From Chloroflexota bacterium (GTDB lineage: Bacteria > Chloroflexota > Anaerolineae > Anaerolineales > Villigracilaceae): a DNA stretch of 64,000 nt. This document shows positions 1-64,000 of the stretch, piece by piece. Positions within the stretch are counted from its first letter, which is position 1, and the number at the start of each line of letters is the position of its first letter. Under the pieces are notes generated by a model. The model did no database searches. It was not told the origin of the DNA and saw only the letters and a program-made list of their open reading frames with translations. The stretch covers positions 124,001 through 188,000 of the forward strand of contig JACPVF010000015.1 of the NCBI GenBank assembly GCA_016191845.1. Reading direction: 5' to 3'. A program made the translations under genes and the position numbers.

Positions 1-1377
1 TTTAACAAGCTTGCCTTCCACAGGGATGGTTAAGAGCCGAACCCATGTCCCCTTTTCGGAAGCGCCAGTGACGATTGCGTCGAACTGCTGCCCGATCTTC
101 GATTCGAGCAGGAGCGCAGCAGCGGATTTTTCGACGCGTCGTTCCACTTTGTTGGCTGCATCTTCTGCCTCGGTGCAATGGATTGCCAATCCGTCCAACT
201 GATCTTTGCTGTAGGGCGTGGGCTCACCATTCAAAGCCGCTTTCAACAAACGCTGGGTAAGCAGGTCGGGATAGCGGCGGTTTGGGGCAGTCGAGTGGGA
301 ATAATCCTTGACCGCCAGGCCAAAGTGGCCGAGGGCGTCTCCATCGGGAAGTTCGGCGATGTACTCACCGTTTCCCAAAAGTTTGATCACCGCCAGCGAC
401 AGGTCGGGGAAGCGCAGTGGATCCGCGGCTTTTTGCTGGACGAGGAAAGTTTCCAACGCCTGTGAATCTGGTTCGGGTGGAAGATTGACCTTGTGTTCCG
501 CGGCGATCTCAACGATGCGTTCCCAGCGCTTCGGGATCCGGACCACGCGGCGGATCGACGGGAACTTATGGGACGCGAGGAAACGCGCCGTCACGCCATT
601 GGTGGTGATCATGAAGTCTTCGATGATCTGCTTGGCGCGGTTGGTCTCCTCGATCTCGAGCGACTGAATTTGATCGCCATCGAAGACCGGCTTGGCCTGG
701 ATGGTTTCCAGACTTAGCGCTCCGTGACTGTGGCGAAGGTTCTTCATGCTTTGAGCAGTTTTATCCTGCAGCCGTAGGTTCTCCTCCAACCCGGGGACGG
801 CAGAGACGGCCTCAGGGATATTTCCATTTCCATCCATCCATGCAGCAAGACTGTTGTAGGCCAGCTTGGCATGGTTGCGGACGTGCGCCGTATAGATCTC
901 CGAACCCAGGAGCGATCCATCTCCACCAATCTCCATCTCGACCACCACGGCAAGACGATCCTGACCGATATTCAGGGATGTGAGATCGGTGGAAAGCCTC
1001 TCGGGAAGCATGGGGAACATCTCGGCCGCGGTATAGACCGAGGTGGTGTTGTGACGGGCGTGTTGGTCAATGGCCGTTCCATCTTTGACCAGCGCGGCCA
1101 CATCCGCAATGGCAACCATTATTTTGACTTTGCCATCAGGCATGGACTCTGCAACCGTCAGTTGGTCCAGGTCGAGCGAGTCATCGTTATCGATGGAACA
1201 CCAAAGTAATTCGCGTTGGTCACGAGCCTGCCCGTTGTGCGTTCCCGTTGCGGGTTGAATCTTGTCGAGTTCAACGAACACCGCAGGCGAAAAGTCCGGG
1301 AATAGGTTGCGTTCAACCATCGTCCGGTGGGCGATATTCCGCAAAATGGCACGATGGTGATTTTCATTTGTGTTCAT
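1..1377 (-). CDS. RNB-domain ribonuclease (RNase II/R family), C-terminus cut by window edge
   Basis: The reading frame is open from an ATG at 1377 to base 1, so about 459 residues are visible and the 3' end lies outside the window. A GGAAGGA ribosome site precedes the ATG. Residues 60-72 carry the RNB metal-binding core SIDNDDSLDLDQ, followed by AIADVAALV, which marks an RNase II/R 3'-5' exoribonuclease. The last visible part resembles the S1-like RNA-binding region. The usual acidic run ends DxDD, but here the last Asp is Gln72; I believe small RNB proteins of this type often have this, but cannot check. Expected role: degradation of single-stranded RNA. Confidence 0.85.
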   Translation of the reverse strand, partial: MNTNENHHRAILRNIAHRTMVERNLFPDFSPAVFVELDKIQPATGTHNGQARDQRELLWCSIDNDDSLDLDQLTVAESMPDGKVKIMVAIADVAALVKDGTAIDQHARHNTTSVYTAAEMFPMLPERLSTDLTSLNIGQDRLAVVVEMEIGGDGSLLGSEIYTAHVRNHAKLAYNSLAAWMDGNGNIPEAVSAVPGLEENLRLQDKTAQSMKNLRHSHGALSLETIQAKPVFDGDQIQSLEIEETNRAKQIIEDFMITTNGVTARFLASHKFPSIRRVVRIPKRWERIVEIAAEHKVNLPPEPDSQALETFLVQQKAADPLRFPDLSLAVIKLLGNGEYIAELPDGDALGHFGLAVKDYSHSTAPNRRYPDLLTQRLLKAALNGEPTPYSKDQLDGLAIHCTEAEDAANKVERRVEKSAAALLLESKIGQQFDAIVTGASEKGTWVRLLTIPVEGKLVK

Positions 1378-1418
1378 GGCAAATCCTTCCGTCAACTGAA
1401 TAGAAGGTTGTAAGAAAA

Positions 1419-1880
1419 TCAGTCCGATGTCATTCGCTGTCTATATTCATCATATTCTGGCAACAAACGGTCGTATTCCTCGTCCATCAGAGGAGACGAG
1501 ATCATGAAATCCGCGGTGGCACGGTTGCAGGCAATCGGAATGTTCCATACGACAGCCATCCGTAGAAGCGCCTTTATATCCGGATCGTGAGACATGGGTT
1601 CCAGCGGGTCCCAAAAGAAGATCAGAAAGTCAATGTCGCCATCCACGATCTTTGCCCCAATTTGTTGATCGCCGCCCAGCGGCCCGCTTTCGAGTTTGTG
1701 AATCGGGAAACCGAGTTCCTTTTCCAACAAGGTACCGGTCGTGCCAGTGGCATAGATGGTGTGGTGGGCGAGTAAAACTTTATTGTATTTTGCCCATTCG
1801 ACCAGATCCTGCTTTTTATTGTCATGCGCGACCAGAGCAACTTTTTTGTCACGCTCGATCGTGATCTTGTTCTGTTCCAT
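1419..1880 (-). CDS. mgsA: Methylglyoxal synthase
   Basis: 153 residues. MgsA converts dihydroxyacetone phosphate to methylglyoxal and phosphate, a bypass of lower glycolysis used when phosphate is short. His19, Asp71 (in SGPLGGDQQIGA), Asp91 (FFWDP) and Asp101 fall at the same numbers as the catalytic residues of the E. coli enzyme, and the phosphate-binding region TGTTGTLLE is present. Length is normal for the family. It lies 14 bp downstream of the radical SAM gene in the same direction, so the two are probably cotranscribed. Confidence 0.95.
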   Translation of the reverse strand: MEQNKITIERDKKVALVAHDNKKQDLVEWAKYNKVLLAHHTIYATGTTGTLLEKELGFPIHKLESGPLGGDQQIGAKIVDGDIDFLIFFWDPLEPMSHDPDIKALLRMAVVWNIPIACNRATADFMISSPLMDEEYDRLLPEYDEYRQRMTSD

Positions 1881-1894
1881 ACAAACTCCTTGAA

Positions 1895-3373
1895 CTAGCC
1901 AACGTGAAGATCAATCACCTGGCGGAAGTGGAAACCGTAGATGGCGAATGTGATCGCCAGTGGGAAGAGACGTGGACGCCGGAACAGAGTCCAGAAGAAG
2001 AGCCGCCAGTAGTGGACCCGTTCGACGCCGCGAATCCCCAGCTGATATATGGAGCGCCACAGGGCCAGGATATATTGCGGTTCCAATTGGACTCTAATCT
2101 GGGGCGGTCGGTACTCGCGCAGGAAGATCAGCACGCGTTCGTAATAGAATTTGGGCGCGTATATCCTGCTTAGAATCTCGCGATAGCCTTCCCGCAGTGG
2201 TTCCAGCCCCATTTTGGGGATAATATTGGTCGAGCCATCCACGTTGTCTCCTGAAAATTCGTTTGCCAGGCGGCCTTCGCGTTGCATGCGATCATAAAGC
2301 CGCGTTCCCAACGGGGCTTGCAGCAAGCCGACCATGGCCGTCACAATGCCGCTCTTCTGGATGAAATCAATCTGCTGTTGGAAGATCGAAGGGGAGTCGT
2401 TATCGAAACCGACGATGAACCCACCCTGCACCTGGAGGCCGGCTCGCTGGAGTCGTTTGACGCTCTCCACCAGGTCGCGGCCTTTGTTCTGGTTTTTACT
2501 GCATTCGGTCAGGCTGTCTTCATTGGGTGTCTCGATGCCGACAAAGACCGTGTCGAAGCCGGCCGCTACCATGAGTCTCATCAGCTCCGGGTCATCGGCC
2601 AGGTTGATGGACGCTTCGGTGCTGAACGGCATACCGGTTTTGCCCTTGCGCCATTCGATCAAGGCGGGAAGTACCTCGGCTTTGATCTGTTTCTTATTGC
2701 CGATAAAGTTGTCGTCCACAAAGAAGATGCTGCTGCGCCAGCCTAGTGCGTAGAGACTGTCCAATTCGGCGATGATCTGTGCGGCGGTCTTTGTGCGCGG
2801 AACATGCCCCAGCAGGGAGGTCACATTGCAAAAGTCACAATTGAAGGGACAGCCGCGCGAGAATTGAATGCTGACAGTGCTGTAATGCTTCAAGTCCACC
2901 AGATGCCAGAGGGGGACGGGGGTTTGGTGGATGTCGGGAAACTCGGTGGAGGAATAGACGCGTCGAGGCCGACCCCGTTCGAGGTCCAGCAGGAACGGGG
3001 CGAGTGTCTCCTCCGCCTCGTTAAGGACGAAATGATCCACGTCGGGAAACTGTTCCTGTTCCATCGTGAAGAGCGGACCGCCCGCCACCACCTTCACTCT
3101 GGCGGCCTTGCAACGTTGGATGGTGGCGCGTGCCGACTCGCGTTGAACGACCATGGCGCTGATAAAGACATAGTCGGCCCATGCCAGGTCTTTTTCCGTG
3201 AGGTCCGTTACATTGAGATCAACCAGCCGTTTTTCCCAGGCGGGCGGCAGCATTGCGGCAACGGTCAACAGACCCAACGGCGGGGCGCCGGCTTTCTTCC
3301 TAACGAACTTAAGCGCATGCTTGAAACTCCAAAAGGTGTCTGGGAACTCTGGATAAACAAGCAGGATTTTCAT
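1895..3373 (-). CDS. B12-binding radical SAM protein (DUF4070-like)
   Basis: 492 residues. The first ~150 residues form a cobalamin-binding-type domain (MKILLVYPEFPDTFWSF, then PPLGLLTVAAMLP). The radical SAM core follows with the cluster motif C175-PFN-C179-DF-C182. The C-terminal part fits the DUF4070 group, which includes hopanoid C-2 methylase HpnP and related methyltransferases. By family it would use SAM and a cobalamin to methylate an unactivated carbon, probably of a lipid or pigment. The substrate cannot be read from sequence, and no hopanoid genes are adjacent. The stop of the upstream band-7 gene is 15 bp away. Confidence 0.8.
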   Translation of the reverse strand: MKILLVYPEFPDTFWSFKHALKFVRKKAGAPPLGLLTVAAMLPPAWEKRLVDLNVTDLTEKDLAWADYVFISAMVVQRESARATIQRCKAARVKVVAGGPLFTMEQEQFPDVDHFVLNEAEETLAPFLLDLERGRPRRVYSSTEFPDIHQTPVPLWHLVDLKHYSTVSIQFSRGCPFNCDFCNVTSLLGHVPRTKTAAQIIAELDSLYALGWRSSIFFVDDNFIGNKKQIKAEVLPALIEWRKGKTGMPFSTEASINLADDPELMRLMVAAGFDTVFVGIETPNEDSLTECSKNQNKGRDLVESVKRLQRAGLQVQGGFIVGFDNDSPSIFQQQIDFIQKSGIVTAMVGLLQAPLGTRLYDRMQREGRLANEFSGDNVDGSTNIIPKMGLEPLREGYREILSRIYAPKFYYERVLIFLREYRPPQIRVQLEPQYILALWRSIYQLGIRGVERVHYWRLFFWTLFRRPRLFPLAITFAIYGFHFRQVIDLHVG

Positions 3374-3388
3374 GGTTGCCTTCTTTTT

Positions 3389-4237
3389 CTATTCAGTTTT
3401 TATCAACTTGGCACCATTCCCATTCGACACAGCGACCGGCAGGTTCCCCAGTAAAAGTGTTGGGTGAATGCCGTGCTCGGTGATTACTATTTTTGCGTTG
3501 TCGCGCAGGGAGTTCTCGACCATTTCCAGTTTTTTGAGCACCTGGGCATTGCCGATGAAATACTGTTCGGCGGCTTCGTTGACTAGGCGGATGGCCTCAG
3601 CTTTGCCCTGCGCGACCTGGATGACGGCCTCGCGTTCACCCTCAGCGCGCTGGATGATGGCCAACTTCTGCTGTTCGGCAGCCTCGAATTCACCGGTGGC
3701 CAACAGACGCATGGAGCGCCGTTCCTGTTCAGCGGTCTTCTGCTTGTGCATGGCCTTCTTGATGTCCTCGGGCGGATCAATCAGGCGAATCTCCACCTTG
3801 CTGACGGTCAGCCCCCACTCGACGGCGTATGTGTTCAGGACTCGTTGCAGATTGGTGGCGATCGTTTCGCGCGCGACCAGGCTCTCGTCTAGGGTCAGAT
3901 CGCCAAATTCCTGGCGCAGATTGGTCATTGCCAGTTGGACAATTGCCCGTTTCCAATCATCGATGTTGTAGAACGTTTTCTTGATTGCCTCTTCCTCGAT
4001 GGTCGGCCGTACCCACATGATGCCATCCACCATGATCTCGACATTGTCCTTGGTGATCACTGCCTGCGGGTGAATATCCATGGTGTGCTCACGCACATCA
4101 CGAACCCGGGTAATGTGCACCAATGGGAGTTGGAATCCCAGGCCCGGTTGTTTGTAGCCGCTGTACTTGCCCAGGGTTTCTTGAATACCCCGCTCGTAGG
4201 GCCGCAGGGTGTAGATAAAACCATAAATTGTTCTCAT
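3389..4237 (-). CDS. SPFH/band-7 (slipin/stomatin-like) protein
   Basis: 282 residues. The chosen ATG at 4237 has AAAGGAG upstream; the frame remains open to 4357 but without a ribosome site. Residues ~10-190 match the SPFH domain (YERGIQETLGKYSG, then VITKDNVEIMVDGIMWVRP and DPPEDIKKAMHKQ). An Ala/Glu-rich coiled coil (EFEAAEQQKLAIIQRAEGERE) follows. SPFH proteins form cage-like membrane microdomain oligomers, often with a small membrane or NfeD partner. The immediately upstream gene encodes a 42-residue membrane peptide that could be the anchor, since this protein has only a weak N-terminal hydrophobic stretch. Confidence 0.85.
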   Translation of the reverse strand: MRTIYGFIYTLRPYERGIQETLGKYSGYKQPGLGFQLPLVHITRVRDVREHTMDIHPQAVITKDNVEIMVDGIMWVRPTIEEEAIKKTFYNIDDWKRAIVQLAMTNLRQEFGDLTLDESLVARETIATNLQRVLNTYAVEWGLTVSKVEIRLIDPPEDIKKAMHKQKTAEQERRSMRLLATGEFEAAEQQKLAIIQRAEGEREAVIQVAQGKAEAIRLVNEAAEQYFIGNAQVLKKLEMVENSLRDNAKIVITEHGIHPTLLLGNLPVAVSNGNGAKLIKTE

Positions 4238-4302
4238 GTCTGACTCCTTTATTGCCAGGTAGCTGCTATTGCACGTGACCCGTTGATGGGTATATTCGGT
4301 AA

Positions 4303-4431
4303 CTAGGACAGGACCAGGGCTGGCACCCGTCTTGGTTTCTTGAAGCGACGCACCCAACCGTCTATGAGCACGATCGGATATGCAATCAAGGCAAGTAAAT
4401 CCATAACAATAAATAGGATCATCAGTCTCAT
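4303..4431 (-). CDS. Small single-span membrane protein upstream of SPFH gene
   Basis: 42 residues, start MRLMILFIVMDLLALIAYPI. A GGAG site lies 8 nt before the ATG. Residues ~3-23 form one transmembrane helix, followed by a strongly basic tail (WVRRFKKPRR), giving a predicted N-out/C-in topology. The stop is 65 bp upstream of the SPFH start, in the same direction. I do not recognise the family. Position suggests a membrane partner for the SPFH protein, but that is inference only. Confidence 0.6.
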   Translation of the reverse strand: MRLMILFIVMDLLALIAYPIVLIDGWVRRFKKPRRVPALVLS

Positions 4432-4461
4432 TTTTTTCTCCGTTTTGTAGTTTTATGTCCC

Positions 4462-4644
4462 TTATTTTCCCTTTTTGTTCTTGTTACTGTGCCCAGTTGG
4501 AAGAGGTGGAGTGCTCGTATTGAGCGGCGCGCCTTTGTCCTTCACCAGCGCTTGCACAGGTGAATTTCCGCTCTGGTGAGTGTTATTATTGGAAACCGTT
4601 TTGTTTTTTTTTGCCTTGCGTTTGCTTACGCCTTTGCGTCCCAT
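4462..4644 (-). CDS. Small basic Lys/Asn-rich protein
   Basis: 60 residues beginning MGRKGVSKRKAKKNKTVSNN and ending in HSNKNKKGK. The start at 4644 has AGGAG seven bases upstream. The composition is rich in Lys, Asn, Ser and Thr with no hydrophobic core, so it is probably disordered and may bind nucleic acid. No family recognised. Confidence 0.55.
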   Translation of the reverse strand: MGRKGVSKRKAKKNKTVSNNNTHQSGNSPVQALVKDKGAPLNTSTPPLPTGHSNKNKKGK

Positions 4645-4764
4645 TTCATTTCTCCTTTTTAAAACCGATGAATTGCAACTTAGGTAATGCTTTTGGGCAT
4701 TCAGTAAGTAGTTCGTGGAGCTACTCAACCGGCTCATCGAATAGATTTTGATGCAGGTGCGCCT

Positions 4765-5376
4765 CTACCGATTGATTTCATGCTCTGCCACCCGCTTTTT
4801 AAATTCGGCTTCGTCTATGACCACGATGTCGGGCAATCCTTGAGCAGCAAGTAGCGCAGCCGCATCGTTCTTGAGTTTGATATCGTCAAAGACCTTCAAG
4901 AAGGCTCCCACCCCCTGGTGAACCAGTGTGTGATCATCGACCGCCGTGATATCTTCTTCCATCGCAACCGCCTTGGATGGCGGTTTATTACCATAGACGA
5001 CCCTGACCAGATATTTCCCGTTATCGATATAGGGGAAGTCTATGTGTGTTGGCAATTTTCCAAGCTGACCTCGGTCAAAAACGAATGCATAACAGAGACC
5101 GTCGCTGTTACAGGACACCACCGGCATTTGTAATTCGCTTGCAAGATCATCCAACAGACGCGGATCAAAGTAATCGCCAAAGGGAATCGAGGTATGTGTG
5201 GCAATATATCTATTGTTGAGAACGCCAAACAACACAATCATTCCTGTTTCGTGATCTTGTGTCAGCCGCCAGCGTTTGAATCGCGGCAACAAGCCCCATT
5301 TTGTCAGGATTGCTGATACCTGAGTTCTGACCTGCAAGGCCTTTTGATTGAAAGAACGAGATTCAATCCGTGTCAT
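4765..5376 (-). CDS. Hypothetical protein, 203 aa
   Basis: The start MTRIESRSFNQKALQ at 5376 lies 14 nt inside the 3' end of the upstream lipoprotein gene with an AGGACGG site, so the two genes are translationally coupled. The protein is soluble, mixed alpha/beta in appearance (GMIVLFGVLNNRYIATHTSI, SDGLCYAFVFDRGQLGKLP, VDDHTLVHQGVGAFLKVFDD) with no signal peptide. I do not recognise a family. Coupling to a membrane-anchored lipoprotein suggests it acts at the inner face of the membrane with it. Confidence 0.7.
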   Translation of the reverse strand: MTRIESRSFNQKALQVRTQVSAILTKWGLLPRFKRWRLTQDHETGMIVLFGVLNNRYIATHTSIPFGDYFDPRLLDDLASELQMPVVSCNSDGLCYAFVFDRGQLGKLPTHIDFPYIDNGKYLVRVVYGNKPPSKAVAMEEDITAVDDHTLVHQGVGAFLKVFDDIKLKNDAAALLAAQGLPDIVVIDEAEFKKRVAEHEINR

Positions 5377-6307
5377 CTTTATCCGTCCTATCGCTGCGCA
5401 ATAGTTTGCGCTTGACCTCATCCAACCAGCGATGGATCTGGTCCTCGGACTGCGGGGAGTGGTAGGTGTCATTGCTGACATCATTTTCAATATATGGCGA
5501 TGAGTCATGATGTCGATGGGGGACGACTTCAGTCACTGTCGCAGGCGGCTTTTCAACGTGAATTTCTGGAGGACGTTGCCTTGCTTGCTGGGCCTTCAGC
5601 CAGCGCCAGCTCCCCCATAGAATCAGGGCGGCTAATAACACTAGAAAGGTTGGAAAACACCACATCCACAGGAAGCTGATCGGAATGGCTCTTTGCTCGT
5701 CACGCTGGCGTTTTTGATCAGCATACCATTGCGATGTGGCAAGGGCAGCCTGGGTCTGCGTGGCGATATTATTGGCCACTGCTGTTTGGGTATTGGCAGC
5801 GATTGCCTGCATATTCTGTTGGACCAATACAGATTGCGCGTCACTGGTTGTCAGATCCGCAACCTGTGTCTGGCGAATCGCATCTTGGGTTAAGGCAGCG
5901 CTTTGGGTTGCTCCTGCCGAATTCAAGGTGGCTTGCGCGTTGGCGCGTATGATTTCGGCGGTGGCCGCCAGTTGGGCCGCAATGATGTTAGCACTATTTT
6001 GCGCCTGAGTCTGGGCTGCACTCAAGGTCGAACTGGCCGCATTCAGGGTTTCCTGTGCATTGGCACGCATGACCTCTGCAGTAGCCGCCGCCTGTGCATC
6101 TGCGCTGATCTTCTCCTGGGTTTGCAAGACCGCCAGAGTTGCCTGGGCGCACCCCTCACATAAGGACGGCATCAGTGTTTGTGTCGATGCAACTGCTGCC
6201 ATGTCCTGCGCAGACAGGGTTTGAGGCGGCACACAGGCGGCCAGGATTATTACGGCCAACGCCAGGGCCAATATCAAACCAGCAGCAGGGCGAAAATCGG
6301 GGTGCAT
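5363..6307 (-). CDS. Predicted lipoprotein with Ala/Gln repeats and a second transmembrane helix
   Basis: 314 residues. Residues 8-25 form a lipoprotein signal ending in the lipobox LAAC (Cys25). Residues ~50-205 are Ala/Gln/Thr-rich and helical and contain two related units, ATAEVMRANAQETLNAAS and ATAEIIRANAQATLNSAG, about 38 residues apart. A hydrophobic helix (FLWMWCFPTFLVLLAALILW) around 210-232 is followed by a charged cytoplasmic-looking tail with a His-rich patch. A lipidated N-terminus plus an internal span would give a loop anchored at both ends outside the cell. No family recognised. Confidence 0.7.
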   Translation of the reverse strand: MHPDFRPAAGLILALALAVIILAACVPPQTLSAQDMAAVASTQTLMPSLCEGCAQATLAVLQTQEKISADAQAAATAEVMRANAQETLNAASSTLSAAQTQAQNSANIIAAQLAATAEIIRANAQATLNSAGATQSAALTQDAIRQTQVADLTTSDAQSVLVQQNMQAIAANTQTAVANNIATQTQAALATSQWYADQKRQRDEQRAIPISFLWMWCFPTFLVLLAALILWGSWRWLKAQQARQRPPEIHVEKPPATVTEVVPHRHHDSSPYIENDVSNDTYHSPQSEDQIHRWLDEVKRKLLRSDRTDKDDTD

Positions 6308-6318
6308 CCAGGTTCTTC

Positions 6319-6756
6319 CTAGTTCGCGAAGGAGCGCGAAATTCCCTTTATCATTGCGGCAGTTTTCCTGGGGTGATTGGAGCGGGTTGCTACATCCGCC
6401 TGGGAAATGATCCCCAGGAGCTTGTTACTGCGGCTTACAACGGGAATACGCCGTAATTGGTTTTCGGTCATTGCTTCAAGGGCTTTTTTCAAATCAGCTC
6501 CAGCCAGGCAGGTTACAACCTTGTGCGTCATGACCATGTCCACGATCGTGGATTTTGGATCAAGCCCCATGGCGATGACTTTCAAAGCCAGATCGCGATC
6601 GGTCACAATACCGACCAGTTTTTGGGTCTGCTCGTTTTCAATGACAGGTATCGATCCAACATTCCCACTCTTCATTAACTCGGCTGCTTTGGATACCAGG
6701 TCAACTGGCAGACAACATATGGTATTTCTTGTCATTACTTTCTTACACTTCTTCAT
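6319..6756 (-). CDS. CBS-domain pair protein
   Basis: 145 residues forming two CBS repeats: VMTRNTICCLPVDLVSKAAELM...VGIVTDRDLA and VMTHKVVTCLAGADLKKALEAM...LLGIISQADVA. Stand-alone CBS pairs bind adenine nucleotides or SAM and act as energy or redox sensors, usually on a partner. There is no attached effector domain. Its place among small stress proteins supports a stress-response role. Confidence 0.9.
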   Translation of the reverse strand: MKKCKKVMTRNTICCLPVDLVSKAAELMKSGNVGSIPVIENEQTQKLVGIVTDRDLALKVIAMGLDPKSTIVDMVMTHKVVTCLAGADLKKALEAMTENQLRRIPVVSRSNKLLGIISQADVATRSNHPRKTAAMIKGISRSFAN

Positions 6757-6817
6757 GAAGCTCTCCTCATCTGGGATGGAAGCAGATGTTTATGCAATGA
6801 TCCACGGAAGGGCTGTT

Positions 6818-6976
6818 CTAAATGACTCCCAACCAGTTCAGGATGATGAGAATGACGGCGATAACGAGCAGTGTGTGAATCCAACTGCCTGTTTGCGGGA
6901 AACTCGGGCTTATGTTCCGTCCAAATAAGCCAAGCAGCCACAGGATCAACAAAATTACTACGATAGTCCACAACAT
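6818..6976 (-). CDS. lmo0937-family small membrane protein
   Basis: 52 residues beginning MLWTIVVILLILWLLGLFG, with two transmembrane helices (1-19 and ~33-52) around a short polar loop. This matches the lmo0937 family, whose Listeria member belongs to a stress regulon; molecular function is unknown. AAAGGA precedes the ATG at 6976. Promoter repeat copy 1 lies about 100 bp upstream, which places this gene in the putative regulon. Confidence 0.75.
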   Translation of the reverse strand: MLWTIVVILLILWLLGLFGRNISPSFPQTGSWIHTLLVIAVILIILNWLGVI

Positions 6977-7075
6977 GATATTTTTCCTTTCAAGTACTTT
7001 GTCAATTTGGTGATGATGGTTTGAGTCGTCCTCGTTACAGGATACGGGGGCAATGGTCTGCATAGGGCCTGATTT

Positions 7076-7144
7076 AATCCTACAATAAACACTCCCCAGT
7101 TGCATCCATCGGACGGGGAGTGTCATTCTCCGCCACTTGGGGGA
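7076..7144 (-). promoter_or_regulatory. Composite promoter/dyad repeat, copy 1
   Basis: Read on the minus strand this holds a conserved box CCCCCAAGTGGCGGAG (7126-7144), a 9-bp inverted repeat ACACTCCCC/GGGGAGTGT (7089-7097 with 7115-7123) around a loop with GATGGATG, then 6 nt and a -10-like TAGGAT at 7082-7077. The same arrangement occurs at 9876, 13874 and 16444. The repeat faces the lmo0937-type gene at 6976. Confidence 0.6.
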
Positions 7145-7247
7145 TGCTGTATCAGAGTGTGGTACAGACCAATGGGATTCCGGCAAAGCCGCGAGAAGCC
7201 CCCAGACCGATCCCAATACCAACCCGGCTATGAGATCTCGACGGGTA

Positions 7248-7445
7248 GTGCGCGCTAACATAGATCCGTGTGAAACCGACTAGGGTGGCGACCAAATACA
7301 AGGCAGTGGATGTACCTGCCCCAGGCTGGAAGTGATGAATTAGAAGCCTAGGTTACGTAACCGCTGGGAAACGAGTCGCCTTTCGCCCGCAAAGGGCGGT
7401 GAAAGCCCGATTTTAGTTTGCGCGGCAGGCGCAACTGTGTGGTAC
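7248..7445 (+). ncRNA. Orphan structured RNA-like element (HEARO/omega-RNA-like or group II intron remnant)
   Basis: About 198 nt with many nested self-complementary segments on the plus strand: GGCAG...CTGCC, CCCAG...CTGGG enclosing AGGCT...AGCCT and GGTTACGTAACC, CGCCTTT...AAAGGGCG, GGGC...GCCC, and GTTTGCGC-GGCAG-GCGCAAC. Unpaired purine motifs GGGAAACGAG and GGTGAAAG sit between helices. The last loop GGCAG can also pair with the earlier CTGCC, suggesting a pseudoknot. It starts with GTGCG and contains GGAAGTGATGA, which recall group II intron domain I, but the layout also recalls IscB-associated HEARO/omega RNA. No IscB or reverse transcriptase ORF follows; the element stops 10 bp from the end of the convergent dehydrogenase gene. 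Confidence 0.4.
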
Positions 7446-7454
7446 TCCTTGCAT

Positions 7455-8501
7455 TTAGTCCGGGTTGGTAATGATCACCTTGAGCGCCTGCTCTTTCATC
7501 GCATTTCCAAATATGTCGTATGCAAACATCATTTGGTCCATATTAAAGTGGTGGGTGATCAATGCCTTTGGCTGGAGCTTTCCTGAAATCACGGTTCTTA
7601 AAAGCATGGAAGTGGTCGCAGTATCAACCAGACGGGTTGTAATTGTGATGTTTTGCGCCCAGAGTGTATTCAGATTCAATTGAACGGGTTTGCCATGTAC
7701 TCCGACGTTGGCAATATGCCCGCCGGCCGTGATGATAGTCTGGCAAATGTCGAAACTCGCTGGAATTCCAATGGCTTCGATGGCCACGTCTACGCCACGA
7801 TTGTCAGTCAGTGCCATGATTTTTTCAGCGGCATTGCCGAGATCATTGTGGATGGCCACCGTTGCCCCAAATTTCTTTGAAATCTCCAGCCGGTTGTCAT
7901 CGTTATCGACCATGATGATGACCGCCGGCGAATAGAACTGCGCTGTAAGTAGGATTGCCAACCCGATTGGGCCCGCCCCAATGATTGCCACTGTATCACC
8001 GGGTTTTATCTGCCCGTTCAACACGCCACATTCGAAGCCTGTTGGCAGGATGTCGCTCAACATCACCAGTGCCTCTTCGTCGGCCTTGTCCGGTATTGGA
8101 TACAGGCTGTTGTCCGCAAATGGGGTACGAACGTACTCAGCCTGGGTTCCGTCGATTAGATTTCCCAGAATCCAACCTCCGCCGTTTTCGCAGTGTGAGT
8201 ACATGCCCTTTTTACAATTGAGGCACCTTCCGCACGAACTTATGCACGAGATCAAGACATGGTCGCCCACGCTAAAATTGGAAACGCTTGCCCCCACCTG
8301 GTCTATAACACCCACACCTTCGTGCCCCAAGATCCGGCCATCTGTCACAGTTGGCACATCCCCTTTCAGAATATGCAAATCTGTCCCGCAAATGGTTGTC
8401 TTTGTGATCCTGACGATGGCATCTGTAGGTGCTTTGATTTTGGGTTTAGGCATATTTTCGAGGGCACGTTTGCCCGGGCCGTGATAGACGAGTGCCTTCA
8501 T
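7455..8501 (-). CDS. Zinc-dependent alcohol dehydrogenase (MDR family)
   Basis: 348 residues of the medium-chain dehydrogenase family. Catalytic zinc ligands are Cys38 (TTICGTDLH) and His60/Glu61 (GHEGVG). The structural zinc lobe is Cys90, Cys93, Cys96 and Cys104. The Rossmann motif IGAGPIG lies near residue 175 and ends in an acidic residue (MVDND), which suggests NAD rather than NADP. By family it oxidises or forms small alcohols; the substrate is unknown. It is followed by the convergent structured RNA element. Confidence 0.92.
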   Translation of the reverse strand: MKALVYHGPGKRALENMPKPKIKAPTDAIVRITKTTICGTDLHILKGDVPTVTDGRILGHEGVGVIDQVGASVSNFSVGDHVLISCISSCGRCLNCKKGMYSHCENGGGWILGNLIDGTQAEYVRTPFADNSLYPIPDKADEEALVMLSDILPTGFECGVLNGQIKPGDTVAIIGAGPIGLAILLTAQFYSPAVIIMVDNDDNRLEISKKFGATVAIHNDLGNAAEKIMALTDNRGVDVAIEAIGIPASFDICQTIITAGGHIANVGVHGKPVQLNLNTLWAQNITITTRLVDTATTSMLLRTVISGKLQPKALITHHFNMDQMMFAYDIFGNAMKEQALKVIITNPD

Positions 8502-8581
8502 GTTTTGTCTCCAGTTTATGATCGATTCACTATCTTCTTTGAGCTTGACATCAATGGATTGGGGTGATTTATTGCACCCGT

Positions 8582-9607
8582 CTAAGCACCGAAATTGCTA
8601 TTTGCAAAGAAGTCTTTTCTGAGTGATTCTGCCTCCGATGTCTTTGCAAACTGAAATGGGTGAGGACCATATATCGCTTGAGAATCTTCATCCCGGTGTT
8701 GAACAGGAAATAAAACCTCATTGAGGCAGTACGGATATGGCGGCACCCAGCTTTTCTGCGGGGCAATGAAATTGACGGGGTCAAAGTCGGTGTAGCGGTT
8801 TCTTTCATTCGTATTGATATGGAGGAAGCCTGAAACCTTGGTCAAATACCGAACCAAATCCATGGAAAGCACGATGAGCCGTTCCGGCGGCAGGGATTTG
8901 CCATTTTTCAGGGATTGCAGATCCTGCAACTGATCTGTAAATTGTCCCTGGGCAATCATAGCGATTACTCGACGATTGTTGGGGTCGATAATCACCTGCC
9001 GAACGATGCCCGAGATTCCATTAAGAAAAATGATCTCTCCACCTATGGTGGGCTGTAAATATGGCTGGTCTTGTAAAATCAATTTGCTTCCCCGAATGCA
9101 GATGCTGTTAATGACGCCACGAACATTGGGATTGTCAGAGGCACACTTTTCTGCCAGCAATCTCACCTTCACATCGCTGACCTTTCCGCTAATAAATACC
9201 ACCCCATGCGAAACGCCTGTGAAAAACTTGCAATTATCCATGTGTTCCAAGAACCCTAATGAGGTTGCCACTTCCGCTAAAAGGCGGTCATCCAGAATCA
9301 GATGACTGACAACGCCATGCAGGCCGGGGATGATTTGAAGCGCCTTTTCGGCCTGATGCTGGCTGGACATGCTGCTGATATGACCATACAGATGCGCAAA
9401 TCCACCAAGCACCTGTACATCGATGTGCGCATAATCCCTAGCTCTAAAGACAGAATCTGCCCATAATACGCGATCGATTTCATACGCTAGGGCTACATCT
9501 CCCGCGGAATTTTTGGCAGGATTCTTTTGCTCTTCCTCTGCTAGGCTTGAATTTTCGCATCTGAATAATACATCTGGATCGGTTCGTGGGGTTGGTAATG
9601 GGAGCAT
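8582..9607 (-). CDS. BON-domain protein with PRC-barrel-like segment
   Basis: 341 residues, no signal peptide. Two BON-like repeats are visible (VDVQVLGGFAHLYGHISSM...HQAEKALQIIPGLHGVVSHL, then HGVVFISGKVSDVKVRLLAEK...GVINSICIRG). A PRC-barrel-like stretch follows (GEIIFLNGISGIVRQVIIDPNNRRV). BON domains bind membranes or phospholipids and occur in osmotic-stress proteins. In this position it is probably a cytoplasmic stress protein, but the exact role is unknown. Confidence 0.75.
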   Translation of the reverse strand: MLPLPTPRTDPDVLFRCENSSLAEEEQKNPAKNSAGDVALAYEIDRVLWADSVFRARDYAHIDVQVLGGFAHLYGHISSMSSQHQAEKALQIIPGLHGVVSHLILDDRLLAEVATSLGFLEHMDNCKFFTGVSHGVVFISGKVSDVKVRLLAEKCASDNPNVRGVINSICIRGSKLILQDQPYLQPTIGGEIIFLNGISGIVRQVIIDPNNRRVIAMIAQGQFTDQLQDLQSLKNGKSLPPERLIVLSMDLVRYLTKVSGFLHINTNERNRYTDFDPVNFIAPQKSWVPPYPYCLNEVLFPVQHRDEDSQAIYGPHPFQFAKTSEAESLRKDFFANSNFGA

Positions 9608-9682
9608 GTATATATCCTCATTGGGGACCTGAAAAGAGAAGGCACCTTTTCGATTCTCCCTTGGTCACTGGGAGCGTTGAAA

Positions 9683-9832
9683 CTAGCGGTTCAATAAAAT
9701 GAAGACACCGGCCGCGATGGCAAGCAGCGCCAGGATGACGGACAGACCACCCATCGAGATGAATGCGGAAAGTCCTGTGAGAATAAGCCAGATGCCCAAC
9801 AACAGAAAACCCATGTTTCTATTGAATTTCAT
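9683..9832 (-). CDS. Small two-helix membrane protein
   Basis: 49 residues, MKFNRNMGFLLLGIWLILTG then LSAFISMGGLSVILALLAIA, ending LLNR. Two hydrophobic helices are joined by a short Ser/Gly turn. AAAGGAG is seven bases before the ATG at 9832. Promoter repeat copy 2 ends about 45 bp upstream. Function unknown; similar tiny membrane proteins are common in envelope-stress regulons. Confidence 0.65.
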   Translation of the reverse strand: MKFNRNMGFLLLGIWLILTGLSAFISMGGLSVILALLAIAAGVFILLNR

Positions 9833-9875
9833 GGTGATACTCCTTTCTTGTATTGGTAAAGAATCGGTCTCTCTT

Positions 9876-9944
9876 TATCCTACGATGAACACTCCCCAAC
9901 CGTATCCATCGCTAGGAGAGTGTGGTTCTCCGCCACTTGGGGGA
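9876..9944 (-). promoter_or_regulatory. Composite promoter/dyad repeat, copy 2
   Basis: Same geometry as copy 1. The minus strand reads the box CCCCCAAGTGGCGGAG (9926-9944), arms at 9915-9923 and 9889-9897 with one mismatch, a loop containing GATGGATA, 6 nt, then TAGGAT at 9882-9877. It faces the 49-residue membrane protein gene, giving a leader of about 40 nt. Confidence 0.6.
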
Positions 9945-10016
9945 GACGAATATGAAACTCTAAGAAAATACCATTGTCTGACCAGGCCGGTTTTTGGTTA
10001 CGGAGAACCTTAATGT

Positions 10017-11435
10017 TTATGTTAATTGCCGAAGATTTCCCAACGCGGCTTCAATTTCTTCGAGGGTAACCGCCTGTCCATCCGCAATGTGCTTAAGTGT
10101 GCCGTTTTTTACTTTTTCTACCGCAATGGCGTGAATCGTCAGGCCGCGCGCTGCCGCTTCCTTGACCAATTCCGTGCCCCGACTGTAGCCGATCAGCGGA
10201 TTTAGTGCAGTGACCACAATCGTGTTCTGAGCCAGCCAGCCTTCAGCCTTTGCTCGATTTGCAGTGATGCCACGGACCGCCCGTTCCGTGAATGCACGCA
10301 CCGCACCAATCGTGATCTGCATCATCTCGAAAAGATTGTAGGCAATGACCGGCATCATCACGTTCAATTCGAGTTGCCCCGCCTGGACCGCCAGAGCTAT
10401 CGTTGTATCACAACCGACCACTTGGAACATGACCATATCCAGCATTTCCGCCATAACCGGGTTAACCTTGCCGGGCATGATGCTGGAACCAGGCTGGACC
10501 GCCGGTAAACGGATTTCGTCCAGCCCTGTGGCGGGTCCCGAGGAAAGCAGACGAAAATCATTGGCAATGCGGATGAGGGTCAGGGCCAGAGTCCGTATCG
10601 AAGCTGAAAAGGCTGCTGCATCCGCCATCGATTGCATTGACTCGAATAAATTGTCCGACTCAAGCAGTTGGAGGCCGGTAATTTCAGCCAACTTTATTAT
10701 CATTCGATGATGATATTCGGGGTGGGCATTCAGCCCGGAGCCGACGGCGGTTCCGCCGGTCCCCAGCCGTCTCAAGCTCTCGCCTGCCTGACGGATCCGC
10801 TCCGCATCCCGCTCGACGGCCCTGGCATACGCGCCAAACTCCTGCCCCAGGCGTATCGGGACGGCATCCTGCAAGTGTGTCCGACCCGATTTGACGATGG
10901 TATCGAATTCGCCGGCTTTGATATTCAACGCGGAGGTCAGATCGTTTAGTATGCCGAGAAGCTCATCCAATCGCCATAGGCAGCCCAGACGAATGGCGGT
11001 CGGGATGGTGTCGTTGGTGGATTGGGCCATATTAACATGGTCATTTGGGTGAACACGGTATTCCCCCAAGGTTCCATGCAGGAGCTGGGTAGCGCGATTG
11101 GCGATGACTTCATTGGCATTCATGTGATGACTGGTACCCGCACCAGCCTGGAATGGATCGACTACAAATTGATCGTTCCACTTCCCATCGATCACTTCTT
11201 GCGCAGCCTGGACGATGGCAGCGGCCTTTTCCGCATCGAGCAGCCCCAGGTCCCGGTTGACTTCCGCGGCGGCTCTTTTGATCACGCCCATCGACCAAAT
11301 ATAAACCCACCGAGGCTTCAATCCGGAGATGGGAAAGTTTTCGACCGCGCGCTGGGTTTGCGCACCGTACAATGCATCTGTCGGGACAAGGACTTCACCG
11401 AGCGAGTCATGTTCTATCCTGAGGGGAAGGGTCAT
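10017..11435 (-). CDS. Class II fumarase/aspartase-family lyase
   Basis: 472 residues of the fumarase C/aspartate ammonia-lyase superfamily. Visible family motifs are SLGEVLVPTDALYGAQTQRA at the N-terminus, GRTHLQDAVPIRLGQEF in the middle and the signature GSSIMPGKVNPV. The protein therefore removes water or ammonia from a dicarboxylic acid to give fumarate. QTQRAVENFPISG favours fumarase, while AQSTNDTIPT is intermediate, so I leave the substrate open. Length is normal for both. It is a lone metabolic gene between small stress genes. Confidence 0.88.
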   Translation of the reverse strand: MTLPLRIEHDSLGEVLVPTDALYGAQTQRAVENFPISGLKPRWVYIWSMGVIKRAAAEVNRDLGLLDAEKAAAIVQAAQEVIDGKWNDQFVVDPFQAGAGTSHHMNANEVIANRATQLLHGTLGEYRVHPNDHVNMAQSTNDTIPTAIRLGCLWRLDELLGILNDLTSALNIKAGEFDTIVKSGRTHLQDAVPIRLGQEFGAYARAVERDAERIRQAGESLRRLGTGGTAVGSGLNAHPEYHHRMIIKLAEITGLQLLESDNLFESMQSMADAAAFSASIRTLALTLIRIANDFRLLSSGPATGLDEIRLPAVQPGSSIMPGKVNPVMAEMLDMVMFQVVGCDTTIALAVQAGQLELNVMMPVIAYNLFEMMQITIGAVRAFTERAVRGITANRAKAEGWLAQNTIVVTALNPLIGYSRGTELVKEAAARGLTIHAIAVEKVKNGTLKHIADGQAVTLEEIEAALGNLRQLT

Positions 11436-11663
11436 GTATTACTCCAAAAGAACGGACGAAAGGGAATTCAAATCAATTGTTGAATTGTTAATTTCAACAA
11501 TCTTGCCGCCCTCACCTCCCACCAATCCCAGCACCTTGAAAATTCATCGGGGTTTATTCTGGGTATTTGTGCTAGGGACATTTTAGTTCCTTTAATTTTC
11601 AAGAACGAAAGGATTGTCGTTTTAGAGTACCTAGATGGCTCCATCCTTCCTATGCGGCTTTAG

Positions 11664-11972
11664 TTACCTGCTCCAGTTGTGCTCGATGACGAGCACTTGA
11701 CCGCGCCTCGTCAAATCATCAGATTTTTTGCGCCCGTTTATGCTGATTTTGTTACGATCTGCGCGCAACTGCCTAATAGAGTCATCGACCATTTCGGCAG
11801 CGCGGTCGCGTAGTTCGAGACTTTTTTTCTGGATTTGTGTCCTGGTTCTTTTTCCAGATTGCGGTGCAAGCAATAGTATCGTAACGGTCCCGGCCAGACC
11901 ACCGATCAGTATTCCGGCTAAGATGCCGGCGATATTGATGATGGGATACTTGTGTTCTTGAGCTTCATTCAT
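11664..11972 (-). CDS. YtxH-domain protein
   Basis: 102 residues from MNEAQEHKYPI (an upstream ATG at 12023 would add 17 residues; neither has a clear ribosome site). One Gly-rich transmembrane helix (IAGILAGILIGGLAGTVTILL) is followed by LAPQSGKRTRTQIQKK, the YtxH hallmark, then a charged helix. YtxH proteins are membrane-anchored general stress proteins of unknown mechanism. Confidence 0.8.
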   Translation of the reverse strand: MNEAQEHKYPIINIAGILAGILIGGLAGTVTILLLAPQSGKRTRTQIQKKSLELRDRAAEMVDDSIRQLRADRNKISINGRKKSDDLTRRGQVLVIEHNWSR

Positions 11973-12050
11973 CCTGGCGGATCCCTTTTCTGCTTCCATG
12001 CAGATATTTGCTGTGATTGTCATGTCCTCGACATGGGTGAAATTACCTGT

Positions 12051-12230
12051 TCAGGAATTTACCTTGTCATGCTGATCGTCAAGATAAAGACCTGCTTCCT
12101 TCTGTTCTTCTTCCGTCAACCAAATCAACCCGACCAACCACTTTTGAATATCATCCAAAATTTGCAGGCTTACCAACAAATGGACAGATGGTTGTGTATT
12201 TGATTCTGGGTGACGGAAAGAGTCTTTCAT
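12051..12230 (-). CDS. Small acidic helical protein, 59 aa
   Basis: Start MKDSFRHPESNTQPSVHLLV at 12230 with AGAGG upstream. The ATG is 14 bp after the stop of the YggT-family gene, so the two are probably coexpressed. An amphipathic helix (SLQILDDIQKWLVGLIWL) precedes an acidic tail (TEEEQKEAGLYLDD). No family recognised. Confidence 0.5.
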   Translation of the reverse strand: MKDSFRHPESNTQPSVHLLVSLQILDDIQKWLVGLIWLTEEEQKEAGLYLDDQHDKVNS

Positions 12231-12244
12231 TTTGCCTCTTTGTT

Positions 12245-12661
12245 CTATGGTGTGGTGTGATGGTCTTCGCTGGTGGTGGTTTCTGTGATAGCCACAACCG
12301 GACCATGCGGGCGGTAAAAGACCAGCCAGACCACTCTTTCCACGGCCCATGCAGTCAGGGCGTAGACCAACATTGCAAACAAGGAGGACAGTTCAAGCAC
12401 AAAGTTGCCGTACACCGGCGAGCCGATCAAGCCTGTAAAGGGGAACAGGAACAGATAAGTAACCCCATAGATGAGGGCAACGATCGGGCTGCTGGGGTTG
12501 GCTCCGACCAGCATCAACCCGATCCGAAGTGCGATCAGGGCTTCGAGGATACCGAATGCAAGCCAGATTAATTGGGTAGCTTTGAAACTGAAGATGCGTT
12601 GTTCCCGTTCAGGCTCGTTCTGTGATGTTCTAACTTCTGATACTCTATTGGCGTTTGACAT
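12245..12661 (-). CDS. YggT-family membrane protein
   Basis: 138 residues from MSNANRVSEVRTS; GAAGG lies five bases before the ATG at 12661. The segment FGILEALIALRIGLMLVGAN, then VYGNFVLELSSLFAMLVYAL, matches the YggT pattern of paired helices. A central pair of helices and a final one (AVERVVWLVF) give about four spans. YggT proteins are linked to osmotic or envelope stress and protein assembly. The inverted repeat at 12721-12772 lies in its leader. Confidence 0.7.
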   Translation of the reverse strand: MSNANRVSEVRTSQNEPEREQRIFSFKATQLIWLAFGILEALIALRIGLMLVGANPSSPIVALIYGVTYLFLFPFTGLIGSPVYGNFVLELSSLFAMLVYALTAWAVERVVWLVFYRPHGPVVAITETTTSEDHHTTP

Positions 12662-12720
12662 TTCAACCTTCTTTTCGATCAGGAGTCTGGACCTAGGGCC
12701 GCCTCCTTTATAAGCCTCGT

Positions 12721-12772
12721 AGGCCGGTTGTTCCACGCCACTCTCTAAAGAATAGGGTAGTTCAACCGGCCT
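12721..12772. repeat. 10-bp inverted repeat in YggT leader
   Basis: AGGCCGGTTG (12721-12730) and CAACCGGCCT (12763-12772) are a perfect 10-bp inverted repeat with a 32-nt loop, between the end of the GlsB gene and the YggT-family start. No T-tract follows, so it is more likely an operator or leader structure than a terminator. Confidence 0.5.
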
Positions 12773-12796
12773 GGGTGCGAGTTGGAGTATTGATGA

Positions 12797-13069
12797 TTAA
12801 GCCGAGCGGAAACGTCTCCCACGGAAGATATTGACAATCGCCAACAGGGCAATGGATCCGATCAGGGTGACTACCAAGGTCGGAATGGTAATAGCATCAT
12901 TGATTGTCCCGATTCCGACCATGGGACTGATGAAGTAGCCGGCCAGAAATGCGCCGATCACACCGACCACGATATCGAGCAGCAGACCCTGCTGAGAGTT
13001 CGTGCGCATGATACGGCTGGCAATGTAGCCAACAATCGCGCCAGCGATGAGGTAAATAATGAGGTTCAT
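12797..13069 (-). CDS. GlsB/YeaQ/YmgE-family stress membrane protein
   Basis: 90 residues from MNLIIYLIAGAIVGYIASRI, with AAAAGGAAAAG upstream of the ATG at 13069. Three hydrophobic spans and the Gly-rich motif LLLDIVVGVIGAFLAGYFI are typical of transglycosylase-associated (GlsB/YeaQ) proteins, which are induced by general stress. Located between CsbD and YggT genes, it belongs to the stress island. Confidence 0.85.
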   Translation of the reverse strand: MNLIIYLIAGAIVGYIASRIMRTNSQQGLLLDIVVGVIGAFLAGYFISPMVGIGTINDAITIPTLVVTLIGSIALLAIVNIFRGRRFRSA

Positions 13070-13148
13070 TTTTCTTTTCCTTTTGAATATGACTGATATA
13101 CGATCCAAGACGCATGCTGCAAAGGAGCAAGGGGCAGCATTACGGTGG

Positions 13149-13391
13149 TCATTTAACTACGGGAGTGGGCGCGGTTTTCCTGTTTAGGTTGGCCTCAAAT
13201 TCCGTGACGCGCTTATTGATCTCATCGGTTGCGCGCTCACGGGTATAGCCATACTTTTCCTGAAGCAGGCCGGCAAGAACTTCGATCTTGCCAGCCGCGC
13301 GGTCCAGGTCGTCGTCGGTGAGTTTGCCCCACCACGCCTTGGCCTCGCCGCGGATTTGTTTCCACTTGCCTTCGACAATATCCTTGTTCAT
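13149..13391 (-). CDS. CsbD-family stress protein
   Basis: 80 residues, MNKDIVEGKWKQIRGEAKAW then WGKLTDDDLDRAAGKIEVLA, the full CsbD signature. GGAGGATC lies before the ATG at 13391. CsbD proteins are small soluble helical proteins of the general stress response, controlled by sigma B in Bacillus. Function unproven. Confidence 0.92.
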   Translation of the reverse strand: MNKDIVEGKWKQIRGEAKAWWGKLTDDDLDRAAGKIEVLAGLLQEKYGYTRERATDEINKRVTEFEANLNRKTAPTPVVK

Positions 13392-13498
13392 GATTTTGAT
13401 CCTCCAGATCGTTTGAAAAGGCCATCCCATTTGTGCCGGCGCTCGGGACAGCCTTGGCGCGCCGGGTTTTGTGTCGCCCACTCAGTCGGGTGGCGTCA

Positions 13499-13867
13499 TC
13501 AAGGATGAAGACTTTTGGCTACGGCCCGCAAATGTTCGGCCACACGGTCTGGCGTCTCGCCTTTACTGATAAACGCGTCGGCGCCGATCGAGAGCGCAGC
13601 TTGATGACGGGCGTCCAGATGACTGATGAGGATGATGACCAGCGCAGCCGGGCATGCCTTTCGAAGCTGATCCAGCGCCGCGCCAGGGTCCTTGGGAAGC
13701 AGATTCCAATCGATCAGCAACATGTCTGTGCGCTTGACTGGCGCTTGTGCCAGCGTGGTCGCCCAGTCGGCTGCCTCTCCGACCACTTCCATCTTCAGGT
13801 CGAGGAGGACAAGGCGAAGGGCGAAACGTTCTTCAATCGTGGCATCGGCTAGATATACGCGGGTCAT
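13499..13867 (-). CDS. Stand-alone response regulator receiver protein
   Basis: 122 residues consisting only of a receiver-like domain: MTRVYLADATIEERFALRLV, the likely phosphoacceptor Asp in MLLIDWNLLP, and the conserved Lys in FISKGE. The first acidic pair is reduced to a single Asp (LADAT), so phosphorylation chemistry may be altered. There is no output domain, so it would act by protein contact. Its ATG lies only a few bases after the -10 of promoter repeat copy 3, implying a leaderless or very short-leader mRNA. Confidence 0.8.
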   Translation of the reverse strand: MTRVYLADATIEERFALRLVLLDLKMEVVGEAADWATTLAQAPVKRTDMLLIDWNLLPKDPGAALDQLRKACPAALVIILISHLDARHQAALSIGADAFISKGETPDRVAEHLRAVAKSLHP

Positions 13868-13873
13868 ACATTC

Positions 13874-13941
13874 ATCCTACAACAAACATTCCCTTGTCGC
13901 ATCCAACAACAGGGGAATGTTTCTATCCGCCACTTGGGGGA
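13874..13941 (-). promoter_or_regulatory. Composite promoter/dyad repeat, copy 3
   Basis: The box CCCCCAAGTGGCGGA (13926-13941 on the minus strand), arms ACATTCCC/GGGAATGT (13886-13893, 13913-13920), 6 nt and TAGGAT (13879-13874). The arms differ from copies 1 and 2 at paired positions, so pairing is kept. TAGGAT lies 4 nt before the TGT-ATG start region of the receiver gene, which fixes the repeat as upstream promoter DNA rather than a transcribed leader. Confidence 0.6.
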
Positions 13942-13988
13942 GAATTTCACATCGAATGTGGTTGACATTTGGATTAAGGGGAGGATGT

Positions 13989-14360
13989 CTACGACAAACC
14001 TGGCAAACATCCGATCGTTGTTTTGAGTGGTTTAGTGTTTTGTCGCAGTGTTCGGCGTTCCTGCACCTGCTGTTCTACCTCGTCCAGGACGCTGACCAGT
14101 GTGGAGTGAAACTGTTCGCCTTTTTCGGTGATGGTAACGTGGTCCAATCCCATATTGAGGGTGACTGTCACTTCATATATCGACTGCATGTGGGGAACTT
14201 TGGCAGGTTGCTTCAAATTAACCACCCCACTAACAATATCGTTGTGACCTTCCGCCAGTTTGTTGAGACGATCCACACAAAGGGTATAGTATTCGTTTCC
14301 ACTTTTTATGACTTCATCAATCTCGTTGTTGAACTCGATGGGAAGATTGCCTCTATCCAT
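13989..14360 (-). CDS. HPF/RaiA-like ribosome-associated protein (tentative)
   Basis: 123 residues, MDRGNLPIEFNNEIDEVIKS. The pattern (IEFNNE, a helix YYTLCVDRLNKLAEGHNDIV, the strand SGVVNLKQ, the strand IYEVTVTLNM, then helix FHSTLVSVLDEVEQQVQERR) follows the beta-alpha-beta-beta-beta-alpha order of ribosome hibernation factors. Identity is low and no single diagnostic residue is visible, so this is a fold-level guess. In a stress island a ribosome-silencing role would fit. Confidence 0.45.
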   Translation of the reverse strand: MDRGNLPIEFNNEIDEVIKSGNEYYTLCVDRLNKLAEGHNDIVSGVVNLKQPAKVPHMQSIYEVTVTLNMGLDHVTITEKGEQFHSTLVSVLDEVEQQVQERRTLRQNTKPLKTTIGCLPGLS

Positions 14361-14439
14361 CTTATATCTCCTGAATTCTCATGTGGCTTTTGAATTTTAT
14401 GGACGCCATCGTCATGTCGTTCCTGGAATTCCAGTTCCA

Positions 14440-14801
14440 TCAGGTTGCTTCGTAAAGTGTCTTATGGTAGCAGGACAGGCGCGCATGCTGATCATCACTC
14501 GCGCAAACAAGCCACCGCGCGTTTTGGGATTGCCCAGATGGGGCATACCCTTGCCATCGTCCGCTTTTTCGCCGCCACTGCTGGTATTGGGTGCGCGGTT
14601 CATCATATTTCCTGCGCTTTTTCGGGTCCGATAGAATCTGGTATGCGTCATTGAGCGTCTTGATTTTTTTCCCCGCTTCCTTGTTTCCCGGGTTTGGGTT
14701 CGGGTGGTGTTTGCGCGCGAACTGACGATCGGTTTCCTTGATAACCTTCTTATCGGTGGCTGGCGTACACCGAGGATTTCATAATAATCTTTGAATTCTA
14801 T
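14440..14801 (-). pseudogene. DnaJ J-domain pseudogene
   Basis: Reading from 14801 gives IEFKDYYEILGV, the usual start of a DnaJ/CbpA J-domain, but the first codon is ATA where ATG is expected. A one-base deletion after GGTGT (near 14767) then shifts frame to TPATDKKVIKETDRQFARKH, HPNPNPGNKEA and LNDAYQILSDPKKRRKYDE. The essential HPD motif is HPN. The frame ends at a stop near 14440. Lost start, frameshift and lost catalytic Asp together indicate decay rather than one sequencing error. Confidence 0.7.
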
Positions 14802-14812
14802 TGGGTGTCATC

Positions 14813-15298
14813 TTATTCAGTGTTTTTTCTGAGCCAATGTTTTTGTTTCCAGGCTTCCCCATATCTGGGCTCTGGCCAGTATTCTCCGGGAACAAAGTCT
14901 GAACATTCCACGGGATAAATGCGCCCACCTCGCTCGGGTTGCGACCATCCGAATTCGATCTCACGGTCACAGCTTGCACAATTCACATAAAATTCGTCTC
15001 CCTCCGTATCGTCCTCCTGTTCATAGGTTTCGTACTCTTCAGGTTCAGAATCGGAGTCATCTTCTGTAAACTCACCGAAGTCCCCACGTTCCACTCCCTC
15101 CTCCTCTTCTTCATCAGTTTCTATCTTTTCCTTGTAGATGAAGTGCCAGAGATGGTCAGCATCGAGTGGCCCCCATTCCTGCCAGCTTTCAGTGGCAGGC
15201 CCAGCCAGGACGGTCCACACGTGAGTGACGGTCAAGGAATGGCCGTTGCATGCTTTACAGGTAAATTCCCAGGGGCGATTATCTTTCATGGCATTCAT
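14813..15298 (-). CDS. Hypothetical protein with split zinc ribbon and acidic middle
   Basis: 161 residues. Cys14-x2-Cys17 near the N-terminus and Cys107-x2-Cys110 near the C-terminus could together bind one zinc. Residues ~60-100 are almost entirely Asp/Glu (TDEEEEEGVERGDFGEFTED) and probably form a flexible insert in the ribbon domain. No family recognised. It lies 11 bp upstream of the DnaJ remnant in the same direction, so it may once have formed a chaperone-related pair. Confidence 0.65.
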   Translation of the reverse strand: MNAMKDNRPWEFTCKACNGHSLTVTHVWTVLAGPATESWQEWGPLDADHLWHFIYKEKIETDEEEEEGVERGDFGEFTEDDSDSEPEEYETYEQEDDTEGDEFYVNCASCDREIEFGWSQPERGGRIYPVECSDFVPGEYWPEPRYGEAWKQKHWLRKNTE

Positions 15299-15372
15299 AG
15301 TATGTTCCTTCTCGTAACCAGACTAGACTGTCATACCGCAATCCAAGGTGGAGCATCGGCGTCAGTGGATCA

Positions 15373-16293
15373 TTAAAGCGCCATGACTACCCGGCCGCGC
15401 CCCTCATGTTTGGCGCGGTAAAGCGCGGCATCGGCGGATCTCAGAATTGCATCATGTGCAGAGCCATGCTCGGGGAAGACCGCCACACCGATTGAAAGTG
15501 AAGTTGTCTTTAGATCCTGCCCCTCAAACTGGAAGTGGAGCTTTTTAGCAGATTTGCAAATCCGTTCAGCCCGTTCCCTGGTCACTTCCCGAGAGGCATC
15601 GGGTAGTACAACCGTGAATTCATCGCCGCCATAACGGCAGGCAATGTCCTCCTCGCGGACATGTTCTTGTAACAATCTGCCTACTGCACGCAGAAGCGCG
15701 TCCCCGGCGGCGTGACCGTAAGTATCATTGATGCGCTTGAGATTATCCACATCGAGCATGATGATACCCAGTGGAAGTTTTTTTCGGATAGCTCGATGCA
15801 ACTCGCGTTCCAGGGTCTCCTCCATGTAACGGCGATTGAATAACCCGGTCAGATGGTCACGGACAGATTGTTCCCGTAGCAGTGCTTCGCTTTTGAGCAG
15901 CGCCGCCTGCGCCTGCTTCCGCTCTGTGATGTCGCGGATATTGCATTGGATGGTCTTTTCGTTGCCCGCCATATAAACATTGCTGACAAACTCCACCTGG
16001 ATCAGCCGTCCATCTTTTGAACGGAGCGGCAGGTCTTCGTAGCGAATGTAATTATTCTTTTGCAAGGCTTCGAAAGCCTCCTGGCTGGCCTTGACATCCC
16101 TGAATGCGCCGACCTCCCAAAGCTTTTTTTCGATAAACTCTGCGTGAGAATACCCCAGCATGTCCATCAGGAACGGGTTGACATCGGTAATCATCCCTGT
16201 GTCTGCATTTAAAATCAAGATCCCATCCTGTGCGGCTTCGAACAGACGGCGGTAACGAAGTTCCGAGGTTCTTATATAATTATCATTACCCAT
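15373..16293 (-). CDS. PAS-GGDEF diguanylate cyclase
   Basis: 306 residues from MGNDNYIRTSELRYRR, with AGGAAGG upstream of the ATG at 16293. A PAS domain (YRRLFEAAQDGILILNADTG...GYSHAEFIEKKLWEVG) with its C-terminal motif (IQCNIRDITERKQAQ) precedes a complete GGDEF domain (DHLTGLFNRRYME, then RYGGDEFTVVLP). REED five residues before GGDEF is the product-inhibition site RxxD. The enzyme should make cyclic di-GMP from GTP in response to a PAS-bound signal. Promoter repeat copy 4 lies upstream with a leader of about 145 nt. Confidence 0.92.
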   Translation of the reverse strand: MGNDNYIRTSELRYRRLFEAAQDGILILNADTGMITDVNPFLMDMLGYSHAEFIEKKLWEVGAFRDVKASQEAFEALQKNNYIRYEDLPLRSKDGRLIQVEFVSNVYMAGNEKTIQCNIRDITERKQAQAALLKSEALLREQSVRDHLTGLFNRRYMEETLERELHRAIRKKLPLGIIMLDVDNLKRINDTYGHAAGDALLRAVGRLLQEHVREEDIACRYGGDEFTVVLPDASREVTRERAERICKSAKKLHFQFEGQDLKTTSLSIGVAVFPEHGSAHDAILRSADAALYRAKHEGRGRVVMAL

Positions 16294-16443
16294 ATCTACC
16301 TTCCTGTTGTACAAGCTGAAAATTGCATCTATCTTTCCTTGTGCAGAAAAAACGTTCGCAATTACAGTACTGTCAAATTTCAAGTATCGGATTGTTATTT
16401 CCATGCAACAAGTAATAAATATACAAAGAGACACCGTCACTTA

Positions 16444-16511
16444 ATTTTATAAAAAACACCCCCCGATCACATCCATCGGACGGGGGGTGTTTTTCTCCAC
16501 CACTTGGGGGA
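16444..16511 (-). promoter_or_regulatory. Composite promoter/dyad repeat, copy 4
   Basis: Box CCCCCAAGTGGTGGAG (around 16493-16511 on the minus strand), 10-bp arms ACACCCCCCG/CGGGGGGTGT (16456-16465, 16481-16490), the same 6-nt spacer, and TAAAAT at 16449-16444 in the -10 position. It lies after the stop of the NarL-type regulator and faces the PAS-GGDEF gene. The stem flanked by A and T runs may also terminate the upstream operon. Confidence 0.6.
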
Positions 16512-16519
16512 GGTGGATA

Positions 16520-17167
16520 TTAGGGAATGATGTGATTACGCAGTGCCAGCGTCACGGCTTCGGTACGGCTGGCCGCTCCCAATTTGGACAGGATGCTGCT
16601 GACATGGGATTTGATCGTGGATGGGCTGACGGTCAGCTTTGCGGCGATCTGTGTATTATTCAGCCCCTCGATCATCAGGGCCAGCACCTCACGCTCTCGC
16701 TCGGTCAGGTCCAAACCGGGGGCGGGCGCTTGGTTGGCTGCCTGAACGAGAACCTGCGCCGCCTCGGGCGAAAGAGAGGCACGCCCAGCATGAGCAGCGC
16801 GGATGGCCTGAACCAGATCGTCCGCAGAGACATCTTTAAGTAAATAGCCAATTGCCCCGGCTTCCAGGGCGTTCTTGATCAATGTCCTCTCTTTGAAACT
16901 GGTTACGGCAATGATCTGTACTTGTGGAAACCGTTGGCGGATGACACGCGTTGCCGTCGCGCCGTCCATATCTGGCATAACCATATCCATGAGGATCACG
17001 TCCGGTAAAACTTCTTCGCAGAGTCGAATGGCAGCCGCGCCACTTCCGGTCTCGCCTGCCAGTTGCAGGTCATCGAATGCCATCAGGAAAGCCGCCAATC
17101 CCCGGCGGACCATGGTGTGATCGTCAACCAACATGACGCGAATGGGTTCGGAAGGAGACGTTTTCAT
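16520..17167 (-). CDS. NarL-type response regulator
   Basis: 215 residues. Receiver domain with acidic pair (VMLVDDHTMVRRG), phosphoacceptor Asp in VILMDMVMPDMDG and Lys in YLLKD; a LuxR-type helix-turn-helix follows (LTEREREVLALMIEGLNNTQ, then SPSTIKSHVSSILSKLG). It overlaps the kinase gene by 4 bp, so the two form a cognate pair. Targets are unknown; the large glucan synthase operon directly upstream is a candidate. Confidence 0.95.
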   Translation of the reverse strand: MKTSPSEPIRVMLVDDHTMVRRGLAAFLMAFDDLQLAGETGSGAAAIRLCEEVLPDVILMDMVMPDMDGATATRVIRQRFPQVQIIAVTSFKERTLIKNALEAGAIGYLLKDVSADDLVQAIRAAHAGRASLSPEAAQVLVQAANQAPAPGLDLTEREREVLALMIEGLNNTQIAAKLTVSPSTIKSHVSSILSKLGAASRTEAVTLALRNHIIP

Positions 17168-18738
17168 CCGGCCTCCTTTTTTTCCGTTTTCCTCCAGCGG
17201 AGGGTGAGTTCCGTGCCGTGCCCTGGCTGGCTGGTGATAGATAAGAATATGCCCGCAGTTTCCGCGCGTTCGCGCATCATGCCCAAACCATAGTGACCGG
17301 AGGGGCTCAGTTCAGTAGTGACAAACCCGCGCCCATTATCACGCAGGTTCAATTCGATGGAGGATTCGTTGTGTTTCAGTACGATTTCTACCTTGCTGGC
17401 TTCGGCATGTTTGGCAACATTATTCAGTGCTTCCTGGCAGATGCGGTAGATTGCCACCTGCACCTCAGTGGGAAGGATGCCTTCTCCCTCTATCGTTACC
17501 TTGGCCGGAATATTTGTGCGCCCGGTGAATGCATTTCCCAACAGGCACAGGAGATCCCCCAGTTCGGCGTCGGTCAGGGTGGAGGGCCGAAGCTCGGCCA
17601 GCAAGGCACGCATTTCTGCCATGGCGCCGCGTGTCAATTTACGCAAGTCTTCGAGCGATTGCCGTGCCAGATCCTGGTCGCGGTCCCATAGGCGCGGCAG
17701 GACTTCGGCGATTAGCCCTGCTGAGAAGAGTGATTGGTTGACGGCATCATGCAAGTTGCGTGCTAGGCGCTGCCTTTCCTCCAATACCGCCAACTCCTGC
17801 GCGTGTTTATAGAGTTCCGCATTGATCATGGTGATGGCAGCCTGGTTGGCTACACTGAGCGCCAAGTCGGCATGATGGGGCGTGAAGTAATTTTGCTTCT
17901 CATGTGCCACTCCCAGGCCACCGATAATACGACTCTTGACCGCCAACGGCACCCACATCCATGACCGCATCCCAGCAAGCAACGCGGCCGATCCATCGTC
18001 TAGAAGCGAACGCAAAAACTGCGCTTGCGGTTCATCACTCCACGCGTTGGCAATGCAAATGGGGCGATGCTCATTGAATAATATGGTCAGGGTCTGCGCG
18101 CTTTGCAGATGGATATGAAATGGCGAGGACTGCTCCAATTCCGGTGTGCCGCGCATCGCCAGACTGACAAGTGTAGAGTCTTCCAATGTAAACAGCCCGC
18201 CACGTGTATATTCAACGATCTCGCGCAGTTGATCAAGGATCAACCCCGGTTGAAATTCCAACGTGGAAGCGAGAGTGTGCGAGATCTCCAGCAATTTGAC
18301 CTGTTCACGGTTGCGGGTTTCGACACGCTGGTGGAGATTTTGCTCCGCCTGGATGCTCCGGGTCACATCCTGCACCACACCCAGCAAGCAGGCTCGACCC
18401 TGATAGTCGAACCCGGTTCCGCTCCATTCAGCCTGAAACGTGGAACCATCCCGTCGCAGGTGCGGAACCTGTGTATCGAATACCTTCCCCGAGCGAAACG
18501 AGCGCATGTATTCCAGAAATGACGGCCAACTATTAGGGTGGATGAAGGCGGTCATGTTCAATCCGATGAATTCTTCATGGCTGTAGCCGTGCATGTTACA
18601 CGCCGCAGGATTCGCCTCGACAACGAAATGGGTCTCCAAGTCACTTAGAATTAACCCGTCCGTGGCGGCCTCGAAGATCTTCAAATACAGGCGTTGATCG
18701 GTCGTAATGGTGGTTTTCGTCATAGATTCTAATTTCAT
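17164..18738 (-). CDS. PAS-GAF sensor histidine kinase (NarX/HisKA_3 type)
   Basis: 524 residues, soluble. A PAS domain (~15-135, ending LGVVQDVTRSIQAEQ), then a GAF domain (~165-310), then HisKA_3 with the phosphorylated His in RLARNLHDAVNQSL, then a HATPase domain with LRDNGRGF and GLGMMRERAE. This is the usual Chloroflexota soluble kinase layout, sensing a ligand or redox state through PAS/GAF. MTKTT at 18723 is an alternative start. The stop overlaps the response regulator start. Confidence 0.93.
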   Translation of the reverse strand: MKLESMTKTTITTDQRLYLKIFEAATDGLILSDLETHFVVEANPAACNMHGYSHEEFIGLNMTAFIHPNSWPSFLEYMRSFRSGKVFDTQVPHLRRDGSTFQAEWSGTGFDYQGRACLLGVVQDVTRSIQAEQNLHQRVETRNREQVKLLEISHTLASTLEFQPGLILDQLREIVEYTRGGLFTLEDSTLVSLAMRGTPELEQSSPFHIHLQSAQTLTILFNEHRPICIANAWSDEPQAQFLRSLLDDGSAALLAGMRSWMWVPLAVKSRIIGGLGVAHEKQNYFTPHHADLALSVANQAAITMINAELYKHAQELAVLEERQRLARNLHDAVNQSLFSAGLIAEVLPRLWDRDQDLARQSLEDLRKLTRGAMAEMRALLAELRPSTLTDAELGDLLCLLGNAFTGRTNIPAKVTIEGEGILPTEVQVAIYRICQEALNNVAKHAEASKVEIVLKHNESSIELNLRDNGRGFVTTELSPSGHYGLGMMRERAETAGIFLSITSQPGHGTELTLRWRKTEKKEAG

Positions 18739-18759
18739 TTTACAGCGAATACACCCAAC

Positions 18760-21700
18760 TTATCCCATCACGATCCGCACTTCGTGGGGATGTCCATCAT
18801 CCACAAGCGGGACTCGGTTGTTTACGACTATCTGTTCATCGAGCAGAATCTGTTGGATGCCACAGTTTACGTGGCGCGGATTCTGCACATCGATCCTGTA
18901 CTGGGTGCTTCCAAACCGGTAATTCACTTTGTAGCCCGGCCAATGGCGCGGAATGCACGGATCGAATTCGAGCGCCTGCCCTGCTTTTTTGATTCCCAGA
19001 ATGATTTCGATGCCCAGGCGATACATCCAACCGGAGGAGCCGCTGTACCAGGTCCAACCGCCGCGGCCGAGGTGGGCAGGAGCGCTGTAAATATCCGCCG
19101 CGACCACATAGGGCTCCACTTGATAACGTGCCACCTTCTGTGGGGTATCCGCATGTTGAATGGGGTTGATTAGTTGATAAAGTTCAAAAACACGGTCTCC
19201 GTCACCCAGTTTGGCGAAGGCCCAGATCGCCCAGATCGCGGCATGGGTGTATTGTCCGCCGTTCTCCCGAATGCCGGGCTGGTAGCCCTTGATGTAACCC
19301 GGGTCGCGAATCGTCCGGTCGAAAGGCGGCGCCAATAGCAGGATCAAACCATCCTCGCGGCGGACGAGGCGTTCGTAAAGCGACTGCATGGCGGCACGTG
19401 CACGTCCGTGCTCGGCCGCACCTGAGATGACCGCCCACGATTGGCTGATCGAGTCGATCTGGCAATCGCGATTTTCCGCGGAGCCGAGCGGCTTGCCGTC
19501 ATCGTAAAAGGCACGGCGATACCAACTCCCATCCCAAGCGAAAGTCTCGAGGGCAAGGCGCAACGTCTCGGCCTGCTGACGATAGGAGGCGGCTTGCTCG
19601 GCAGACCCGTCCCCGTCACATAAACGCGCGAAGTCTGCCAGCGTGGCATGCAGGAACCAGCCCAGCCAGATGCTCTCCCCCGTCCCGCCCGTGCCGACGT
19701 TGTTCATGCCGTCGTTCCAATCGCCTTCGCCCATCAGCGGCAGGCCATGCGGACCGGCCGTGGTTCCCTTGGCGAGTGCACGGCGACAATGCTCATAGAG
19801 CGACTCTGTCTCGCCGTAGGGGAAATCTCCGTAGCGGTCATGTTCCCCGACCTTGAGCGGCTCGGCTGCAAGGAAGGGGACGCGCTCCTCTAAAATGGCG
19901 CGGTCACCAGTGATGTGGACATATTGTGCCACGGTATATGGAAGCCAGAGCAGGTCATCGCTAATGCGCGTGCGGACGCCGCGGTCGGCGGGCCGCGCAA
20001 CGTGCCACCAATGCAACACGTCGCCCTGCTCGAACTGATGGCGGGCTGCGCGCAGAATGTGTTCGCGCGCGATCGCAGGCCGGGTATACAGGAATGCCAG
20101 CACATCCTGAAGTTGGTCGCGGAAGCCGTACGCGCCACCCGATTGATAGAAAGCCGTCCGTCCCCAAATGCGGCAGGACAAGGTTTGATACGGAAGCCAG
20201 CGGTTGAGCAAAATATCCATGGCCGCGTCGGGCGTTTCGACCTGGATGTCTTTGAGCTTGTCATCCCAAAATGACTGAAGCACATCCCAGGCTGCCTCGA
20301 CATTAGTCATGTTCTGATACTGCGTGATGAGCTTGAGCGCCTCGGCATGATCCGCACCCTGCCCGAGCAGGAATGTGACTTCCTTCGTTTCACCGGGCGC
20401 GAGCCAAAGCAGGAGTTGCATGGCCGCGCACGGATCGGCTCCCGCCTGCGCCAGAGCGGTCAGCCCGACCCGTTCGAGCGCGGCCGGATGGGCGTAACTT
20501 CCCAGCGAGCCGAGGAATTCGGTGCGGTCGGTCGTCAGCCCCTGGAGTTCGCGCGTGGCGGCCAGGAAGGCGACGCGCTCGCTAAAGTCCCGGTTGTAGG
20601 GATTACGCGCCAGCATGGCAAAACGCTCGGACGCGTATTCGGGGACGATATACTGTGCCATCTCCTCGTGCGTGGTACCCAACACCCACTCGGCATAATA
20701 CGTGATGTTGATGCGCCGCGTGCGAGCCGACGTGTTTTGCAATTTCAACTGCACGATCTTAACCGGCGCGTCAGGCACGGCAAAGAGGCGCAGGCGTTGT
20801 TCCACCTCATGACTGCGGTGCTCGAAAATGGTGTAGCCTGTTCCATGGCGGATGGTGTACGGCGCATCGGCGCGTGTCGGCAATGGTGTGGGCGACCAGA
20901 GTTCACCAGTGTCTTCGTCGCGCAGATAAATGGCTTCGCTTGGCGGGTCACTAACGGGGTCATTGTGCCAGGGGGTGAGACGGTTTTCGCCGCTGTTGCC
21001 AGCCCAGGTACAGCCCAGCCCTGCCTCGGAGACCAGGAACCCAAACTCGGGGTTGGCGATCACGTTGATCCACGGCGCGGGAGTCCACTGGCCGCGGGCG
21101 AGGTGGATGATATATTCGCGTCCGTCCGGGCTGAAACCGCCCAGCCCATTATCGAAGACTAGGCCGGGGCGGGATCCAAGCAAAGGAATTGAGGACGGCT
21201 CTGAAAGCGGAGACTGGGTCGGGACAAAACGCGGCAATCGGACGGGGAGGCGATCCAGCTTCTCCAATTGAGTCGCCAACGGGCCGGCCTCTCCTTCCAA
21301 TGTTACACGAGCGGCGGTGGCGATGAGAATCCGCTCGGCCACCGACATCTGGTCTTCGCGCAGTACGAAAATCCCGCCGCGTTTGCCCAAGCGGTCATCG
21401 CTGTTGGTACGGCTGAGCAGATGATAAATTTTTCCATGAAAATGCTGGTCGTAACTGGTCTCACGCTGGTTAAGGATGACGAGGTCGATCTTCAATCCAC
21501 GCCGGTGCCAGTAGGTGTGGGCACGGATCAACTCGCTCAGCAGGTCGAGGTCTTTTTCCTGCTTGAGGTTGATCAGCAAAATCGGATAATCGCCCGAGAT
21601 GGAAAAGGCCCATAAGCCAGATTGTCCCAGCGTGTTGCCTGCCAGGGTGACCGGGTCGGAGCGCAGTGCTGGAGCGGGATAGAGCAAGGCGGAAAGAAGT

Positions 21701-24700
21701 TTTTGGATCTGCTCCAGTTGCGGTGAGGAAAGGCCGACCTGGATCAACTCCTCCTCTGCCTGCGTGCGCGCGTCATCAAGAACCCGATTGATGCGATGCC
21801 ATTGGCGGAAATCGTGCGCCAGTGCAAGCACTTCACGGCGAGACGCGGCTGCGACTGTGACAAATGCAACTTGTAGTGAAGCATATTCCTTCACCGTGAC
21901 TTGAGTTTGTAACGCGGCAATGGGATCGAGTGTAGCGGTTGCGTTCGAAAGTTGTTGCAAAGAGGCGGGCGTGCGCGGCGTGTTGCCGCGTCCCAGGAAG
22001 CGGGCGCGGTCGGTTTCGTAGCCGGTCATTTGTAGGTCGTCGCGTTCATTCACGATGAAATACGCCAGGTAGACCGGCTTATCCTGCGCGGAGCGCGGAC
22101 GGCGATGGTACAACAGGATGTTCCCCTCGGTGATGTGTTCACATTCGATGAAGAGTTTGTTGTAGGCGGGGTGACGATGGTCGGCCATCTGGGGGGCGAG
22201 AATCACTTCGGCGTAGTTGGTCAGCACCATGCCACGCGCAGACTCGCCATGGTTGGTCAGGGTGACGCGGCGGACTTCCACATCCGCGTCGGGGGCGATG
22301 GCGATGCGCAGGTGCGTGGAGATGTCGTCGTCGCGCCGCAGGAATTCCACGGTGTGTGGATGGAAATTCACTTGTTGGCTGGTGGGCAAGGCCGCGGTGG
22401 GTTGGAATGTGGCCGACCAAAGTCGCTCTTTTTCCAGGTCCTGAACATAGATCCACGAGCCGAAGTGATCGAGGGTGGTGTCGGCGTGCCAGCGGGTCAG
22501 ATCCATGTCGCGCCAGCGGCTGTACCCGCTGCCCGCGGCGGTGATGAGCAGGCTGTAATTTCCGTTGGAGAGATAATGCAACTGCGGATACGGCGAGTTG
22601 AGTTTGGCCTGCCAGGGGTCGAACGGCACCACTGGATGAACAGGATGAACCACGCCGATCTCATGCGGATGCGGATGTTCGATCGGTGCACGGACGGGAA
22701 CCTGCTCTTGCAGCAAGAGCGCCACCGTCTGCATACGCGGGTCGGCGTGGAAGCGGCGGATCATGCTGTCTTCGCTCAAGGTGTTGCACAGCGAAAGCAG
22801 GATCATGCCCTGATGGTGCGCCATGTACGAGCGGACGACGGCGTACTCCTGCCCCGTTCCCATGCGCTCGGCGGTAAAGTCTACGGATTCGTAGAGGCCA
22901 TACAATCCAAACAGGTTGTACTTGCGGAAGCGTTCCATGTTTTGCAGGACCGCGGCGGGCGCATACGGCAAGGCTAGAATGGACGCATACGGCGCGACCA
23001 CCAGGTCTTCGGCCAGGCCGCGTTTGTATCCCAAGCCTGGAACGCCAAAGGCGCGATATTGGTAGGTTTGATTGGCGTCGAAATAATAGAAACTCGACTC
23101 GGAAATGCCCCACGGGATATGGTTGGTTTGTCCGTAGGAGATCTGGTATTTGACCGCCGCGAGACAACTTTGATCGAGCAGCGTGCCCAAATAGCGCCGC
23201 GTCAACAGGGACGGCATCAGGTACTCGAACATTGTCCCGCTCCACGAAAGCAGGACACGCGCTCCGTTCAGTTGCGTGATCGGACGGGCGAGGTACAGCC
23301 AGTGATTCTGCGGGACTTCGCCTTTGGCGATCGCCACCAAACTGGTGAGACGCGCTTCCGAGGCGAGCAGATCGTAATAACTCGTGTCGAGCCGCCCAGA
23401 GTCGACGTTGTAACCGATGTGGAACACCTTGCGCTGTGGGTCATAGAGGAAGTGAAAATTCATTGCTTCGAAATGGGCCTCGGCGCGGGCGCGGATGAGT
23501 TGAAGGTCACCCAACAATTCGGCCGCGGAGGCACGGGCGGTCTCGAGTTGCGCTGCGAACGCGTCGCACCATGACAGTGAATCCCGTTCGTCACCCAGCA
23601 AATGGGCGCGGACGCCCTGAAGCGCGTCCAACGTATTCGTGCAGATGGCGGGAATTTCTTCCAACGCAGGCTTGAGCGAAAGGGACGCGACCAGTTCCTT
23701 CCAGGCATTTGCCAGTTCAGGTTGCAAGTCGGGTCGGCTGAACAAGGGAGGAATCTGAGCCATCGCCAGCGACCACGGGCACAGGGTTTCGATCTCACGC
23801 TGAATTTGGGACAGGTGATGGCGCGTGCGCTCGATCCAGGTGGAGAGGGTGCGAATCGTTTCGTAATCGAGTTGCTCGGCGGCTGCTTCCACCACTTTTG
23901 CCAGCAGGTCTTCCAATTCAGCACGGCTCTCGCGGAACAGGCTTTGCAGGAATTGCGGGGAACACTGACGCGCGTCCTGCAGACGTTCGGCTTGTTCTCT
24001 CAAACGGGAAATGACATCATGGAGTTCGCTTTTCGTGCCTTCGATGTGAGCCTGATGCAAGGCTGTTTCCAATACATCGAGCGTATCCATCAGTCCCTGC
24101 CAATGGATGATGGGCCGGCTGACAACATCGTCACATCCCTGGCGCAGGGTCAACAGACATGCCGATAAGTTGCCATTGTCCACGGTGGAAATGTAGCGCG
24201 GTGAAAGCGGACTCAGGGTGCGCGTGTCGTACCAGTTCAGGAAATGACCGCGCTGTTTCTCCAGCCGGTCCATGCCATCCAGCGTATTGCGGATGCGCAA
24301 GACCAGTTCCTGCGGTCCGATATAACCGAGATCGTAGGCTGACAAGGTGGATAGCAGAAGCAGACCAATGTTGGTCGGCGAGGTGCGGTGTGCCACCAGT
24401 CCGCGCGGCTCTTCTTGAAAATGATCGGGGGGCAGCCAATGATCATCGGGGCCGACGAATTTCTCAAAGTACAACCAGGTGGTGCGCGCCAACTGTCGCA
24501 ATTGGTCTTCCTGAGGCGGGCTGAGTTTCTCCGTCGCGAATGTGATCGGCTTGCTGATCCAAAACGCGAGATAGGGCGAAACGGCCCACACCAGCAGGAA
24601 CGGCGTGGCCAGCCACACAACGGGCGGATTGAGCACGATCACCAGCAAGAACAGCAGGACAGAAACCGCCGGGGCCAAGCCCATCGCCCGCCAGGCCGAG

Positions 24701-27306
24701 CGGATCTTTAATTCCCTGCCAAACACATTGACCGTATGCGCCGCCGTCACCCACTGGAGCAAACGTTTCCGCGTCACGGTCAGGCGCACGAGGGTGGTAA
24801 GGATGGCATCCAGCGTAATGGATGTCTCGTGCGGCAGGAACGCGATCTGGAACAGGTCACGTAGCGCGGCTTGCTGGACCGGGCGGGCGGTCGTTTCGGG
24901 GTATTGATCCGTCCGGCGGGCGCGCAGGGTGGCGAAAAAACCAAACAACACGGCCACCACATACGTGGAAAGCGCCAGCGTCACCCACACCAGGCTCGAC
25001 CCCGGCAGAAACAGCCAACCGCCGATGATCAAGGCCAGAATCGCCGGGGTCACCAGACTGCGGCGGAGATTATCCGCAATCTTCCAGCGGTCAAGCATGG
25101 ACAGATCGCTGCGAATCTTCCCCTGGGTATCGTGCGGCACCTGCGACTTGAGCCAGGGCAACAACTGCCAGTCGCCCCGAATCCAACGATGGAAGCGATG
25201 GGCATATGAAACATAGTGCAGGGGATAATCTTCGAACAGAACGACATTGGTCACTAGGCCGCAGCGTCCATGCAGGCCCTCGAACAGGTCGTGGCTCAAC
25301 AGCGTGTTTTCGGGCACGCGTCCATGCAGGCTACGCTCGAAGGCGCTCACATCATAGATGCCCTTGCCGACGTAACTGCCCTCGCCGAACAGATCCTGAT
25401 AGACATCCGACACGGCGCGGGTGTAGAGATCGAGAGTCGTATCACCGGAATAGATGCGGGAGAAGATCGAACGATTGGCCGCCGTCGGTCTCACCTGGAC
25501 CCTGGGCTGGAGCACCGTGTACCCATCGATCAGCGTTCCCGAGGCGGGATCGAACTCCGCCTGGTTCAGCGGATGGGCAATGGTCCCCACCAGGCGGCGG
25601 ACGCTGTCGCGCGGCAAGGTGGTATCCGCATCCAACGTGACCACGTAACGGATCGCGGGCAATACGGACAGATCGCCCAACTGGATGGAGAATGAGTTAT
25701 CTTCTTTCCCAAGCAGCAGCCCGTTGAAAGCAGACAATTTGCCGCGCTTCCGTTCCCAGCCCATCCAACACCCTTCGGCGGGATTCCAATTGCGGTCGCG
25801 GTGAAATAAATAGAAGGGTTGATAACCTTCATTGGCATAGCAAGCGTTGAGGTCCTCGATGCCCGCCCTGGCCTGTTCGAGCAACTGCGCTTCGCCGTGC
25901 ATTTCCTGTTGCGGCGCGTCCACAAGATCGGATAACAGGGCAAAACGCACGTTCGGGTCGGCGTTGCCGAGGTGATGATTTTCAAGTTGGCGCAGTAGCG
26001 ATGCTAGTTCGGATTCGTTGGCGAGCAACGAGGGGATGACCACCATGGTGCTGCACTCGGGTGGAATGCCCTCCTGAAAATTGAGCCGCGGCAGAATGCG
26101 CGGCGGCACGATCTGCACCACCAGCCAGTTGGTCAAGTCCGAGGCGATGGCGGAGGCGGGGAAAAACATCAACAGAAATGTGAGAATGACTTGAAGCGCA
26201 CTCCCGCCCACAACCGCGGCATAACCAGCCGCGGCGAAAGTCAGCAGAGCGGTGATCAGGATAATGCTCCCCAAATAAGCCGGGGCGGAATGCCTGGTCA
26301 ACCAGCGGCGCAAGCGACTTCCACGTGGCGGCCGATATTCCAATTGAGATTCAAGAATCACCCGCCCCGGGCCAGTCAGGTAGTAACCAACGTGACGCGT
26401 GCGCAGCCGCTCCCCACTTTCGGCGAGGTGGATGGCCGTGCGTGCAATGGTGAATTCATCCGCCTGGGCGCCCAGCGCGATCTCCTCGACCACGTTGCGA
26501 TAGCGATTGCGCGTGTCGAAATCCATGCGGGTGTACACATCCGCCGGGTCGCCGCGCAGGGCATCTTCCACCATGCAGGTGTTTTCGAAAAACGAAAGCC
26601 AATCCTGCGTGGCCAGCATGCGCAGGCTGATGATGCTGTTGATCACGATGGTCTCATCGCTGACGGGGGGATGATCCGGCCTGGGGTCCGGCGCGGCCGG
26701 TTCGAGGCGTTGTCCTGAGCCCGTCGAAGGGTCAGGAATGGAAGCAGGGGGCAAGTTGAGGTGCGTGATGTGCGCCAGCGAGTCCGTCAGCGTCTCAAGA
26801 ATGCTGAGTCGCAACATGGGAGCCAGCGCCCAAATTTCGCCGATCTTCAACGGCGTGATGCTCTGAAATGCATCGACGAAACTTTTGATCGAGTCGGCTT
26901 CAAGGTGGCTGTCCGTGGCTTTGGTCAGCGTGAACGCCAGGATGTGGATGCGCGTCATTTCGCCGCCGTCCACCCTGGCCAAGGGAAGACGCTGATAAAA
27001 ATCGGGCGGGATGTTTTCGGCGGTCTGTCGCAGAGCCTGCTCGATGATGTAGAAATTATCCAGGATCCATTCGGCGGCATGCGAAACGGTGGTCTCGGCC
27101 CGGCTGGATTCATCGAAGTGGCGATACACATCTTTAAGAAATGCCCCCAGGATTTTCAAACGCGCGGGAAGCAGGTCTTTCTTTGCAGAATGGCTGACAG
27201 GCTGGAGGCCGCGCGCCAGGGACAGCGCCCGTTCATCCAACCGCGAGCCGGGCGAGGCGGAAACGGACAGGGTCTCCACCCTGGCGGGCGAAACAGTGTT
27301 GGGCAT
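18760..27306 (-). CDS. ndvB: Cyclic beta-1,2-glucan synthase (GT84-GH94)
   Basis: 2848 residues, the normal size for NdvB/ChvB. N-terminal regulatory region, then membrane spans (~350-430), a glycosyltransferase core with VVTLDADTTLPRDS near residue 559 and HRFHRWIRGDWQ near 707, more membrane spans (~750-960), a glycoamylase-like region (GTGQEYAVVRSYMAHHQGM near 1500), and a C-terminal GH94 phosphorylase-like part with GDWNDGMNNVG near 2530. By family it builds linear beta-1,2-glucan from UDP-glucose on a protein intermediate, sets chain length and cyclises it. The product acts in osmoprotection. It starts 4 bp after the Usp gene, with AAAGGACA upstream. Confidence 0.93.
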   Translation of the reverse strand: MPNTVSPARVETLSVSASPGSRLDERALSLARGLQPVSHSAKKDLLPARLKILGAFLKDVYRHFDESSRAETTVSHAAEWILDNFYIIEQALRQTAENIPPDFYQRLPLARVDGGEMTRIHILAFTLTKATDSHLEADSIKSFVDAFQSITPLKIGEIWALAPMLRLSILETLTDSLAHITHLNLPPASIPDPSTGSGQRLEPAAPDPRPDHPPVSDETIVINSIISLRMLATQDWLSFFENTCMVEDALRGDPADVYTRMDFDTRNRYRNVVEEIALGAQADEFTIARTAIHLAESGERLRTRHVGYYLTGPGRVILESQLEYRPPRGSRLRRWLTRHSAPAYLGSIILITALLTFAAAGYAAVVGGSALQVILTFLLMFFPASAIASDLTNWLVVQIVPPRILPRLNFQEGIPPECSTMVVIPSLLANESELASLLRQLENHHLGNADPNVRFALLSDLVDAPQQEMHGEAQLLEQARAGIEDLNACYANEGYQPFYLFHRDRNWNPAEGCWMGWERKRGKLSAFNGLLLGKEDNSFSIQLGDLSVLPAIRYVVTLDADTTLPRDSVRRLVGTIAHPLNQAEFDPASGTLIDGYTVLQPRVQVRPTAANRSIFSRIYSGDTTLDLYTRAVSDVYQDLFGEGSYVGKGIYDVSAFERSLHGRVPENTLLSHDLFEGLHGRCGLVTNVVLFEDYPLHYVSYAHRFHRWIRGDWQLLPWLKSQVPHDTQGKIRSDLSMLDRWKIADNLRRSLVTPAILALIIGGWLFLPGSSLVWVTLALSTYVVAVLFGFFATLRARRTDQYPETTARPVQQAALRDLFQIAFLPHETSITLDAILTTLVRLTVTRKRLLQWVTAAHTVNVFGRELKIRSAWRAMGLAPAVSVLLFLLVIVLNPPVVWLATPFLLVWAVSPYLAFWISKPITFATEKLSPPQEDQLRQLARTTWLYFEKFVGPDDHWLPPDHFQEEPRGLVAHRTSPTNIGLLLLSTLSAYDLGYIGPQELVLRIRNTLDGMDRLEKQRGHFLNWYDTRTLSPLSPRYISTVDNGNLSACLLTLRQGCDDVVSRPIIHWQGLMDTLDVLETALHQAHIEGTKSELHDVISRLREQAERLQDARQCSPQFLQSLFRESRAELEDLLAKVVEAAAEQLDYETIRTLSTWIERTRHHLSQIQREIETLCPWSLAMAQIPPLFSRPDLQPELANAWKELVASLSLKPALEEIPAICTNTLDALQGVRAHLLGDERDSLSWCDAFAAQLETARASAAELLGDLQLIRARAEAHFEAMNFHFLYDPQRKVFHIGYNVDSGRLDTSYYDLLASEARLTSLVAIAKGEVPQNHWLYLARPITQLNGARVLLSWSGTMFEYLMPSLLTRRYLGTLLDQSCLAAVKYQISYGQTNHIPWGISESSFYYFDANQTYQYRAFGVPGLGYKRGLAEDLVVAPYASILALPYAPAAVLQNMERFRKYNLFGLYGLYESVDFTAERMGTGQEYAVVRSYMAHHQGMILLSLCNTLSEDSMIRRFHADPRMQTVALLLQEQVPVRAPIEHPHPHEIGVVHPVHPVVPFDPWQAKLNSPYPQLHYLSNGNYSLLITAAGSGYSRWRDMDLTRWHADTTLDHFGSWIYVQDLEKERLWSATFQPTAALPTSQQVNFHPHTVEFLRRDDDISTHLRIAIAPDADVEVRRVTLTNHGESARGMVLTNYAEVILAPQMADHRHPAYNKLFIECEHITEGNILLYHRRPRSAQDKPVYLAYFIVNERDDLQMTGYETDRARFLGRGNTPRTPASLQQLSNATATLDPIAALQTQVTVKEYASLQVAFVTVAAASRREVLALAHDFRQWHRINRVLDDARTQAEEELIQVGLSSPQLEQIQKLLSALLYPAPALRSDPVTLAGNTLGQSGLWAFSISGDYPILLINLKQEKDLDLLSELIRAHTYWHRRGLKIDLVILNQRETSYDQHFHGKIYHLLSRTNSDDRLGKRGGIFVLREDQMSVAERILIATAARVTLEGEAGPLATQLEKLDRLPVRLPRFVPTQSPLSEPSSIPLLGSRPGLVFDNGLGGFSPDGREYIIHLARGQWTPAPWINVIANPEFGFLVSEAGLGCTWAGNSGENRLTPWHNDPVSDPPSEAIYLRDEDTGELWSPTPLPTRADAPYTIRHGTGYTIFEHRSHEVEQRLRLFAVPDAPVKIVQLKLQNTSARTRRINITYYAEWVLGTTHEEMAQYIVPEYASERFAMLARNPYNRDFSERVAFLAATRELQGLTTDRTEFLGSLGSYAHPAALERVGLTALAQAGADPCAAMQLLLWLAPGETKEVTFLLGQGADHAEALKLITQYQNMTNVEAAWDVLQSFWDDKLKDIQVETPDAAMDILLNRWLPYQTLSCRIWGRTAFYQSGGAYGFRDQLQDVLAFLYTRPAIAREHILRAARHQFEQGDVLHWWHVARPADRGVRTRISDDLLWLPYTVAQYVHITGDRAILEERVPFLAAEPLKVGEHDRYGDFPYGETESLYEHCRRALAKGTTAGPHGLPLMGEGDWNDGMNNVGTGGTGESIWLGWFLHATLADFARLCDGDGSAEQAASYRQQAETLRLALETFAWDGSWYRRAFYDDGKPLGSAENRDCQIDSISQSWAVISGAAEHGRARAAMQSLYERLVRREDGLILLLAPPFDRTIRDPGYIKGYQPGIRENGGQYTHAAIWAIWAFAKLGDGDRVFELYQLINPIQHADTPQKVARYQVEPYVVAADIYSAPAHLGRGGWTWYSGSSGWMYRLGIEIILGIKKAGQALEFDPCIPRHWPGYKVNYRFGSTQYRIDVQNPRHVNCGIQQILLDEQIVVNNRVPLVDDGHPHEVRIVMG
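26708..26738. repeat. REP-like palindromic insert inside the glucan synthase gene
   Basis: TGTCCTGAGCCCGTCGAAGG at 26711-26730 is the core of a dispersed repeat (commonly met as CCTTCGACAGGCTCAGGACA) found in many environmental genomes. Here it lies in frame, encoding DPSTGSGQRLEPAAP near residue 195, between helical segments of the N-terminal region. It adds a low-complexity linker without breaking the frame. Confidence 0.5.
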
Positions 27307-27309
27307 GGC

Positions 27310-28275
27310 TCAATGTCCTTTGGTTTCGCGGGCGGCCATTTCGGCCTGGGTTCGTTTGATCTCATCCCCGGATAGATCCTGCATGATCATCAGGGAGGTG
27401 GTTCCGTAGGTGATAAAACTATTGGCGATGCTCCCGTAGGGCCAGCGGCTCTCGCCTGAATGACCGTGCGCCACCAGCATGACCAGGTCGGCGTTTTCCT
27501 GTTCCACCATGTCGTGGAGCGTGGCTGTCATGTTATCACTGACGACCAGGCGGGTCTGCAGGTTCACGTTCTGGAGCGCCAACTGCGAGGTGAGTTGTTC
27601 GAAGTAATGCGAAGCTGCACGCTGATTCCGATCTGCAATGCTCGTGATGAGTTCCACGTCATCGTCCGATAGCGGGAAGCGATGGAGCATTTCGGGCTTG
27701 CGGATGACCGTGCCCAAGATGAGCTGGGATTTGTGGAACTGCGCCAGTCCCACCGCCACCGGCAGGATGTACTCGGCCCGCGCCGAGCAATCCAACCCGA
27801 CGAACAGACGCTTGTAGTGAATACCGGTTGGCTCTGCAACGGAGGATTTATAAGCCCTGACCAGCAACGTGGATTTGAAGGCGCGCAGAATGATCTTCTG
27901 CACCACACTGCTGACATTCCACCCGCTGAGTCCGCTCCGCCCATGCGTGCTGAGGGCGATCAGGTCCACATCGTTGTTGTTGGCAAAATCAATGATGCAG
28001 TCGGCAGGGAGACCCTCCATCATTTCCTGGCCAACCTGTAAATTGGTGTCGCGTAAACGGGAGGCCATGCCATCGAGATACACTTCCGCCTCGCGCTTTT
28101 TGAGGTGCCAATCCAGCGGGTCGATGGCGCGTTGCTCCGCTTTGATGCGGGAGAGTTCCAGGACCTGTAAAAGGGTGACGCGCGCGGCAAACGCCGAAGC
28201 GACAGCCTGTACGTGCGGCAAGACACATTCCGCCAGCGCAGACCCATCCAGTGGAACAAGGATATGGTTAATCAT
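27310..28275 (-). CDS. Tandem-domain universal stress protein
   Basis: 321 residues from MINHILVPLDGSALAECVLP; GGAG is seven bases before the ATG at 28275. Two UspA domains: the first has the ATP-loop-like GRSGLSGWNVSSVVQKI, the second begins RLFVGLDCSARAEYILPVAV and has HGHSGESRWPYGSIANSF. Tandem Usp proteins bind ATP and protect against stress by unknown means. It is the promoter-proximal gene of the operon with the glucan synthase, tying cyclic glucan production to a stress signal. Confidence 0.92.
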   Translation of the reverse strand: MINHILVPLDGSALAECVLPHVQAVASAFAARVTLLQVLELSRIKAEQRAIDPLDWHLKKREAEVYLDGMASRLRDTNLQVGQEMMEGLPADCIIDFANNNDVDLIALSTHGRSGLSGWNVSSVVQKIILRAFKSTLLVRAYKSSVAEPTGIHYKRLFVGLDCSARAEYILPVAVGLAQFHKSQLILGTVIRKPEMLHRFPLSDDDVELITSIADRNQRAASHYFEQLTSQLALQNVNLQTRLVVSDNMTATLHDMVEQENADLVMLVAHGHSGESRWPYGSIANSFITYGTTSLMIMQDLSGDEIKRTQAEMAARETKGH

Positions 28276-28375
28276 AACGATCTCCAGTGTCAGACAACCC
28301 AAACAACCCAAGGTCAGTGATGTGAGCTTATTTGGTCGGCGTAGAAAATATACAAATCCCCATCTAATTACACTT

Positions 28376-28403
28376 ATAGTATATACCACTTTTGTCTAGG
28401 CAA
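28376..28403 (-). promoter_or_regulatory. Candidate promoter for the usp-ndvB operon
   Basis: On the minus strand TTGCCT (28403-28398), a 16-bp spacer and TACTAT (28381-28376) resemble a housekeeping promoter about 100 bp before the Usp start codon. Found by eye only. Confidence 0.35.
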
Positions 28404-28611
28404 ATCATAATCTGTTTGTATCTCAATGATTTGGCGTGGGTTTATTTCTATGGTTTTCCGATTCACTTCCATTGAAGGTAATTGATGTGATGATTGTGCT
28501 CTGTTTCGTTCAATATTTGTCAAAACAATGACCTACAGTTCCCAAGTGCCTAATCCCATATTGGATAATAATCAACTGGAACGACATAAAGGGTGGCTAT
28601 AACACCATAAT

Positions 28612-28657
28612 GATCTGTCCCGCGCGGTACATATCTGGTATATGGGTATAAATTTCG
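28612..28657 (+). repeat. 46-nt repeat element, copy A
   Basis: It starts GATCTGTCC and ends GGTATAAATTTCG. Copy B at 44352 has exactly the same length with no gaps. Inside are three GGTA units at element positions 15, 26 and 34; copy B has GGCA at all three. An 11-bp tandem repeat ACGTAGGCGGC x2 (28665-28686) and an intrinsic terminator follow before the LuxR gene. Confidence 0.5.
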
Positions 28658-28700
28658 TAGACGAACGTAGGCGGCACGTAGGCGGCGATGATGCAACTAT

Positions 28701-28729
28701 GCGTCCTTCAGAGATGGAGGACGCTTTTT
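28701..28729 (+). terminator. Intrinsic terminator upstream of LuxR gene
   Basis: GCGTCCT (28701-28707) pairs with AGGACGC (28718-28724), followed by TTTTTG. No plus-strand protein gene precedes it, so it would end a short RNA or attenuate a transcript that starts near repeat copy A. Confidence 0.65.
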
Positions 28730-28757
28730 GTTTTGTAAAGAATGATTGGGTATGTCT

Positions 28758-28763
28758 TATAAT
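28758..28763 (+). promoter_or_regulatory. -10 box for a leaderless LuxR transcript
   Basis: TATAAT ends 7 bp before the ATG at 28770. No Shine-Dalgarno sequence is present, so transcription should start at or next to the A of the start codon. Confidence 0.5.
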
Positions 28764-28769
28764 GGATTT

Positions 28770-31445
28770 ATGACTACACAGCTCCTGGCGACAAAACTGT
28801 TCATCCCCCCGCAACGGCCCGGCATCGTTCCACGCCTGCGCCTGATTAAGCGGCTGAACAATGGATTGGCAAACGGGAGCAAACTAACCCTCATCTCCGC
28901 GCCTGCCGGTTTTGGCAAGACCACCCTGGTCAGTGAATGGATTTCAAGTTGCGGGAAGCCTGTGGCATGGTTATCGCTGGATGATGGGGATAACGATCCG
29001 GTGCGTTTCATCTCCTACCTGATAGCAGCATTGCAGACTATCAAGAAGGAAATTGGTGAGGGGCTGTTGACGACTCTCCAATCTCCTCAACCGCCGCAAA
29101 TCGAATCGATCCTGACTCCCCTGCTCAATGAAATCACCACCATCTCGAATCATTTCATTTTTGTTCTTGATGATTATCACTTGATGGAAGCTGGACAGAT
29201 TGACCAGACTGTTACTTTCCTGCTTGACCATCTACCGCCGCAGATGCACCTGGTCATCGCCACACGCGAAGATCCAAATCTCCCGCTTGCCCGCTTGCGT
29301 GCCCGTGGACAATTGACCGAACTCCGCGCCGCTGACCTGCGCTTCACACCTGCCGAAGCCGCGGAGTTCCTTAATCAAGTGATGGGATTGAACCTCTCGG
29401 CGAATGACATTGCTTCACTAGAAACTCGCACCGAGGGCTGGATCGCTGGTCTGCAATTGGCGGCGCTCTCCATGCAGGGACGGGAAGACACTGCCAGTTT
29501 TATTCAGGCATTCACTGGCAGCCATCGTTTTGTGTTGGACTATTTGGCTGAAGAAGTACTTCACCGCCAGCCTGAACACATCCGCAATTTCTTATTACAA
29601 ACATCCATTCTCGAAAGGTTCTGTGCGCCTCTGTGCAATGCAATCACAGAACGGGAAGATGGCAAAGAAATGTTGGATGTGCTGGAACACGGCAATCTCT
29701 TCCTCATTCCGCTTGACGATCAGCGCCAGTGGTATCGCTATCATCATCTCTTTGCTGAAGTTCTGCAGGCACACTTGAAAGAGGCTCAATCCAATCAGAT
29801 GTTTGCGCTGCATCAGCGGGCGAGTAGTTGGTTCGAGCAGAATCGTCTGCCAGCTGAAGCCTTCCAGCACGCTTTTGCGGCAAACGATTTTGAGCGAGCC
29901 GCGCGCCTGGCGGAAGATGCCTGGCGGGAAAAGGAACGCAGTTTCCAGACCGCTGTCTGGTTGGGCTGGGTGAATAAACTGCCTGAGGCGGTAGTCTGTT
30001 CCCATCCCAGGTTGTGTTTCCAACTTGGTTCTGCTTTTTCGGACGCAGGGGAGCCGGAAAAAAGTGAAGCGCACTTACAAAACGCCGAACGCACACTGGC
30101 CGGGGCGATAGATCAGGATGAAGCAAAGTCTCTGCGAGTGAACATTGCCCTTATTCGCGCCAACAACGCCCAAATACAGGGCAATCTGGCCGAAACAGTG
30201 AAATATGCTGAGCTTTCCATTCAGCTCACCCCCAAAGACGATGTTTACCTCCGCGCCCAGGCTGTTATCACACTGGAACTTATCCATTGGACCACCGGTA
30301 ATTTGGAAGCCTCCCTGCAAGCCATGTACGCCTGGATAGAAGACATGCAAAGGTTGGGCAACCGGGTGTTTGTAATTGCGAGCGCCTTTGCTGTGGCGGA
30401 TATGCAAGTTGCAATGGGCCGCTTGGGTGAAGCCGAACAGACCCTCCGACAAGCCATCCAACAAGCCGAGGCGCAGGGCCTGGAAGCGGTATCGATTACT
30501 GCCCATCATCACTTGGGGTTGGCTATGCTGGCTCATGAGCGGGGTGACGAGGCGGAGACGGCACAACGCTTGCAAATCGCCGCTGATCTGGGCCAACGTA
30601 CTACCCTGGTAGACTGGGATCACCGCTGGAATCTGGCGCAGGCCCGGCTCAAAGAATCCGACAGGGAATGGGCTGCGAATCTCGATTTGCTCGATGATGC
30701 CGAGCGGGACTATGTCAAGACCGCGATTCCCAACCTGCAACCGGTCGAAGCCCACAAGGCGCGAATCTATCTGAAACAAGGGCGGCTCGACAAGGCACAG
30801 GCTTGGGTACAGGCACGCAGCCTCTCGGTCAGGGATGAGGCGAATTATCTCGGCGAGTACGAACATCTCACGCTGGCGCGAATCCGTCTGGCGGAACGGT
30901 CGTTTAAGGGAGTCAATGCAATGCTGGATCACCTCCTGGCTTTGGCAGAAACCCAAAAGCGGATGGGGAGTGTGATCGAAATCCTGATATTGCAATCGCT
31001 CATACATCACGCGCAAGGAGACGGGCCGCGCGCACGCGCCGCGCTGGAACATGCCCTGACACTGGCTGAACCGGAAGGCTATCTCCGCATCTTTGTGGAT
31101 GAAGGCGAGGCAATGCAATTTTTGATTTCAGATTTCAGATTGACGATTGAAAAGCAATCGCGTGAGCAGGATCGCAAGTTAATAAGGTATGCAGATAAAA
31201 TCCTGGCTGCGTTTCCACAATCCACAATCCAAAATCGTAAATCCGAAATCGTTGAGCCTTTAAGCGAACGCGAGTTGGAAGTGCTCAAGTTGCTCCGTAG
31301 TGAATTGAGCGGTCCCGAAATTGCCCAACAATTGATCGTGTCGCTCAACACCTTGCGCACTCACACAAAAAACATTTTCAACAAACTGGGGGTCAACAAC
31401 CGCCGGGCAGCCATTCGCCGCGCGGAAGAACTCGATCTGTTCTAG
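28770..31445 (+). CDS. MalT-like LuxR-family ATP-dependent transcriptional regulator
   Basis: 891 residues from MTTQLLATKLFIPPQRPGIV. An STAND-type ATPase domain (Walker A APAGFGKTT near residue 45-53; Walker B FVLDDYH), a long TPR-like helical region (~370-790), and a C-terminal LuxR helix-turn-helix (LSERELEVLKLL...TLRTHTKNIFNKLGVNNR). This family activates transcription when an inducer and ATP drive oligomer formation. The start is set by a -10 box 7 bp upstream with no ribosome site. Heptad repeats lie in the region joining TPR to HTH. It precedes a plus-strand cluster of membrane and redox genes that may be its targets. Confidence 0.92.
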   Translation: MTTQLLATKLFIPPQRPGIVPRLRLIKRLNNGLANGSKLTLISAPAGFGKTTLVSEWISSCGKPVAWLSLDDGDNDPVRFISYLIAALQTIKKEIGEGLLTTLQSPQPPQIESILTPLLNEITTISNHFIFVLDDYHLMEAGQIDQTVTFLLDHLPPQMHLVIATREDPNLPLARLRARGQLTELRAADLRFTPAEAAEFLNQVMGLNLSANDIASLETRTEGWIAGLQLAALSMQGREDTASFIQAFTGSHRFVLDYLAEEVLHRQPEHIRNFLLQTSILERFCAPLCNAITEREDGKEMLDVLEHGNLFLIPLDDQRQWYRYHHLFAEVLQAHLKEAQSNQMFALHQRASSWFEQNRLPAEAFQHAFAANDFERAARLAEDAWREKERSFQTAVWLGWVNKLPEAVVCSHPRLCFQLGSAFSDAGEPEKSEAHLQNAERTLAGAIDQDEAKSLRVNIALIRANNAQIQGNLAETVKYAELSIQLTPKDDVYLRAQAVITLELIHWTTGNLEASLQAMYAWIEDMQRLGNRVFVIASAFAVADMQVAMGRLGEAEQTLRQAIQQAEAQGLEAVSITAHHHLGLAMLAHERGDEAETAQRLQIAADLGQRTTLVDWDHRWNLAQARLKESDREWAANLDLLDDAERDYVKTAIPNLQPVEAHKARIYLKQGRLDKAQAWVQARSLSVRDEANYLGEYEHLTLARIRLAERSFKGVNAMLDHLLALAETQKRMGSVIEILILQSLIHHAQGDGPRARAALEHALTLAEPEGYLRIFVDEGEAMQFLISDFRLTIEKQSREQDRKLIRYADKILAAFPQSTIQNRKSEIVEPLSERELEVLKLLRSELSGPEIAQQLIVSLNTLRTHTKNIFNKLGVNNRRAAIRRAEELDLF
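31124..31250. repeat. Inverted GATTNNN heptad arrays within the LuxR gene
   Basis: Four tandem 7-bp units GATTTCA, GATTTCA, GATTGAC, GATTGAA (31124-31151) face five inverted units of form NNNAATC (31216-31250), all in exact 7-bp register, across a 64-bp spacer. The reading frame stays open, encoding QFLISDFRLTIEKQS and STIQNRKSEIVEP. Confidence 0.6.
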
Positions 31446-31466
31446 CACCTGAACTTCTCCAACCCA

Positions 31467-31493
31467 ACTCCAGCATCGCCTGCTGGAGTTTTT
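31467..31493 (+). terminator. Intrinsic terminator after LuxR gene
   Basis: ACTCCAGCA (31467-31475) and TGCTGGAGT (31481-31489) form a 9-bp stem with a TCGCC loop, followed by a T run. It separates the regulator from the following cluster. Confidence 0.75.
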
Positions 31494-31588
31494 GTTTTCC
31501 GCGCAATCACCATCTCAATCACATCATCTGGTGATGACGTCTCACCGCATCTAACGGTATCTTTCAGGCGGATAACCGAGAGAAAACG

Positions 31589-32239
31589 ATGATTGACAAG
31601 CCGCCTCCCAATATTTCATTCTACGAAATCCGCCTCAAGGGACACCTTGACGCCCGCTGGGGCGATCGGTTTGAAGGCATGACCATCACGCTGGAAGAGA
31701 ACGGTGACACGCTTCTTTCTGGACCTGTGGCTGATCAGTCCGCCCTGCACGGATTGCTCAAAAAAGTGCGTGATTTGGGAATGCCATTGGCCTCGGTCAT
31801 TCAAATTCAAAATGGTTCACTAAAGGAGATAGAAATGAATACGAACAATAAGACCGCAGGAAATCTGCTCGATGTAAGGATAATCCTTGCAGTGCTATGG
31901 GTGGCGGGAATGTTAAGTAGTTTAAATGGGGACACGTACCGCTTGAGCGCAATGACCAAACCTTTCGGAGTAAGCCCCGAATTATTGTTGGTAATGTCAT
32001 TAATATTCGTGGGATCGATTTTTATGAGCGCCTTGACCCTGATGTTGAAGTCTCCCGCGAGTCGTTGGGCAAACCGCGTCGTAGGCATATTCTATGCGAT
32101 GATTACCCTTGCTTTCGAGGTTTTACATCTTGTTGTATTCCGATCCACTGGTTATGAGATAGTTTGGGCAACAGCACAACTTGTGTTTGCCTTGCTGGTT
32201 GTTTGGTACTCATGGAAATGGACTAACCCTGAAGATTAG
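31589..32239 (+). CDS. Fusion of a small MalT-companion protein with a DUF6326-like membrane protein
   Basis: 216 residues in one frame. Residues 1-~74 (YEIRLKGHLDARWGDRFEGM, then GPVADQSALHGLLKKVRDLG) are a complete small protein often found as a separate ORF after such LuxR genes. From Met83 (MNTNNKTAGNLLDVRIILAV) on is a four-helix membrane protein of the DUF6326 type. The second part keeps its own ribosome site AAAGGAGA, now translated as SLKEI, and an ATG at 31835, so it may also be made alone. A TAA in the +1 frame just before it suggests the first gene's stop was lost by a small indel. Confidence 0.7.
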   Translation: MIDKPPPNISFYEIRLKGHLDARWGDRFEGMTITLEENGDTLLSGPVADQSALHGLLKKVRDLGMPLASVIQIQNGSLKEIEMNTNNKTAGNLLDVRIILAVLWVAGMLSSLNGDTYRLSAMTKPFGVSPELLLVMSLIFVGSIFMSALTLMLKSPASRWANRVVGIFYAMITLAFEVLHLVVFRSTGYEIVWATAQLVFALLVVWYSWKWTNPED

Positions 32240-32300
32240 CCCGGCAAACGTCTCAGCTGTCAAATAGTAAACCATCCATATCGTTCAATAAGGAGAAAAA

Positions 32301-32714
32301 ATGAACGCAAGCACAACCCCTGCAAAAAAGTTGGACACGAAAGTCCTGCTCTCCATCCTGTGGATCATGGTCATGATTAATATGGCCTATGCAGATATTC
32401 TTTCAATACACATCCCTGGGGCTTTCAATGAAGTGGCAAAAACCTCAGCCAGCACCGGCGCCCCGATCTCTCAATTGATGCTGGTCGGCGCGATCATGAT
32501 GGAGATTCCAGTTGCAATGATCATCCTTTCCCGTGTATTGAAGTACGGGGTGAATCGCTGGGTCAATATCATTGCGGGCATATTCACCATTGCCTATATC
32601 TGGGGTGGCATGGCTTCCTATCCGCACTACATTTTCATCGCCAGCGTCGAGACCATCTGTCTGTTACTCATCATTTGGAATACCTTGAAGTGGCGCAATG
32701 TCGAAGCCCGATAA
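32301..32714 (+). CDS. DUF6326-family membrane protein
   Basis: 137 residues, KKLDTKVLLSILWIMVMINM then AYADILSIHIPGAF, the DUF6326 opening. Four transmembrane helices; AAGGAG lies upstream. It is a paralogue of the membrane half of the preceding gene, and both end in a similar W-x-W/LKWRN tail. Function unknown. Confidence 0.8.
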   Translation: MNASTTPAKKLDTKVLLSILWIMVMINMAYADILSIHIPGAFNEVAKTSASTGAPISQLMLVGAIMMEIPVAMIILSRVLKYGVNRWVNIIAGIFTIAYIWGGMASYPHYIFIASVETICLLLIIWNTLKWRNVEAR

Positions 32715-32733
32715 AACGAATAGGAAAAAACTC

Positions 32734-33690
32734 ATGAAGGCGATTGTTCAAAACGACTACGGTTCACCTGATGTTCTCAATCTGGCTGAAGTTGCCAAAC
32801 CAGTGATAAAGAATAACGAGGTATTGGTTCGCGTCAAGGCTGTTTCCATCAATGCCGGGGATGTGTTCGCCATGCGTGGCAGTCCGTGGCCGATCCGTTT
32901 GATAGCCGGGTTCCCCAAGCCCAAAAACTATGTCCTGGGCCAGGATATGGCTGGGGTAGTCGAGATGGCTGGCTCCAACGTGACACAGTTCCGCCCCGGC
33001 GATGAGGTGTATGCCTCTAGCGGCAGCGCGCTTGCCGAATATGTCAGCGTGGCAGATGATAAATTGGCGCTCAAGCCGGATAACTTAACCTTCGAGAAAG
33101 CCGCAACCATTCCGACTGGAGCGATTACCGCCCTGAAAGGCTTGCGCGATGTCGGCAAGTTGAAGCCGGGGCAAAAAGTGTTGATCAACGGAGCTTCGGG
33201 AGGGGTGGGCACATTTGCCGTGCAAATCGCCAAAGCGCTCGGAGCCGAAGTGACCGGAGTATGCAGCACGCGGAATGTGGACATGGTGCGCTCCCTCGGC
33301 GCGGACGATGTGGTGGATTACACCCGCAAGGACTTCACCCAAAACGGAAGGCGTTACGACCTGATCCTCGATAATGTCGCCAGCCATTCATTTTCAGAGA
33401 TGATGCGCGTCCTCACCCCACAGGGGCTGATCGTTCCCAACAGCGGTCACAGCGGTATGGGATACGTGTTCAAGGCGTTTCTGCTCTCGCCGTTCCTGAG
33501 TCAACTGGGGAGCATGTATTTCGCAGTGCCGAATGGCAAGGACCTGGCACAATTAAAGGAGTGGATCGAAACCGGGAAGGTCAAGCCGGTCATTGACCGC
33601 ACTTATGAGTTACGAGAGACCCCCGATGCATTCCGCTATCTGGACAAAGAGCACGCCCGCGGCAAGGTTGTCATCACGGTGACAAAATGA
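32734..33690 (+). CDS. Zinc-free NAD(P)H quinone oxidoreductase-like MDR protein
   Basis: 318 residues from MKAIVQNDYGSPDVLNLAEV; TAGGA lies 10 bases before the ATG. Motifs are GQDMAGVVEMAGSNVTQFRP (the zinc-ligand Glu/Cys of alcohol dehydrogenases is absent) and the nucleotide-binding NGASGGVGTFAVQIAKALGA. This fits the quinone oxidoreductase/enone reductase group using NADPH. Overlaps the next small ORF by ATGA. Confidence 0.88.
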   Translation: MKAIVQNDYGSPDVLNLAEVAKPVIKNNEVLVRVKAVSINAGDVFAMRGSPWPIRLIAGFPKPKNYVLGQDMAGVVEMAGSNVTQFRPGDEVYASSGSALAEYVSVADDKLALKPDNLTFEKAATIPTGAITALKGLRDVGKLKPGQKVLINGASGGVGTFAVQIAKALGAEVTGVCSTRNVDMVRSLGADDVVDYTRKDFTQNGRRYDLILDNVASHSFSEMMRVLTPQGLIVPNSGHSGMGYVFKAFLLSPFLSQLGSMYFAVPNGKDLAQLKEWIETGKVKPVIDRTYELRETPDAFRYLDKEHARGKVVITVTK

Positions 33691-33836
33691 AGGAGCGGTT
33701 TTCTTCTTTCCTGTTCAACCTGGTTGGCTTGCCCACCTATCCACCGTTGTTTGATAAATTCCTGTTGGCAGTCAGCTTGGTCTTCAATGCCGTGACGGTC
33801 TGTTATGCCTGGAAGTGGCGCAAGGACGAAGCCTAA
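33687..33836 (+). CDS. 49-aa protein, possible C-terminal DUF6326 remnant
   Basis: Starts in the ATGA overlap with the reductase gene: MKERFSSFLFNLVGLPTYPP, then FDKFLLAVSLVFNAVTVCYA and WKWRKDEA. The last 28 residues line up with the final helix and tail of the DUF6326 proteins just upstream (ending TLKWRNVEAR). It may be a trimmed third paralogue; one transmembrane helix remains. Whether it is functional is unclear. Confidence 0.5.
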   Translation: MKERFSSFLFNLVGLPTYPPLFDKFLLAVSLVFNAVTVCYAWKWRKDEA

Positions 33837-33863
33837 TCTATTCAAGAAAAAGAAGGAGAAAGA

Positions 33864-34550
33864 ATGAAAGTCTGCATTATTGGAGCCTCTGGAAAACTCG
33901 GCAAGTACATGGTGCAACACGCGCTTGACCGTGGCTATGAAGTGGTCGGCGTTTGCCGGGAACGCAGCGTGAACAAACTCGACGCGTTCAAAGACCGCAT
34001 CACCATCATCCCCGGCGCGACGAACGACCGCGAGATTATCAAGAAAGCCGTTGCAGGCTGTAACGGCATCCTTACTGTGTTGGTGCCCTGGGGCAATCAA
34101 CATTACTCAACGGGCACAGCCCAGGCAGTACTCAACTTTGCGCCTCCGGGCGCGCGCCTCATTTTTTCCTGCGGCTGGCACATCACGCGCGATGGCAAGG
34201 ATGTATACCCGCCATCCCTGCAAAGAGAAGAAAAGATCGCCCGCTGGATCACACACATTGTTCCCTTCATTGATCTTGACGATCAAATCGAAGCGTGCCG
34301 TCGCATCTTTAAAAGCGCCACCCGCTGGACGGTCGTGCGCGGAAGCGATCTCGAAGAAGGCGAGAGTCAGGGCCTGCCCGTGTGGAGTCATCACGTAGGC
34401 GATCCCATCCTCGCCAGCAACCTCACACGCCGCGTGGATTATGCCCTATTCATGGTTGAGGCCCTCACGAACGACGCGCTCATCCATGAAGCCCCGGCAA
34501 TTGTCGGCTGCCGCGCGCCGTCGGCGCTGACTCATGCCATTATTCATTAA
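33864..34550 (+). CDS. NAD(P)-binding NmrA/SDR-like protein
   Basis: 228 residues. The Rossmann opening MKVCIIGASGKLGKYMVQHA has the GxxGxxG loop, followed by a substrate-region pattern (GATNDREIIKKAVAGCNGIL) of atypical short-chain NAD(P)-binding proteins. No YxxxK catalytic pair is obvious. AAGGAG lies before the ATG. In an operon with the upstream quinone reductase, it may be a redox sensor or isomerase. Confidence 0.75.
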   Translation: MKVCIIGASGKLGKYMVQHALDRGYEVVGVCRERSVNKLDAFKDRITIIPGATNDREIIKKAVAGCNGILTVLVPWGNQHYSTGTAQAVLNFAPPGARLIFSCGWHITRDGKDVYPPSLQREEKIARWITHIVPFIDLDDQIEACRRIFKSATRWTVVRGSDLEEGESQGLPVWSHHVGDPILASNLTRRVDYALFMVEALTNDALIHEAPAIVGCRAPSALTHAIIH

Positions 34551-34573
34551 AAACAATAGAAAGAGCATCACCT

Positions 34574-35143
34574 ATGGATATGAAACTGATAATTATCATT
34601 GGCTTCTCATGTATGTATGGCTTCTTTGAAATTTTCATGAATTTGAGACAAAGAAGCCAAAGCATGGTTGTTGCTTCGAAAGATAAAAATAGTTTGTGGT
34701 TGTTATATGGTCTGATTACCGTTGGCTACACCCTGTCATTTTCAATCGGAGCCACCAGGATAGGCCGGATCCGTCCTTGGAACATCTTTTTTGCAATTGG
34801 CATGGTACAGGCTGCGATCGGATTCGCCATCCGTATTCATTCCTTGCTGACCCTGAAACAATACTTTACTTATTCGGTTGCCAAAGTCGCTGACCATCAA
34901 TTGGTAGAAACAGGGCTGTATAAAGTCATTCGACATCCGGGTTATTTAGGGCAACTAATGATTTTCCTTGGACTTTCGATTTCGCTATCAAATTGGTTGT
35001 CTATCCTGGCAATGCTGCTTCCCGTTGCGATTGGATATGGCTACCGAATGAAAGTAGAGGAAGGCTTCATGCTTGAACAGTTGGGAAAAGAATACCTGGA
35101 CTATCAACAGCGCACAAAAAGAATGATCCCAATGCTCTATTGA
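34574..35143 (+). CDS. Isoprenylcysteine methyltransferase-family membrane protein
   Basis: 189 residues with five predicted transmembrane helices. LVETGLYKVIRHPGYLGQLM near residue 115-134 is the SAM/lipid-binding signature of ICMT/PEMT-type methyltransferases, and VEEGFMLEQLGKEYLDYQQR completes it. Bacterial members methylate lipids or small molecules of unknown identity. A second member lies at 60880. Confidence 0.8.
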   Translation: MDMKLIIIIGFSCMYGFFEIFMNLRQRSQSMVVASKDKNSLWLLYGLITVGYTLSFSIGATRIGRIRPWNIFFAIGMVQAAIGFAIRIHSLLTLKQYFTYSVAKVADHQLVETGLYKVIRHPGYLGQLMIFLGLSISLSNWLSILAMLLPVAIGYGYRMKVEEGFMLEQLGKEYLDYQQRTKRMIPMLY

Positions 35144-35210
35144 AAAGCATTGTGCCTAATTATGGACAAGAGAGCTTTCAAAAATCATGAACAGTAGAAA
35201 GAAGAAAGAA

Positions 35211-35804
35211 ATGAAAAGGATCTTTGTGTTCGCAATCATTTTGATCACGTTGACAGCCTGCTCTACGCCTCAAACTCAGGGGACGCCTGATCCTGTTGCG
35301 ACGAATTTACCTCAACTGAATCTGCCCAATCCAGCCTCAGCGTATTGCACGCAGAATGGCAACAGACTTGAAATTCGCACCGCTGCCGACGGCAGTCAAT
35401 ACGGTGTATGTATTTTTCCAGATGGCAGTACCTGTGATGAATGGGCTTACTATCGAGGAGAATGCAATCCCGCAGCAGCTGCTGTGACAGTTACAGTAAC
35501 TACAAATTCCAGCAATAATCCGGGCAGTTTCATGCCGTCCGGCGCCACAGAAGAAGTCGTTGACTGGTGGGGCGTCATCAAGAGTACCGAACCCGGCGCA
35601 CAGTTCGACGACTACTTCGAGCGGCAAGACTTGGGACAAGTTATTTCCTTTGGTATTGATTCAATGGACCTGGCGGTAAAGTCCCAGATTGAAATGTTGC
35701 GCGATAGCGGGAGGATTGTCCATTTATACGGGACATTATTGAGCAATGTGCCAGACCATAACGGCTCGCAGATTCAAGTGGCGAGCCTCGAGGTGGAAGA
35801 GTAA
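35211..35804 (+). CDS. DUF333-domain lipoprotein
   Basis: 197 residues from MKRIFVFAIILITLTACSTP (an upstream ATG at 35187 is also possible). The lipobox LTAC gives lipid attachment at Cys17. LPNPASAYCTQNGNRLEIRT...DGSTCDEWAYYRGEC is the DUF333 (putative haemolysin-like) domain with four cysteines. The second half is a separate beta-rich domain (VVDWWGVIKSTEPGAQFDDY). Exported and lipid-anchored; function unknown. Confidence 0.82.
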   Translation: MKRIFVFAIILITLTACSTPQTQGTPDPVATNLPQLNLPNPASAYCTQNGNRLEIRTAADGSQYGVCIFPDGSTCDEWAYYRGECNPAAAAVTVTVTTNSSNNPGSFMPSGATEEVVDWWGVIKSTEPGAQFDDYFERQDLGQVISFGIDSMDLAVKSQIEMLRDSGRIVHLYGTLLSNVPDHNGSQIQVASLEVEE

Positions 35805-35829
35805 CGATCACTCATCTATGGAGGACCCT

Positions 35830-36504
35830 ATGGAACAGGAATTAGTCGCAATCTTTACCAAAACAATCAATGCTCATTTCCCAGCAAAAGTTGGCATCAC
35901 CAAAGATGAATACCTGAAACGCTTCAAAGCCATGCTGGCAAGAGAAATTACAGATGCCCCAAAGTTGGATACTGCCAATGGCAATCTGGCTGCTTATATC
36001 AAACTTAGCGTTCTGGTGATGACAATGGTGCAATTGTACAAAGGGATTGGCTTGAGCGAATATGAAATTGGCGAATTCATCTACCGAACCGCCGACACGC
36101 ATTATCGCCTATCTCCCATCAAAAAGTGGATTCGGCGAATGCTATTCTTCTCAAGATTGAATAGAAAGCAAATCCTCAAGAGACAGGAAATGTCCGAGCG
36201 ATTGGAAAATGGAATCAATGGTTTCAAGATTAAGTATGTCGAAGGGACAAACCCAAACGAATTTGGCGTGGACTATTTGCAGTGCGGCATTTGCGCCTAT
36301 TTTGCCAGGAAGAATCTATTCGAATACGTAAAGTATTGTTGCTTGGTGGATTATGTGATCATGAAAAACATGGGAATATCTTTCTCAAGAACAACTACGC
36401 TTGGGAACGGCGGTAAAAAATGCGATTTGAGATTCGCAAAAGAGGGAAGAATTAAAGATGGCTGGCCCCCCATCAACTTGCAAGAATTCAATCGGAACGG
36501 GTAA
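35830..36504 (+). CDS. L-2-amino-thiazoline-4-carboxylate hydrolase-like protein
   Basis: 224 residues from MEQELVAIFTKTINAHFPAK, with GGAGG six bases before the ATG. The C-terminal FSRTTTLGNGGKKCDLRFAK matches the end motif of the L-2-amino-thiazoline-4-carboxylic acid hydrolase family, whose Pseudomonas member opens a thiazoline ring to make cysteine. Cys-rich patch LQCGICAYF may hold active residues. Other family members have no proven substrate. Confidence 0.65.
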   Translation: MEQELVAIFTKTINAHFPAKVGITKDEYLKRFKAMLAREITDAPKLDTANGNLAAYIKLSVLVMTMVQLYKGIGLSEYEIGEFIYRTADTHYRLSPIKKWIRRMLFFSRLNRKQILKRQEMSERLENGINGFKIKYVEGTNPNEFGVDYLQCGICAYFARKNLFEYVKYCCLVDYVIMKNMGISFSRTTTLGNGGKKCDLRFAKEGRIKDGWPPINLQEFNRNG

Positions 36505-36527
36505 GCGTTTGTAATGGATGTGTGGTT

Positions 36528-36935
36528 ATGAATCTACTTACCAAAATTCTAGTGACGATTGCCAGCAGCACCTCCATCGGCTTTGGGATATGGCATTTCT
36601 TTGTGCCCGCAATTTGGAAATGGTATTCCTACATTGATAGCCGTGCCACAGAGTTGATCGTCGCTGTTCGAGCGATCAATGTATTCTTTTCGTTGTCGTT
36701 GGTGTTGTTTGGAGCATTGAACCTGTTGTTTATTTATGTAGGCAAAGCCAACCGATATTCGATCATCGTCATGCTTGCCGCAGCCTGTATTTTGTGGCTG
36801 ACGAGGCTGGTGTTTCAAATTATTTATCCACAAGGCTCGATTAATCCCATTCTCCAATACGGAATGTTGGCGGCATTCATTATCATCAACTTGTGCTACA
36901 TGATTTCGCTCTACCTTGTGGCGTCGCAAAAATAG
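36528..36935 (+). CDS. Four-helix membrane protein, unknown
   Basis: 135 residues from MNLLTKILVTIASSTSIGFG, with four hydrophobic helices and no catalytic motif. A GTG two codons upstream is an alternative start. Aromatic N-terminal segment GIWHFFVPAIWKWYSY and helices ending YLVASQK suggest a DoxX- or TMEM-like small integral protein. No family assigned. Confidence 0.6.
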   Translation: MNLLTKILVTIASSTSIGFGIWHFFVPAIWKWYSYIDSRATELIVAVRAINVFFSLSLVLFGALNLLFIYVGKANRYSIIVMLAAACILWLTRLVFQIIYPQGSINPILQYGMLAAFIIINLCYMISLYLVASQK

Positions 36936-36959
36936 CCGTCTAGCCGAAGGGAATTCCAC

Positions 36960-37632
36960 ATGGAAAACAAACTGTTGTTCATCGGCGCGCTGGGAGCATT
37001 CTTTCTGGCTACTACCGCCACCTTGGTGTCGGACATGCGCGGACTTGGAGATTGGTATATCTCTTCTCTAGCAAGCGCGAAAGTATGCTTTGAATCCAAC
37101 GCCCATCTACGAAACGCCATACACCATCGCTGGCTATTTCGGCGAACCGTTGTTGATCATCTCCATCGCCATGCTCACCGCAGGTCTTTATGGAAGTTGG
37201 CTCAAATATCATCAGTCCATTACGCTGATCGCCATGCTCATCGGTATCCTGTATATCTTGGAAAGAGCGTTTTGGAGTTACGTCACCATCAACTTCGCGG
37301 ACAGCATCCAGATTCATTCGACAATCAACGATTACACAGTGCTGACGCAAGCGGGCTTCCTGAAAGGACTTGGCGTGCTCTTTGGCGGGCTGATTGAGGG
37401 CTTCGGATTCTCAACCGCGTTGACAATCCTCTTCTTCAGCCTCCGCAACCCCTACGGCATCGCGGGCGGACTGATTGTCATTGCGACCATGTTGATCGGT
37501 ATGCCTGCAAAAATCTATTTCATGAACCATGTTTCTTCCACGGTGTTGAATATATTCATCATCAGTATGGTCATCAAAAACTTCGGCATTGCCTTCATGG
37601 GAGTGGGATTATTGACAGAATCGTTGAAGTGA
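36960..37632 (+). pseudogene. Membrane protein gene split by a frameshift
   Basis: Frame 1 from the ATG at 36960 gives MENKLLFIGALGAFFLATTA, then SDMRGLGDWYISSLASA; the reading then has to move at about 37078 to the frame giving KYALNPTPIYETPYTIAGYF and six further transmembrane helices, ending ESLK at 37632. One extra base in AGCGCGAAAG explains it. The joined product would be about 223 residues. The downstream frame could start at ATG 37090. A recent frameshift or an assembly error are both possible. Confidence 0.6.
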
Positions 37633-37636
37633 AAGA

Positions 37637-37849
37637 TGTGACAACCAGGTCGAAATCCTGCCCTTTGAATTCGTCGGCATGTTTGGAGGTTCCAGTATGT
37701 TGAATGCCGATCTCAGATAACGCTGCCAGCGCCTTGGGATGAATGTATCCAGCCGGTTTTGTGCCGGCGCTGACTGCCTGCCAGTTCTCGCCCAATCTGG
37801 TGTTGACAATCGCCTCTGCCATCTGTGATCGGCAGGAATTGCCGGTATA
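37637..37849 (-). pseudogene. Arsenate reductase/low-MW phosphatase (ArsC) internal fragment
   Basis: Minus-strand translation reads YTGNSCRSQMAEAIVNTRLG, NWQAVSAGTKPAGYIHPKAL and TSKHADEFKGQDFDLVVT, clearly the first half of thioredoxin-type ArsC. The catalytic P-loop Cys (C-TGNSC-R) is Tyr, the residues before it are missing, and homology stops after DLVVT. It directly follows the TGA of the preceding gene. So it is a remnant of an arsenic-resistance gene, next to an ArsR-permease pair. Confidence 0.7.
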
Positions 37850-38088
37850 TCAGGCGGTTAACGTTTTCTTCAACATGTTCTCAATCATCTGCGCCTTCGG
37901 CGGATTCTGCGAAGCGACCAGGTCTCCCGCTATGTAAAGGCGCGGCAGATTCAATGGATTGATTTTGGAGAGTTGTTCAACATCTCCAATTTCCTCCGTG
38001 TGAATCGCAATCCCAAGTCTTTCCGCTGCTGCAAAAATTTCTGATAGCGGCGACAGGCAGGCGTGCCGTACAGGGTAACGGTGAGCAT
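37850..38088 (-). pseudogene. Thioredoxin/glutaredoxin-like gene with frameshift
   Basis: The ATG at 38088, 2 bp after the preceding stop, gives MLTVTLYGTPACRRYQK; frame then has to change in a TTTTT run (near 38036) to continue as FAAAERLGIAIHTEEIGDVE, PLNLPRLYIAGDLVA and NMLKKTLTA. The product would be an ~80-residue thioredoxin fold, a paralogue of the next gene upstream, with a single active-site Cys (PACRR). The lesion is in a homopolymer, so an assembly error is possible. Confidence 0.55.
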
Positions 38089-38090
38089 GG

Positions 38091-38342
38091 TTATGCGGTT
38101 TGCAGCGCGTCGGCAACCCAGGTGGTCACCTCAGCCGGCGTTGGGATCCTGCCGTAGGATACGACCTTTTCATTGATGACCAGACCAGGTGTGGAGAGGA
38201 TATTGTAGGCGGTGATGTCGTTGTAATCGGTCGCCTTGACAACTTCCGCCTCGACGTTCATGTCTGCAATGACCTTGCGCGCGATCTGTTCCAGGCGTTT
38301 GCAATTTGCACAGCCGGAACCCAGAACTTTGATGGTAAGCAT
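38091..38342 (-). CDS. Small thioredoxin-fold protein (TM0996-type)
   Basis: 83 residues, MLTIKVLGSGCANCKRLEQI with active-site CANC and the cis-Pro loop LSTPGLVINEKVVSYG. AAAAGGAG lies before the ATG at 38342. This small redox-active family is regularly encoded next to DUF318/ArsP permeases and ArsR regulators, as here, and probably cycles thiols for metalloid or organoarsenical handling. Confidence 0.9.
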   Translation of the reverse strand: MLTIKVLGSGCANCKRLEQIARKVIADMNVEAEVVKATDYNDITAYNILSTPGLVINEKVVSYGRIPTPAEVTTWVADALQTA

Positions 38343-38365
38343 AACGAACTCCTTTTGAAATCGAA

Positions 38366-39829
38366 TTAGTGAACCGGCGCCAATTTCTGGGCATTGCGGC
38401 GATTGACGAACCACAATAGCCCAGAGAGCAGCGCCAGGAAAATGACGAGGTAAAGAACGACTAGGACAACACTTGCCCCGTCGATCCAGGAACCGTAGAT
38501 CAACCCAGCCAGGGTACTGAACAAGGCAACCCAGGCAACGTACGTCCAGGATTTGGTGCGCCCGATGATGGTCGAGATGATCAGGATGCTCTGCAAGCTG
38601 AGTTCAGGGTCTGCCATCAAATATGCCAGCAGCGGTCCACGGTGCATGCCAAGGCTGAGGAACATCTGTGCAATGGGAACTTCTACAAGCGTGGGGAAGT
38701 ACATGAATACGCCGAAGATCACGCCTGCCAGGTTACCAAGCAGGGTATTCTCCCCTGTCAGGGTTTCGATCCATGCAGGTTGGATCAATGCCCGTATGAC
38801 CCCCACTGCAAATACACCCACAACCAGCAGAGGGAAAATCTGTTTGACGAACTTCCACGACTCCCACAGGAAGTCACGGTTTTCATCTTCAGTGAGTTTT
38901 GTTTTGATGATCCAGCCGGAAATGCCCAGTGCGATCAACACCCCGAAGAATTTTCCATTGATCAGGATATCCAACCCGCCTGCATGGGGAGACATGCCGA
39001 CGGCGGCAACAAGCAGGGTAAGGGCGACAAGGCTGAGTGAGATCCAGGTCCATTTGTTGAACCCATCAAAAATATTCTCCATGCCCAACCACGATGTAAT
39101 GCCGATCAGGATAAGCAAGCCGATCAGGATGGCTCCTTGTGCTGTGACGCCTTCCTCCCCTTTCGCCGCATCATAGGGGATAAGGTTGTAGAGAAAATCC
39201 TGCACCTTGTCCATACCCGAGATCGGGACGGTCAGGGTGGCATAGGTATTCGTCAGCAGACCAACTTTAAGTGTGCCGGAAAGCAGCAGGGAGATCAACA
39301 CCAGCAGGAATACCAGCGCGACTCTCCGCATCTTCCCCTGGGCGGCGAACATGGTGTCAGTGGCTTTGTCATGTTCCATATCCCCGTGCCGGAAGATGAG
39401 AGCCATGATGATGCCAATGCCAATACCAAATGCTAAAGAAAGGAGGAAACGGGCGAATGCCAGGTCGACTCCAATGATTCCGCCGGTGTAGATCAAGGCA
39501 AGGATATTGGCGGCAGGGGCAAAGAATAGGAACGTAATAGCTGGACCCAACCCTGCGCCCTTTTTATAGATGCCGGCAAAAAGTGGCACGATGGTACAGG
39601 AACAAACGGCAAGCAACGAACCAGCTAAAGCGGCAGCAGGATAGGAAATGTATTTTGGTGTGTTACGTCCCAGAAACCTTGTGACGGTTTCTTTTGGGAT
39701 GAGAGCAGTCATGGCGCCTGCGATATAAAAGGCAGGCAACAGGCAAAGTAAAACGTGCGCGGCAAGGTAGGAGGCAAGATTGCCCAAGCCACTGTATAAC
39801 AAGTCAGAGAGGAAAGACAAAACGTTCAT
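38366..39829 (-). CDS. Permease of the DUF318/ArsP family (PF03773)
   Basis: 487 residues with about ten transmembrane helices. The signature CSCTIVPLFAGIYKKGAGLG then FLFFAPAANILALIYTGG is that of the ArsP/YraQ permease family; a second half-signature FMYFPTLVEVPIAQMFLSLG appears in the C-terminal repeat. ArsP members export trivalent organoarsenicals through paired Cys; here the CSC motif could play that role. Regulated by the adjacent ArsR protein. Confidence 0.88.
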   Translation of the reverse strand: MNVLSFLSDLLYSGLGNLASYLAAHVLLCLLPAFYIAGAMTALIPKETVTRFLGRNTPKYISYPAAALAGSLLAVCSCTIVPLFAGIYKKGAGLGPAITFLFFAPAANILALIYTGGIIGVDLAFARFLLSLAFGIGIGIIMALIFRHGDMEHDKATDTMFAAQGKMRRVALVFLLVLISLLLSGTLKVGLLTNTYATLTVPISGMDKVQDFLYNLIPYDAAKGEEGVTAQGAILIGLLILIGITSWLGMENIFDGFNKWTWISLSLVALTLLVAAVGMSPHAGGLDILINGKFFGVLIALGISGWIIKTKLTEDENRDFLWESWKFVKQIFPLLVVGVFAVGVIRALIQPAWIETLTGENTLLGNLAGVIFGVFMYFPTLVEVPIAQMFLSLGMHRGPLLAYLMADPELSLQSILIISTIIGRTKSWTYVAWVALFSTLAGLIYGSWIDGASVVLVVLYLVIFLALLSGLLWFVNRRNAQKLAPVH

Positions 39830-39845
39830 GTGGGAGTCGCTTCTT

Positions 39846-40253
39846 TTATGATGAGGGTTTCACGGTCAATGAACTGACTGGAATTACTGCCGGAACACAA
39901 TGTGGGCATTCGCAGGATGGGTAGACCTGTGTGTTGATAACGGCTGAAATAGTTTCAGCGGAGAGGCCGCTCAGGGTGGCGGATGCAGTGATCAGGTCCA
40001 AGTATGAGGCGTTTTTTAGTCTGTAATACACATAGCGCCCTTCACGACGATCCTGCAAAATGTCCGCCTTGCGGAGCGCCATCAGATGCTGGGAGATGTA
40101 TGCCTGCCGCCAGCCGAGAGCAGTTTCAAGGTGACAGACACAGGCTTCGCCTTTGCCAATCGCCAGCAGGATGGCAATTCGCTGAGGAGAATTGACTGCA
40201 GCAAGTGGTATGGCTATTTTTTCGGAAAGATTGGGGATGGATGGCTTTTTCAT
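39846..40253 (-). CDS. ArsR/SmtB-family metalloregulator
   Basis: 135 residues from MKKPSIPNLSEKIAIPLAAV (ATG at 40253, AGGA eight bases upstream). Winged helix-turn-helix of the ArsR type with the metal site GEACVCHLE in the recognition region (Cys-x-Cys) and an unusual C-terminal CECPHC cluster. Such repressors release DNA when arsenite or a thiophilic metal binds. The perfect inverted repeat immediately before its start codon is the likely operator, so it should repress itself and the permease operon. Confidence 0.92.
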   Translation of the reverse strand: MKKPSIPNLSEKIAIPLAAVNSPQRIAILLAIGKGEACVCHLETALGWRQAYISQHLMALRKADILQDRREGRYVYYRLKNASYLDLITASATLSGLSAETISAVINTQVYPSCECPHCVPAVIPVSSLTVKPSS

Positions 40254-40301
40254 ATTCATAATCCTGAATATATTATAGTAAATATATTCAGGATTATGAA
40301 T
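40254..40301. promoter_or_regulatory. 21-bp perfect inverted repeat, ArsR operator
   Basis: Arms 40254-40274 and 40281-40301 are exact reverse complements around a 6-bp spacer, with core ATAATCCTGAATATATT. It abuts the arsR start codon; -10-like TATAAT lies in the centre and the ribosome site AGGA in the proximal arm, so a bound repressor would block both. Confidence 0.85.
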
Positions 40302-40614
40302 GTAACAAATGTCACCTGTTCCTTCGAAAAACAGCTATGGACTCTGCTCTCAATGAAATGAAGGATACGGCAGAGTTCAAGTCCAGTTCACGAGATGAAG
40401 TGTACAAAGCTGTTTACAGCGCGAAGATCACGGCATACAAACCACAATAATAAGACCAGGAAGAACATACAGGCGCATGTTCTTCCTGTACACCCTTTTG
40501 GACAAATATATTCTTTCTTTTAGGGTACGAGGATCATCAACACCAGGTGTGCTTTGCTCCTTGGCGACGGACGCAGGCTTCAACGCACCATCCCAGTGAG
40601 AGAATTTTAGCCTT
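40302..40614. other. Gap with a possible 37-aa ORF and a hairpin
   Basis: A plus-strand frame 40337-40450 gives MDSALNEMKDTAEFKSSSRD and EVYKAVYSAKITAYKPQ without a ribosome site; I cannot assign it. A 12-bp perfect hairpin CAGGAAGAACAT/ATGTTCTTCCTG at 40457-40488 follows and could act as a terminator. The rest shows nothing recognisable. Confidence 0.35.
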
Positions 40615-40986
40615 TTGATCGTGCCTCTGGTGCTGTTGATCGGACCCACCCTCTTTTTTCAACCGCAGCTTCCCTCGCCTGCAAGGATCGTTGTCCTGAT
40701 CATTGTCACCTTGTTGATTGGCTTTCAGGAAGAAGCGATCTTTCGCGGCGTGCTGTTACGTGCATTCAGACCGCAAGGTGTCATGAAAGCAGTCTTGACC
40801 TCTGCGGCACTGTTCGGCATCATCCACATCAACTTGCTTTTGGTTGGACGCGATCCCATCTTCGTATTATCGCAGGTCATCGCGTCGTTCTTTGGAGCGA
40901 TCGGCCTTGGTGCGCTGCGCATCCGCATGAATACGGTCGTGCCGCGCAAATCTGAAGAACATAAACCACGAAGTCACGGAGTTTAG
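40615..40986 (+). pseudogene. Truncated CPBP intramembrane protease
   Basis: About 123 residues, containing motif 1 of the CPBP/Rce1 family (QEEAIFRGVLLRAF) and motif 2 (FGIIHINLL). The N-terminal helices normally found before motif 1 are mostly missing and the tail after ALRIRMNTV is non-homologous. No ribosome site. Most likely a remnant of a larger gene. Confidence 0.55.
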
Positions 40987-41021
40987 ATTCTTTGCTCCGT
41001 GCCTCGGTAGTTAGATGTTTG

Positions 41022-41053
41022 AAAAAGTTGCGCGCTTGAGGTGCAACTTTTTT
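41022..41053. terminator. Bidirectional intrinsic terminator
   Basis: AAAAAGTTGC (41022-41031) pairs with GCAACTTTTT (41043-41052) and each side carries an A or T run, so it can end transcripts from both directions. Confidence 0.65.
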
Positions 41054-41078
41054 GTGTTTTCGCCTGTATTGTCACTAT

Positions 41079-41207
41079 ATGGAGAAGCCGACCATTTATC
41101 ATGCTTTTGCCGAGTTTCTTGTTTCGCTGGGGTCGCGCACTTACGATGGCAAAGATAAGCCCGCCTTCCAAACTCTAATCGCAGAAGCCAAAGCCCGCGG
41201 CTGGTAA
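41079..41207 (+). CDS. 42-aa hypothetical protein or gene 3' remnant
   Basis: MEKPTIYHAFAEFLVSLGSR then FQTLIAEAKARGW, terminating in TAATG that overlaps the next possible start. No strong ribosome site. The sequence looks like a soluble C-terminal domain piece. I do not recognise the family. Confidence 0.35.
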   Translation: MEKPTIYHAFAEFLVSLGSRTYDGKDKPAFQTLIAEAKARGW

Positions 41208-41266
41208 TGGATGAAATAAATTTTACTGAGCCGACGCCACACATTGCTGTTAACAAGGAACAACTG

Positions 41267-42538
41267 ATGAAAATCCTTTCCAATCGAAATAAAAAATGGG
41301 GCATTGCCCTTGGGATCATTTTGGTATCGATGGTTGTCGCCGCCATCTTGCTTCCGAGATTGTCCTCTGCCCCCGATAAAATGGCGCTTCACATCACCAA
41401 AGAGTTGACGCTCCCCGAACTGACCGGTCCCTTTCAGGTTGGCAGGACAACGGCGTACATGGTGGACAATAACCGCGCAGCCTTGCCTGATGCAAACACC
41501 CCGCGCGAATTGGTCGTGACCATTTTTTATCCAGCGCTGCCGGATGCCCATGCCACTCCCGGTCCATACGCTGACGCTGTGCTTGCAAAAGCCTATTCCA
41601 GTGCCATGCTGACCGAAGATTCCGCGGGGGCGCTCGATCACATCCACGCCCACGCGTATGTGGATGCTCCCGCCGATCATACTGCCGGAGAATTTCCAGT
41701 GCTGTTATTCTCACCGGGTGGAGGAGAGCAGCCCGTGTTTTACACTGCCCTGCTTGAACAGGTCAGCAGTATGGGCTACGTTGTCGTGGCTGTGCCGGAG
41801 CCTTTTGACACACCCGCGATCCCCCTGCCGGACGGACGGGTTCTATCCAGCAGTCAACGGGCGGAATGGTGCGCCCAGAGCGCAAAGTGCCAGACAGCCA
41901 TGCAAAAGGGCGAGGCAGGAATGCAAGAGATGACGAACCTGCTGAAAGATGATCGGGCAAAAGATATGATGTTTACGCTCGATCAGTTGGAAATTGTGAA
42001 TCAGGAAAACCAAATTCTGGCGGGCGTGCTTGATCTGAAACACGTGGGTGTGTTCGGTCACTCGTTTGGCGGGGCATCCTCGGTACGGCTGGCGCAGTTG
42101 GATAAACGGATTGATGCCGTGGCTGTGCTGGATAGCGATCTCTTCCTGGCTATCCCGGAAGATTCTCTCCCGCTGTCGCAGCCCGTCTTGCACATGACGG
42201 CTGAAAACATGGATGCGACAGCGCAGGAGTTGGCTGACATTCGTCAACGCACTGATCTGGCTGTTGCTTATTTGCGCCAGACCACGCCTTATTATTTCAG
42301 ACACATCGCCGGAACCACCCACCAATCCTTCCAAACGGATGCGATGTTCCTCGCGCCCTACATCTCCTTTGGCGGGGAAGGAGTCACCTTGTATTCAGAG
42401 AAAACAAAACCGGCTCGAATCACGCATATCATTTCCACGTACGTGCTTGCTTTTTTCGATCAACATCTTAAGCATTTGGATCAACCCTTGCTAAAGGGGA
42501 CTTCGGATGCCTATCCTGAAATCACAACCACACCTTGA
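41267..42538 (+). CDS. Membrane-anchored alpha/beta hydrolase (PAF acetylhydrolase-like)
   Basis: 423 residues from MKILSNRNKKWGIALGIILV with AAGGA eight bases upstream; a start at 41207 would add 20 residues. An N-terminal anchor helix is followed by an alpha/beta hydrolase of the PAF-acetylhydrolase type: oxyanion-region FSPGGGEQPVF, nucleophile elbow GVFGHSFGGASS (Ser), AVLDSDLF for the acid and GTTHQSF for the His. It would hydrolyse an ester or amide at the outer membrane face. Confidence 0.85.
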   Translation: MKILSNRNKKWGIALGIILVSMVVAAILLPRLSSAPDKMALHITKELTLPELTGPFQVGRTTAYMVDNNRAALPDANTPRELVVTIFYPALPDAHATPGPYADAVLAKAYSSAMLTEDSAGALDHIHAHAYVDAPADHTAGEFPVLLFSPGGGEQPVFYTALLEQVSSMGYVVVAVPEPFDTPAIPLPDGRVLSSSQRAEWCAQSAKCQTAMQKGEAGMQEMTNLLKDDRAKDMMFTLDQLEIVNQENQILAGVLDLKHVGVFGHSFGGASSVRLAQLDKRIDAVAVLDSDLFLAIPEDSLPLSQPVLHMTAENMDATAQELADIRQRTDLAVAYLRQTTPYYFRHIAGTTHQSFQTDAMFLAPYISFGGEGVTLYSEKTKPARITHIISTYVLAFFDQHLKHLDQPLLKGTSDAYPEITTTP

Positions 42539-42575
42539 AGAAAACTCGCGCTCCAGCCGCAGGAATGTAGATTTC

Positions 42576-43511
42576 ATGCGAACCCTCAAAAACCTCTTAC
42601 TCGTTCTCTCCACCGGTTACATCTTCGTTTATTTTTCCGAGCATCTTTTTTGGGCGCGCATTCGTCCCGATGATTCCCTCGGCAACTGGCTGGCTGCATG
42701 GATAGCCTACTCGTTGATAGCGTTCATCTTCCTCACCGTCGTCACGTATTTCAGAGTCAAAAATCTCTGGGCGTTGTTTCTCGCGGGCGCGGTCTTCGGC
42801 TGGCTGGCGGAAGGCGTCGTCGTCCAGACGACCTACGAAATGCTGCCGCTCTCGATTTCATTTACAGGACTCGCGTGGCACGCGCTCATCACGGTGTGGA
42901 TTGGATGGTACGCGGTGCAGAAATCATTGCACGCACCCGTCTCTTTCTCGACCTTGAAACTGGTCGGCGTGATTGGACTTTGTTCTGGCTTTTGGGCGAT
43001 TTCGATGTGGGTGGAACCCGACGGCGGAATCTCCTCCCTGAGTCAATACGCGACCTTTGCCTTTGTCACGACTCTGCTTGTCGTCGTTGCTTACTGGCTT
43101 GCAAGTTGGAGCGCGTCCGAACCGTTCACGCCCAATCGCTGGACGACTATTCTTGTCGCTGCCGCGTTCGTGCTCTACTTCCTTTTCATTGCCGTTCCCG
43201 CTGTGCCGTTTGCGCTCATCGTTCTTCCGATTTTATTGGCGCTGGCATACTTCGGTCTGCGGCGCAACCAGCAACAGGAAACAAACGGTTCATTGCTTGA
43301 ACACTTCCGCGGGCGCGTCTCGATATGGAAATTGCTGAGTCTGTTCGCGTTGCCCATTGCGAACGTCGCAGTCTATGCCCTCGCCCTATCGCTTGAATTG
43401 CGCTGGCAAACCAACTGGATTTTGTATCTCATCACCACCCCGCTTGGATTCATCCTCTTTGGGGTGAGTCTGTTCAAGCTATGGAATCGTAAACATCAGG
43501 AGTTGGCATGA
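42576..43511 (+). CDS. Integral membrane protein, unknown (8-9 spans)
   Basis: 311 residues from MRTLKNLLLVLSTGYIFVYF. Eight or nine hydrophobic helices with short loops and few charged residues inside the membrane. No catalytic or transport signature recognised. The stop overlaps the next gene by ATGA, so the two membrane proteins are probably a unit. Confidence 0.65.
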   Translation: MRTLKNLLLVLSTGYIFVYFSEHLFWARIRPDDSLGNWLAAWIAYSLIAFIFLTVVTYFRVKNLWALFLAGAVFGWLAEGVVVQTTYEMLPLSISFTGLAWHALITVWIGWYAVQKSLHAPVSFSTLKLVGVIGLCSGFWAISMWVEPDGGISSLSQYATFAFVTTLLVVVAYWLASWSASEPFTPNRWTTILVAAAFVLYFLFIAVPAVPFALIVLPILLALAYFGLRRNQQQETNGSLLEHFRGRVSIWKLLSLFALPIANVAVYALALSLELRWQTNWILYLITTPLGFILFGVSLFKLWNRKHQELA

Positions 43512-44278
43512 ATCAATCGTCAGTGCAGGATGCGGCTCAAGTCACAGTGACCCAGCCTCACTCTGCGAAAGAATCGTTCCTCAGCCGCGCCTTTTTAATT
43601 GGGATGGTAATCTGGCTCGGCGTCAGTCTTTTGTTTTGGGCGTGGTACTTGTCCGCGCTGGAATTTGTTGTGCCGTTCCTTTACATGTACGTCTGGCTTT
43701 TGCTGATCGGTCTGCCGCTGTGGATTCAGCGCAAGCGCGTCGAGGCGGCGCTGCAAAATTGGAAAGCCAGCCCAATGCTGAAATTCGTCCTGCTGGGATA
43801 TGGGATGGTCTTACTCGAAGAAATCTTCGCCGCGTTCTTCAATCACCTGACGGAGGGGTTTCAACTCCCGTTGTTTCTCGCCCGCATCGGACAGTTCTGG
43901 GCGCTCAACGTTTTTGCGTTTAGCGGCTTGATCCTCGGCTGGCATTTTTTGCTTTCGCGTTTCCGCTACTCGCGGCTCGAAGCGTTTATGCTGGTGGGGG
44001 CGTATGGTTTGTTCAGCGAAAGGATTTACACTCAAATGTTTGCGAATCCCATCGCCTTCCTGTTTCTCGCCGCGCCGACTGTTTTCATCTATGGACAGAT
44101 TCTCAGCCCGTCCATCCTCAGCCTGACTCAACATGGGACGCGCCATCTCCCTGCCGCGGTGCGCTGGTTGATGGGATTGCTGCTTCCGTTCCTTGTGGCG
44201 ATTCCTTTTCTGTTGATATTGAATTCCCTGCGAACGTGGATGCCGGATCTTTTCCCGCCACGAAATTTTATTCCGTGA
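43508..44278 (+). CDS. Integral membrane protein, possibly CPBP-related
   Basis: 256 residues, start in the ATGA overlap with the preceding gene. About seven helices. MVLLEEIFAAFFNHLTEGF has an in-membrane Glu-Glu pair like the first motif of CPBP proteases, but the second (FxxxH) motif is not obvious. Function unknown. Confidence 0.6.
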   Translation: MNQSSVQDAAQVTVTQPHSAKESFLSRAFLIGMVIWLGVSLLFWAWYLSALEFVVPFLYMYVWLLLIGLPLWIQRKRVEAALQNWKASPMLKFVLLGYGMVLLEEIFAAFFNHLTEGFQLPLFLARIGQFWALNVFAFSGLILGWHFLLSRFRYSRLEAFMLVGAYGLFSERIYTQMFANPIAFLFLAAPTVFIYGQILSPSILSLTQHGTRHLPAAVRWLMGLLLPFLVAIPFLLILNSLRTWMPDLFPPRNFIP

Positions 44279-44281
44279 GTG

Positions 44282-44318
44282 CCAGACCCTAAAGGTTTTA
44301 GAAACTTTTAGGGTCTGG
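44282..44318. repeat. Hairpin repeat/terminator after membrane protein pair
   Basis: CCAGACCCTAAA (44282-44293) pairs with TTTAGGGTCTGG (44307-44318) around a 13-nt loop, starting a few bases after the stop codon. It resembles dispersed CAGACCCT-type palindromes often seen at gene ends and may act as terminator or mRNA stabiliser. Confidence 0.55.
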
Positions 44319-44351
44319 GTTGAAAGGAAAAATCATTCACAACCGCAAGCG

Positions 44352-44397
44352 GATCTGTCCAGAGTGGCATATGTCAGGCATGCGGGCATAAATTTCG
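44352..44397 (+). repeat. 46-nt repeat element, copy B
   Basis: Same length as copy A (28612), no gaps; starts GATCTGTCC and ends GGCATAAATTTCG, with three GGCA units at element positions 15, 26 and 34. It lies 260 bp before the ABC ATPase gene and is followed by a terminator-like hairpin, as copy A is. Confidence 0.5.
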
Positions 44398-44450
44398 GCC
44401 GCAAAATTTTGTACCCGCCAAATAGAAAATAACCGTCAAGAAATGGATAA

Positions 44451-44475
44451 ACGCCCCTAAGTGTAGGGACGTTTT
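44451..44475 (+). terminator. Intrinsic terminator downstream of repeat copy B
   Basis: ACGCCCCTA (44451-44459) and TAGGGACGT (44464-44472) form a stem with one mismatch, followed by TTTT. The rest of 44476-44657 holds only the leader of the ABC operon. Confidence 0.5.
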
Positions 44476-44657
44476 CGTTATAAGGAATTCCAATCAACGA
44501 TCCATTCACTTACGAACAGACTTGATACAAATACATGCCCGGCACAGTTAATCAAAATATGGGAATATTTCCTGGCTTTTCAGGGAATGCATGCCCATGA
44601 CAATGGGAAAACGGATCTGTATCATCTGGGGAAATTCGATCAAAGGAGACCTGTCCA

Positions 44658-45533
44658 ATGCAACTTTATATTAGCGATGTCAGCAAACAATATCACGGCA
44701 AGGTGTGGGGCCTGAGAGGCTTCAGCCTGGACCTCGGCCCGGGGATCGTGGGTCTGCTCGGCCCCAACGGCGCGGGCAAATCGACCATGATGAACATCCT
44801 GGCCACCATTACCCGTCCCACCGAAGGAACCGTGTTGTGGAACGGCGTGGATATCACTCGCCAGCCCGATGCGCTGCGCCGCATGCTGGGCTATCTGCCG
44901 CAATCCTTCGGCGTGTACCCCAACCTGACCGCCCAGGAATTCCTGGAATACATGGCCGCCGTCAAGGGGCTCGACCCCCAGACCGCGCGCCGCTGCATCG
45001 ATGAACTTCTGCAACTCGTCAACCTGACCGAAGTGCGCAAGCGCCCGCTCGGCGGCTATTCAGGTGGGATGAGGCAGCGCATCGGCATTGCCCAGGCTCT
45101 GCTCAACGACCCGCAACTGCTCATCGTCGATGAACCCACCGTTGGGCTCGACCCCGAGGAGCGGGTCCGCTTCCGAAACCTGATCGCAGACCTGGCCGGG
45201 GAACGGATTGTGATCCTGTCCACCCATATCGTCTCGGATATTGAAGCCACCGCCACGCGCATCGTCATCGCCAACCACGGGCGGCTCGTCATGGATACCA
45301 CATCCGAACGCCTGCTCCAGGCTGTGGATGGTAAGGTGTGGGAATGGCTGATCCCCAGCACAGAGCTGGCGGCGGTCAAGAACGCCTACCTGGTGAGCGG
45401 CACCCTGCGGCGCGCCGATGGCATCCAGATGCGTGTGATCGCAGACCAACCTCCGCACCCCGAAGCTCGCTCCGTGACGCCGACTTTTGAAGATGCCTAT
45501 TTGAAGATCATCTCGAACGGAAAAATGCAATGA
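44658..45533 (+). CDS. ABC transporter ATP-binding protein
   Basis: 291 residues, AAAGGAG upstream of the ATG. Walker A LLGPNGAGKST, Q-loop YLPQSFGVYP, signature YSGGMRQRIGIAQALL, Walker B LLIVDEPTVGLDP and the His switch STHIVSD are all present. It belongs to the multidrug/antibiotic exporter ATPases paired with a large permease. The stop overlaps the permease start by 4 bp. Confidence 0.93.
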   Translation: MQLYISDVSKQYHGKVWGLRGFSLDLGPGIVGLLGPNGAGKSTMMNILATITRPTEGTVLWNGVDITRQPDALRRMLGYLPQSFGVYPNLTAQEFLEYMAAVKGLDPQTARRCIDELLQLVNLTEVRKRPLGGYSGGMRQRIGIAQALLNDPQLLIVDEPTVGLDPEERVRFRNLIADLAGERIVILSTHIVSDIEATATRIVIANHGRLVMDTTSERLLQAVDGKVWEWLIPSTELAAVKNAYLVSGTLRRADGIQMRVIADQPPHPEARSVTPTFEDAYLKIISNGKMQ

Positions 45534-47164
45534 ACACACCGTACATCATCTACCACATGCTGCGCGCCGATTTTTTGGAACGCACCCGCCGCTCCAGCTT
45601 TTTGCTAACCCTCGGGCTGGCAATTCTGATCGGCTTCATCTTCCTGCCGCCCACCGATGCCACCAACCTGATGTTTGCACTGGGCCCGTGGCGCGGAGTC
45701 TACAACTCGGCCTGGATCGGCAGCGTCTACGGCATCCTGTTCGCCATTTTCATGCCCCTGCTGGGATTTTTCCTGACTAAAAGCACCATCGAGCGCGACC
45801 GCCGCACCCGTGTCGGTCAGATCCTGGCCACCACGCCGATGAGCAAACCAGTCTATGTGCTCGGCAAATGGTTGAGCAACCTGACCGTGATGGCTGCCAT
45901 GCTGGTAATCATCAACCTGATGGCCGTTTTTATGCAGTGGCTGCGCGGTGAAGTACCGCAAATTGACCTGCTGGCGCTTTCAGTGCCCATTTGGGCCATC
46001 GGCCTGCCGCTGATTGCCCTGACTGCCGCCCTGGCCGTGTTTTTTGAAACGATCCCCTTGTTGAGCGGCAGCGCCGGGAATGTCATTTACGTTATCGCCT
46101 GGTACATCCTGATGGATAACGTGGCCCTGCCCGGCCTGTTCCGCTACAACATTGGTGATATTGTGCCGTGGGCCGACCCGCTGGGCGTGACGCACGTGCT
46201 GTCCGCCATGCAGGCGGTCGGGAACCAGGTCACCCCCGATTACCGCGGATTTATCAACTTTGGCGGTGCGGATTTTGCTGTCGTGCCGCAGGTGGCCAAC
46301 TTCGCAGGCATCACTTGGACTGCCGATATCCTGATGGATCGCCTGATGTGGTTCGGGATCGCCGCCCTGCTCGACCTGGCCGCGGCGTTGCCCTTCGATC
46401 GCTTCGACCCGGCGCGCGCCACCAGCCCGGAGGGGAAACCCTCCTCCCTCGGCATTTGGCTGCGCTCACTGCTGCCCAATCGCAAGCAAAACCAGCCAGC
46501 CGAACCTGCTTTTGCCCTGGCCGGGAAGGTGATCCTGACCCCCATCACCCGCCGCGTACACAACTCACGCTTCTTTAGCCTGCTGCGGGCAGAATTTAAA
46601 CTGATGGTGCTGGGCAAACCCTGGTGGTGGTATCTGATCGCGGTTTTTGTTTCACTCCTCGGGCTGGGCGGCCCTCCTGGGGGAGGCGGCATTACGTTTG
46701 CACTGGCCTTGATCTGGCCGGTCATCGCCTGGTCATCGCTGGGCATGCGCGAAACCTTTTTCGATACATACAAGCTGACCTACTCCGCCTCCAGCCCGTT
46801 CCGCCGCCAGTTCATGGCCTCGTGGCTCTCGGGTGTCAGTCTGGCGATGCTGGCCGTCAGCGGGGCGACCCTCCGTATGCTGCTGGAGGGTCATGCCGAA
46901 CGCCTGCCGATCATTTTTGTGGCGACGTTGTTCATCCCCACCCTGGCCATGGCGTTGGGAACCTGGAGCAACAGTTCGCGACTGTTTGAAGTCATCTACC
47001 TGTCGTGGTTGTTCATGGGCGCAAACGGAGTAGTCCCGTTCGACTTCCTGCAAACTCATCAGACCACACCCAACCTTGGCCAGCTGGTTGCCTACATGCT
47101 GCTGACTCTGATATTCTTCGGCCTCAGCCTGGCCGGACGCTGGCGGCAGATCCATGCCAGTTGA
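45530..47164 (+). CDS. ABC-2-type exporter permease
   Basis: 544 residues with about twelve helices in two halves, each starting with an amphipathic segment (YHMLRADFLERTRRSSFLLT and LLRAEFKLMVLGKPWWWYLI), as in fused ABC-2 permeases. It partners the preceding ATPase; substrate unknown, possibly an antibiotic, peptide or lipid. Confidence 0.85.
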   Translation: MNTPYIIYHMLRADFLERTRRSSFLLTLGLAILIGFIFLPPTDATNLMFALGPWRGVYNSAWIGSVYGILFAIFMPLLGFFLTKSTIERDRRTRVGQILATTPMSKPVYVLGKWLSNLTVMAAMLVIINLMAVFMQWLRGEVPQIDLLALSVPIWAIGLPLIALTAALAVFFETIPLLSGSAGNVIYVIAWYILMDNVALPGLFRYNIGDIVPWADPLGVTHVLSAMQAVGNQVTPDYRGFINFGGADFAVVPQVANFAGITWTADILMDRLMWFGIAALLDLAAALPFDRFDPARATSPEGKPSSLGIWLRSLLPNRKQNQPAEPAFALAGKVILTPITRRVHNSRFFSLLRAEFKLMVLGKPWWWYLIAVFVSLLGLGGPPGGGGITFALALIWPVIAWSSLGMRETFFDTYKLTYSASSPFRRQFMASWLSGVSLAMLAVSGATLRMLLEGHAERLPIIFVATLFIPTLAMALGTWSNSSRLFEVIYLSWLFMGANGVVPFDFLQTHQTTPNLGQLVAYMLLTLIFFGLSLAGRWRQIHAS

Positions 47165-47173
47165 TGAATCAAA

Positions 47174-47207
47174 ATCCCGATGGAGAAACTCCATCGGGAT
47201 CGTTTTT
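47174..47207 (+). terminator. Strong intrinsic terminator between convergent operons
   Basis: ATCCCGATGGAG (47174-47185), loop AAA, CTCCATCGGGAT (47189-47200), then CGTTTTTTT. It ends the ABC operon 13 bp before the 3' end of the convergent response regulator gene. Confidence 0.85.
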
Positions 47208-47219
47208 TTCTTTGGGACT

Positions 47220-47891
47220 TTACGCTTCTTTCTTCCCCCAGCCTGCCTCGCGCGCCCGGAGCATGGCCTCCACCCGATCCGCGGCCTGCAACTTGTTGAG
47301 AATGTTCGAGACGTAATTCTGCACCGTCTTGAGACTGAGCGACAACCGATTGGCGATCGCTGAATTATTCTGGCCCTGCGCGATCAGTTCAAGGATCTCA
47401 AGTTCGCGTTCGGTCAGGTCGGGGAAGGTTTCGCCCGGCGCGGCAGCGGGGACAGGCGCTGGTTTCGGTGGGTTGGCGAAGTAATTTGCCATGCGCCGCG
47501 CAATGGTCGGGCTAAAAATCGCCTCGCCGCGAAAGACCGATTGGATGGCGCGCAGCAATTCTTCCTGGTCGGCATCCTTGAGGATGTAACCGCGTGCGCC
47601 GGCGCGCATCATCGCAAAGACCGAGTCATCATCATCGAACATGGTTACGATCAGGATGCCCGCCTGTGGATTGGACTTCACGATCTCATGCGTGGCCTGG
47701 ATGCCGTTCATACCGGGCATCTTCAAATCCATCAGGATCACATCTGGATATAGTTGACCCGTCAAGCGTACGGCCTCCTCGCCATTGCCCGCCTCGCCCA
47801 CAATCTCGATCTCATCCACGCTGCTCAATAGGGCGCGGACTCCCTCGCGGTAAAACAAATGATCGTCTGCAATCACAATGCGGATGGTCAT
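47220..47891 (-). CDS. NarL-type response regulator
   Basis: 223 residues from [24 protein letters not shown] lies upstream and the start is one base after the kinase stop. Receiver with Asp in [13 protein letters not shown] and Lys in YILKD; LuxR HTH with [20 protein letters not shown] then [14 protein letters not shown]. It is convergent with the ABC exporter, a natural candidate target. Confidence 0.94.
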
Positions 47892-47892
47892 G

Positions 47893-49947
47893 TCAGTTCT
47901 CTCCTGCAAGCGGAAAACGGGTCTGGAGAATGGTTCCCTGCCCGCGGTTGGATTTGACTTCCAGCTCGCCGCCCAACTCCTCGGCGCGTTCGCGCATCGA
48001 GATCATGCCCACCCCGGTCTTGGCGTCGCCCGGCAGGCCACGACCATCATCCTGCACGGTCAGGATCAGCCGCCCCGCGCTGTGAGCAATCGAAACGGTG
48101 CAGGTCTGGGCCTGGGCATGGCGAGCTACATTGGTGACGGCCTCCAGCGCAATGCGATATACCGCCACTTCCACGGCGGCTGGCAGGGAGGGGATTTCGC
48201 TGGCGGCTTCCAATGAAATGCGCAGGCCGCCTTCAGGCTGGATCTGGCGCAACTGCTCGCGCAGGGCATCCACCAGCCCGAACTCATCCAGGGCGGGCGG
48301 ACGAAGCTCATAGGCCATGCGGCGCACCTCGGCCACCGTCCCTTTGACCTGTTTCTTTAGCTCTTCGGCCATTTGCCCGGCTTTTTGCGGGTCTTTGGCA
48401 ATGTTCAGGCGCAGGGCGTCCACGCGCTGGAGCAGGCTGGCGAGGGTTGGCCCCAGGCCATCGTGCAGTTCGCGGCGCAGGCGGCGGCGTTCCTCCTCGC
48501 GGGCATTGACCAGCGCCTCGCGCGAGTGCTGCAAATCTGCATTGACCACACGCAATTGTCGGTTCAGCCGCACGGCATAGGCGGCTGCGCCAGCCTGCTG
48601 GGCGATCATCGCCAGCAATTTTTTGTCGGCAGGGGTAAAGTCCTCGCCGGGGGCGCGGGGGGCAATGTAAAGCTGTCCGACAGATTCAGATTGATAGGTC
48701 AGGGGCAGGTGGAGGGGCGAGAAGGAGGCGGGTTTGTGGCCATATTCAGCCGCGGGGGAATCCGTTTCATCCTGCAAAAAAATGGATGCGTACGAGACAT
48801 TCAACGCCTGGGCGGCAGTTTCCACCACGGTGGCGAGCAGGGCCTCGGGCGCCAGGCTGGATTCGAGCCGCTGTCCCAGGCGCGCCAGCACCACGGCAGG
48901 CTCATCGCGCTCGCCGTACAGCAGGCGGTTGACGTTGGCCTGCAAATTTTCGCGCAGCGGCTGGAAAAGGATGGCGATCAGGGCGGTGGCCAGCAGGGAA
49001 ATGTAGAAGTTGCCCTCGCTGCGGAACAGCCACCCCAGTCCGCTGGCGATCAGGGCATACAACGCTACCACCAGCAAGCTGAGCGTGGCATACACCAGTG
49101 TGCGGTTGACCAGGATGTCGATATCCCACAGGCGGTAGCGGAAGATGGCAAAGGCAATCGAAAGCGGGATGCACAGGAAAAACAGAATCTGCAAGGTAGT
49201 GCGGATCTCGATCGGGACAATATCCCCGCTGACCGGGCGCAGGAGCAGGGTGGCCAGCAGCCAGCCCACCACGGCGACCGAGATACCCATCATCACCCAC
49301 TTGGTCTGCTGTTTTTGCACCATATTTGTGGTGCTGCGGTAGCGAATGGCCTGCGCCGCCACCCAGCTGACCACAAACCCAATCGTCAGGCCGGTTTCGA
49401 TGGGCGAAAGCCAGGCTGGCGGCTGGTAATGGATCGCATACGCCACAGCGATCCAGGCGTGCCAGAGAGCCCACAGCCCGGCGGTATAGCGTGTCCAGGC
49501 CGGGGTAAAGCGTCCATCAGGGAAGAGATACGCAAACCAGCCGATGGTCACCGTCCCCACGTATTGCAAGATTTGGGCTGTGACATACAACCACGATGCC
49601 GACTGCTGCAAATCGGGGACGGTGTTCGTAAACGTCACCGTGCCGAAGGTGACCAGCATGATCGAGACGTACACCGCCAGCGGCTCGCCCGACTTACGCC
49701 AGAAGATAAGCGCGCCCACCAAGGTGTAAATCAAGGCAAAGAGCGTCACCTGCGCGATCTCAAACCCAATGTAGATGGCCGGGCTGATTCCCAGGCGGCT
49801 GAGCGATTGGCCAAAGCCTGCATCGCTCTCCAGCAGCCAGTTAAAAAATTGCACCTTGCCGGGCAGGCTGAAAGCATAACAGGCCAGCGACAACCCGGCG
49901 ATCAGGAGCCAGCCGATTCGGGTCAGGAGAAGTTTGCGGGAGGACAT
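47893..49947 (-). CDS. Membrane GAF sensor histidine kinase (HisKA_3 type)
   Basis: 684 residues. The N-terminal ~310 residues contain about nine membrane helices, followed by a GAF domain (~360-490), a coiled coil, HisKA_3 with the phosphorylated His in RRRLRRELHDGLGPTLASLL, and a HATPase domain (TVQDDGRGLPGD, GMISMRERAEELGG). The 7TM-like sensor suggests a membrane or envelope signal. Cognate to the adjacent NarL-type regulator. Confidence 0.92.
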   Translation of the reverse strand: MSSRKLLLTRIGWLLIAGLSLACYAFSLPGKVQFFNWLLESDAGFGQSLSRLGISPAIYIGFEIAQVTLFALIYTLVGALIFWRKSGEPLAVYVSIMLVTFGTVTFTNTVPDLQQSASWLYVTAQILQYVGTVTIGWFAYLFPDGRFTPAWTRYTAGLWALWHAWIAVAYAIHYQPPAWLSPIETGLTIGFVVSWVAAQAIRYRSTTNMVQKQQTKWVMMGISVAVVGWLLATLLLRPVSGDIVPIEIRTTLQILFFLCIPLSIAFAIFRYRLWDIDILVNRTLVYATLSLLVVALYALIASGLGWLFRSEGNFYISLLATALIAILFQPLRENLQANVNRLLYGERDEPAVVLARLGQRLESSLAPEALLATVVETAAQALNVSYASIFLQDETDSPAAEYGHKPASFSPLHLPLTYQSESVGQLYIAPRAPGEDFTPADKKLLAMIAQQAGAAAYAVRLNRQLRVVNADLQHSREALVNAREEERRRLRRELHDGLGPTLASLLQRVDALRLNIAKDPQKAGQMAEELKKQVKGTVAEVRRMAYELRPPALDEFGLVDALREQLRQIQPEGGLRISLEAASEIPSLPAAVEVAVYRIALEAVTNVARHAQAQTCTVSIAHSAGRLILTVQDDGRGLPGDAKTGVGMISMRERAEELGGELEVKSNRGQGTILQTRFPLAGEN

Positions 49948-50130
49948 ACCCCAATTTTACATGGCAACGGGGGGATGATCTTCCCAAACTTTTGGGAAAA
50001 ATTCCTGGCCTATTCCCCGTGAAAATAAGTGCATGAAACCGACGTTGAAGGTCGTTCCTCACCCGATATTTTTCCATATTACGATAAACACGAGTTCGAC
50101 AACTTTGCTATTTCAATTCCTCGCAACACA

Positions 50131-50169
50131 AAAAATGTCCCGAAGGATTAATCATCTTCGGGACATTTT
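50131..50169. terminator. Bidirectional terminator before DUF2249 gene
   Basis: AAATGTCCCGAAG (50133-50145) and CTTCGGGACATTT (50156-50168) form a 13-bp stem with A and T runs on either side. It ends the minus-strand DUF2249 transcript. Confidence 0.75.
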
Positions 50170-50182
50170 GGCACTTTCTTAA

Positions 50183-50428
50183 TTAGGCTGCAGCAGGGCG
50201 TCCGATCTGCACGCGCCAGATTTCGGGTCCTTGTTCGAGATATTCCCAAGTGAACTGTCCTTCATGTTCGTGCATAAATTGATAATGAAGGGGCTTGGGG
50301 TCGTGGTCGTTAAGTAAGATAAAACTTTGTCCAGCCGACAGACTTGCAAACGTCTGGAAAATGATGGGGTGTTTTTGAGGCGGGGGGATTTGGCGTACAT
50401 CAAGGGTTGTAGTTACACTGTCACTCAT
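50183..50428 (-). CDS. DUF2249-domain protein
   Basis: 81 residues. TTLDVRQIPPPQKHPIIFQT, then FILLNDHDPKPLHYQFMHEH and EYLEQGPEIWRVQIGRP, is the complete DUF2249 signature. Its conserved His/Asp suggest metal or small-ligand binding; the family is found with nitric oxide and haem proteins. AAGGAG-type site upstream. Function unproven. Confidence 0.93.
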   Translation of the reverse strand: MSDSVTTTLDVRQIPPPQKHPIIFQTFASLSAGQSFILLNDHDPKPLHYQFMHEHEGQFTWEYLEQGPEIWRVQIGRPAAA

Positions 50429-50570
50429 TTCGAGTCTCCTTTTGGTTTATATTTTTGTGAATCATAATCACGTGGACAAACTTACTCTGTATTTTAGGTC
50501 TCATCTTTGCGGAAGCGCAAAGAGCAATCGATGGCTATTTTGGTATTGAATTGAACGCACCACCTCGCCT

Positions 50571-50918
50571 TCACAATTTTTTCTCTAAAAACTTTTTTAG
50601 AACAAGAGCGTTGTTATGCTCTGTATCGTGTGCGCTGTAGAGAAGCGTCACATCGCCTTGTTCCGCGGCTTGCAGGATGGCATTCCATGCTTCGGGGTTG
50701 GACTTCAATTCAGCCTGATAGCGCTTTTGAAATTCGCTCCACTTGAGCGGATCATGCGCGAACCAATTCCGCAGGTCGGCGCTGGGAGCCGCGTCCTTCA
50801 GCCACGCCTTCATTTTCAGCGCTTCTTTCTTCATTCCGCGGGGCCACAAGCGTTCAACCAGGAAGCGCGTCCCATCGCTGGATTCAGCTTTTTCGTACAC
50901 GCGTTTGATTTTTAACAT
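50571..50918 (-). CDS. DUF488-domain protein
   Basis: 115 residues from MLKIKRVYEKAESSDGTRFL with AAAGGAG before the ATG at 50918. LVERLWPRGMKKE and the tail LLYSAHDTEHNNALVLKKFL match DUF488. The family is related to nucleases/DNA-repair accessory proteins by fold but has no proven activity. It is 11 bp downstream of the AlkA gene in the same operon. Confidence 0.9.
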   Translation of the reverse strand: MLKIKRVYEKAESSDGTRFLVERLWPRGMKKEALKMKAWLKDAAPSADLRNWFAHDPLKWSEFQKRYQAELKSNPEAWNAILQAAEQGDVTLLYSAHDTEHNNALVLKKFLEKKL

Positions 50919-50929
50919 GGCTACTCCTT

Positions 50930-51859
50930 TCAAAGGACGATCACGGATTTCTCCGACAAACTCTTCAACAGCAGGTGAAAGTAAACCAAGCCACCGTAAT
51001 CCTTCCACGGTCTTAAGGCTTGATAGACTGTTTCATAATTCAATTTTTCGGGCAGTTCCAGCCAGCGCTGCAAGTTGTTACGCGCGCCCACATCGTCAGC
51101 GGGAAAAATGTGTGCGCGCCCAAGGCCGCGCAGGAGAAAATATTCCGCCGTCCAACGTCCGATTCCTTTCAGATCGCGCAAACGTTTAATGGCGTTTGTA
51201 TCATCCAGCATGTTGATTTCATCAAGGTCGAGTTCGCCTTGCACGATGGACTGTGCAATTCCCGTGATGTAACGTACCTTCTGGTAACTGAATTTCATTT
51301 TTCGCAATTCTTCGATGTCAGCATTTGCCAACTCTTGCGGACGCGGGAAGGCGCGGAAGATGCCGTCATCGTTTTTGAATGTCAGTCCGTATCTTTCCAC
51401 CAAACTGTTAAGCAGATGAATACCCATCGTCAAAGTGAATTGCTGACAGGCGATGGCATTGACCAACGTTTCAAAGAGCGAATGTAAGCGCGGCGGTTTG
51501 AACCCGCGAAACTTTTCCACGACTGGTCCTAACTTGTCGTCGTGCTGAGCCAGACGATAAAAGCCGTCCAACTTCACATTGATTCCGAGCAAACGCTCCA
51601 GCGCGCAAGCAGCTTGGTCCTTGAGCGCTTCATTTTCTTTTTGAGAATGAACCAAAACATGCAATTGCGAGTCGGATTGAGTCACTGCGATTTCAAACGG
51701 CTCATTGCTTTCGCTGACGAGAACACGGCGATAGGTTTTTCCGTCCCAGCGGTCAACGATATTGTCGGGGCGGCGGCGAAGCGCCCAAACGGTGAGATCA
51801 AGCCGAAACGGAGAGGCAGGTTCAAGGTCCAGAAAGAAGCGTTTCACGACATCCTGCAA
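50930..51859 (-). CDS. alkA: DNA-3-methyladenine glycosylase II
   Basis: 309 residues of the HhH-GPD superfamily. The helix-hairpin-helix and catalytic Asp are visible in LKDLKGIGRWTAEYFLLRGL then HIFPADDVGARNNL. It excises alkylated purines from DNA. The only plausible start in this frame is a TTG at 51859, directly after the stop of the Sec-containing DsbA gene, so translation is likely coupled. Confidence 0.88.
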   Translation of the reverse strand: MQDVVKRFFLDLEPASPFRLDLTVWALRRRPDNIVDRWDGKTYRRVLVSESNEPFEIAVTQSDSQLHVLVHSQKENEALKDQAACALERLLGINVKLDGFYRLAQHDDKLGPVVEKFRGFKPPRLHSLFETLVNAIACQQFTLTMGIHLLNSLVERYGLTFKNDDGIFRAFPRPQELANADIEELRKMKFSYQKVRYITGIAQSIVQGELDLDEINMLDDTNAIKRLRDLKGIGRWTAEYFLLRGLGRAHIFPADDVGARNNLQRWLELPEKLNYETVYQALRPWKDYGGLVYFHLLLKSLSEKSVIVL

Positions 51860-51862
51860 TCT

Positions 51863-52555
51863 TTATTTCTTCAGCGCGCTTTCAAACAACCCGCGCGTGG
51901 CTTCATAACAGCCTTCTCCGCAACAGGGAAGTTTTTCAACTGAAATAATTTTCCCGTTTTGAATGTTTGGATAGGACATTTTGTGACGGAGTTTGGTTCC
52001 ATCGCTCAACATGACGGTGGGTGTGCCGCGCACGCCGAATTTTTCTTTGCCGAGTTTGCCTTCTTCCAATACGGCGACGTGGGGTTGATCGCTGTTGAAG
52101 AGACGGGTGAAATACTCCATATCGAGATTAGCTTCGCGGGCGAGATCGAGCATCACTTCGCGCTTGCCGATGTTGCGACCTTCGGCGAAGAACGCGCGGC
52201 GAATCCGCAAGTCAAAATCTCGCCCGATAGCTTCGCCTTGTTGGAAGGCGCACCAAGCCGCTTCGAAGGCGGGAAGCGTGGTCGTGGGCCAGTCGTCGCC
52301 GAATGGTTTGAAGACCGCCTTTGGTTCCTGAAGAGCCGCCAGCCACATTTCCAATTCGAGTTCCGCGCGGTCAGGCGGACCTCCACCATAGACTTCCAAC
52401 GGAAAAGCCTTTTCCACTAATCGAACTCGTCCTTCGTATTCAGATACAACTTCTTGCAGGCGAACCGCCGCAACATAACACCACGGTCAATAATATTCCG
52501 CCCACTCCCATAATTCGGGAGCATTCTTTTCAATCGCTTTATAATCGTTCATCAT
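51863..52555 (-). CDS. DsbA/FrnE-family oxidoreductase, probable selenoprotein (UPWC)
   Basis: 230 residues if UGA is read through. From the ATG at 52555 (AAGGGGAG upstream) the frame gives MMNDYKAIEKNAPELWEWAE, YY, then TGA at 52489-52487, then PWCYVAAVRLQEVVSEYEGR and on in frame to 51863. The rest is a FrnE-type DsbA fold (EMWLAALQEPKAVFKPFGDD, GVRGTPTVMLSDG cis-Pro loop, and C-terminal LPCCGEGCYEATRG). UGA exactly replaces the first Cys of CPWC, and a hairpin with a bulged U and GUU loop lies 15-32 nt downstream, as in bacterial SECIS. FrnE-like Sec proteins are known. Without read-through, a shortened product could begin at GTG 52417, lacking the active site. Confidence 0.72.
52455..52472 (-). 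promoter_or_regulatory. SECIS-like hairpin within the DsbA gene
   Basis: On the minus strand UGC-GGCG-GUU-CGCC-U-GCA folds into a seven-pair stem with one bulged U and a three-base loop whose first base is G, 22 nt after the UGA. These match the general rules for bacterial SECIS elements (loop 16-37 nt after UGA, G in the loop, bulged U). Confidence 0.5.
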
Positions 52556-52557
52556 GG

Positions 52558-53739
52558 TTACTCCCCTTTGATTCTCCCGATCAAATCTTCCGCCTTGAAC
52601 GGTCCCGCTTCCGCGATCAACGCAGTTGCGTCTTTTACTTTTTTCCACACGTTCCATAGCAACACGCCGCGCACGCGCCCGCCGTCCAGATAATACACCG
52701 CGCCTTTTTGGAAAGGCTCCTGCCAGTCCGTCACCATTTCCATCTTAGTGCTCAACTCGCCGACCGCTTCATAACCGAACTCAAACAAGTCCGAATAAAA
52801 CTGCGGCGTATGGGTATACGTCTCGTTCGCCCCCGCCATGTTGCGCCCCGCTTGTTTACCCATCATCAACGCATTGTCTTCATGCTCCACGCGAAGCATT
52901 TTTTCCAACGTCGCGTGCGGGAACATCGCCACATCGCCCGCCGCGTACACATCGGGCGTGGATGTCAGCAGATGTTCATCCACTACGATTCCATTTTCAA
53001 CTTTTAGATTGGCAGACTTCGCCAACTCAACATTCGGGCGGACTCCCAGCCCTGCCACAATGCCATCCACTTCAAACTCACGCCCGCTTCTTGTCTGGAC
53101 TTTGAGGCTGGTCCCTGTTTCTTCAATATTCGCCACACCCTCGGCAGGGACAAGTTCCACGCCCTTCTTACGATACACGTCATTCAAGAACTGCGAAAGT
53201 TCAGGCGGGTAAATATTTTCGCCGATGGAGTTTTCAAGAAAGACCATCGTCACCTGCTTGCCTTGCATGTTCAACGCCGCCGCCATCTCTGAGCCGATGA
53301 ATCCCGCGCCGATAACCAAAAAGCGTTGTCCCTTTTCTGTCAGCGCGCGCAGGCGTTGATAATCCTGAAGCGTGCGGTAATAAATAATATGCTCCTCCCC
53401 AAACGGGAGATGGATTGGCGTTCCGCCCGTGGCGATTAAAAGTTTCTCGTACGCGTATTCTTCCCCTTTGTCGTCGCGGACGCGTTTGGCAGTTGTATCC
53501 AGTTCGGTCGCTTTTCGTCCGAGATGAAAATCAATATTGAATTTCTCTGTTCCGCGCCATATCTTTTCAAACGGGCGTCCCTTCCACATTCCCTTGGAAA
53601 GAGGCGGGCGGCTGTAGGGCATATCGGACTCGGTGCTAATCATGCCAATGGAGCCATTCGGGTCAAGTTCGCGAATCCCTCGCGCCGCGGCGTCAGCGGT
53701 CATGCCACTGCCGATGATCAGATATTTGTATGTTTTCAT
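52558..53739 (-). CDS. FAD-dependent NAD(P)H reductase (rubredoxin/ferredoxin reductase type)
   Basis: 393 residues. FAD-binding GSGMTADAAARGI at the N-terminus, NAD-binding LVIGAGFIGSEMAAALNMQG in the middle and the second FAD motif TSTPDVYAAGDVAMFP. This is the class I pyridine-nucleotide oxidoreductase fold of ferredoxin/rubredoxin/NADH reductases without redox-active Cys. The stop is 2 bp before the DsbA start, so the two are coexpressed; the reductase might recycle the thiol/selenol protein through an unknown carrier. Confidence 0.9.
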   Translation of the reverse strand: MKTYKYLIIGSGMTADAAARGIRELDPNGSIGMISTESDMPYSRPPLSKGMWKGRPFEKIWRGTEKFNIDFHLGRKATELDTTAKRVRDDKGEEYAYEKLLIATGGTPIHLPFGEEHIIYYRTLQDYQRLRALTEKGQRFLVIGAGFIGSEMAAALNMQGKQVTMVFLENSIGENIYPPELSQFLNDVYRKKGVELVPAEGVANIEETGTSLKVQTRSGREFEVDGIVAGLGVRPNVELAKSANLKVENGIVVDEHLLTSTPDVYAAGDVAMFPHATLEKMLRVEHEDNALMMGKQAGRNMAGANETYTHTPQFYSDLFEFGYEAVGELSTKMEMVTDWQEPFQKGAVYYLDGGRVRGVLLWNVWKKVKDATALIAEAGPFKAEDLIGRIKGE

Positions 53740-54043
53740 GTTTTATCCTTTCCTATAATGTGATGGGGCAATCATACCATTATTTTTATGATTTTTATTA
53801 TAAAAATAAATTATTTTAATATAGGAAACGCCGCAAGATTTTGAATATGACCTGCGTTCCTGCTGTGCATAAAAGGACTGAGCTGTTTTTTTATTCAGCA
53901 ATATAAAGATGAAATTTCATCCCCCTTTTGTAAACACAAATCCTTTTGCCGCGAATCGGGCGAATTTTCACTTAACTCGCGGCGGTGTTTTGTACACACC
54001 CTATCCAGGTTGATGTATCAGAGAAAGATAAACATGAATTGGA
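53740..54043. other. Gap between ClC channel and reductase operon
   Basis: The right-hand operon's promoter region lies at 53745-53830 and is very AT-rich, with TATGAT as a possible -10 and GAAAGGAT as the reductase ribosome site. GCCGCGA and TCGCGGC near 53950-53990 form a weak inverted repeat. No gene seen. Confidence 0.4.
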
Positions 54044-55918
54044 CTACTCCTCTTCAGGACTATCCCCCTTTTTTTGAGTGCGAGAGAACATGCTACTTAA
54101 AATATTTGACGGCTTTGGGAAAGCGCCTGATCGAAGCCAGCCTGTTTCACGGACATGTTCTTCGTGCAGACGCCCCAGCTGAGCTTCCATAACAGCTGAA
54201 CGCCCCAGGTACCCTACCAGTATAGAAGGGGAATGGCGGTCTACCACTGGCAAACGTCCCACATCATTTCGAAGCATTTTGCCCACAGCATCGTAGAGCA
54301 ATTCGTCCGGATAGGTAACCACCGGCTCATCATTACCAGCTTCAAGCACGGTTTTCTCTGCACTCAAGTCTCCTGTCAGAGCTTCGACAATGTCACCCCA
54401 TGTGACGATCCCGATTAACTGTTGCTCGTTCACGATTGGAAATGCCTGATGGCGGATGTAGCCCGGTTCGCCGCGAGTAACGTGATCGGCAACTTCCTTC
54501 ACAGTCATGGTGGGCGGAATCGATTTCGGCTCAACATCCATAACCTCATCAACCCGTGTCTGCTGCAAAACATCTGGCTCGTATTCGAGGTGAATGTGCA
54601 AACCGCGTCGCGCCAGCTTCTCGGTCATGATCGAGTTGCGCATCAAAAGAATCGCGACGCCATCCGCGAGGACACAGACCAGCATCAGCGGCAGGATGGC
54701 GTTATAGTCGCGCGTCATTTCAAAGGCGAAGATGATGAGCGTGAATGTGGCGCGTGCCGCAGAACCGAACACAGCCGCCATTCCAACCAATGCGCAGGCG
54801 GCTGGTGATAGATTCGCGCCAGGAACGATCCGATTGACGATCATAGCAAATGCCCCGCCTAAAGCCGCGCCTGTCATGAACATGGGGGCAAGTAGCCCAC
54901 CCGAAGTCCCAGAGCCGAGTGAAATGACCAGCGCCAGACTCTTGAATATCATGATAGCAAGCAATACATTCAACGCCAGTCGAGCATTCAAAATATCAGA
55001 AATGGTGTCGTATCCTACGCCAATAACACGCGGGAAAAAATAACCAATGATTCCGAGTCCAAGAGCCCCAACCGCTGGATACCACATCGAGTCAAATGGG
55101 AGACGTTCGAATTGATCCTCGACCCAGTAAAGCAAATTGCTGAAACCAACTGCTGCCGCGCCACACAGAAGTCCAAGCAAGATGTAATAAGGCAAGGCCG
55201 TGGGGATGCCAAAATCCACAACCGCCACGGTGAACATGGGACCAGTACCCATGAGCCAGAGATGGATGGTGGTCGCCAGTGTACTGGCAATGACCAGAGG
55301 TATGAATGATCGTGACTTAAATTCGAACAACAATAGTTCGATGGCAAGAATGACCGCCGCAATAGGCGTGCTAAAAGTTGCCGCCATACCCGCAGCAGCG
55401 CCGCAAGCCAGTAAAACCTTGCGCTCTGAGGCGGTGGTATGGATCAGTTGACCGATCAACGAGCCCAGCGCGCCTCCGGTTTGGATGATCGGTCCCTCCG
55501 CACCAAACGGACCGCCCGTGCCGATGGCTATGGCTGCCGAAAGCGGCTTGAGGATCGCCACACGCGGTTGAATGCGGCTGCGATTGGTCAGTACTGCCTC
55601 CATCGCCTCGGGAATCCCATGTCCCTTGATCTTGGATGATCCATACTTTGCCATCACACCTACGATCAGTCCCCCAATAACTGGTACTATGATGATCCAT
55701 GCACCCAATGGGTTATCTTTCAGGCTTGGAAGGGCAAGGCTGAATCGTTGAAAGAAAACCAGATTTGTTATGAATGAGATTAACGAATACAAACCATAGG
55801 CAACAAAACCAGCCAAAATCCCTATAATCGCCGCCAGCAGGGAAACCAATAAGATGCGGAATTCTCCAGAAGGGTTGACGTTCACGTGCCTGTAATCCAG
55901 GCTGCTTCTCTCTACCAT
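54044..55918 (-). CDS. ClC-family chloride channel/antiporter with CBS domains
   Basis: 624 residues. Selectivity motifs are GHGIPEAMEAVL, GTGGPFGAEGPIIQTGGALG (gating Glu kept; the usual Arg/Lys before it is Ala) and GSGTSGGLLAPMFMTGAALG, over about eleven helices. Two CBS domains follow (~440-590: DVEPKSIPPTMTVKEVADHV, then LEAGNDEPVVTYPDELLYDA). ClC proteins move chloride, often in exchange for protons; CBS pairs sense nucleotides. Divergent from the MarR gene. Confidence 0.92.
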   Translation of the reverse strand: MVERSSLDYRHVNVNPSGEFRILLVSLLAAIIGILAGFVAYGLYSLISFITNLVFFQRFSLALPSLKDNPLGAWIIIVPVIGGLIVGVMAKYGSSKIKGHGIPEAMEAVLTNRSRIQPRVAILKPLSAAIAIGTGGPFGAEGPIIQTGGALGSLIGQLIHTTASERKVLLACGAAAGMAATFSTPIAAVILAIELLLFEFKSRSFIPLVIASTLATTIHLWLMGTGPMFTVAVVDFGIPTALPYYILLGLLCGAAAVGFSNLLYWVEDQFERLPFDSMWYPAVGALGLGIIGYFFPRVIGVGYDTISDILNARLALNVLLAIMIFKSLALVISLGSGTSGGLLAPMFMTGAALGGAFAMIVNRIVPGANLSPAACALVGMAAVFGSAARATFTLIIFAFEMTRDYNAILPLMLVCVLADGVAILLMRNSIMTEKLARRGLHIHLEYEPDVLQQTRVDEVMDVEPKSIPPTMTVKEVADHVTRGEPGYIRHQAFPIVNEQQLIGIVTWGDIVEALTGDLSAEKTVLEAGNDEPVVTYPDELLYDAVGKMLRNDVGRLPVVDRHSPSILVGYLGRSAVMEAQLGRLHEEHVRETGWLRSGAFPKPSNILSSMFSRTQKKGDSPEEE

Positions 55919-55951
55919 TTTCTGCTCCTAAAATAAGTTGAGTGTAAATTA

Positions 55952-55970
55952 TATATCGTATTACGATATA
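55952..55970. promoter_or_regulatory. MarR operator palindrome between divergent genes
   Basis: TATATCGTA-T-TACGATATA is a perfect 9-bp inverted repeat with one central base, between the divergent ClC and marR starts. Size and AT content fit a MarR-family operator controlling both genes. Confidence 0.7.
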
Positions 55971-56013
55971 ATTCAATGGTATGATTATTTTAAAATTGGA
56001 ATGAGGATGTGCA

Positions 56014-56430
56014 ATGATGCGGATCACCAAAACAGAATATGAAATTTTGGCGGCTTTCCGTTACTCTTTGAGGCAGTTTCTGCACTTCAGTGAGGAGGCG
56101 GCGCAATCAGTGGGACTGACGCCTCAACAACATCAGGCGTTGTTATCGATCAAGGGTTTTCCTGGTCGTGACAAAATCACTATCAAGGAGCTGGCTGAAC
56201 GGATGCAAATCCGTCACCATAGTGCTGTTGGTCTGGCAGACCGGTTAGTGGCTCAGGGACTCCTTAAGCGCGAACCGTCGCGCACCGACCGGCGGCAGGT
56301 CTATGTAACGCTTTCTACGCAAGGGCTGGCGATTCTTGAGCAACTATCTTCCATCCATAAGGAAGAACTTCGTCACACCCTGCCCGAACTTCAGAAGTTG
56401 ATTGAGCAATTATCGACCGAAAAAGTATAG
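56014..56430 (+). CDS. MarR-family transcriptional regulator
   Basis: 138 residues; GAGG lies before the ATG pair. Winged helix-turn-helix: ITIKELAERMQIRHHSAVGL then LVAQGLLKREPSRTDRRQVY, with the conserved Asp-Arg-Arg of the wing. N-terminal and C-terminal helices give the dimer. Likely represses itself and the divergent ClC gene, and may control the following small membrane genes. Confidence 0.93.
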   Translation: MMRITKTEYEILAAFRYSLRQFLHFSEEAAQSVGLTPQQHQALLSIKGFPGRDKITIKELAERMQIRHHSAVGLADRLVAQGLLKREPSRTDRRQVYVTLSTQGLAILEQLSSIHKEELRHTLPELQKLIEQLSTEKV

Positions 56431-56514
56431 ACCCCAAGATCGCTTTAGGAAGATTTATGACAGGTTGCAAATGACTGCCTATTCTGTTCGCCAAAGCATA
56501 TCTAGGAAATAACT

Positions 56515-56913
56515 ATGCCATTGCTTGCCCGTACATTTATCAAAACTGCGATGGTCTGTTTAGCCCTCGCGCTGATATTTGGCATACTGCTGGCATCAGG
56601 TCTGACGAATGGCTTATTTCCCGTTTATATTCATCTGCTTGTCTTCGGCTGGTTGACGCAGTTGATCTTCGGCGTGGTCTTCTGGATGTTTCCAAAGTTT
56701 TCAGTTGAGAAACCGCGCGGCAGTGAAACGCTTGGCTGGTGGACGTATGCCTTGCTCAACATCGGGTTGCTATTGCGAGCCATTGCCGAACCAATGCAAT
56801 CGACACAAGCCAATCCGATCAGTGGATGGATGTTGGTACTCTCAGCAATCATTCAATTTTTGGCGGGGTCGCTGTTTGTGGTCAATAGTTGGGGACGCGT
56901 CAAGGAAAAGTAA
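56515..56913 (+). CDS. Small haem-copper oxidase subunit I-like membrane protein 1
   Basis: 132 residues with four helices. IHLLVFGWLTQLIFGVVFWM then FPKF has the His and Gly-Trp pattern of a cytochrome c oxidase (CcoN/NorB) haem helix, but the protein is far shorter than subunit I. The next gene is a paralogue with the same motif. Four-helix CcoN-like proteins of this kind occur near oxidases and nitric-oxide genes; none is adjacent. Confidence 0.65.
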   Translation: MPLLARTFIKTAMVCLALALIFGILLASGLTNGLFPVYIHLLVFGWLTQLIFGVVFWMFPKFSVEKPRGSETLGWWTYALLNIGLLLRAIAEPMQSTQANPISGWMLVLSAIIQFLAGSLFVVNSWGRVKEK

Positions 56914-57330
56914 ATGCCGCGGTTAAGTGTTTGGTTTGTGCGCGCCTCCATGATCTATCTTCTGCTGGGATTTCTCATCGGTGCGTTGCTTCTCGCCCAA
57001 AAGGGAATTCCGTTCTATGCTCCTGTTTGGTATCTCTTTCCTCTTCATATGGAATTCCTGCTGGTGGGCTGGCTCATTCAATTGGCAATGGGTATTGCCT
57101 TTTGGATCGTTCCACGCTTCAGGTCTGATCAGCCACGTGGAAATGTTAATTTAGTGTGGGGTGTGCTGGTGTTGTTAAATATGGGGATTGTGATGGTCGC
57201 GATTCACCCCTTCATCAGTGTGGGATGGTTTAGTTTGGCCGGTCGCTTTCTGGAAATATCCAGCGCCTTACTTTTTGTTCTTGCGTTGTGGAAGAGAGTT
57301 AAACCAATGGATGCCGATAACCGCGCCTAG
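56914..57330 (+). CDS. Small haem-copper oxidase subunit I-like membrane protein 2
   Basis: 138 residues starting directly at the base after the preceding stop, so translationally coupled. Motif LHMEFLLVGWLIQLAMGIAF then WIVPRF parallels the first paralogue. Four helices. The pair would together offer two His ligands and could form a heterodimer binding one haem; this is inference. Confidence 0.65.
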   Translation: MPRLSVWFVRASMIYLLLGFLIGALLLAQKGIPFYAPVWYLFPLHMEFLLVGWLIQLAMGIAFWIVPRFRSDQPRGNVNLVWGVLVLLNMGIVMVAIHPFISVGWFSLAGRFLEISSALLFVLALWKRVKPMDADNRA

Positions 57331-57474
57331 TAGTTCGCTTTTTAAATTGCTGGATTGACCCATGTAGAGATGTTCTTGAAAAGTGATGAGTTACCGCCAA
57401 CCCATCAATGATTTGTTTTTAATGACGTTCTTGTTATAATCCTCGCAAGTGCCCGGAACACGTACAAACCAGAA

Positions 57475-57666
57475 ATGGCTTCACGATTTGAACGCAGGTG
57501 GCTGCCCGCCACGAACATTGGAATTTTTCTTCCTTTCCATAGCTTTATCGCCATCAGCAACCCCATGCTCATCTTTGTAGTGTCAGCCGTTTTGCTGATT
57601 CGTTTCAAGGTCAACACCACCTGGCCGATCCTCGGCGGAATGCTGGCAGGATATTTCATCCGATAG
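57475..57666 (+). pseudogene. Possible C-terminal remnant of a chromate transporter
   Basis: The frame ending NPMLIFVVSAVLLIRFKV then NTTWPILGGMLAGYFIR resembles the last helix pair of ChrA. There is no upstream ChrA sequence and no ribosome site. The rest of the gap 57331-57734 shows nothing recognisable apart from the leader of the P-type ATPase. Confidence 0.35.
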
Positions 57667-57734
57667 ATTGTCAAAATATGGAATGTCCGTGATAATCTGC
57701 ACACTTACTGTTAAACGATCATCCTGAAAAAAAC

Positions 57735-59819
57735 ATGGCTAACCAAACCCTCGAAATTCCCATCTCCGGCATGGACTGCGCCGAATGCACCCAGCACGTC
57801 CAACACGCCATCGAAAAAATCCCCGGCGTGCAATCGGTGAACGTTTTCCTCGCCACCGAAAAAGCGATCGTGAAACTTGACCCCGCAAAGGTGGATCTAC
57901 CCACCATCCGCACCGCCGTACAAGGCGCGGGATATGACGTGCCCGCTTCGGACTCACCCCGGCCTGCTCCTGTTTCCATCGACGATTTCAACCGCCGACT
58001 GACTCTCCTGCTCGTCAGCGTCTTCGCCATCATCCTCAGTGTCGTCATCTTTGGCGAAGTCCTCGGCTGGTTCGACTTCCTGAACGAACGCGTGCCCTTC
58101 CTGCTCGGACTTGTGGTCGTGCTGGCGGGCGGCTATCCCGTCTTCATGAACGTCATCCGCGCCACGCTCAAGCGTCAGGTCATCTCGCATACATTAATGA
58201 CTCTTGGCGTCATCGCCGCGCTCGTGGTCGGACAATGGGTCACCGCCGCGTTGGTGGTCATCTTCATGCGCATCGGTGACTACGTGGAGAACTTCACCAC
58301 CGAAAGCGCGCGCCGCGCCGTGAAGGAACTCACCTCCCTCGCCCCGCAAACCGCCCGCGTCGAACAAATAGGATTGGAGATAGAGCTCCCCATAACGCAA
58401 GTGAAGGTCGGCGACATCGTGGTCGTCCGCCCCGGCGAAAAGATTCCCGTGGATGGCGAAGTCGTCAGCGGCCAGGCCACCGTGGACCAGGCCGCCATCA
58501 CGGGCGAATCCATGCCCGTCGAAGCCGCACGCGGGACACACGTTTACGCCGCGACAATCGCCAAACTCGGCAGCTTGCGCGTCCGCACCGAACGCGTCGG
58601 CGTGGACACCACCTTCGGGCGCGTGGTTAAGATGGTGGAAGAAGCCGAAGCGCACCGCGCGGACGTCCAACGCATCGCCGACAAGTTCAGCGCGTGGTAT
58701 CTGCCCGTAGTCGCCGCCATCGCCGCGTTGACCTTCCTCGTCACGCGTAATCCATTATCAACCGCAGCAGTATTGCTCGTCGCTTGTTCGTGCTCTTTCG
58801 CCTTAGCCACGCCAGTCGCGATGCTTGCCTCGGTCGGCGCCAGCGCCAAACGCGGACTACTCATCAAAGGCGGCAAATATCTCGAACTGCTCGCCCGCGC
58901 TGACGTTCTGCTCGTGGACAAGACCGGCACACTCACCCTCGGCCAACCGCAGGTGACGGATGTGATTTCGCTGAACGGACTTTCCCGCAATGAGATCCTC
59001 TCCGTCGCCGCCTCTGCCGAGCGCTACTCCGAACATCCGCTTGCGGAAGCTGTCCGCCAACTCGCACGCGACGAGAACGCGTCCCTGAGCGAGCCGCAGG
59101 AATTTGAGTCCGTGCCCGGGCAGGGCATCCGCGCCGTGATCGACTTGCGTCGCATCGCGGTGGGCAATCGCCGCATGATTCCCGCTGCTGAGAAATTGCC
59201 CATCACCGCCGAACTCGAATCCCAAGGCAAGACCCTTCTCTTCCTGGAAAGCAACAACGAACTCGTGGGCATTTTCGCCGCCGCCGACACCTTGCGTGCA
59301 GAAGTCCCTGCCGCGTTGAAGGAAGTGCGTGCGCTGGGTATCCGTCACATCGAACTGCTCACAGGTGACAACGAACGCACCGCTTCGGCGCTGGCCGAAA
59401 AATTGGGTGTCGCTTATCGCGCCAATCTGCTCCCCGAAAACAAGATCAACATCGTCAAGGAATATCAAGCCAAGGGACACGTCGTGGTCATGATCGGCGA
59501 TGGAGTCAACGACGCGCCCGCCCTCGCCCAAGCCGACATCGGCATCGCCATGGGCGCGGCCGGCACGGATGTCGCCATCGAAGCGGCGCACATTGCCCTT
59601 ATGCGCGAAGATTGGAACCTCGTCCCCGACGCACTGCGCATTGCCCAGCGCACCATGCGCATCGTCAAGGCCAATCTTCTCTTTACCACCGCCTACAACG
59701 TTATCGGACTGACGCTCGCGGCCTTCGGCATCCTGCCGCCCGTTCTCGCCGCCGCGGCACAGTCCCTGCCCGACATCGGCATCATGGGAAATTCTGCAAG
59801 GTTATTGAAGCAGAAGTAG
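57735..59819 (+). CDS. Heavy-metal P1B-type ATPase
   Basis: 694 residues. N-terminal heavy-metal-associated domain with GMDCAEC (Cys15, Cys18), then helices, the actuator TGES, the transmembrane metal site read as ACSCSFALATP where CPC is usual (the Pro codon CCG is TCG, Ser), the phosphorylation site DKTGTLTLG, the SEHPL nucleotide motif and MIGDGVNDAPALAQ. It should export a soft metal such as Cd, Zn, Pb or Cu, but the Pro-to-Ser change makes the ion uncertain. No metal regulator is directly adjacent. Confidence 0.9.
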   Translation: MANQTLEIPISGMDCAECTQHVQHAIEKIPGVQSVNVFLATEKAIVKLDPAKVDLPTIRTAVQGAGYDVPASDSPRPAPVSIDDFNRRLTLLLVSVFAIILSVVIFGEVLGWFDFLNERVPFLLGLVVVLAGGYPVFMNVIRATLKRQVISHTLMTLGVIAALVVGQWVTAALVVIFMRIGDYVENFTTESARRAVKELTSLAPQTARVEQIGLEIELPITQVKVGDIVVVRPGEKIPVDGEVVSGQATVDQAAITGESMPVEAARGTHVYAATIAKLGSLRVRTERVGVDTTFGRVVKMVEEAEAHRADVQRIADKFSAWYLPVVAAIAALTFLVTRNPLSTAAVLLVACSCSFALATPVAMLASVGASAKRGLLIKGGKYLELLARADVLLVDKTGTLTLGQPQVTDVISLNGLSRNEILSVAASAERYSEHPLAEAVRQLARDENASLSEPQEFESVPGQGIRAVIDLRRIAVGNRRMIPAAEKLPITAELESQGKTLLFLESNNELVGIFAAADTLRAEVPAALKEVRALGIRHIELLTGDNERTASALAEKLGVAYRANLLPENKINIVKEYQAKGHVVVMIGDGVNDAPALAQADIGIAMGAAGTDVAIEAAHIALMREDWNLVPDALRIAQRTMRIVKANLLFTTAYNVIGLTLAAFGILPPVLAAAAQSLPDIGIMGNSARLLKQK

Positions 59820-59910
59820 AACAAAGACAGGCGGCAAAACAGTGGCGAGACTAAGAACTTGCCATTGTTTTTTTATGTAGATTGTTTTATCTTGTTGCTT
59901 TTATCAAATG

Positions 59911-60027
59911 CTACGTTTGCACTTCATAATTCCTCATCATGCCGCCATCTTCATGTTCAAGACTATGACAGTGATATAGGAACATGCCCGCAAAGCCTTC
60001 GAAGATCAAATCACATGAAGAATCCAT
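59911..60027 (-). pseudogene. C-terminal remnant of a multicopper oxidase
   Basis: Minus-strand reading gives [20 protein letters not shown] then [18 protein letters not shown], the HCHxxxHExxGMM type-1 copper motif that closes multicopper oxidases. Nothing upstream is in frame. The rest of the gap 59820-60243 has no gene I can support. Confidence 0.6.
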
Positions 60028-60243
60028 CTTAAATTCGAAGGATACTTTGCTTCCTCACAAAACTCCCCTTCTTGGCAGAAACTTCAGCAACAAGACTGGC
60101 AACGGCGAGGAATTTTTGTGTGAGATGCAGATCCCCATATCGTTGCTCATCCATATGCAGGTTATACAGCCGAGCACGATGACCAGGACGAAATAAGCGA
60201 AGAACCCTCCTGCCATTTGAACGATTCACTCAAATATCATTGC

Positions 60244-60861
60244 TCAATCTTTTTGCAGCAAGATGATTCGATACATGCCTCCAAGTAGACTGGGTTCATC
60301 GTAAACGACCTTGCATGGACAGCCGACCAATATGTCGCTGAACCGCCGCGTGATGTCGGTGCCCAGGCGAGTGCTGAAAGAGTTCATAAAGCGGCGCATG
60401 GGCGTAATCTTCTCGTTCTCCGCTTGGAACTTGTCGAAGACCACCAGCTGCCCGCCCGGCTTGACGGCGCGCAATGCTGACCGCAGACAGGCGCGCCCAT
60501 CGGGAACAACGCTCAGGATGAGGTTCAGGATGGCGGCGTCAAAGGAATTTTCTGGTGCAAGCAACTCCTGTGCGTCGGCCTCAATCAAGGTAACGGAAGC
60601 CGGGCAGAGGTCCAGTTTGAGGCGAGCTTTGGCCAGCATGTCGGGGCTGAGGTCAACACCGGTGGCTTTCGCGCCTGACGGGAGGTAGGGGAGGTCCGCC
60701 CCTGTTCCCACGCCTACGATCAACACGTTTTCACCTGCTTGCAGGGACAACACTTCGAGGGCGCGCCTACGTCCCGGCGCGAAGAGATGATTGACAGTGG
60801 CGTCGTAGATCGGCGCCCAGCGGCGATAGGCGATCAGGTTATGCGCGTTGGTGATCTTCAT
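60244..60861 (-). CDS. Class I SAM-dependent methyltransferase
   Basis: 205 residues. SAM-binding LIVGVGTGADLPYL near residue 48, the acidic GVDLSPDML and AILNLILSVVPDG motifs are typical of UbiE/COQ5-like small-molecule methyltransferases. It is last in the exporter operon, 18 bp after the ICMT-like gene. Substrate unknown, perhaps the exported molecule or a lipid. Confidence 0.85.
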   Translation of the reverse strand: MKITNAHNLIAYRRWAPIYDATVNHLFAPGRRRALEVLSLQAGENVLIVGVGTGADLPYLPSGAKATGVDLSPDMLAKARLKLDLCPASVTLIEADAQELLAPENSFDAAILNLILSVVPDGRACLRSALRAVKPGGQLVVFDKFQAENEKITPMRRFMNSFSTRLGTDITRRFSDILVGCPCKVVYDEPSLLGGMYRIILLQKD

Positions 60862-60879
60862 TTGGACTCCAGGTGGCCA

Positions 60880-61596
60880 TCAATAGATTCCGGGGAATAA
60901 CCGATAGCGCACGCGCCGCGCGTACTCGCGATAGCCCGACAGTTCCTCTTGCAGCGTGCGGTCTTCGAGGGCGGTTCGGATCAAGGTGATGATGAACGCT
61001 ACAAACGCAGGAATCAAAGTCCAAACTGAACTGAATGCGAGGACGATGCCGATGAGCGGCAGGATATTGCCAGCGTAGCCCGGGTGGCGGACAATGCGAT
61101 ACGGTCCTGTGTCACAGACCACATGGCCGCGATCCGCCTGGATGCGTACCACGCTCGAGAAAAAGCGGTTTTCCACCAGCGCCCACACGGCGAAGGTATA
61201 TCCGAACGCGATGAGGAGGAAGCCAAGAATGTTGCTCCACAGCGGGAAGGTGGGCGACCAGCTATAGTGATGATCCAATCCAGCCACGATGACCAGCGGA
61301 AAAGAGATGCTGATCGACATCAACGGGGAAAGGATTTTGTCCCAGGGCTTTACACCTTCCGCCGTGTCGAATTTGAGGCGCTCCATCAATAACCCTGGAT
61401 GACGCCATTCCGCCACCATGCGTCCACCAACGCCGGCGAGGAGGATCAGCACCGCAAAGACCCACACCTGCCACCAGCCAAGATCCCAGCCGAAGCCTAA
61501 AAGAATTAGCGGAATGAGCAGGTAAACCAGGATTAATCGAATCCAATGCGAGGCGGTATAGGTCTCGATCGTAGTTTGGTTGTTCTGTTCTTTCAT
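60880..61596 (-). CDS. Isoprenylcysteine methyltransferase-family membrane protein
   Basis: 238 residues, about six helices. DTGPYRIVRHPGYAGNILPL is the SAM-binding signature, followed by LEDRTLQEELSGYREYARRV. Same family as the protein at 34574 but longer. Located 11 bp after the ABC ATPase stop, it probably modifies a lipid-like compound handled by the exporter. Confidence 0.82.
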   Translation of the reverse strand: MKEQNNQTTIETYTASHWIRLILVYLLIPLILLGFGWDLGWWQVWVFAVLILLAGVGGRMVAEWRHPGLLMERLKFDTAEGVKPWDKILSPLMSISISFPLVIVAGLDHHYSWSPTFPLWSNILGFLLIAFGYTFAVWALVENRFFSSVVRIQADRGHVVCDTGPYRIVRHPGYAGNILPLIGIVLAFSSVWTLIPAFVAFIITLIRTALEDRTLQEELSGYREYARRVRYRLFPGIY

Positions 61597-61607
61597 GTCG
61601 CACTCCT

Positions 61608-62441
61608 CTATTCTGAATTCGCCAAATCCAGCACGACCTTCACGTCATCCACCTGATGATCGGAAATGCCGAGGGCATGCAGGTCATCGTGGTTGCCCGA
61701 GACGATCTGTTGTCCCAAGACGGAGTGACGCCACATCTTGAGATCTTCTTCCAACGGCGAACCGATGCGGTCTTCGCGGACGATTTTCCCATCAGCCATC
61801 ACCAGCACACGGCGAGTTTGGCGCGCGACGCTCGGATCGTGGGTGACGATGACGAAGGTGACGCCCTGGGTTTGGTTCAACTCTTTGAGCAATTTCATCA
61901 ATTCCTGACCGGCATTCGTGTCCAAACTTCCAGTCGGCTCGTCGGCCAGAATGAGCGGTGGACGGTTGGCGAGGGCGCGTGCTACAGCAACACGCTGACG
62001 CTGTCCGCCCGAGAGTTGCCCCGGGAGATGTCCGAGCCGCCCCGCCAGTCCGACCAGAGTGAGCAGTTCCTCTGCGCGTTTGCGACGCGCCCCTGCGTCG
62101 AGGAATCCCACCATCGGGATTTCCACATTTTCGCGGGCGGTCAGTGTGGGCAGCAGGTTGTGCAGTTGGAACATGAAGCCGACGGTGCGGGCGCGGAAGC
62201 GATCCACGTCGCGCAGAGTGGATAAGTCCTGTTCATTGACGAAGACCTTGCCGCTGGTGGGTGCATCGAGCGTGCCCAGCACATGCAACAGGGTGCTCTT
62301 GCCGCTTCCGCTCGGTCCCATGACGGCCACGAACTCCCCCGCCTCGATGGACATGGTGACGCCATCCAGCGCGCGGATCTCCTCCCCGTCGCCGTAGACG
62401 CGCGTCAGGTCGCGGGTTTCGATCATCAGATTGGCGTTCAT
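61608..62441 (-). CDS. MacB/LolD-type ABC transporter ATPase
   Basis: 277 residues. Walker A MGPSGSGKSTLL, Q-loop FMFQLHNLLP, signature LSGGQRQRVAVARALANRPP and Walker B LILADEPTGSLD. Beyond the usual ~225 residues there is a ~50-residue C-terminal extension (PLEEDLKMWRHSVLGQQIVS, then GISDHQVDDVKVVLDL). It works with the permease and adaptor encoded upstream as a MacAB-like tripartite-type exporter, without a visible outer membrane channel. Confidence 0.93.
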   Translation of the reverse strand: MNANLMIETRDLTRVYGDGEEIRALDGVTMSIEAGEFVAVMGPSGSGKSTLLHVLGTLDAPTSGKVFVNEQDLSTLRDVDRFRARTVGFMFQLHNLLPTLTARENVEIPMVGFLDAGARRKRAEELLTLVGLAGRLGHLPGQLSGGQRQRVAVARALANRPPLILADEPTGSLDTNAGQELMKLLKELNQTQGVTFVIVTHDPSVARQTRRVLVMADGKIVREDRIGSPLEEDLKMWRHSVLGQQIVSGNHDDLHALGISDHQVDDVKVVLDLANSE

Positions 62442-63559
62442 GGACTCACCTCGATATCGACAAAAGCGGTCATGCCCCAGCGCAGGCCGCCGGGGACGGA
62501 ATCCAGCCCAACGACCGCGGTGTAGTTCACGCCCGAACCTTCGGCAGATTTATTCGCCACCCACAACACCTTGCCCTTGACCACTACATCGGGCAGCGCG
62601 TCGAAGGTGACCGAGACCACGTCATCCGCGTGGACGCGCGCCGCGTCGATCTCGCTCAAGTCGGTGGTTTCGACGCGCAGACTGGCGAGGTCACCCAGTT
62701 GCAAGATGGGCATGCCCGGCATGACCCATTCGCCGACCCGCACGTTCAAATTGCAGACCACGCCCTCGAAAGGAGCAGTGACCACGTAGGCGTCGAAAGC
62801 CTCCTGCGCCGCATCGAGCCGTGACTTGGCCAGCGCAAGCTGGTCAGCGTGGGCGCCATCCAGCGTGCGTTCGTACTGGTATTTGGCTTCGGCCTCGGCA
62901 GCCAGGGCGGCGTCCAGGTTGGCGTGGGGAACGTCACGCTCACGCATGGTGGCCTCAAGCCTTTTCACGGCCTCATCGTATTCGGCCTGTGCGTCGTCCA
63001 ACTCGCGCCTGGCGTTCTTATATTTCGAATCATCCTTCCCAAGACTCTTGTAGTTGTCGAAAGTTTCCTGCGCCTGTGCCAGATCCGCCTGTCGATCCTC
63101 GACATCCTTCTGGCGATCTTCGATGCGGTTCTCGATATCGTTCACGTTGATGTCGTTCCATTTTTTCTGCGCGGTTTCGCGGACTTTTTGCGTGTCCATG
63201 TACGCCAGCCACAGGCGGGCGCGCTCGCCGTCTTCGTTGCGGAGGATGGTATCGTAGGCTTGTTGTGCCGCATTCAGTTGCAGTTCCGCCGCGGCTTGAC
63301 CATCGAGTCGCACGAGGGCCTGTCCCGCGCTCACGCGTTCGCCCTCCTTGACGAGCACCTCGTCCACCGCCCCAGGGATGTGCGGACTCAATGCCGCCCA
63401 TTTTTCTGGAACCGCCACACCTGTTGCGGTGATAAGGACATCGGAGTTCGCCGCATCATCGGCCACGGGAGTGGGGGTGGCCTCCAGGCCAGAACCACAC
63501 GAGACCAACAGCAGGCTGGCAATCACGAGGGCAAAGAGAAATTTAGGGTAGGTTTTCAT
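62438..63559 (-). CDS. Lipoprotein HlyD/MacA-like adaptor
   Basis: 373 residues from MKTYPKFLFALVIASLLLVS. The lipobox LVSC makes it membrane-anchored. A lipoyl-like barrel half (EVLVKEGERVSAGQALVRLD), a long coiled coil (~100-240; NDIENRIEDRQKDVEDRQAD, DAQAEYDEAVKRLEATMRER), the second lipoyl half (VTAPFEGVVCNLNVRVGEWV) and a beta-barrel end follow. It overlaps the ATPase start by 4 bp. In a single-membrane cell it may act as an extracellular loader. Confidence 0.88.
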   Translation of the reverse strand: MKTYPKFLFALVIASLLLVSCGSGLEATPTPVADDAANSDVLITATGVAVPEKWAALSPHIPGAVDEVLVKEGERVSAGQALVRLDGQAAAELQLNAAQQAYDTILRNEDGERARLWLAYMDTQKVRETAQKKWNDINVNDIENRIEDRQKDVEDRQADLAQAQETFDNYKSLGKDDSKYKNARRELDDAQAEYDEAVKRLEATMRERDVPHANLDAALAAEAEAKYQYERTLDGAHADQLALAKSRLDAAQEAFDAYVVTAPFEGVVCNLNVRVGEWVMPGMPILQLGDLASLRVETTDLSEIDAARVHADDVVSVTFDALPDVVVKGKVLWVANKSAEGSGVNYTAVVGLDSVPGGLRWGMTAFVDIEVSP

Positions 63560-63579
63560 GGCAACATCCTTCGTCAAAC

Positions 63580-64000
63580 TTATTCATACCTCAACGCCTC
63601 CACGGGGCTGAGACGCGTGGCGCGATAGGCGGGGTACAACCCGCCGATTACGCCCAGAAAGACAGAAAGCAAAATCGCTCGCGCAAAAATTTCTGGCCTC
63701 CACACCGGGGTGACCCAGGAGGAAAATGCGGCGCTCTGCTGCATCAACTCGACCATCACAAGCGACAGGACGATTCCCGCCACGCCGCCCAACACGCCCA
63801 ACAACACCGCTTCACGCAGGATCATTCCCAGCACCGACGTCCGCCGCCAGCCCAACGCGCGGAGCACACCGATCTCGCGCGTGCGCTCATACACTGACAT
63901 CAACATCGTGTTCAGCACACCCAGCCCGCCCGCGATGAGGGCGATGAACGAAATCCCATCCAGCATGGCATTGGAACTTTGGATGTCGGGCATCTGCTCG
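63580..64000 (-). CDS. MacB/FtsX-type ABC permease, 5' part outside window
   Basis: The visible 140 residues are the C-terminal end: a FtsX-family domain with helices (ISFIALIAGGLGVLNTMLMS), then VYERTREIGVLRALGWRRTS and GGLYPAYRATRLSPVEALRY, the closing motif of MacB-type permeases. The frame is open to the right edge. It is the first gene of the exporter operon seen here. Confidence 0.9.
   Translation of the reverse strand, partial: EQMPDIQSSNAMLDGISFIALIAGGLGVLNTMLMSVYERTREIGVLRALGWRRTSVLGMILREAVLLGVLGGVAGIVLSLVMVELMQQSAAFSSWVTPVWRPEIFARAILLSVFLGVIGGLYPAYRATRLSPVEALRYE

Follow-up and report, generated by a model that had tools for sequence, protein, structure and literature searches.

A box-dyad-promoter element that appears to serve a stress and signalling regulon in Anaerolineales

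A composite element found in four copies in the window, the whole stretch of 64,000 nucleotides analysed here, appears on comparative evidence to be a promoter module that switches on stress and signalling genes via an adjacent two-component regulator. That it constitutes the composite promoter of an Anaerolineales stress and signalling regulon, with a box bound by a response regulator (RR), a dyad and a −10, is in our judgement probable. The anatomy of box, dyad and −10, the linkage and coevolution with the RR, the probable leaderless starts and the content of the regulon are supported by the sequences; the phosphorelay, the binding of DNA as such, activation as opposed to repression and the function of the dyad are inferred. 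This analysis adds to the earlier note a probable regulator, which co-occurs and coevolves with the box, and evidence for non-RNA behaviour of the dyad in the larger clade, clade A.

Results

Four copies of the element

A repeat search of the window recovered the four minus-strand copies as a single family and at the positions previously claimed, each with a shared 16-bp box, a dyad and a −10 oriented toward minus-strand genes. All coordinates of the copies refer to the minus strand. Copy 1 has its box (TCCCCCAAGTGGCGGA, arranged 7-2-7) at 7129–7144, the dyad at 7089–7123 (13-bp family frame, 9 bp clearly paired, loop GATGGATGC) and the −10 TAGGAT at 7077–7082. The box of copy 2 is at 9929–9944, its dyad, with one T-G mismatch within the outer 9 bp, at 9889–9923 and its −10 TAGGAT at 9877–9882. 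Copy 3 comprises a box at 13926–13941, a dyad (ACATTCCC../..GGGAATGT) at 13886–13920 and a −10 TAGGAT at 13874–13879 followed by an ATG after exactly 6 nt, and copy 4 a box (TCCCCCAAGTGGTGGA) at 16496–16511, a dyad (ACACCCCCC../..GGGGGGTGT) at 16456–16490 and a −10 TAAAAT at 16444–16449.

The spacing of 6 nt from the end of the stem to the −10, reported in the earlier note, was found in all four copies. The compensated stem changes described there hold generally, with the exception of the T-G mismatch in copy 2 (ACACTCTCC/GGGGAGTGT), and the statement that only box, loop and −10 are fixed was slightly too strong, as a CCCC/GGGG core is also conserved across relatives.

The 16-bp box is a 7-2-7 inverted repeat, TCCCCCA-NN-TGGCGGA, the right half of which is less conserved than the left in the collected copies. 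Without mismatch, the box pattern TCCNCCAAGTGGNGGA occurred four times in the 4.63-Mb genome, always within the island of four copies. The pattern of box, 20–22 nt and GGATG matched exactly in three of the four window copies, copy 2 having GGATA instead, and was found in none of 100 shuffles of the window. The box was also considered as an RNA hairpin with covarying flanks, columns 1–3 appearing by eye to covary with columns 20–22. This was given no weight; the flank count was only weakly in excess, at 23 double-change cells against 15.6 after shuffling, a value that 8 of 500 shuffles reached.

Occurrence in relatives and downstream genes

The element models found no fifth copy in the genome itself, whereas 236 distinct copies were collected in all, so that the absence of further copies, which was to refute the regulon, applies only narrowly, to the own genome. 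The element was present in 99 of the 400 genomes of the order (Anaerolineales). For alignment A4, four duplicates from overlapping loci were removed from 72 matches to leave 68, and a further 11 whose length differed from 74 were excluded. The order is known here almost only from metagenome-assembled genomes.

Copy 1 is followed by the gene of an lmo0937-like small membrane protein (Pfam DUF5670; 6818–6976, minus strand) and copy 2 by that of a 49-aa membrane-like protein without a Pfam match (9683–9832, minus strand), after which come a BON-domain gene (8582–9607) and an alcohol dehydrogenase-like gene named by eye (7455–8501). A receiver-only protein, probably leaderless, is encoded after copy 3 (13499–13867, minus strand), its gene being followed by a CsbD gene (13149–13393) and a Transgly_assoc/GlsB-like gene (12797–13069), and copy 4 precedes the gene of a PAS-GGDEF protein (15373–16293, minus strand). 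Among 220 called first genes downstream of element copies, 116 belonged to stress or signalling clusters: receiver-only (with CsbD; n = 43), DUF5670/lmo0937 (n = 23), PAS-GGDEF (n = 21) and GlsB-, UspA-, CBS-, dodecin- and DUF3597-like clusters (n = 29). The first genes were called by a simple script and the clusters named mostly by eye, the window members being scanned with Pfam. The recurring targets, together with the 236 copies, the classic −10 and the spacing of the ATG, favour the proposal of the earlier note that the element is the operator and promoter of a regulon.

The −10 and the start

The collected copies carry a classic −10, TAnnAT. An ATG was located exactly 6 nt past the −10 in 57 of 229 copies (those of the 236 with the required 60 nt of following DNA), and 37 of these 57 ATGs open a receiver gene. 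Other offsets from 0 to 15 were represented by 1–7 copies each, except offset 2 with 19. A second peak 28 nt past the −10 (33 copies) was set aside as mostly an out-of-frame ATG within the receiver gene. For the receiver gene in the window, the predicted start coincides with its ATG (13867), in line with the earlier remark that this ATG follows the −10 by a few bases. Since the ATG stands at exactly 6 nt in so many copies, the element is probably DNA upstream of transcription, as had been proposed; the support comes from the leaderless ATGs, which speak against a start before the dyad, without 5′-end data.

No sigma-70 site was called at any of the four window elements, and a TTGACA-like −35 at 16–18 nt from the −10 was called at none of them. 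The distance from the start of the loop GATG to the start of the −10 is 24 nt in 10 of 10 copies of the second clade, clade B, and in the ungapped clade A alignment; in the few copies of odd length it is 23–25 by eye.

The adjoining regulator

A NarL/LuxR-type response regulator gene (16520–17167, minus strand; Response_reg and GerE in Pfam) ends with its stop codon 8 bases from the box of copy 4, and overlaps by 4 bases the gene of a PAS-GAF-HisKA_3-HATPase histidine kinase (17164–18738, minus strand; Pfam), the proposed sensor. An RR with receiver and GerE helix-turn-helix next to a HisKA_3 kinase, as expected of a NarL/LuxR-type two-component regulon, is thereby present. The best solved chains for the RR were VraR, then ChrA, DevR and NarL. 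We regard this RR as the probable regulator of the element.

With the clade A element model, all 43 of the 400 genomes with the RR at E≤1e-89 carried the element (42 at E≤1e-10 and one at 2e-10), against 15 of the 357 other genomes with the element at E≤1e-10. At looser cut-offs (element ≤0.01, RR ≤1e-76), 63 genomes combined element and RR, 36 had the element alone and 20 the RR alone. In a set of 61 genomes, the RR was present at ≥69% identity in 13, the own genome included, and the element adjoined it in 13 of 13, weakly in two (G011, E 0.067; G051, E 0.019). Of the 57 genomes with a strong element, 11 lacked an RR at E≤1e-76, several of them being incomplete, and another regulator may serve in element-bearing genomes that lack this RR.

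In the second RR clade, a Ser of the recognition helix is changed to Phe and the box (box B) reads CTGGTCA-NN-TGACCAG, while dyad and −10 are unchanged; boxes A and B thus both have the 7-2-7 geometry of inverted heptamers, which is weaker in the right half of box A. The residue was compared with the box in 71 RR genes with readable downstream DNA, leaving out those with an incomplete C-terminus, no helix motif, less than 130 nt around the stop or identical DNA. Ser accompanied box A in 30 and box B in none, Thr box A in 3, and Phe box B in 25 and box A in none, with 13 left without a call. Genome G331 carries both regulators, each adjoining its own box. RR and box therefore seem to coevolve, but as both RR clades are old, the link of Ser and Phe with their boxes amounts to little more than one evolutionary event, with G331 in addition. 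Calling of the 25 boxes B allowed up to 4 mismatches, and 6.4% of shuffled regions reach that level too; 12 of the 25 have 0 or 1 mismatches. In many cases box B and the RR stop codon overlap, and coding constraint may contribute to conserving the box. Away from the RR gene only a few copies were seen, some with 2–3 mismatches, and G043 has one B-like box at clade A spacing.

The dyad and alternative readings of the element

Across relatives the family dyad has 13-bp arms (columns 25–37 with 47–59). The bases of the stem vary yet remain complementary, and the loop is conserved, which meets the trait of a hairpin promoter of the phage N4 kind and also speaks for an RNA element, in which transcription would start before the box and the hairpin, alone or together with a small box hairpin, would act as leader, attenuator or terminator. 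A T-rich stretch 3′ of the stem, single-strand folding relative to shuffles (z = −1.3, −2.7, −2.7 and −4.1 for the four copies, the best fold of copy 2 not being this dyad) and the calling of copy 4, alone among the four, as terminator-like point the same way; the conserved loop, box and −10 are not features of a terminator. The arms of clade A, however, display no RNA-like preference for G-U over A-C. Against within-genome shuffles, pairs were enriched (z = +11.2) and G-T (z = −6.7), A-C (z = −7.0) and other mismatches (z = −9.3) were depleted, the share of G-T in G-T plus A-C being 0.475 against 0.479 shuffled. By contrast, a control of 28 tRNAs from these genomes gave 21 G-U and 0 A-C; these were the ones with 21 bracketed pairs out of 47 distinct tRNAs, and the finder is biased toward pairing. 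The pairing copy by copy and the equal avoidance of G-T and A-C therefore point to DNA in clade A, whose dyad does not seem to behave like an RNA helix. In clade B, the 17 copies (chosen with ≥9 of 13 pairs, too small a set) had 20 G-T against 24.1 expected, 10 A-C against 15.1 and 9 other mismatches against 37.4. Here G-T and A-C are spared relative to other mismatches, with G-T leading, and RNA is not excluded. An RNA element is further opposed by the ATG 6 nt past the −10 in many copies, which leaves no room for a Shine-Dalgarno sequence separate from the −10, and by the lack of any Rfam match. Pairing was also similar where the nearest upstream ORF lies on the opposite strand (a mean of 9.4 and a median of 9 of 13 pairs in 24 copies) and in 168 other copies (mean 9.8, median 11), which counts against RNA as well; this test of insulation by a terminator carries little weight, the ORF calls being crude and several "divergent" ones false. 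Altogether we hold the RNA reading to be improbable.

The dyad could instead be bound by a second dimeric protein, with template-switch correction of quasi-palindromes, and not selection for pairing, keeping its arms alike. In the accessible text of PMC8604942 and PMC7202029, template switching homogenises inverted-repeat arms in yeast and occurs at E. coli quasipalindromes, and both the CCCC/GGGG core conserved in clade A and the centring of the dyad at −36, over the −35 position, would suit such a protein. No candidate was identified, however, and the core is swapped symmetrically in clade B (e.g. CTCTTCTG with CAGAAGAG in G194), which a sequence-reading dimer should not tolerate; this remains possible, if doubtful, and is the alternative we would discard last. 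A dedicated sigma factor reading GATG-N20-TAnnnT, with the box as an upstream activator site, accords with the fixed 24-nt spacing and the absent sigma-70 −35, but it leaves the covarying arms unexplained and the −10 looks like that of the housekeeping sigma, so we think it unlikely. Hardly credible is a mobile repeat of the REP/MITE kind that stands before genes by chance only. The many copies with box plus hairpin recall one, and some precede an apparent broken start of the receiver gene, as if spread by duplication; yet −10 and start are fixed, the target genes recur, the element is tied to the RR and the exact composite pattern is absent from viral contigs.

Discussion

As a composite promoter bound by the RR, the element may work as follows. 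The sensor kinase (17164–18738) would phosphorylate the RR (16520–17167), a dimer of which would bind the 7-2-7 box, whose centre lies about 66 bp before the start, or about 89 bp in the sister clade. The bound RR would activate RNA polymerase at a promoter with a good −10 (TAnnAT) and without a consensus −35, where the 35-bp inverted repeat centred at −36, with its conserved loop and the GATG starting 24 nt before the −10, would take the place of the −35. These steps are inferred, without phosphorylation, binding or transcription data. The arms would be kept complementary as DNA, either as a core element capable of forming a hairpin or cruciform or as a symmetric protein site. A more specific version, in which a DNA hairpin extruded by supercoiling replaces the −35 and the RR at the box gates the stress regulon together with DNA torsion, is speculative and at present rather unlikely. 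Cruciform geometry was rejected as support for it, since by arithmetic box A would come to about −31 and box B to about −54, not the same place.

No description of such an element or of an Anaerolineales stress regulon was found in the open-access literature, as judged from titles and the beginnings of abstracts, and on that literature alone the regulon is undescribed. With it the Anaerolineales would have a stress regulon whose regulator, operator, promoter and start sites are assigned and whose targets could be found in any genome. The dyad raises the question why promoter arms stay complementary copy by copy without an RNA signature in the larger clade.

The SigB regulon of Firmicutes and the DosR/DevR regulon of mycobacteria have similar targets (lmo0937-like, CsbD, dodecin, universal stress and CBS proteins). 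The system proposed here differs from them in that an alternative sigma factor is not called for, and in its operator and phylum.

It resembles NarL-type regulators such as E. coli NarL in the combination of receiver and LuxR-type helix-turn-helix, in the HisKA_3 kinase and in heptamers 2 bp apart; within the available text of PMC4549865, NarL prefers 7-2-7 inverted heptamers, and an engineered NarL site is TACCCCTAAAGGGGTA. Among solved proteins, VraR and DevR also stand near the RR. Unlike NarL sites, the element has other heptamers, and its box, at about −66 or −89, is linked with a covarying dyad at −36; unlike NarL systems it would serve a stress regulon that is found mostly within a single order and whose receiver gene is probably leaderless.

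The variable but paired stem of the inverted repeat is shared with the promoters of the phage N4 virion RNA polymerase, in which, as far as the accessible part of PMC4496689 describes them, a supercoil-driven DNA hairpin forms and variable stem bases matter only as pairs. Those hairpins have their centre at −11 and are recognised by a phage polymerase, whereas the present dyad has its centre at −36 in a cellular promoter that looks ordinary, and its extrusion has not been shown; if extrusion were true, cellular promoters too would use a mechanism known best from a phage polymerase.

Four copies of a composite element

The anatomy claimed in the earlier note, four minus-strand copies sharing one frame of box, dyad and −10, proved right. 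In a 74-column alignment frame they occupy 7074-7147 (copy 1), 9874-9947 (copy 2), 13871-13944 (copy 3) and 16441-16514 (copy 4), all on the minus strand, with the box in columns 4-19, the dyad in 25-59 (loop 38-46) and the −10 in 66-71. They head, respectively, DUF5670-CBS, 49-aa protein-BON-dehydrogenase, receiver-CsbD-GlsB and PAS-GGDEF (CBS and dehydrogenase named by eye). The exact box occurs in the 4.63-Mb genome only at these four places, and profile models R1, made from the window copies, and R2, made from 57 ungapped copies, likewise found four copies there, with search filters able to miss weak matches. The composite pattern was expected 0 times in a shuffled window (100 shuffles), and an Rfam search with the element gave no match. 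Directly upstream of copy 3, the gene at 13989-14360 (−) weakly matches Ribosomal_S30AE, a family of ribosome hibernation factors, scoring 20.7 bits where the cut-off is 23.7.

R1 matched in 27 of 61 genomes (E≤1); most of its strong matches came from the same family, and they were frequently grouped on a single strand of one contig. Within the order, R2 matched in 99 of 400 genomes (E≤0.01). A phylum-wide draw yielded R2 matches at E≤1e-6 in 7 of 301 genomes, six of these within the order. Named genomes contained at least 119 stretches carrying the element; the 80 matches listed were Anaerolineales, Anaerolineae or other Chloroflexota records, save two contigs titled Bacteroidetes. The title Bacteroidetes bacterium CROMO_A_64, found on contigs with the element (L124, L181, L213), probably reflects a mistake in binning or labelling. 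From 247 loci, scanning with column weights recovered 236 distinct above-threshold copies, against none when the sequence was reversed.

Probable promoter and downstream genes

The earlier reading of the element as operator plus promoter was upheld by sequence comparison. In the 236 copies the −10 was conserved at positions 1 (T, 0.94), 2 (A, 0.96), 5 (A, 0.88) and 6 (T, 0.97) and variable at 3 and 4; promoter calling detected no sigma-70 −35 in any of the four window elements. Of 229 copies, 57 had an ATG exactly 6 nt past the last T of the −10. Each remaining offset between 0 and 15 had 1-7 copies except offset 2, with 19, some or all of which are the first ATG of GAATGTATG. Counted from the list, 37 of the 57 offset-6 ATGs open a receiver-only gene of at least 110 codons (MTRVYLADA and similar); offset-6 genes would be leaderless if transcription started at the A of the ATG. 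Many other targets, including most DUF5670 genes, start 34-37 nt past the −10 behind a ribosome site, and the DUF5670 gene in the window about 100 nt past it. After some elements (L173 4231, L143 3416, L074 7785; 0-based) comes a short leaderless ORF, somewhat receiver-like at its start and soon stopping, as if element and gene start had been duplicated jointly and the gene had later decayed.

The 220 first genes after elements formed 66 clusters, 42 of them singletons. Stress and signalling clusters, named by eye, held 116: receiver-only with CsbD (43), DUF5670 (23), PAS-GGDEF (21), GlsB (8), UspA (6), and CBS, dodecin and DUF3597 (5 each). Lipoproteins were among the remaining clusters.

The dyad

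The 13-bp stem displayed 67 double-change cells in 57 copies versus 24.5 when shuffled, and 11-20 in slid registers; 27-57, 26-58 and 29-55 were the top-ranked covarying pairs among all column pairs. When arms were shuffled within the same genome only, real pairing stood 11.2 sd above expectation (225 copies, 46 genomes), and the symmetry is thus a property of each copy, not a genome-wide half-site preference. G-U pairs are expected to be spared in an RNA helix, whereas G-T mismatches in the 236-copy set were avoided (observed/expected 0.73) like A-C (0.75) and others (0.71). Judged from sequence, this favours a dyad that acts as DNA, either as a hairpin or under a mutational process equalising the arms. 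In clade B, whose regulator and box differ, the stem also covaried (20 double-change cells versus 6.1 shuffled, 11 copies), but its mismatches in 17 copies (G-T 0.83, A-C 0.66, others 0.24) spared transitions, G-T foremost, a pattern that counts against the DNA reading, albeit in a small sample. The interest of the system lies in the dyad, whose role is not yet settled.

Probable regulator and its box

The stop of a receiver-GerE response regulator gene (RR; Pfam; 16520-17167, −) and the box of copy 4 are 8 bases apart, and the next gene upstream encodes a PAS-GAF-HisKA_3 kinase (Pfam; 17164-18738, −). Adjoining the kinase gene, an ORF of 2848 aa (18760-27306, −) resembles, by eye, cyclic beta-glucan synthase/phosphorylase. 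An RR orthologue of at least 69% identity adjoined an element in 13 of 13 genomes of the 61-genome set, own included, the elements in two (G011, G051) being weak. Among the 400 genomes, all 43 with the RR at E≤1e-89 contained the element, versus a strong element in 15 of the other 357 (Fisher p = 6e-43, treating non-independent genomes as independent); 11 strong-element genomes had no RR at E≤1e-76. The case for the RR as regulator, made without experiment, is strong by comparative standards.

Behind many more distant RRs (mostly 58-68% identity), in which Phe replaces Ser or Thr in the recognition helix ST-x-K-[S/F]-HV, the box was CTGGTCA-NN-TGACCAG (box B) or near it, often overlapping the stop codon, 23-24 bp farther upstream than box A (TCCCCCA-NN-TGGCGGA) of clade A, and followed by a dyad with GATG loop and TAnnnT. 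Several such elements (L248 and others) have between box and dyad an ACTCTCC-like extra word, possibly a further half-site. The clade B model R3 matched many clade A copies at about positions 43-97 only, dyad and −10 without box, which shows the box and the dyad/−10 as two separate modules. B-type copies distant from an RR gene were found in G041, G331, G244/G274 and G292. Of 71 RR genes, 33 combined Ser/Thr with box A and 25 combined Phe with box B, 12 of the latter boxes having no more than one mismatch; neither Ser/Thr with box B nor Phe with box A occurred. The other 13, 7 of them with Phe, had no box call. One genome, G331, contained both regulator types, each adjoining its own box type. 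The variable residue of ST-x-K-[S/F]-HV corresponds to a DNA contact in NarL.
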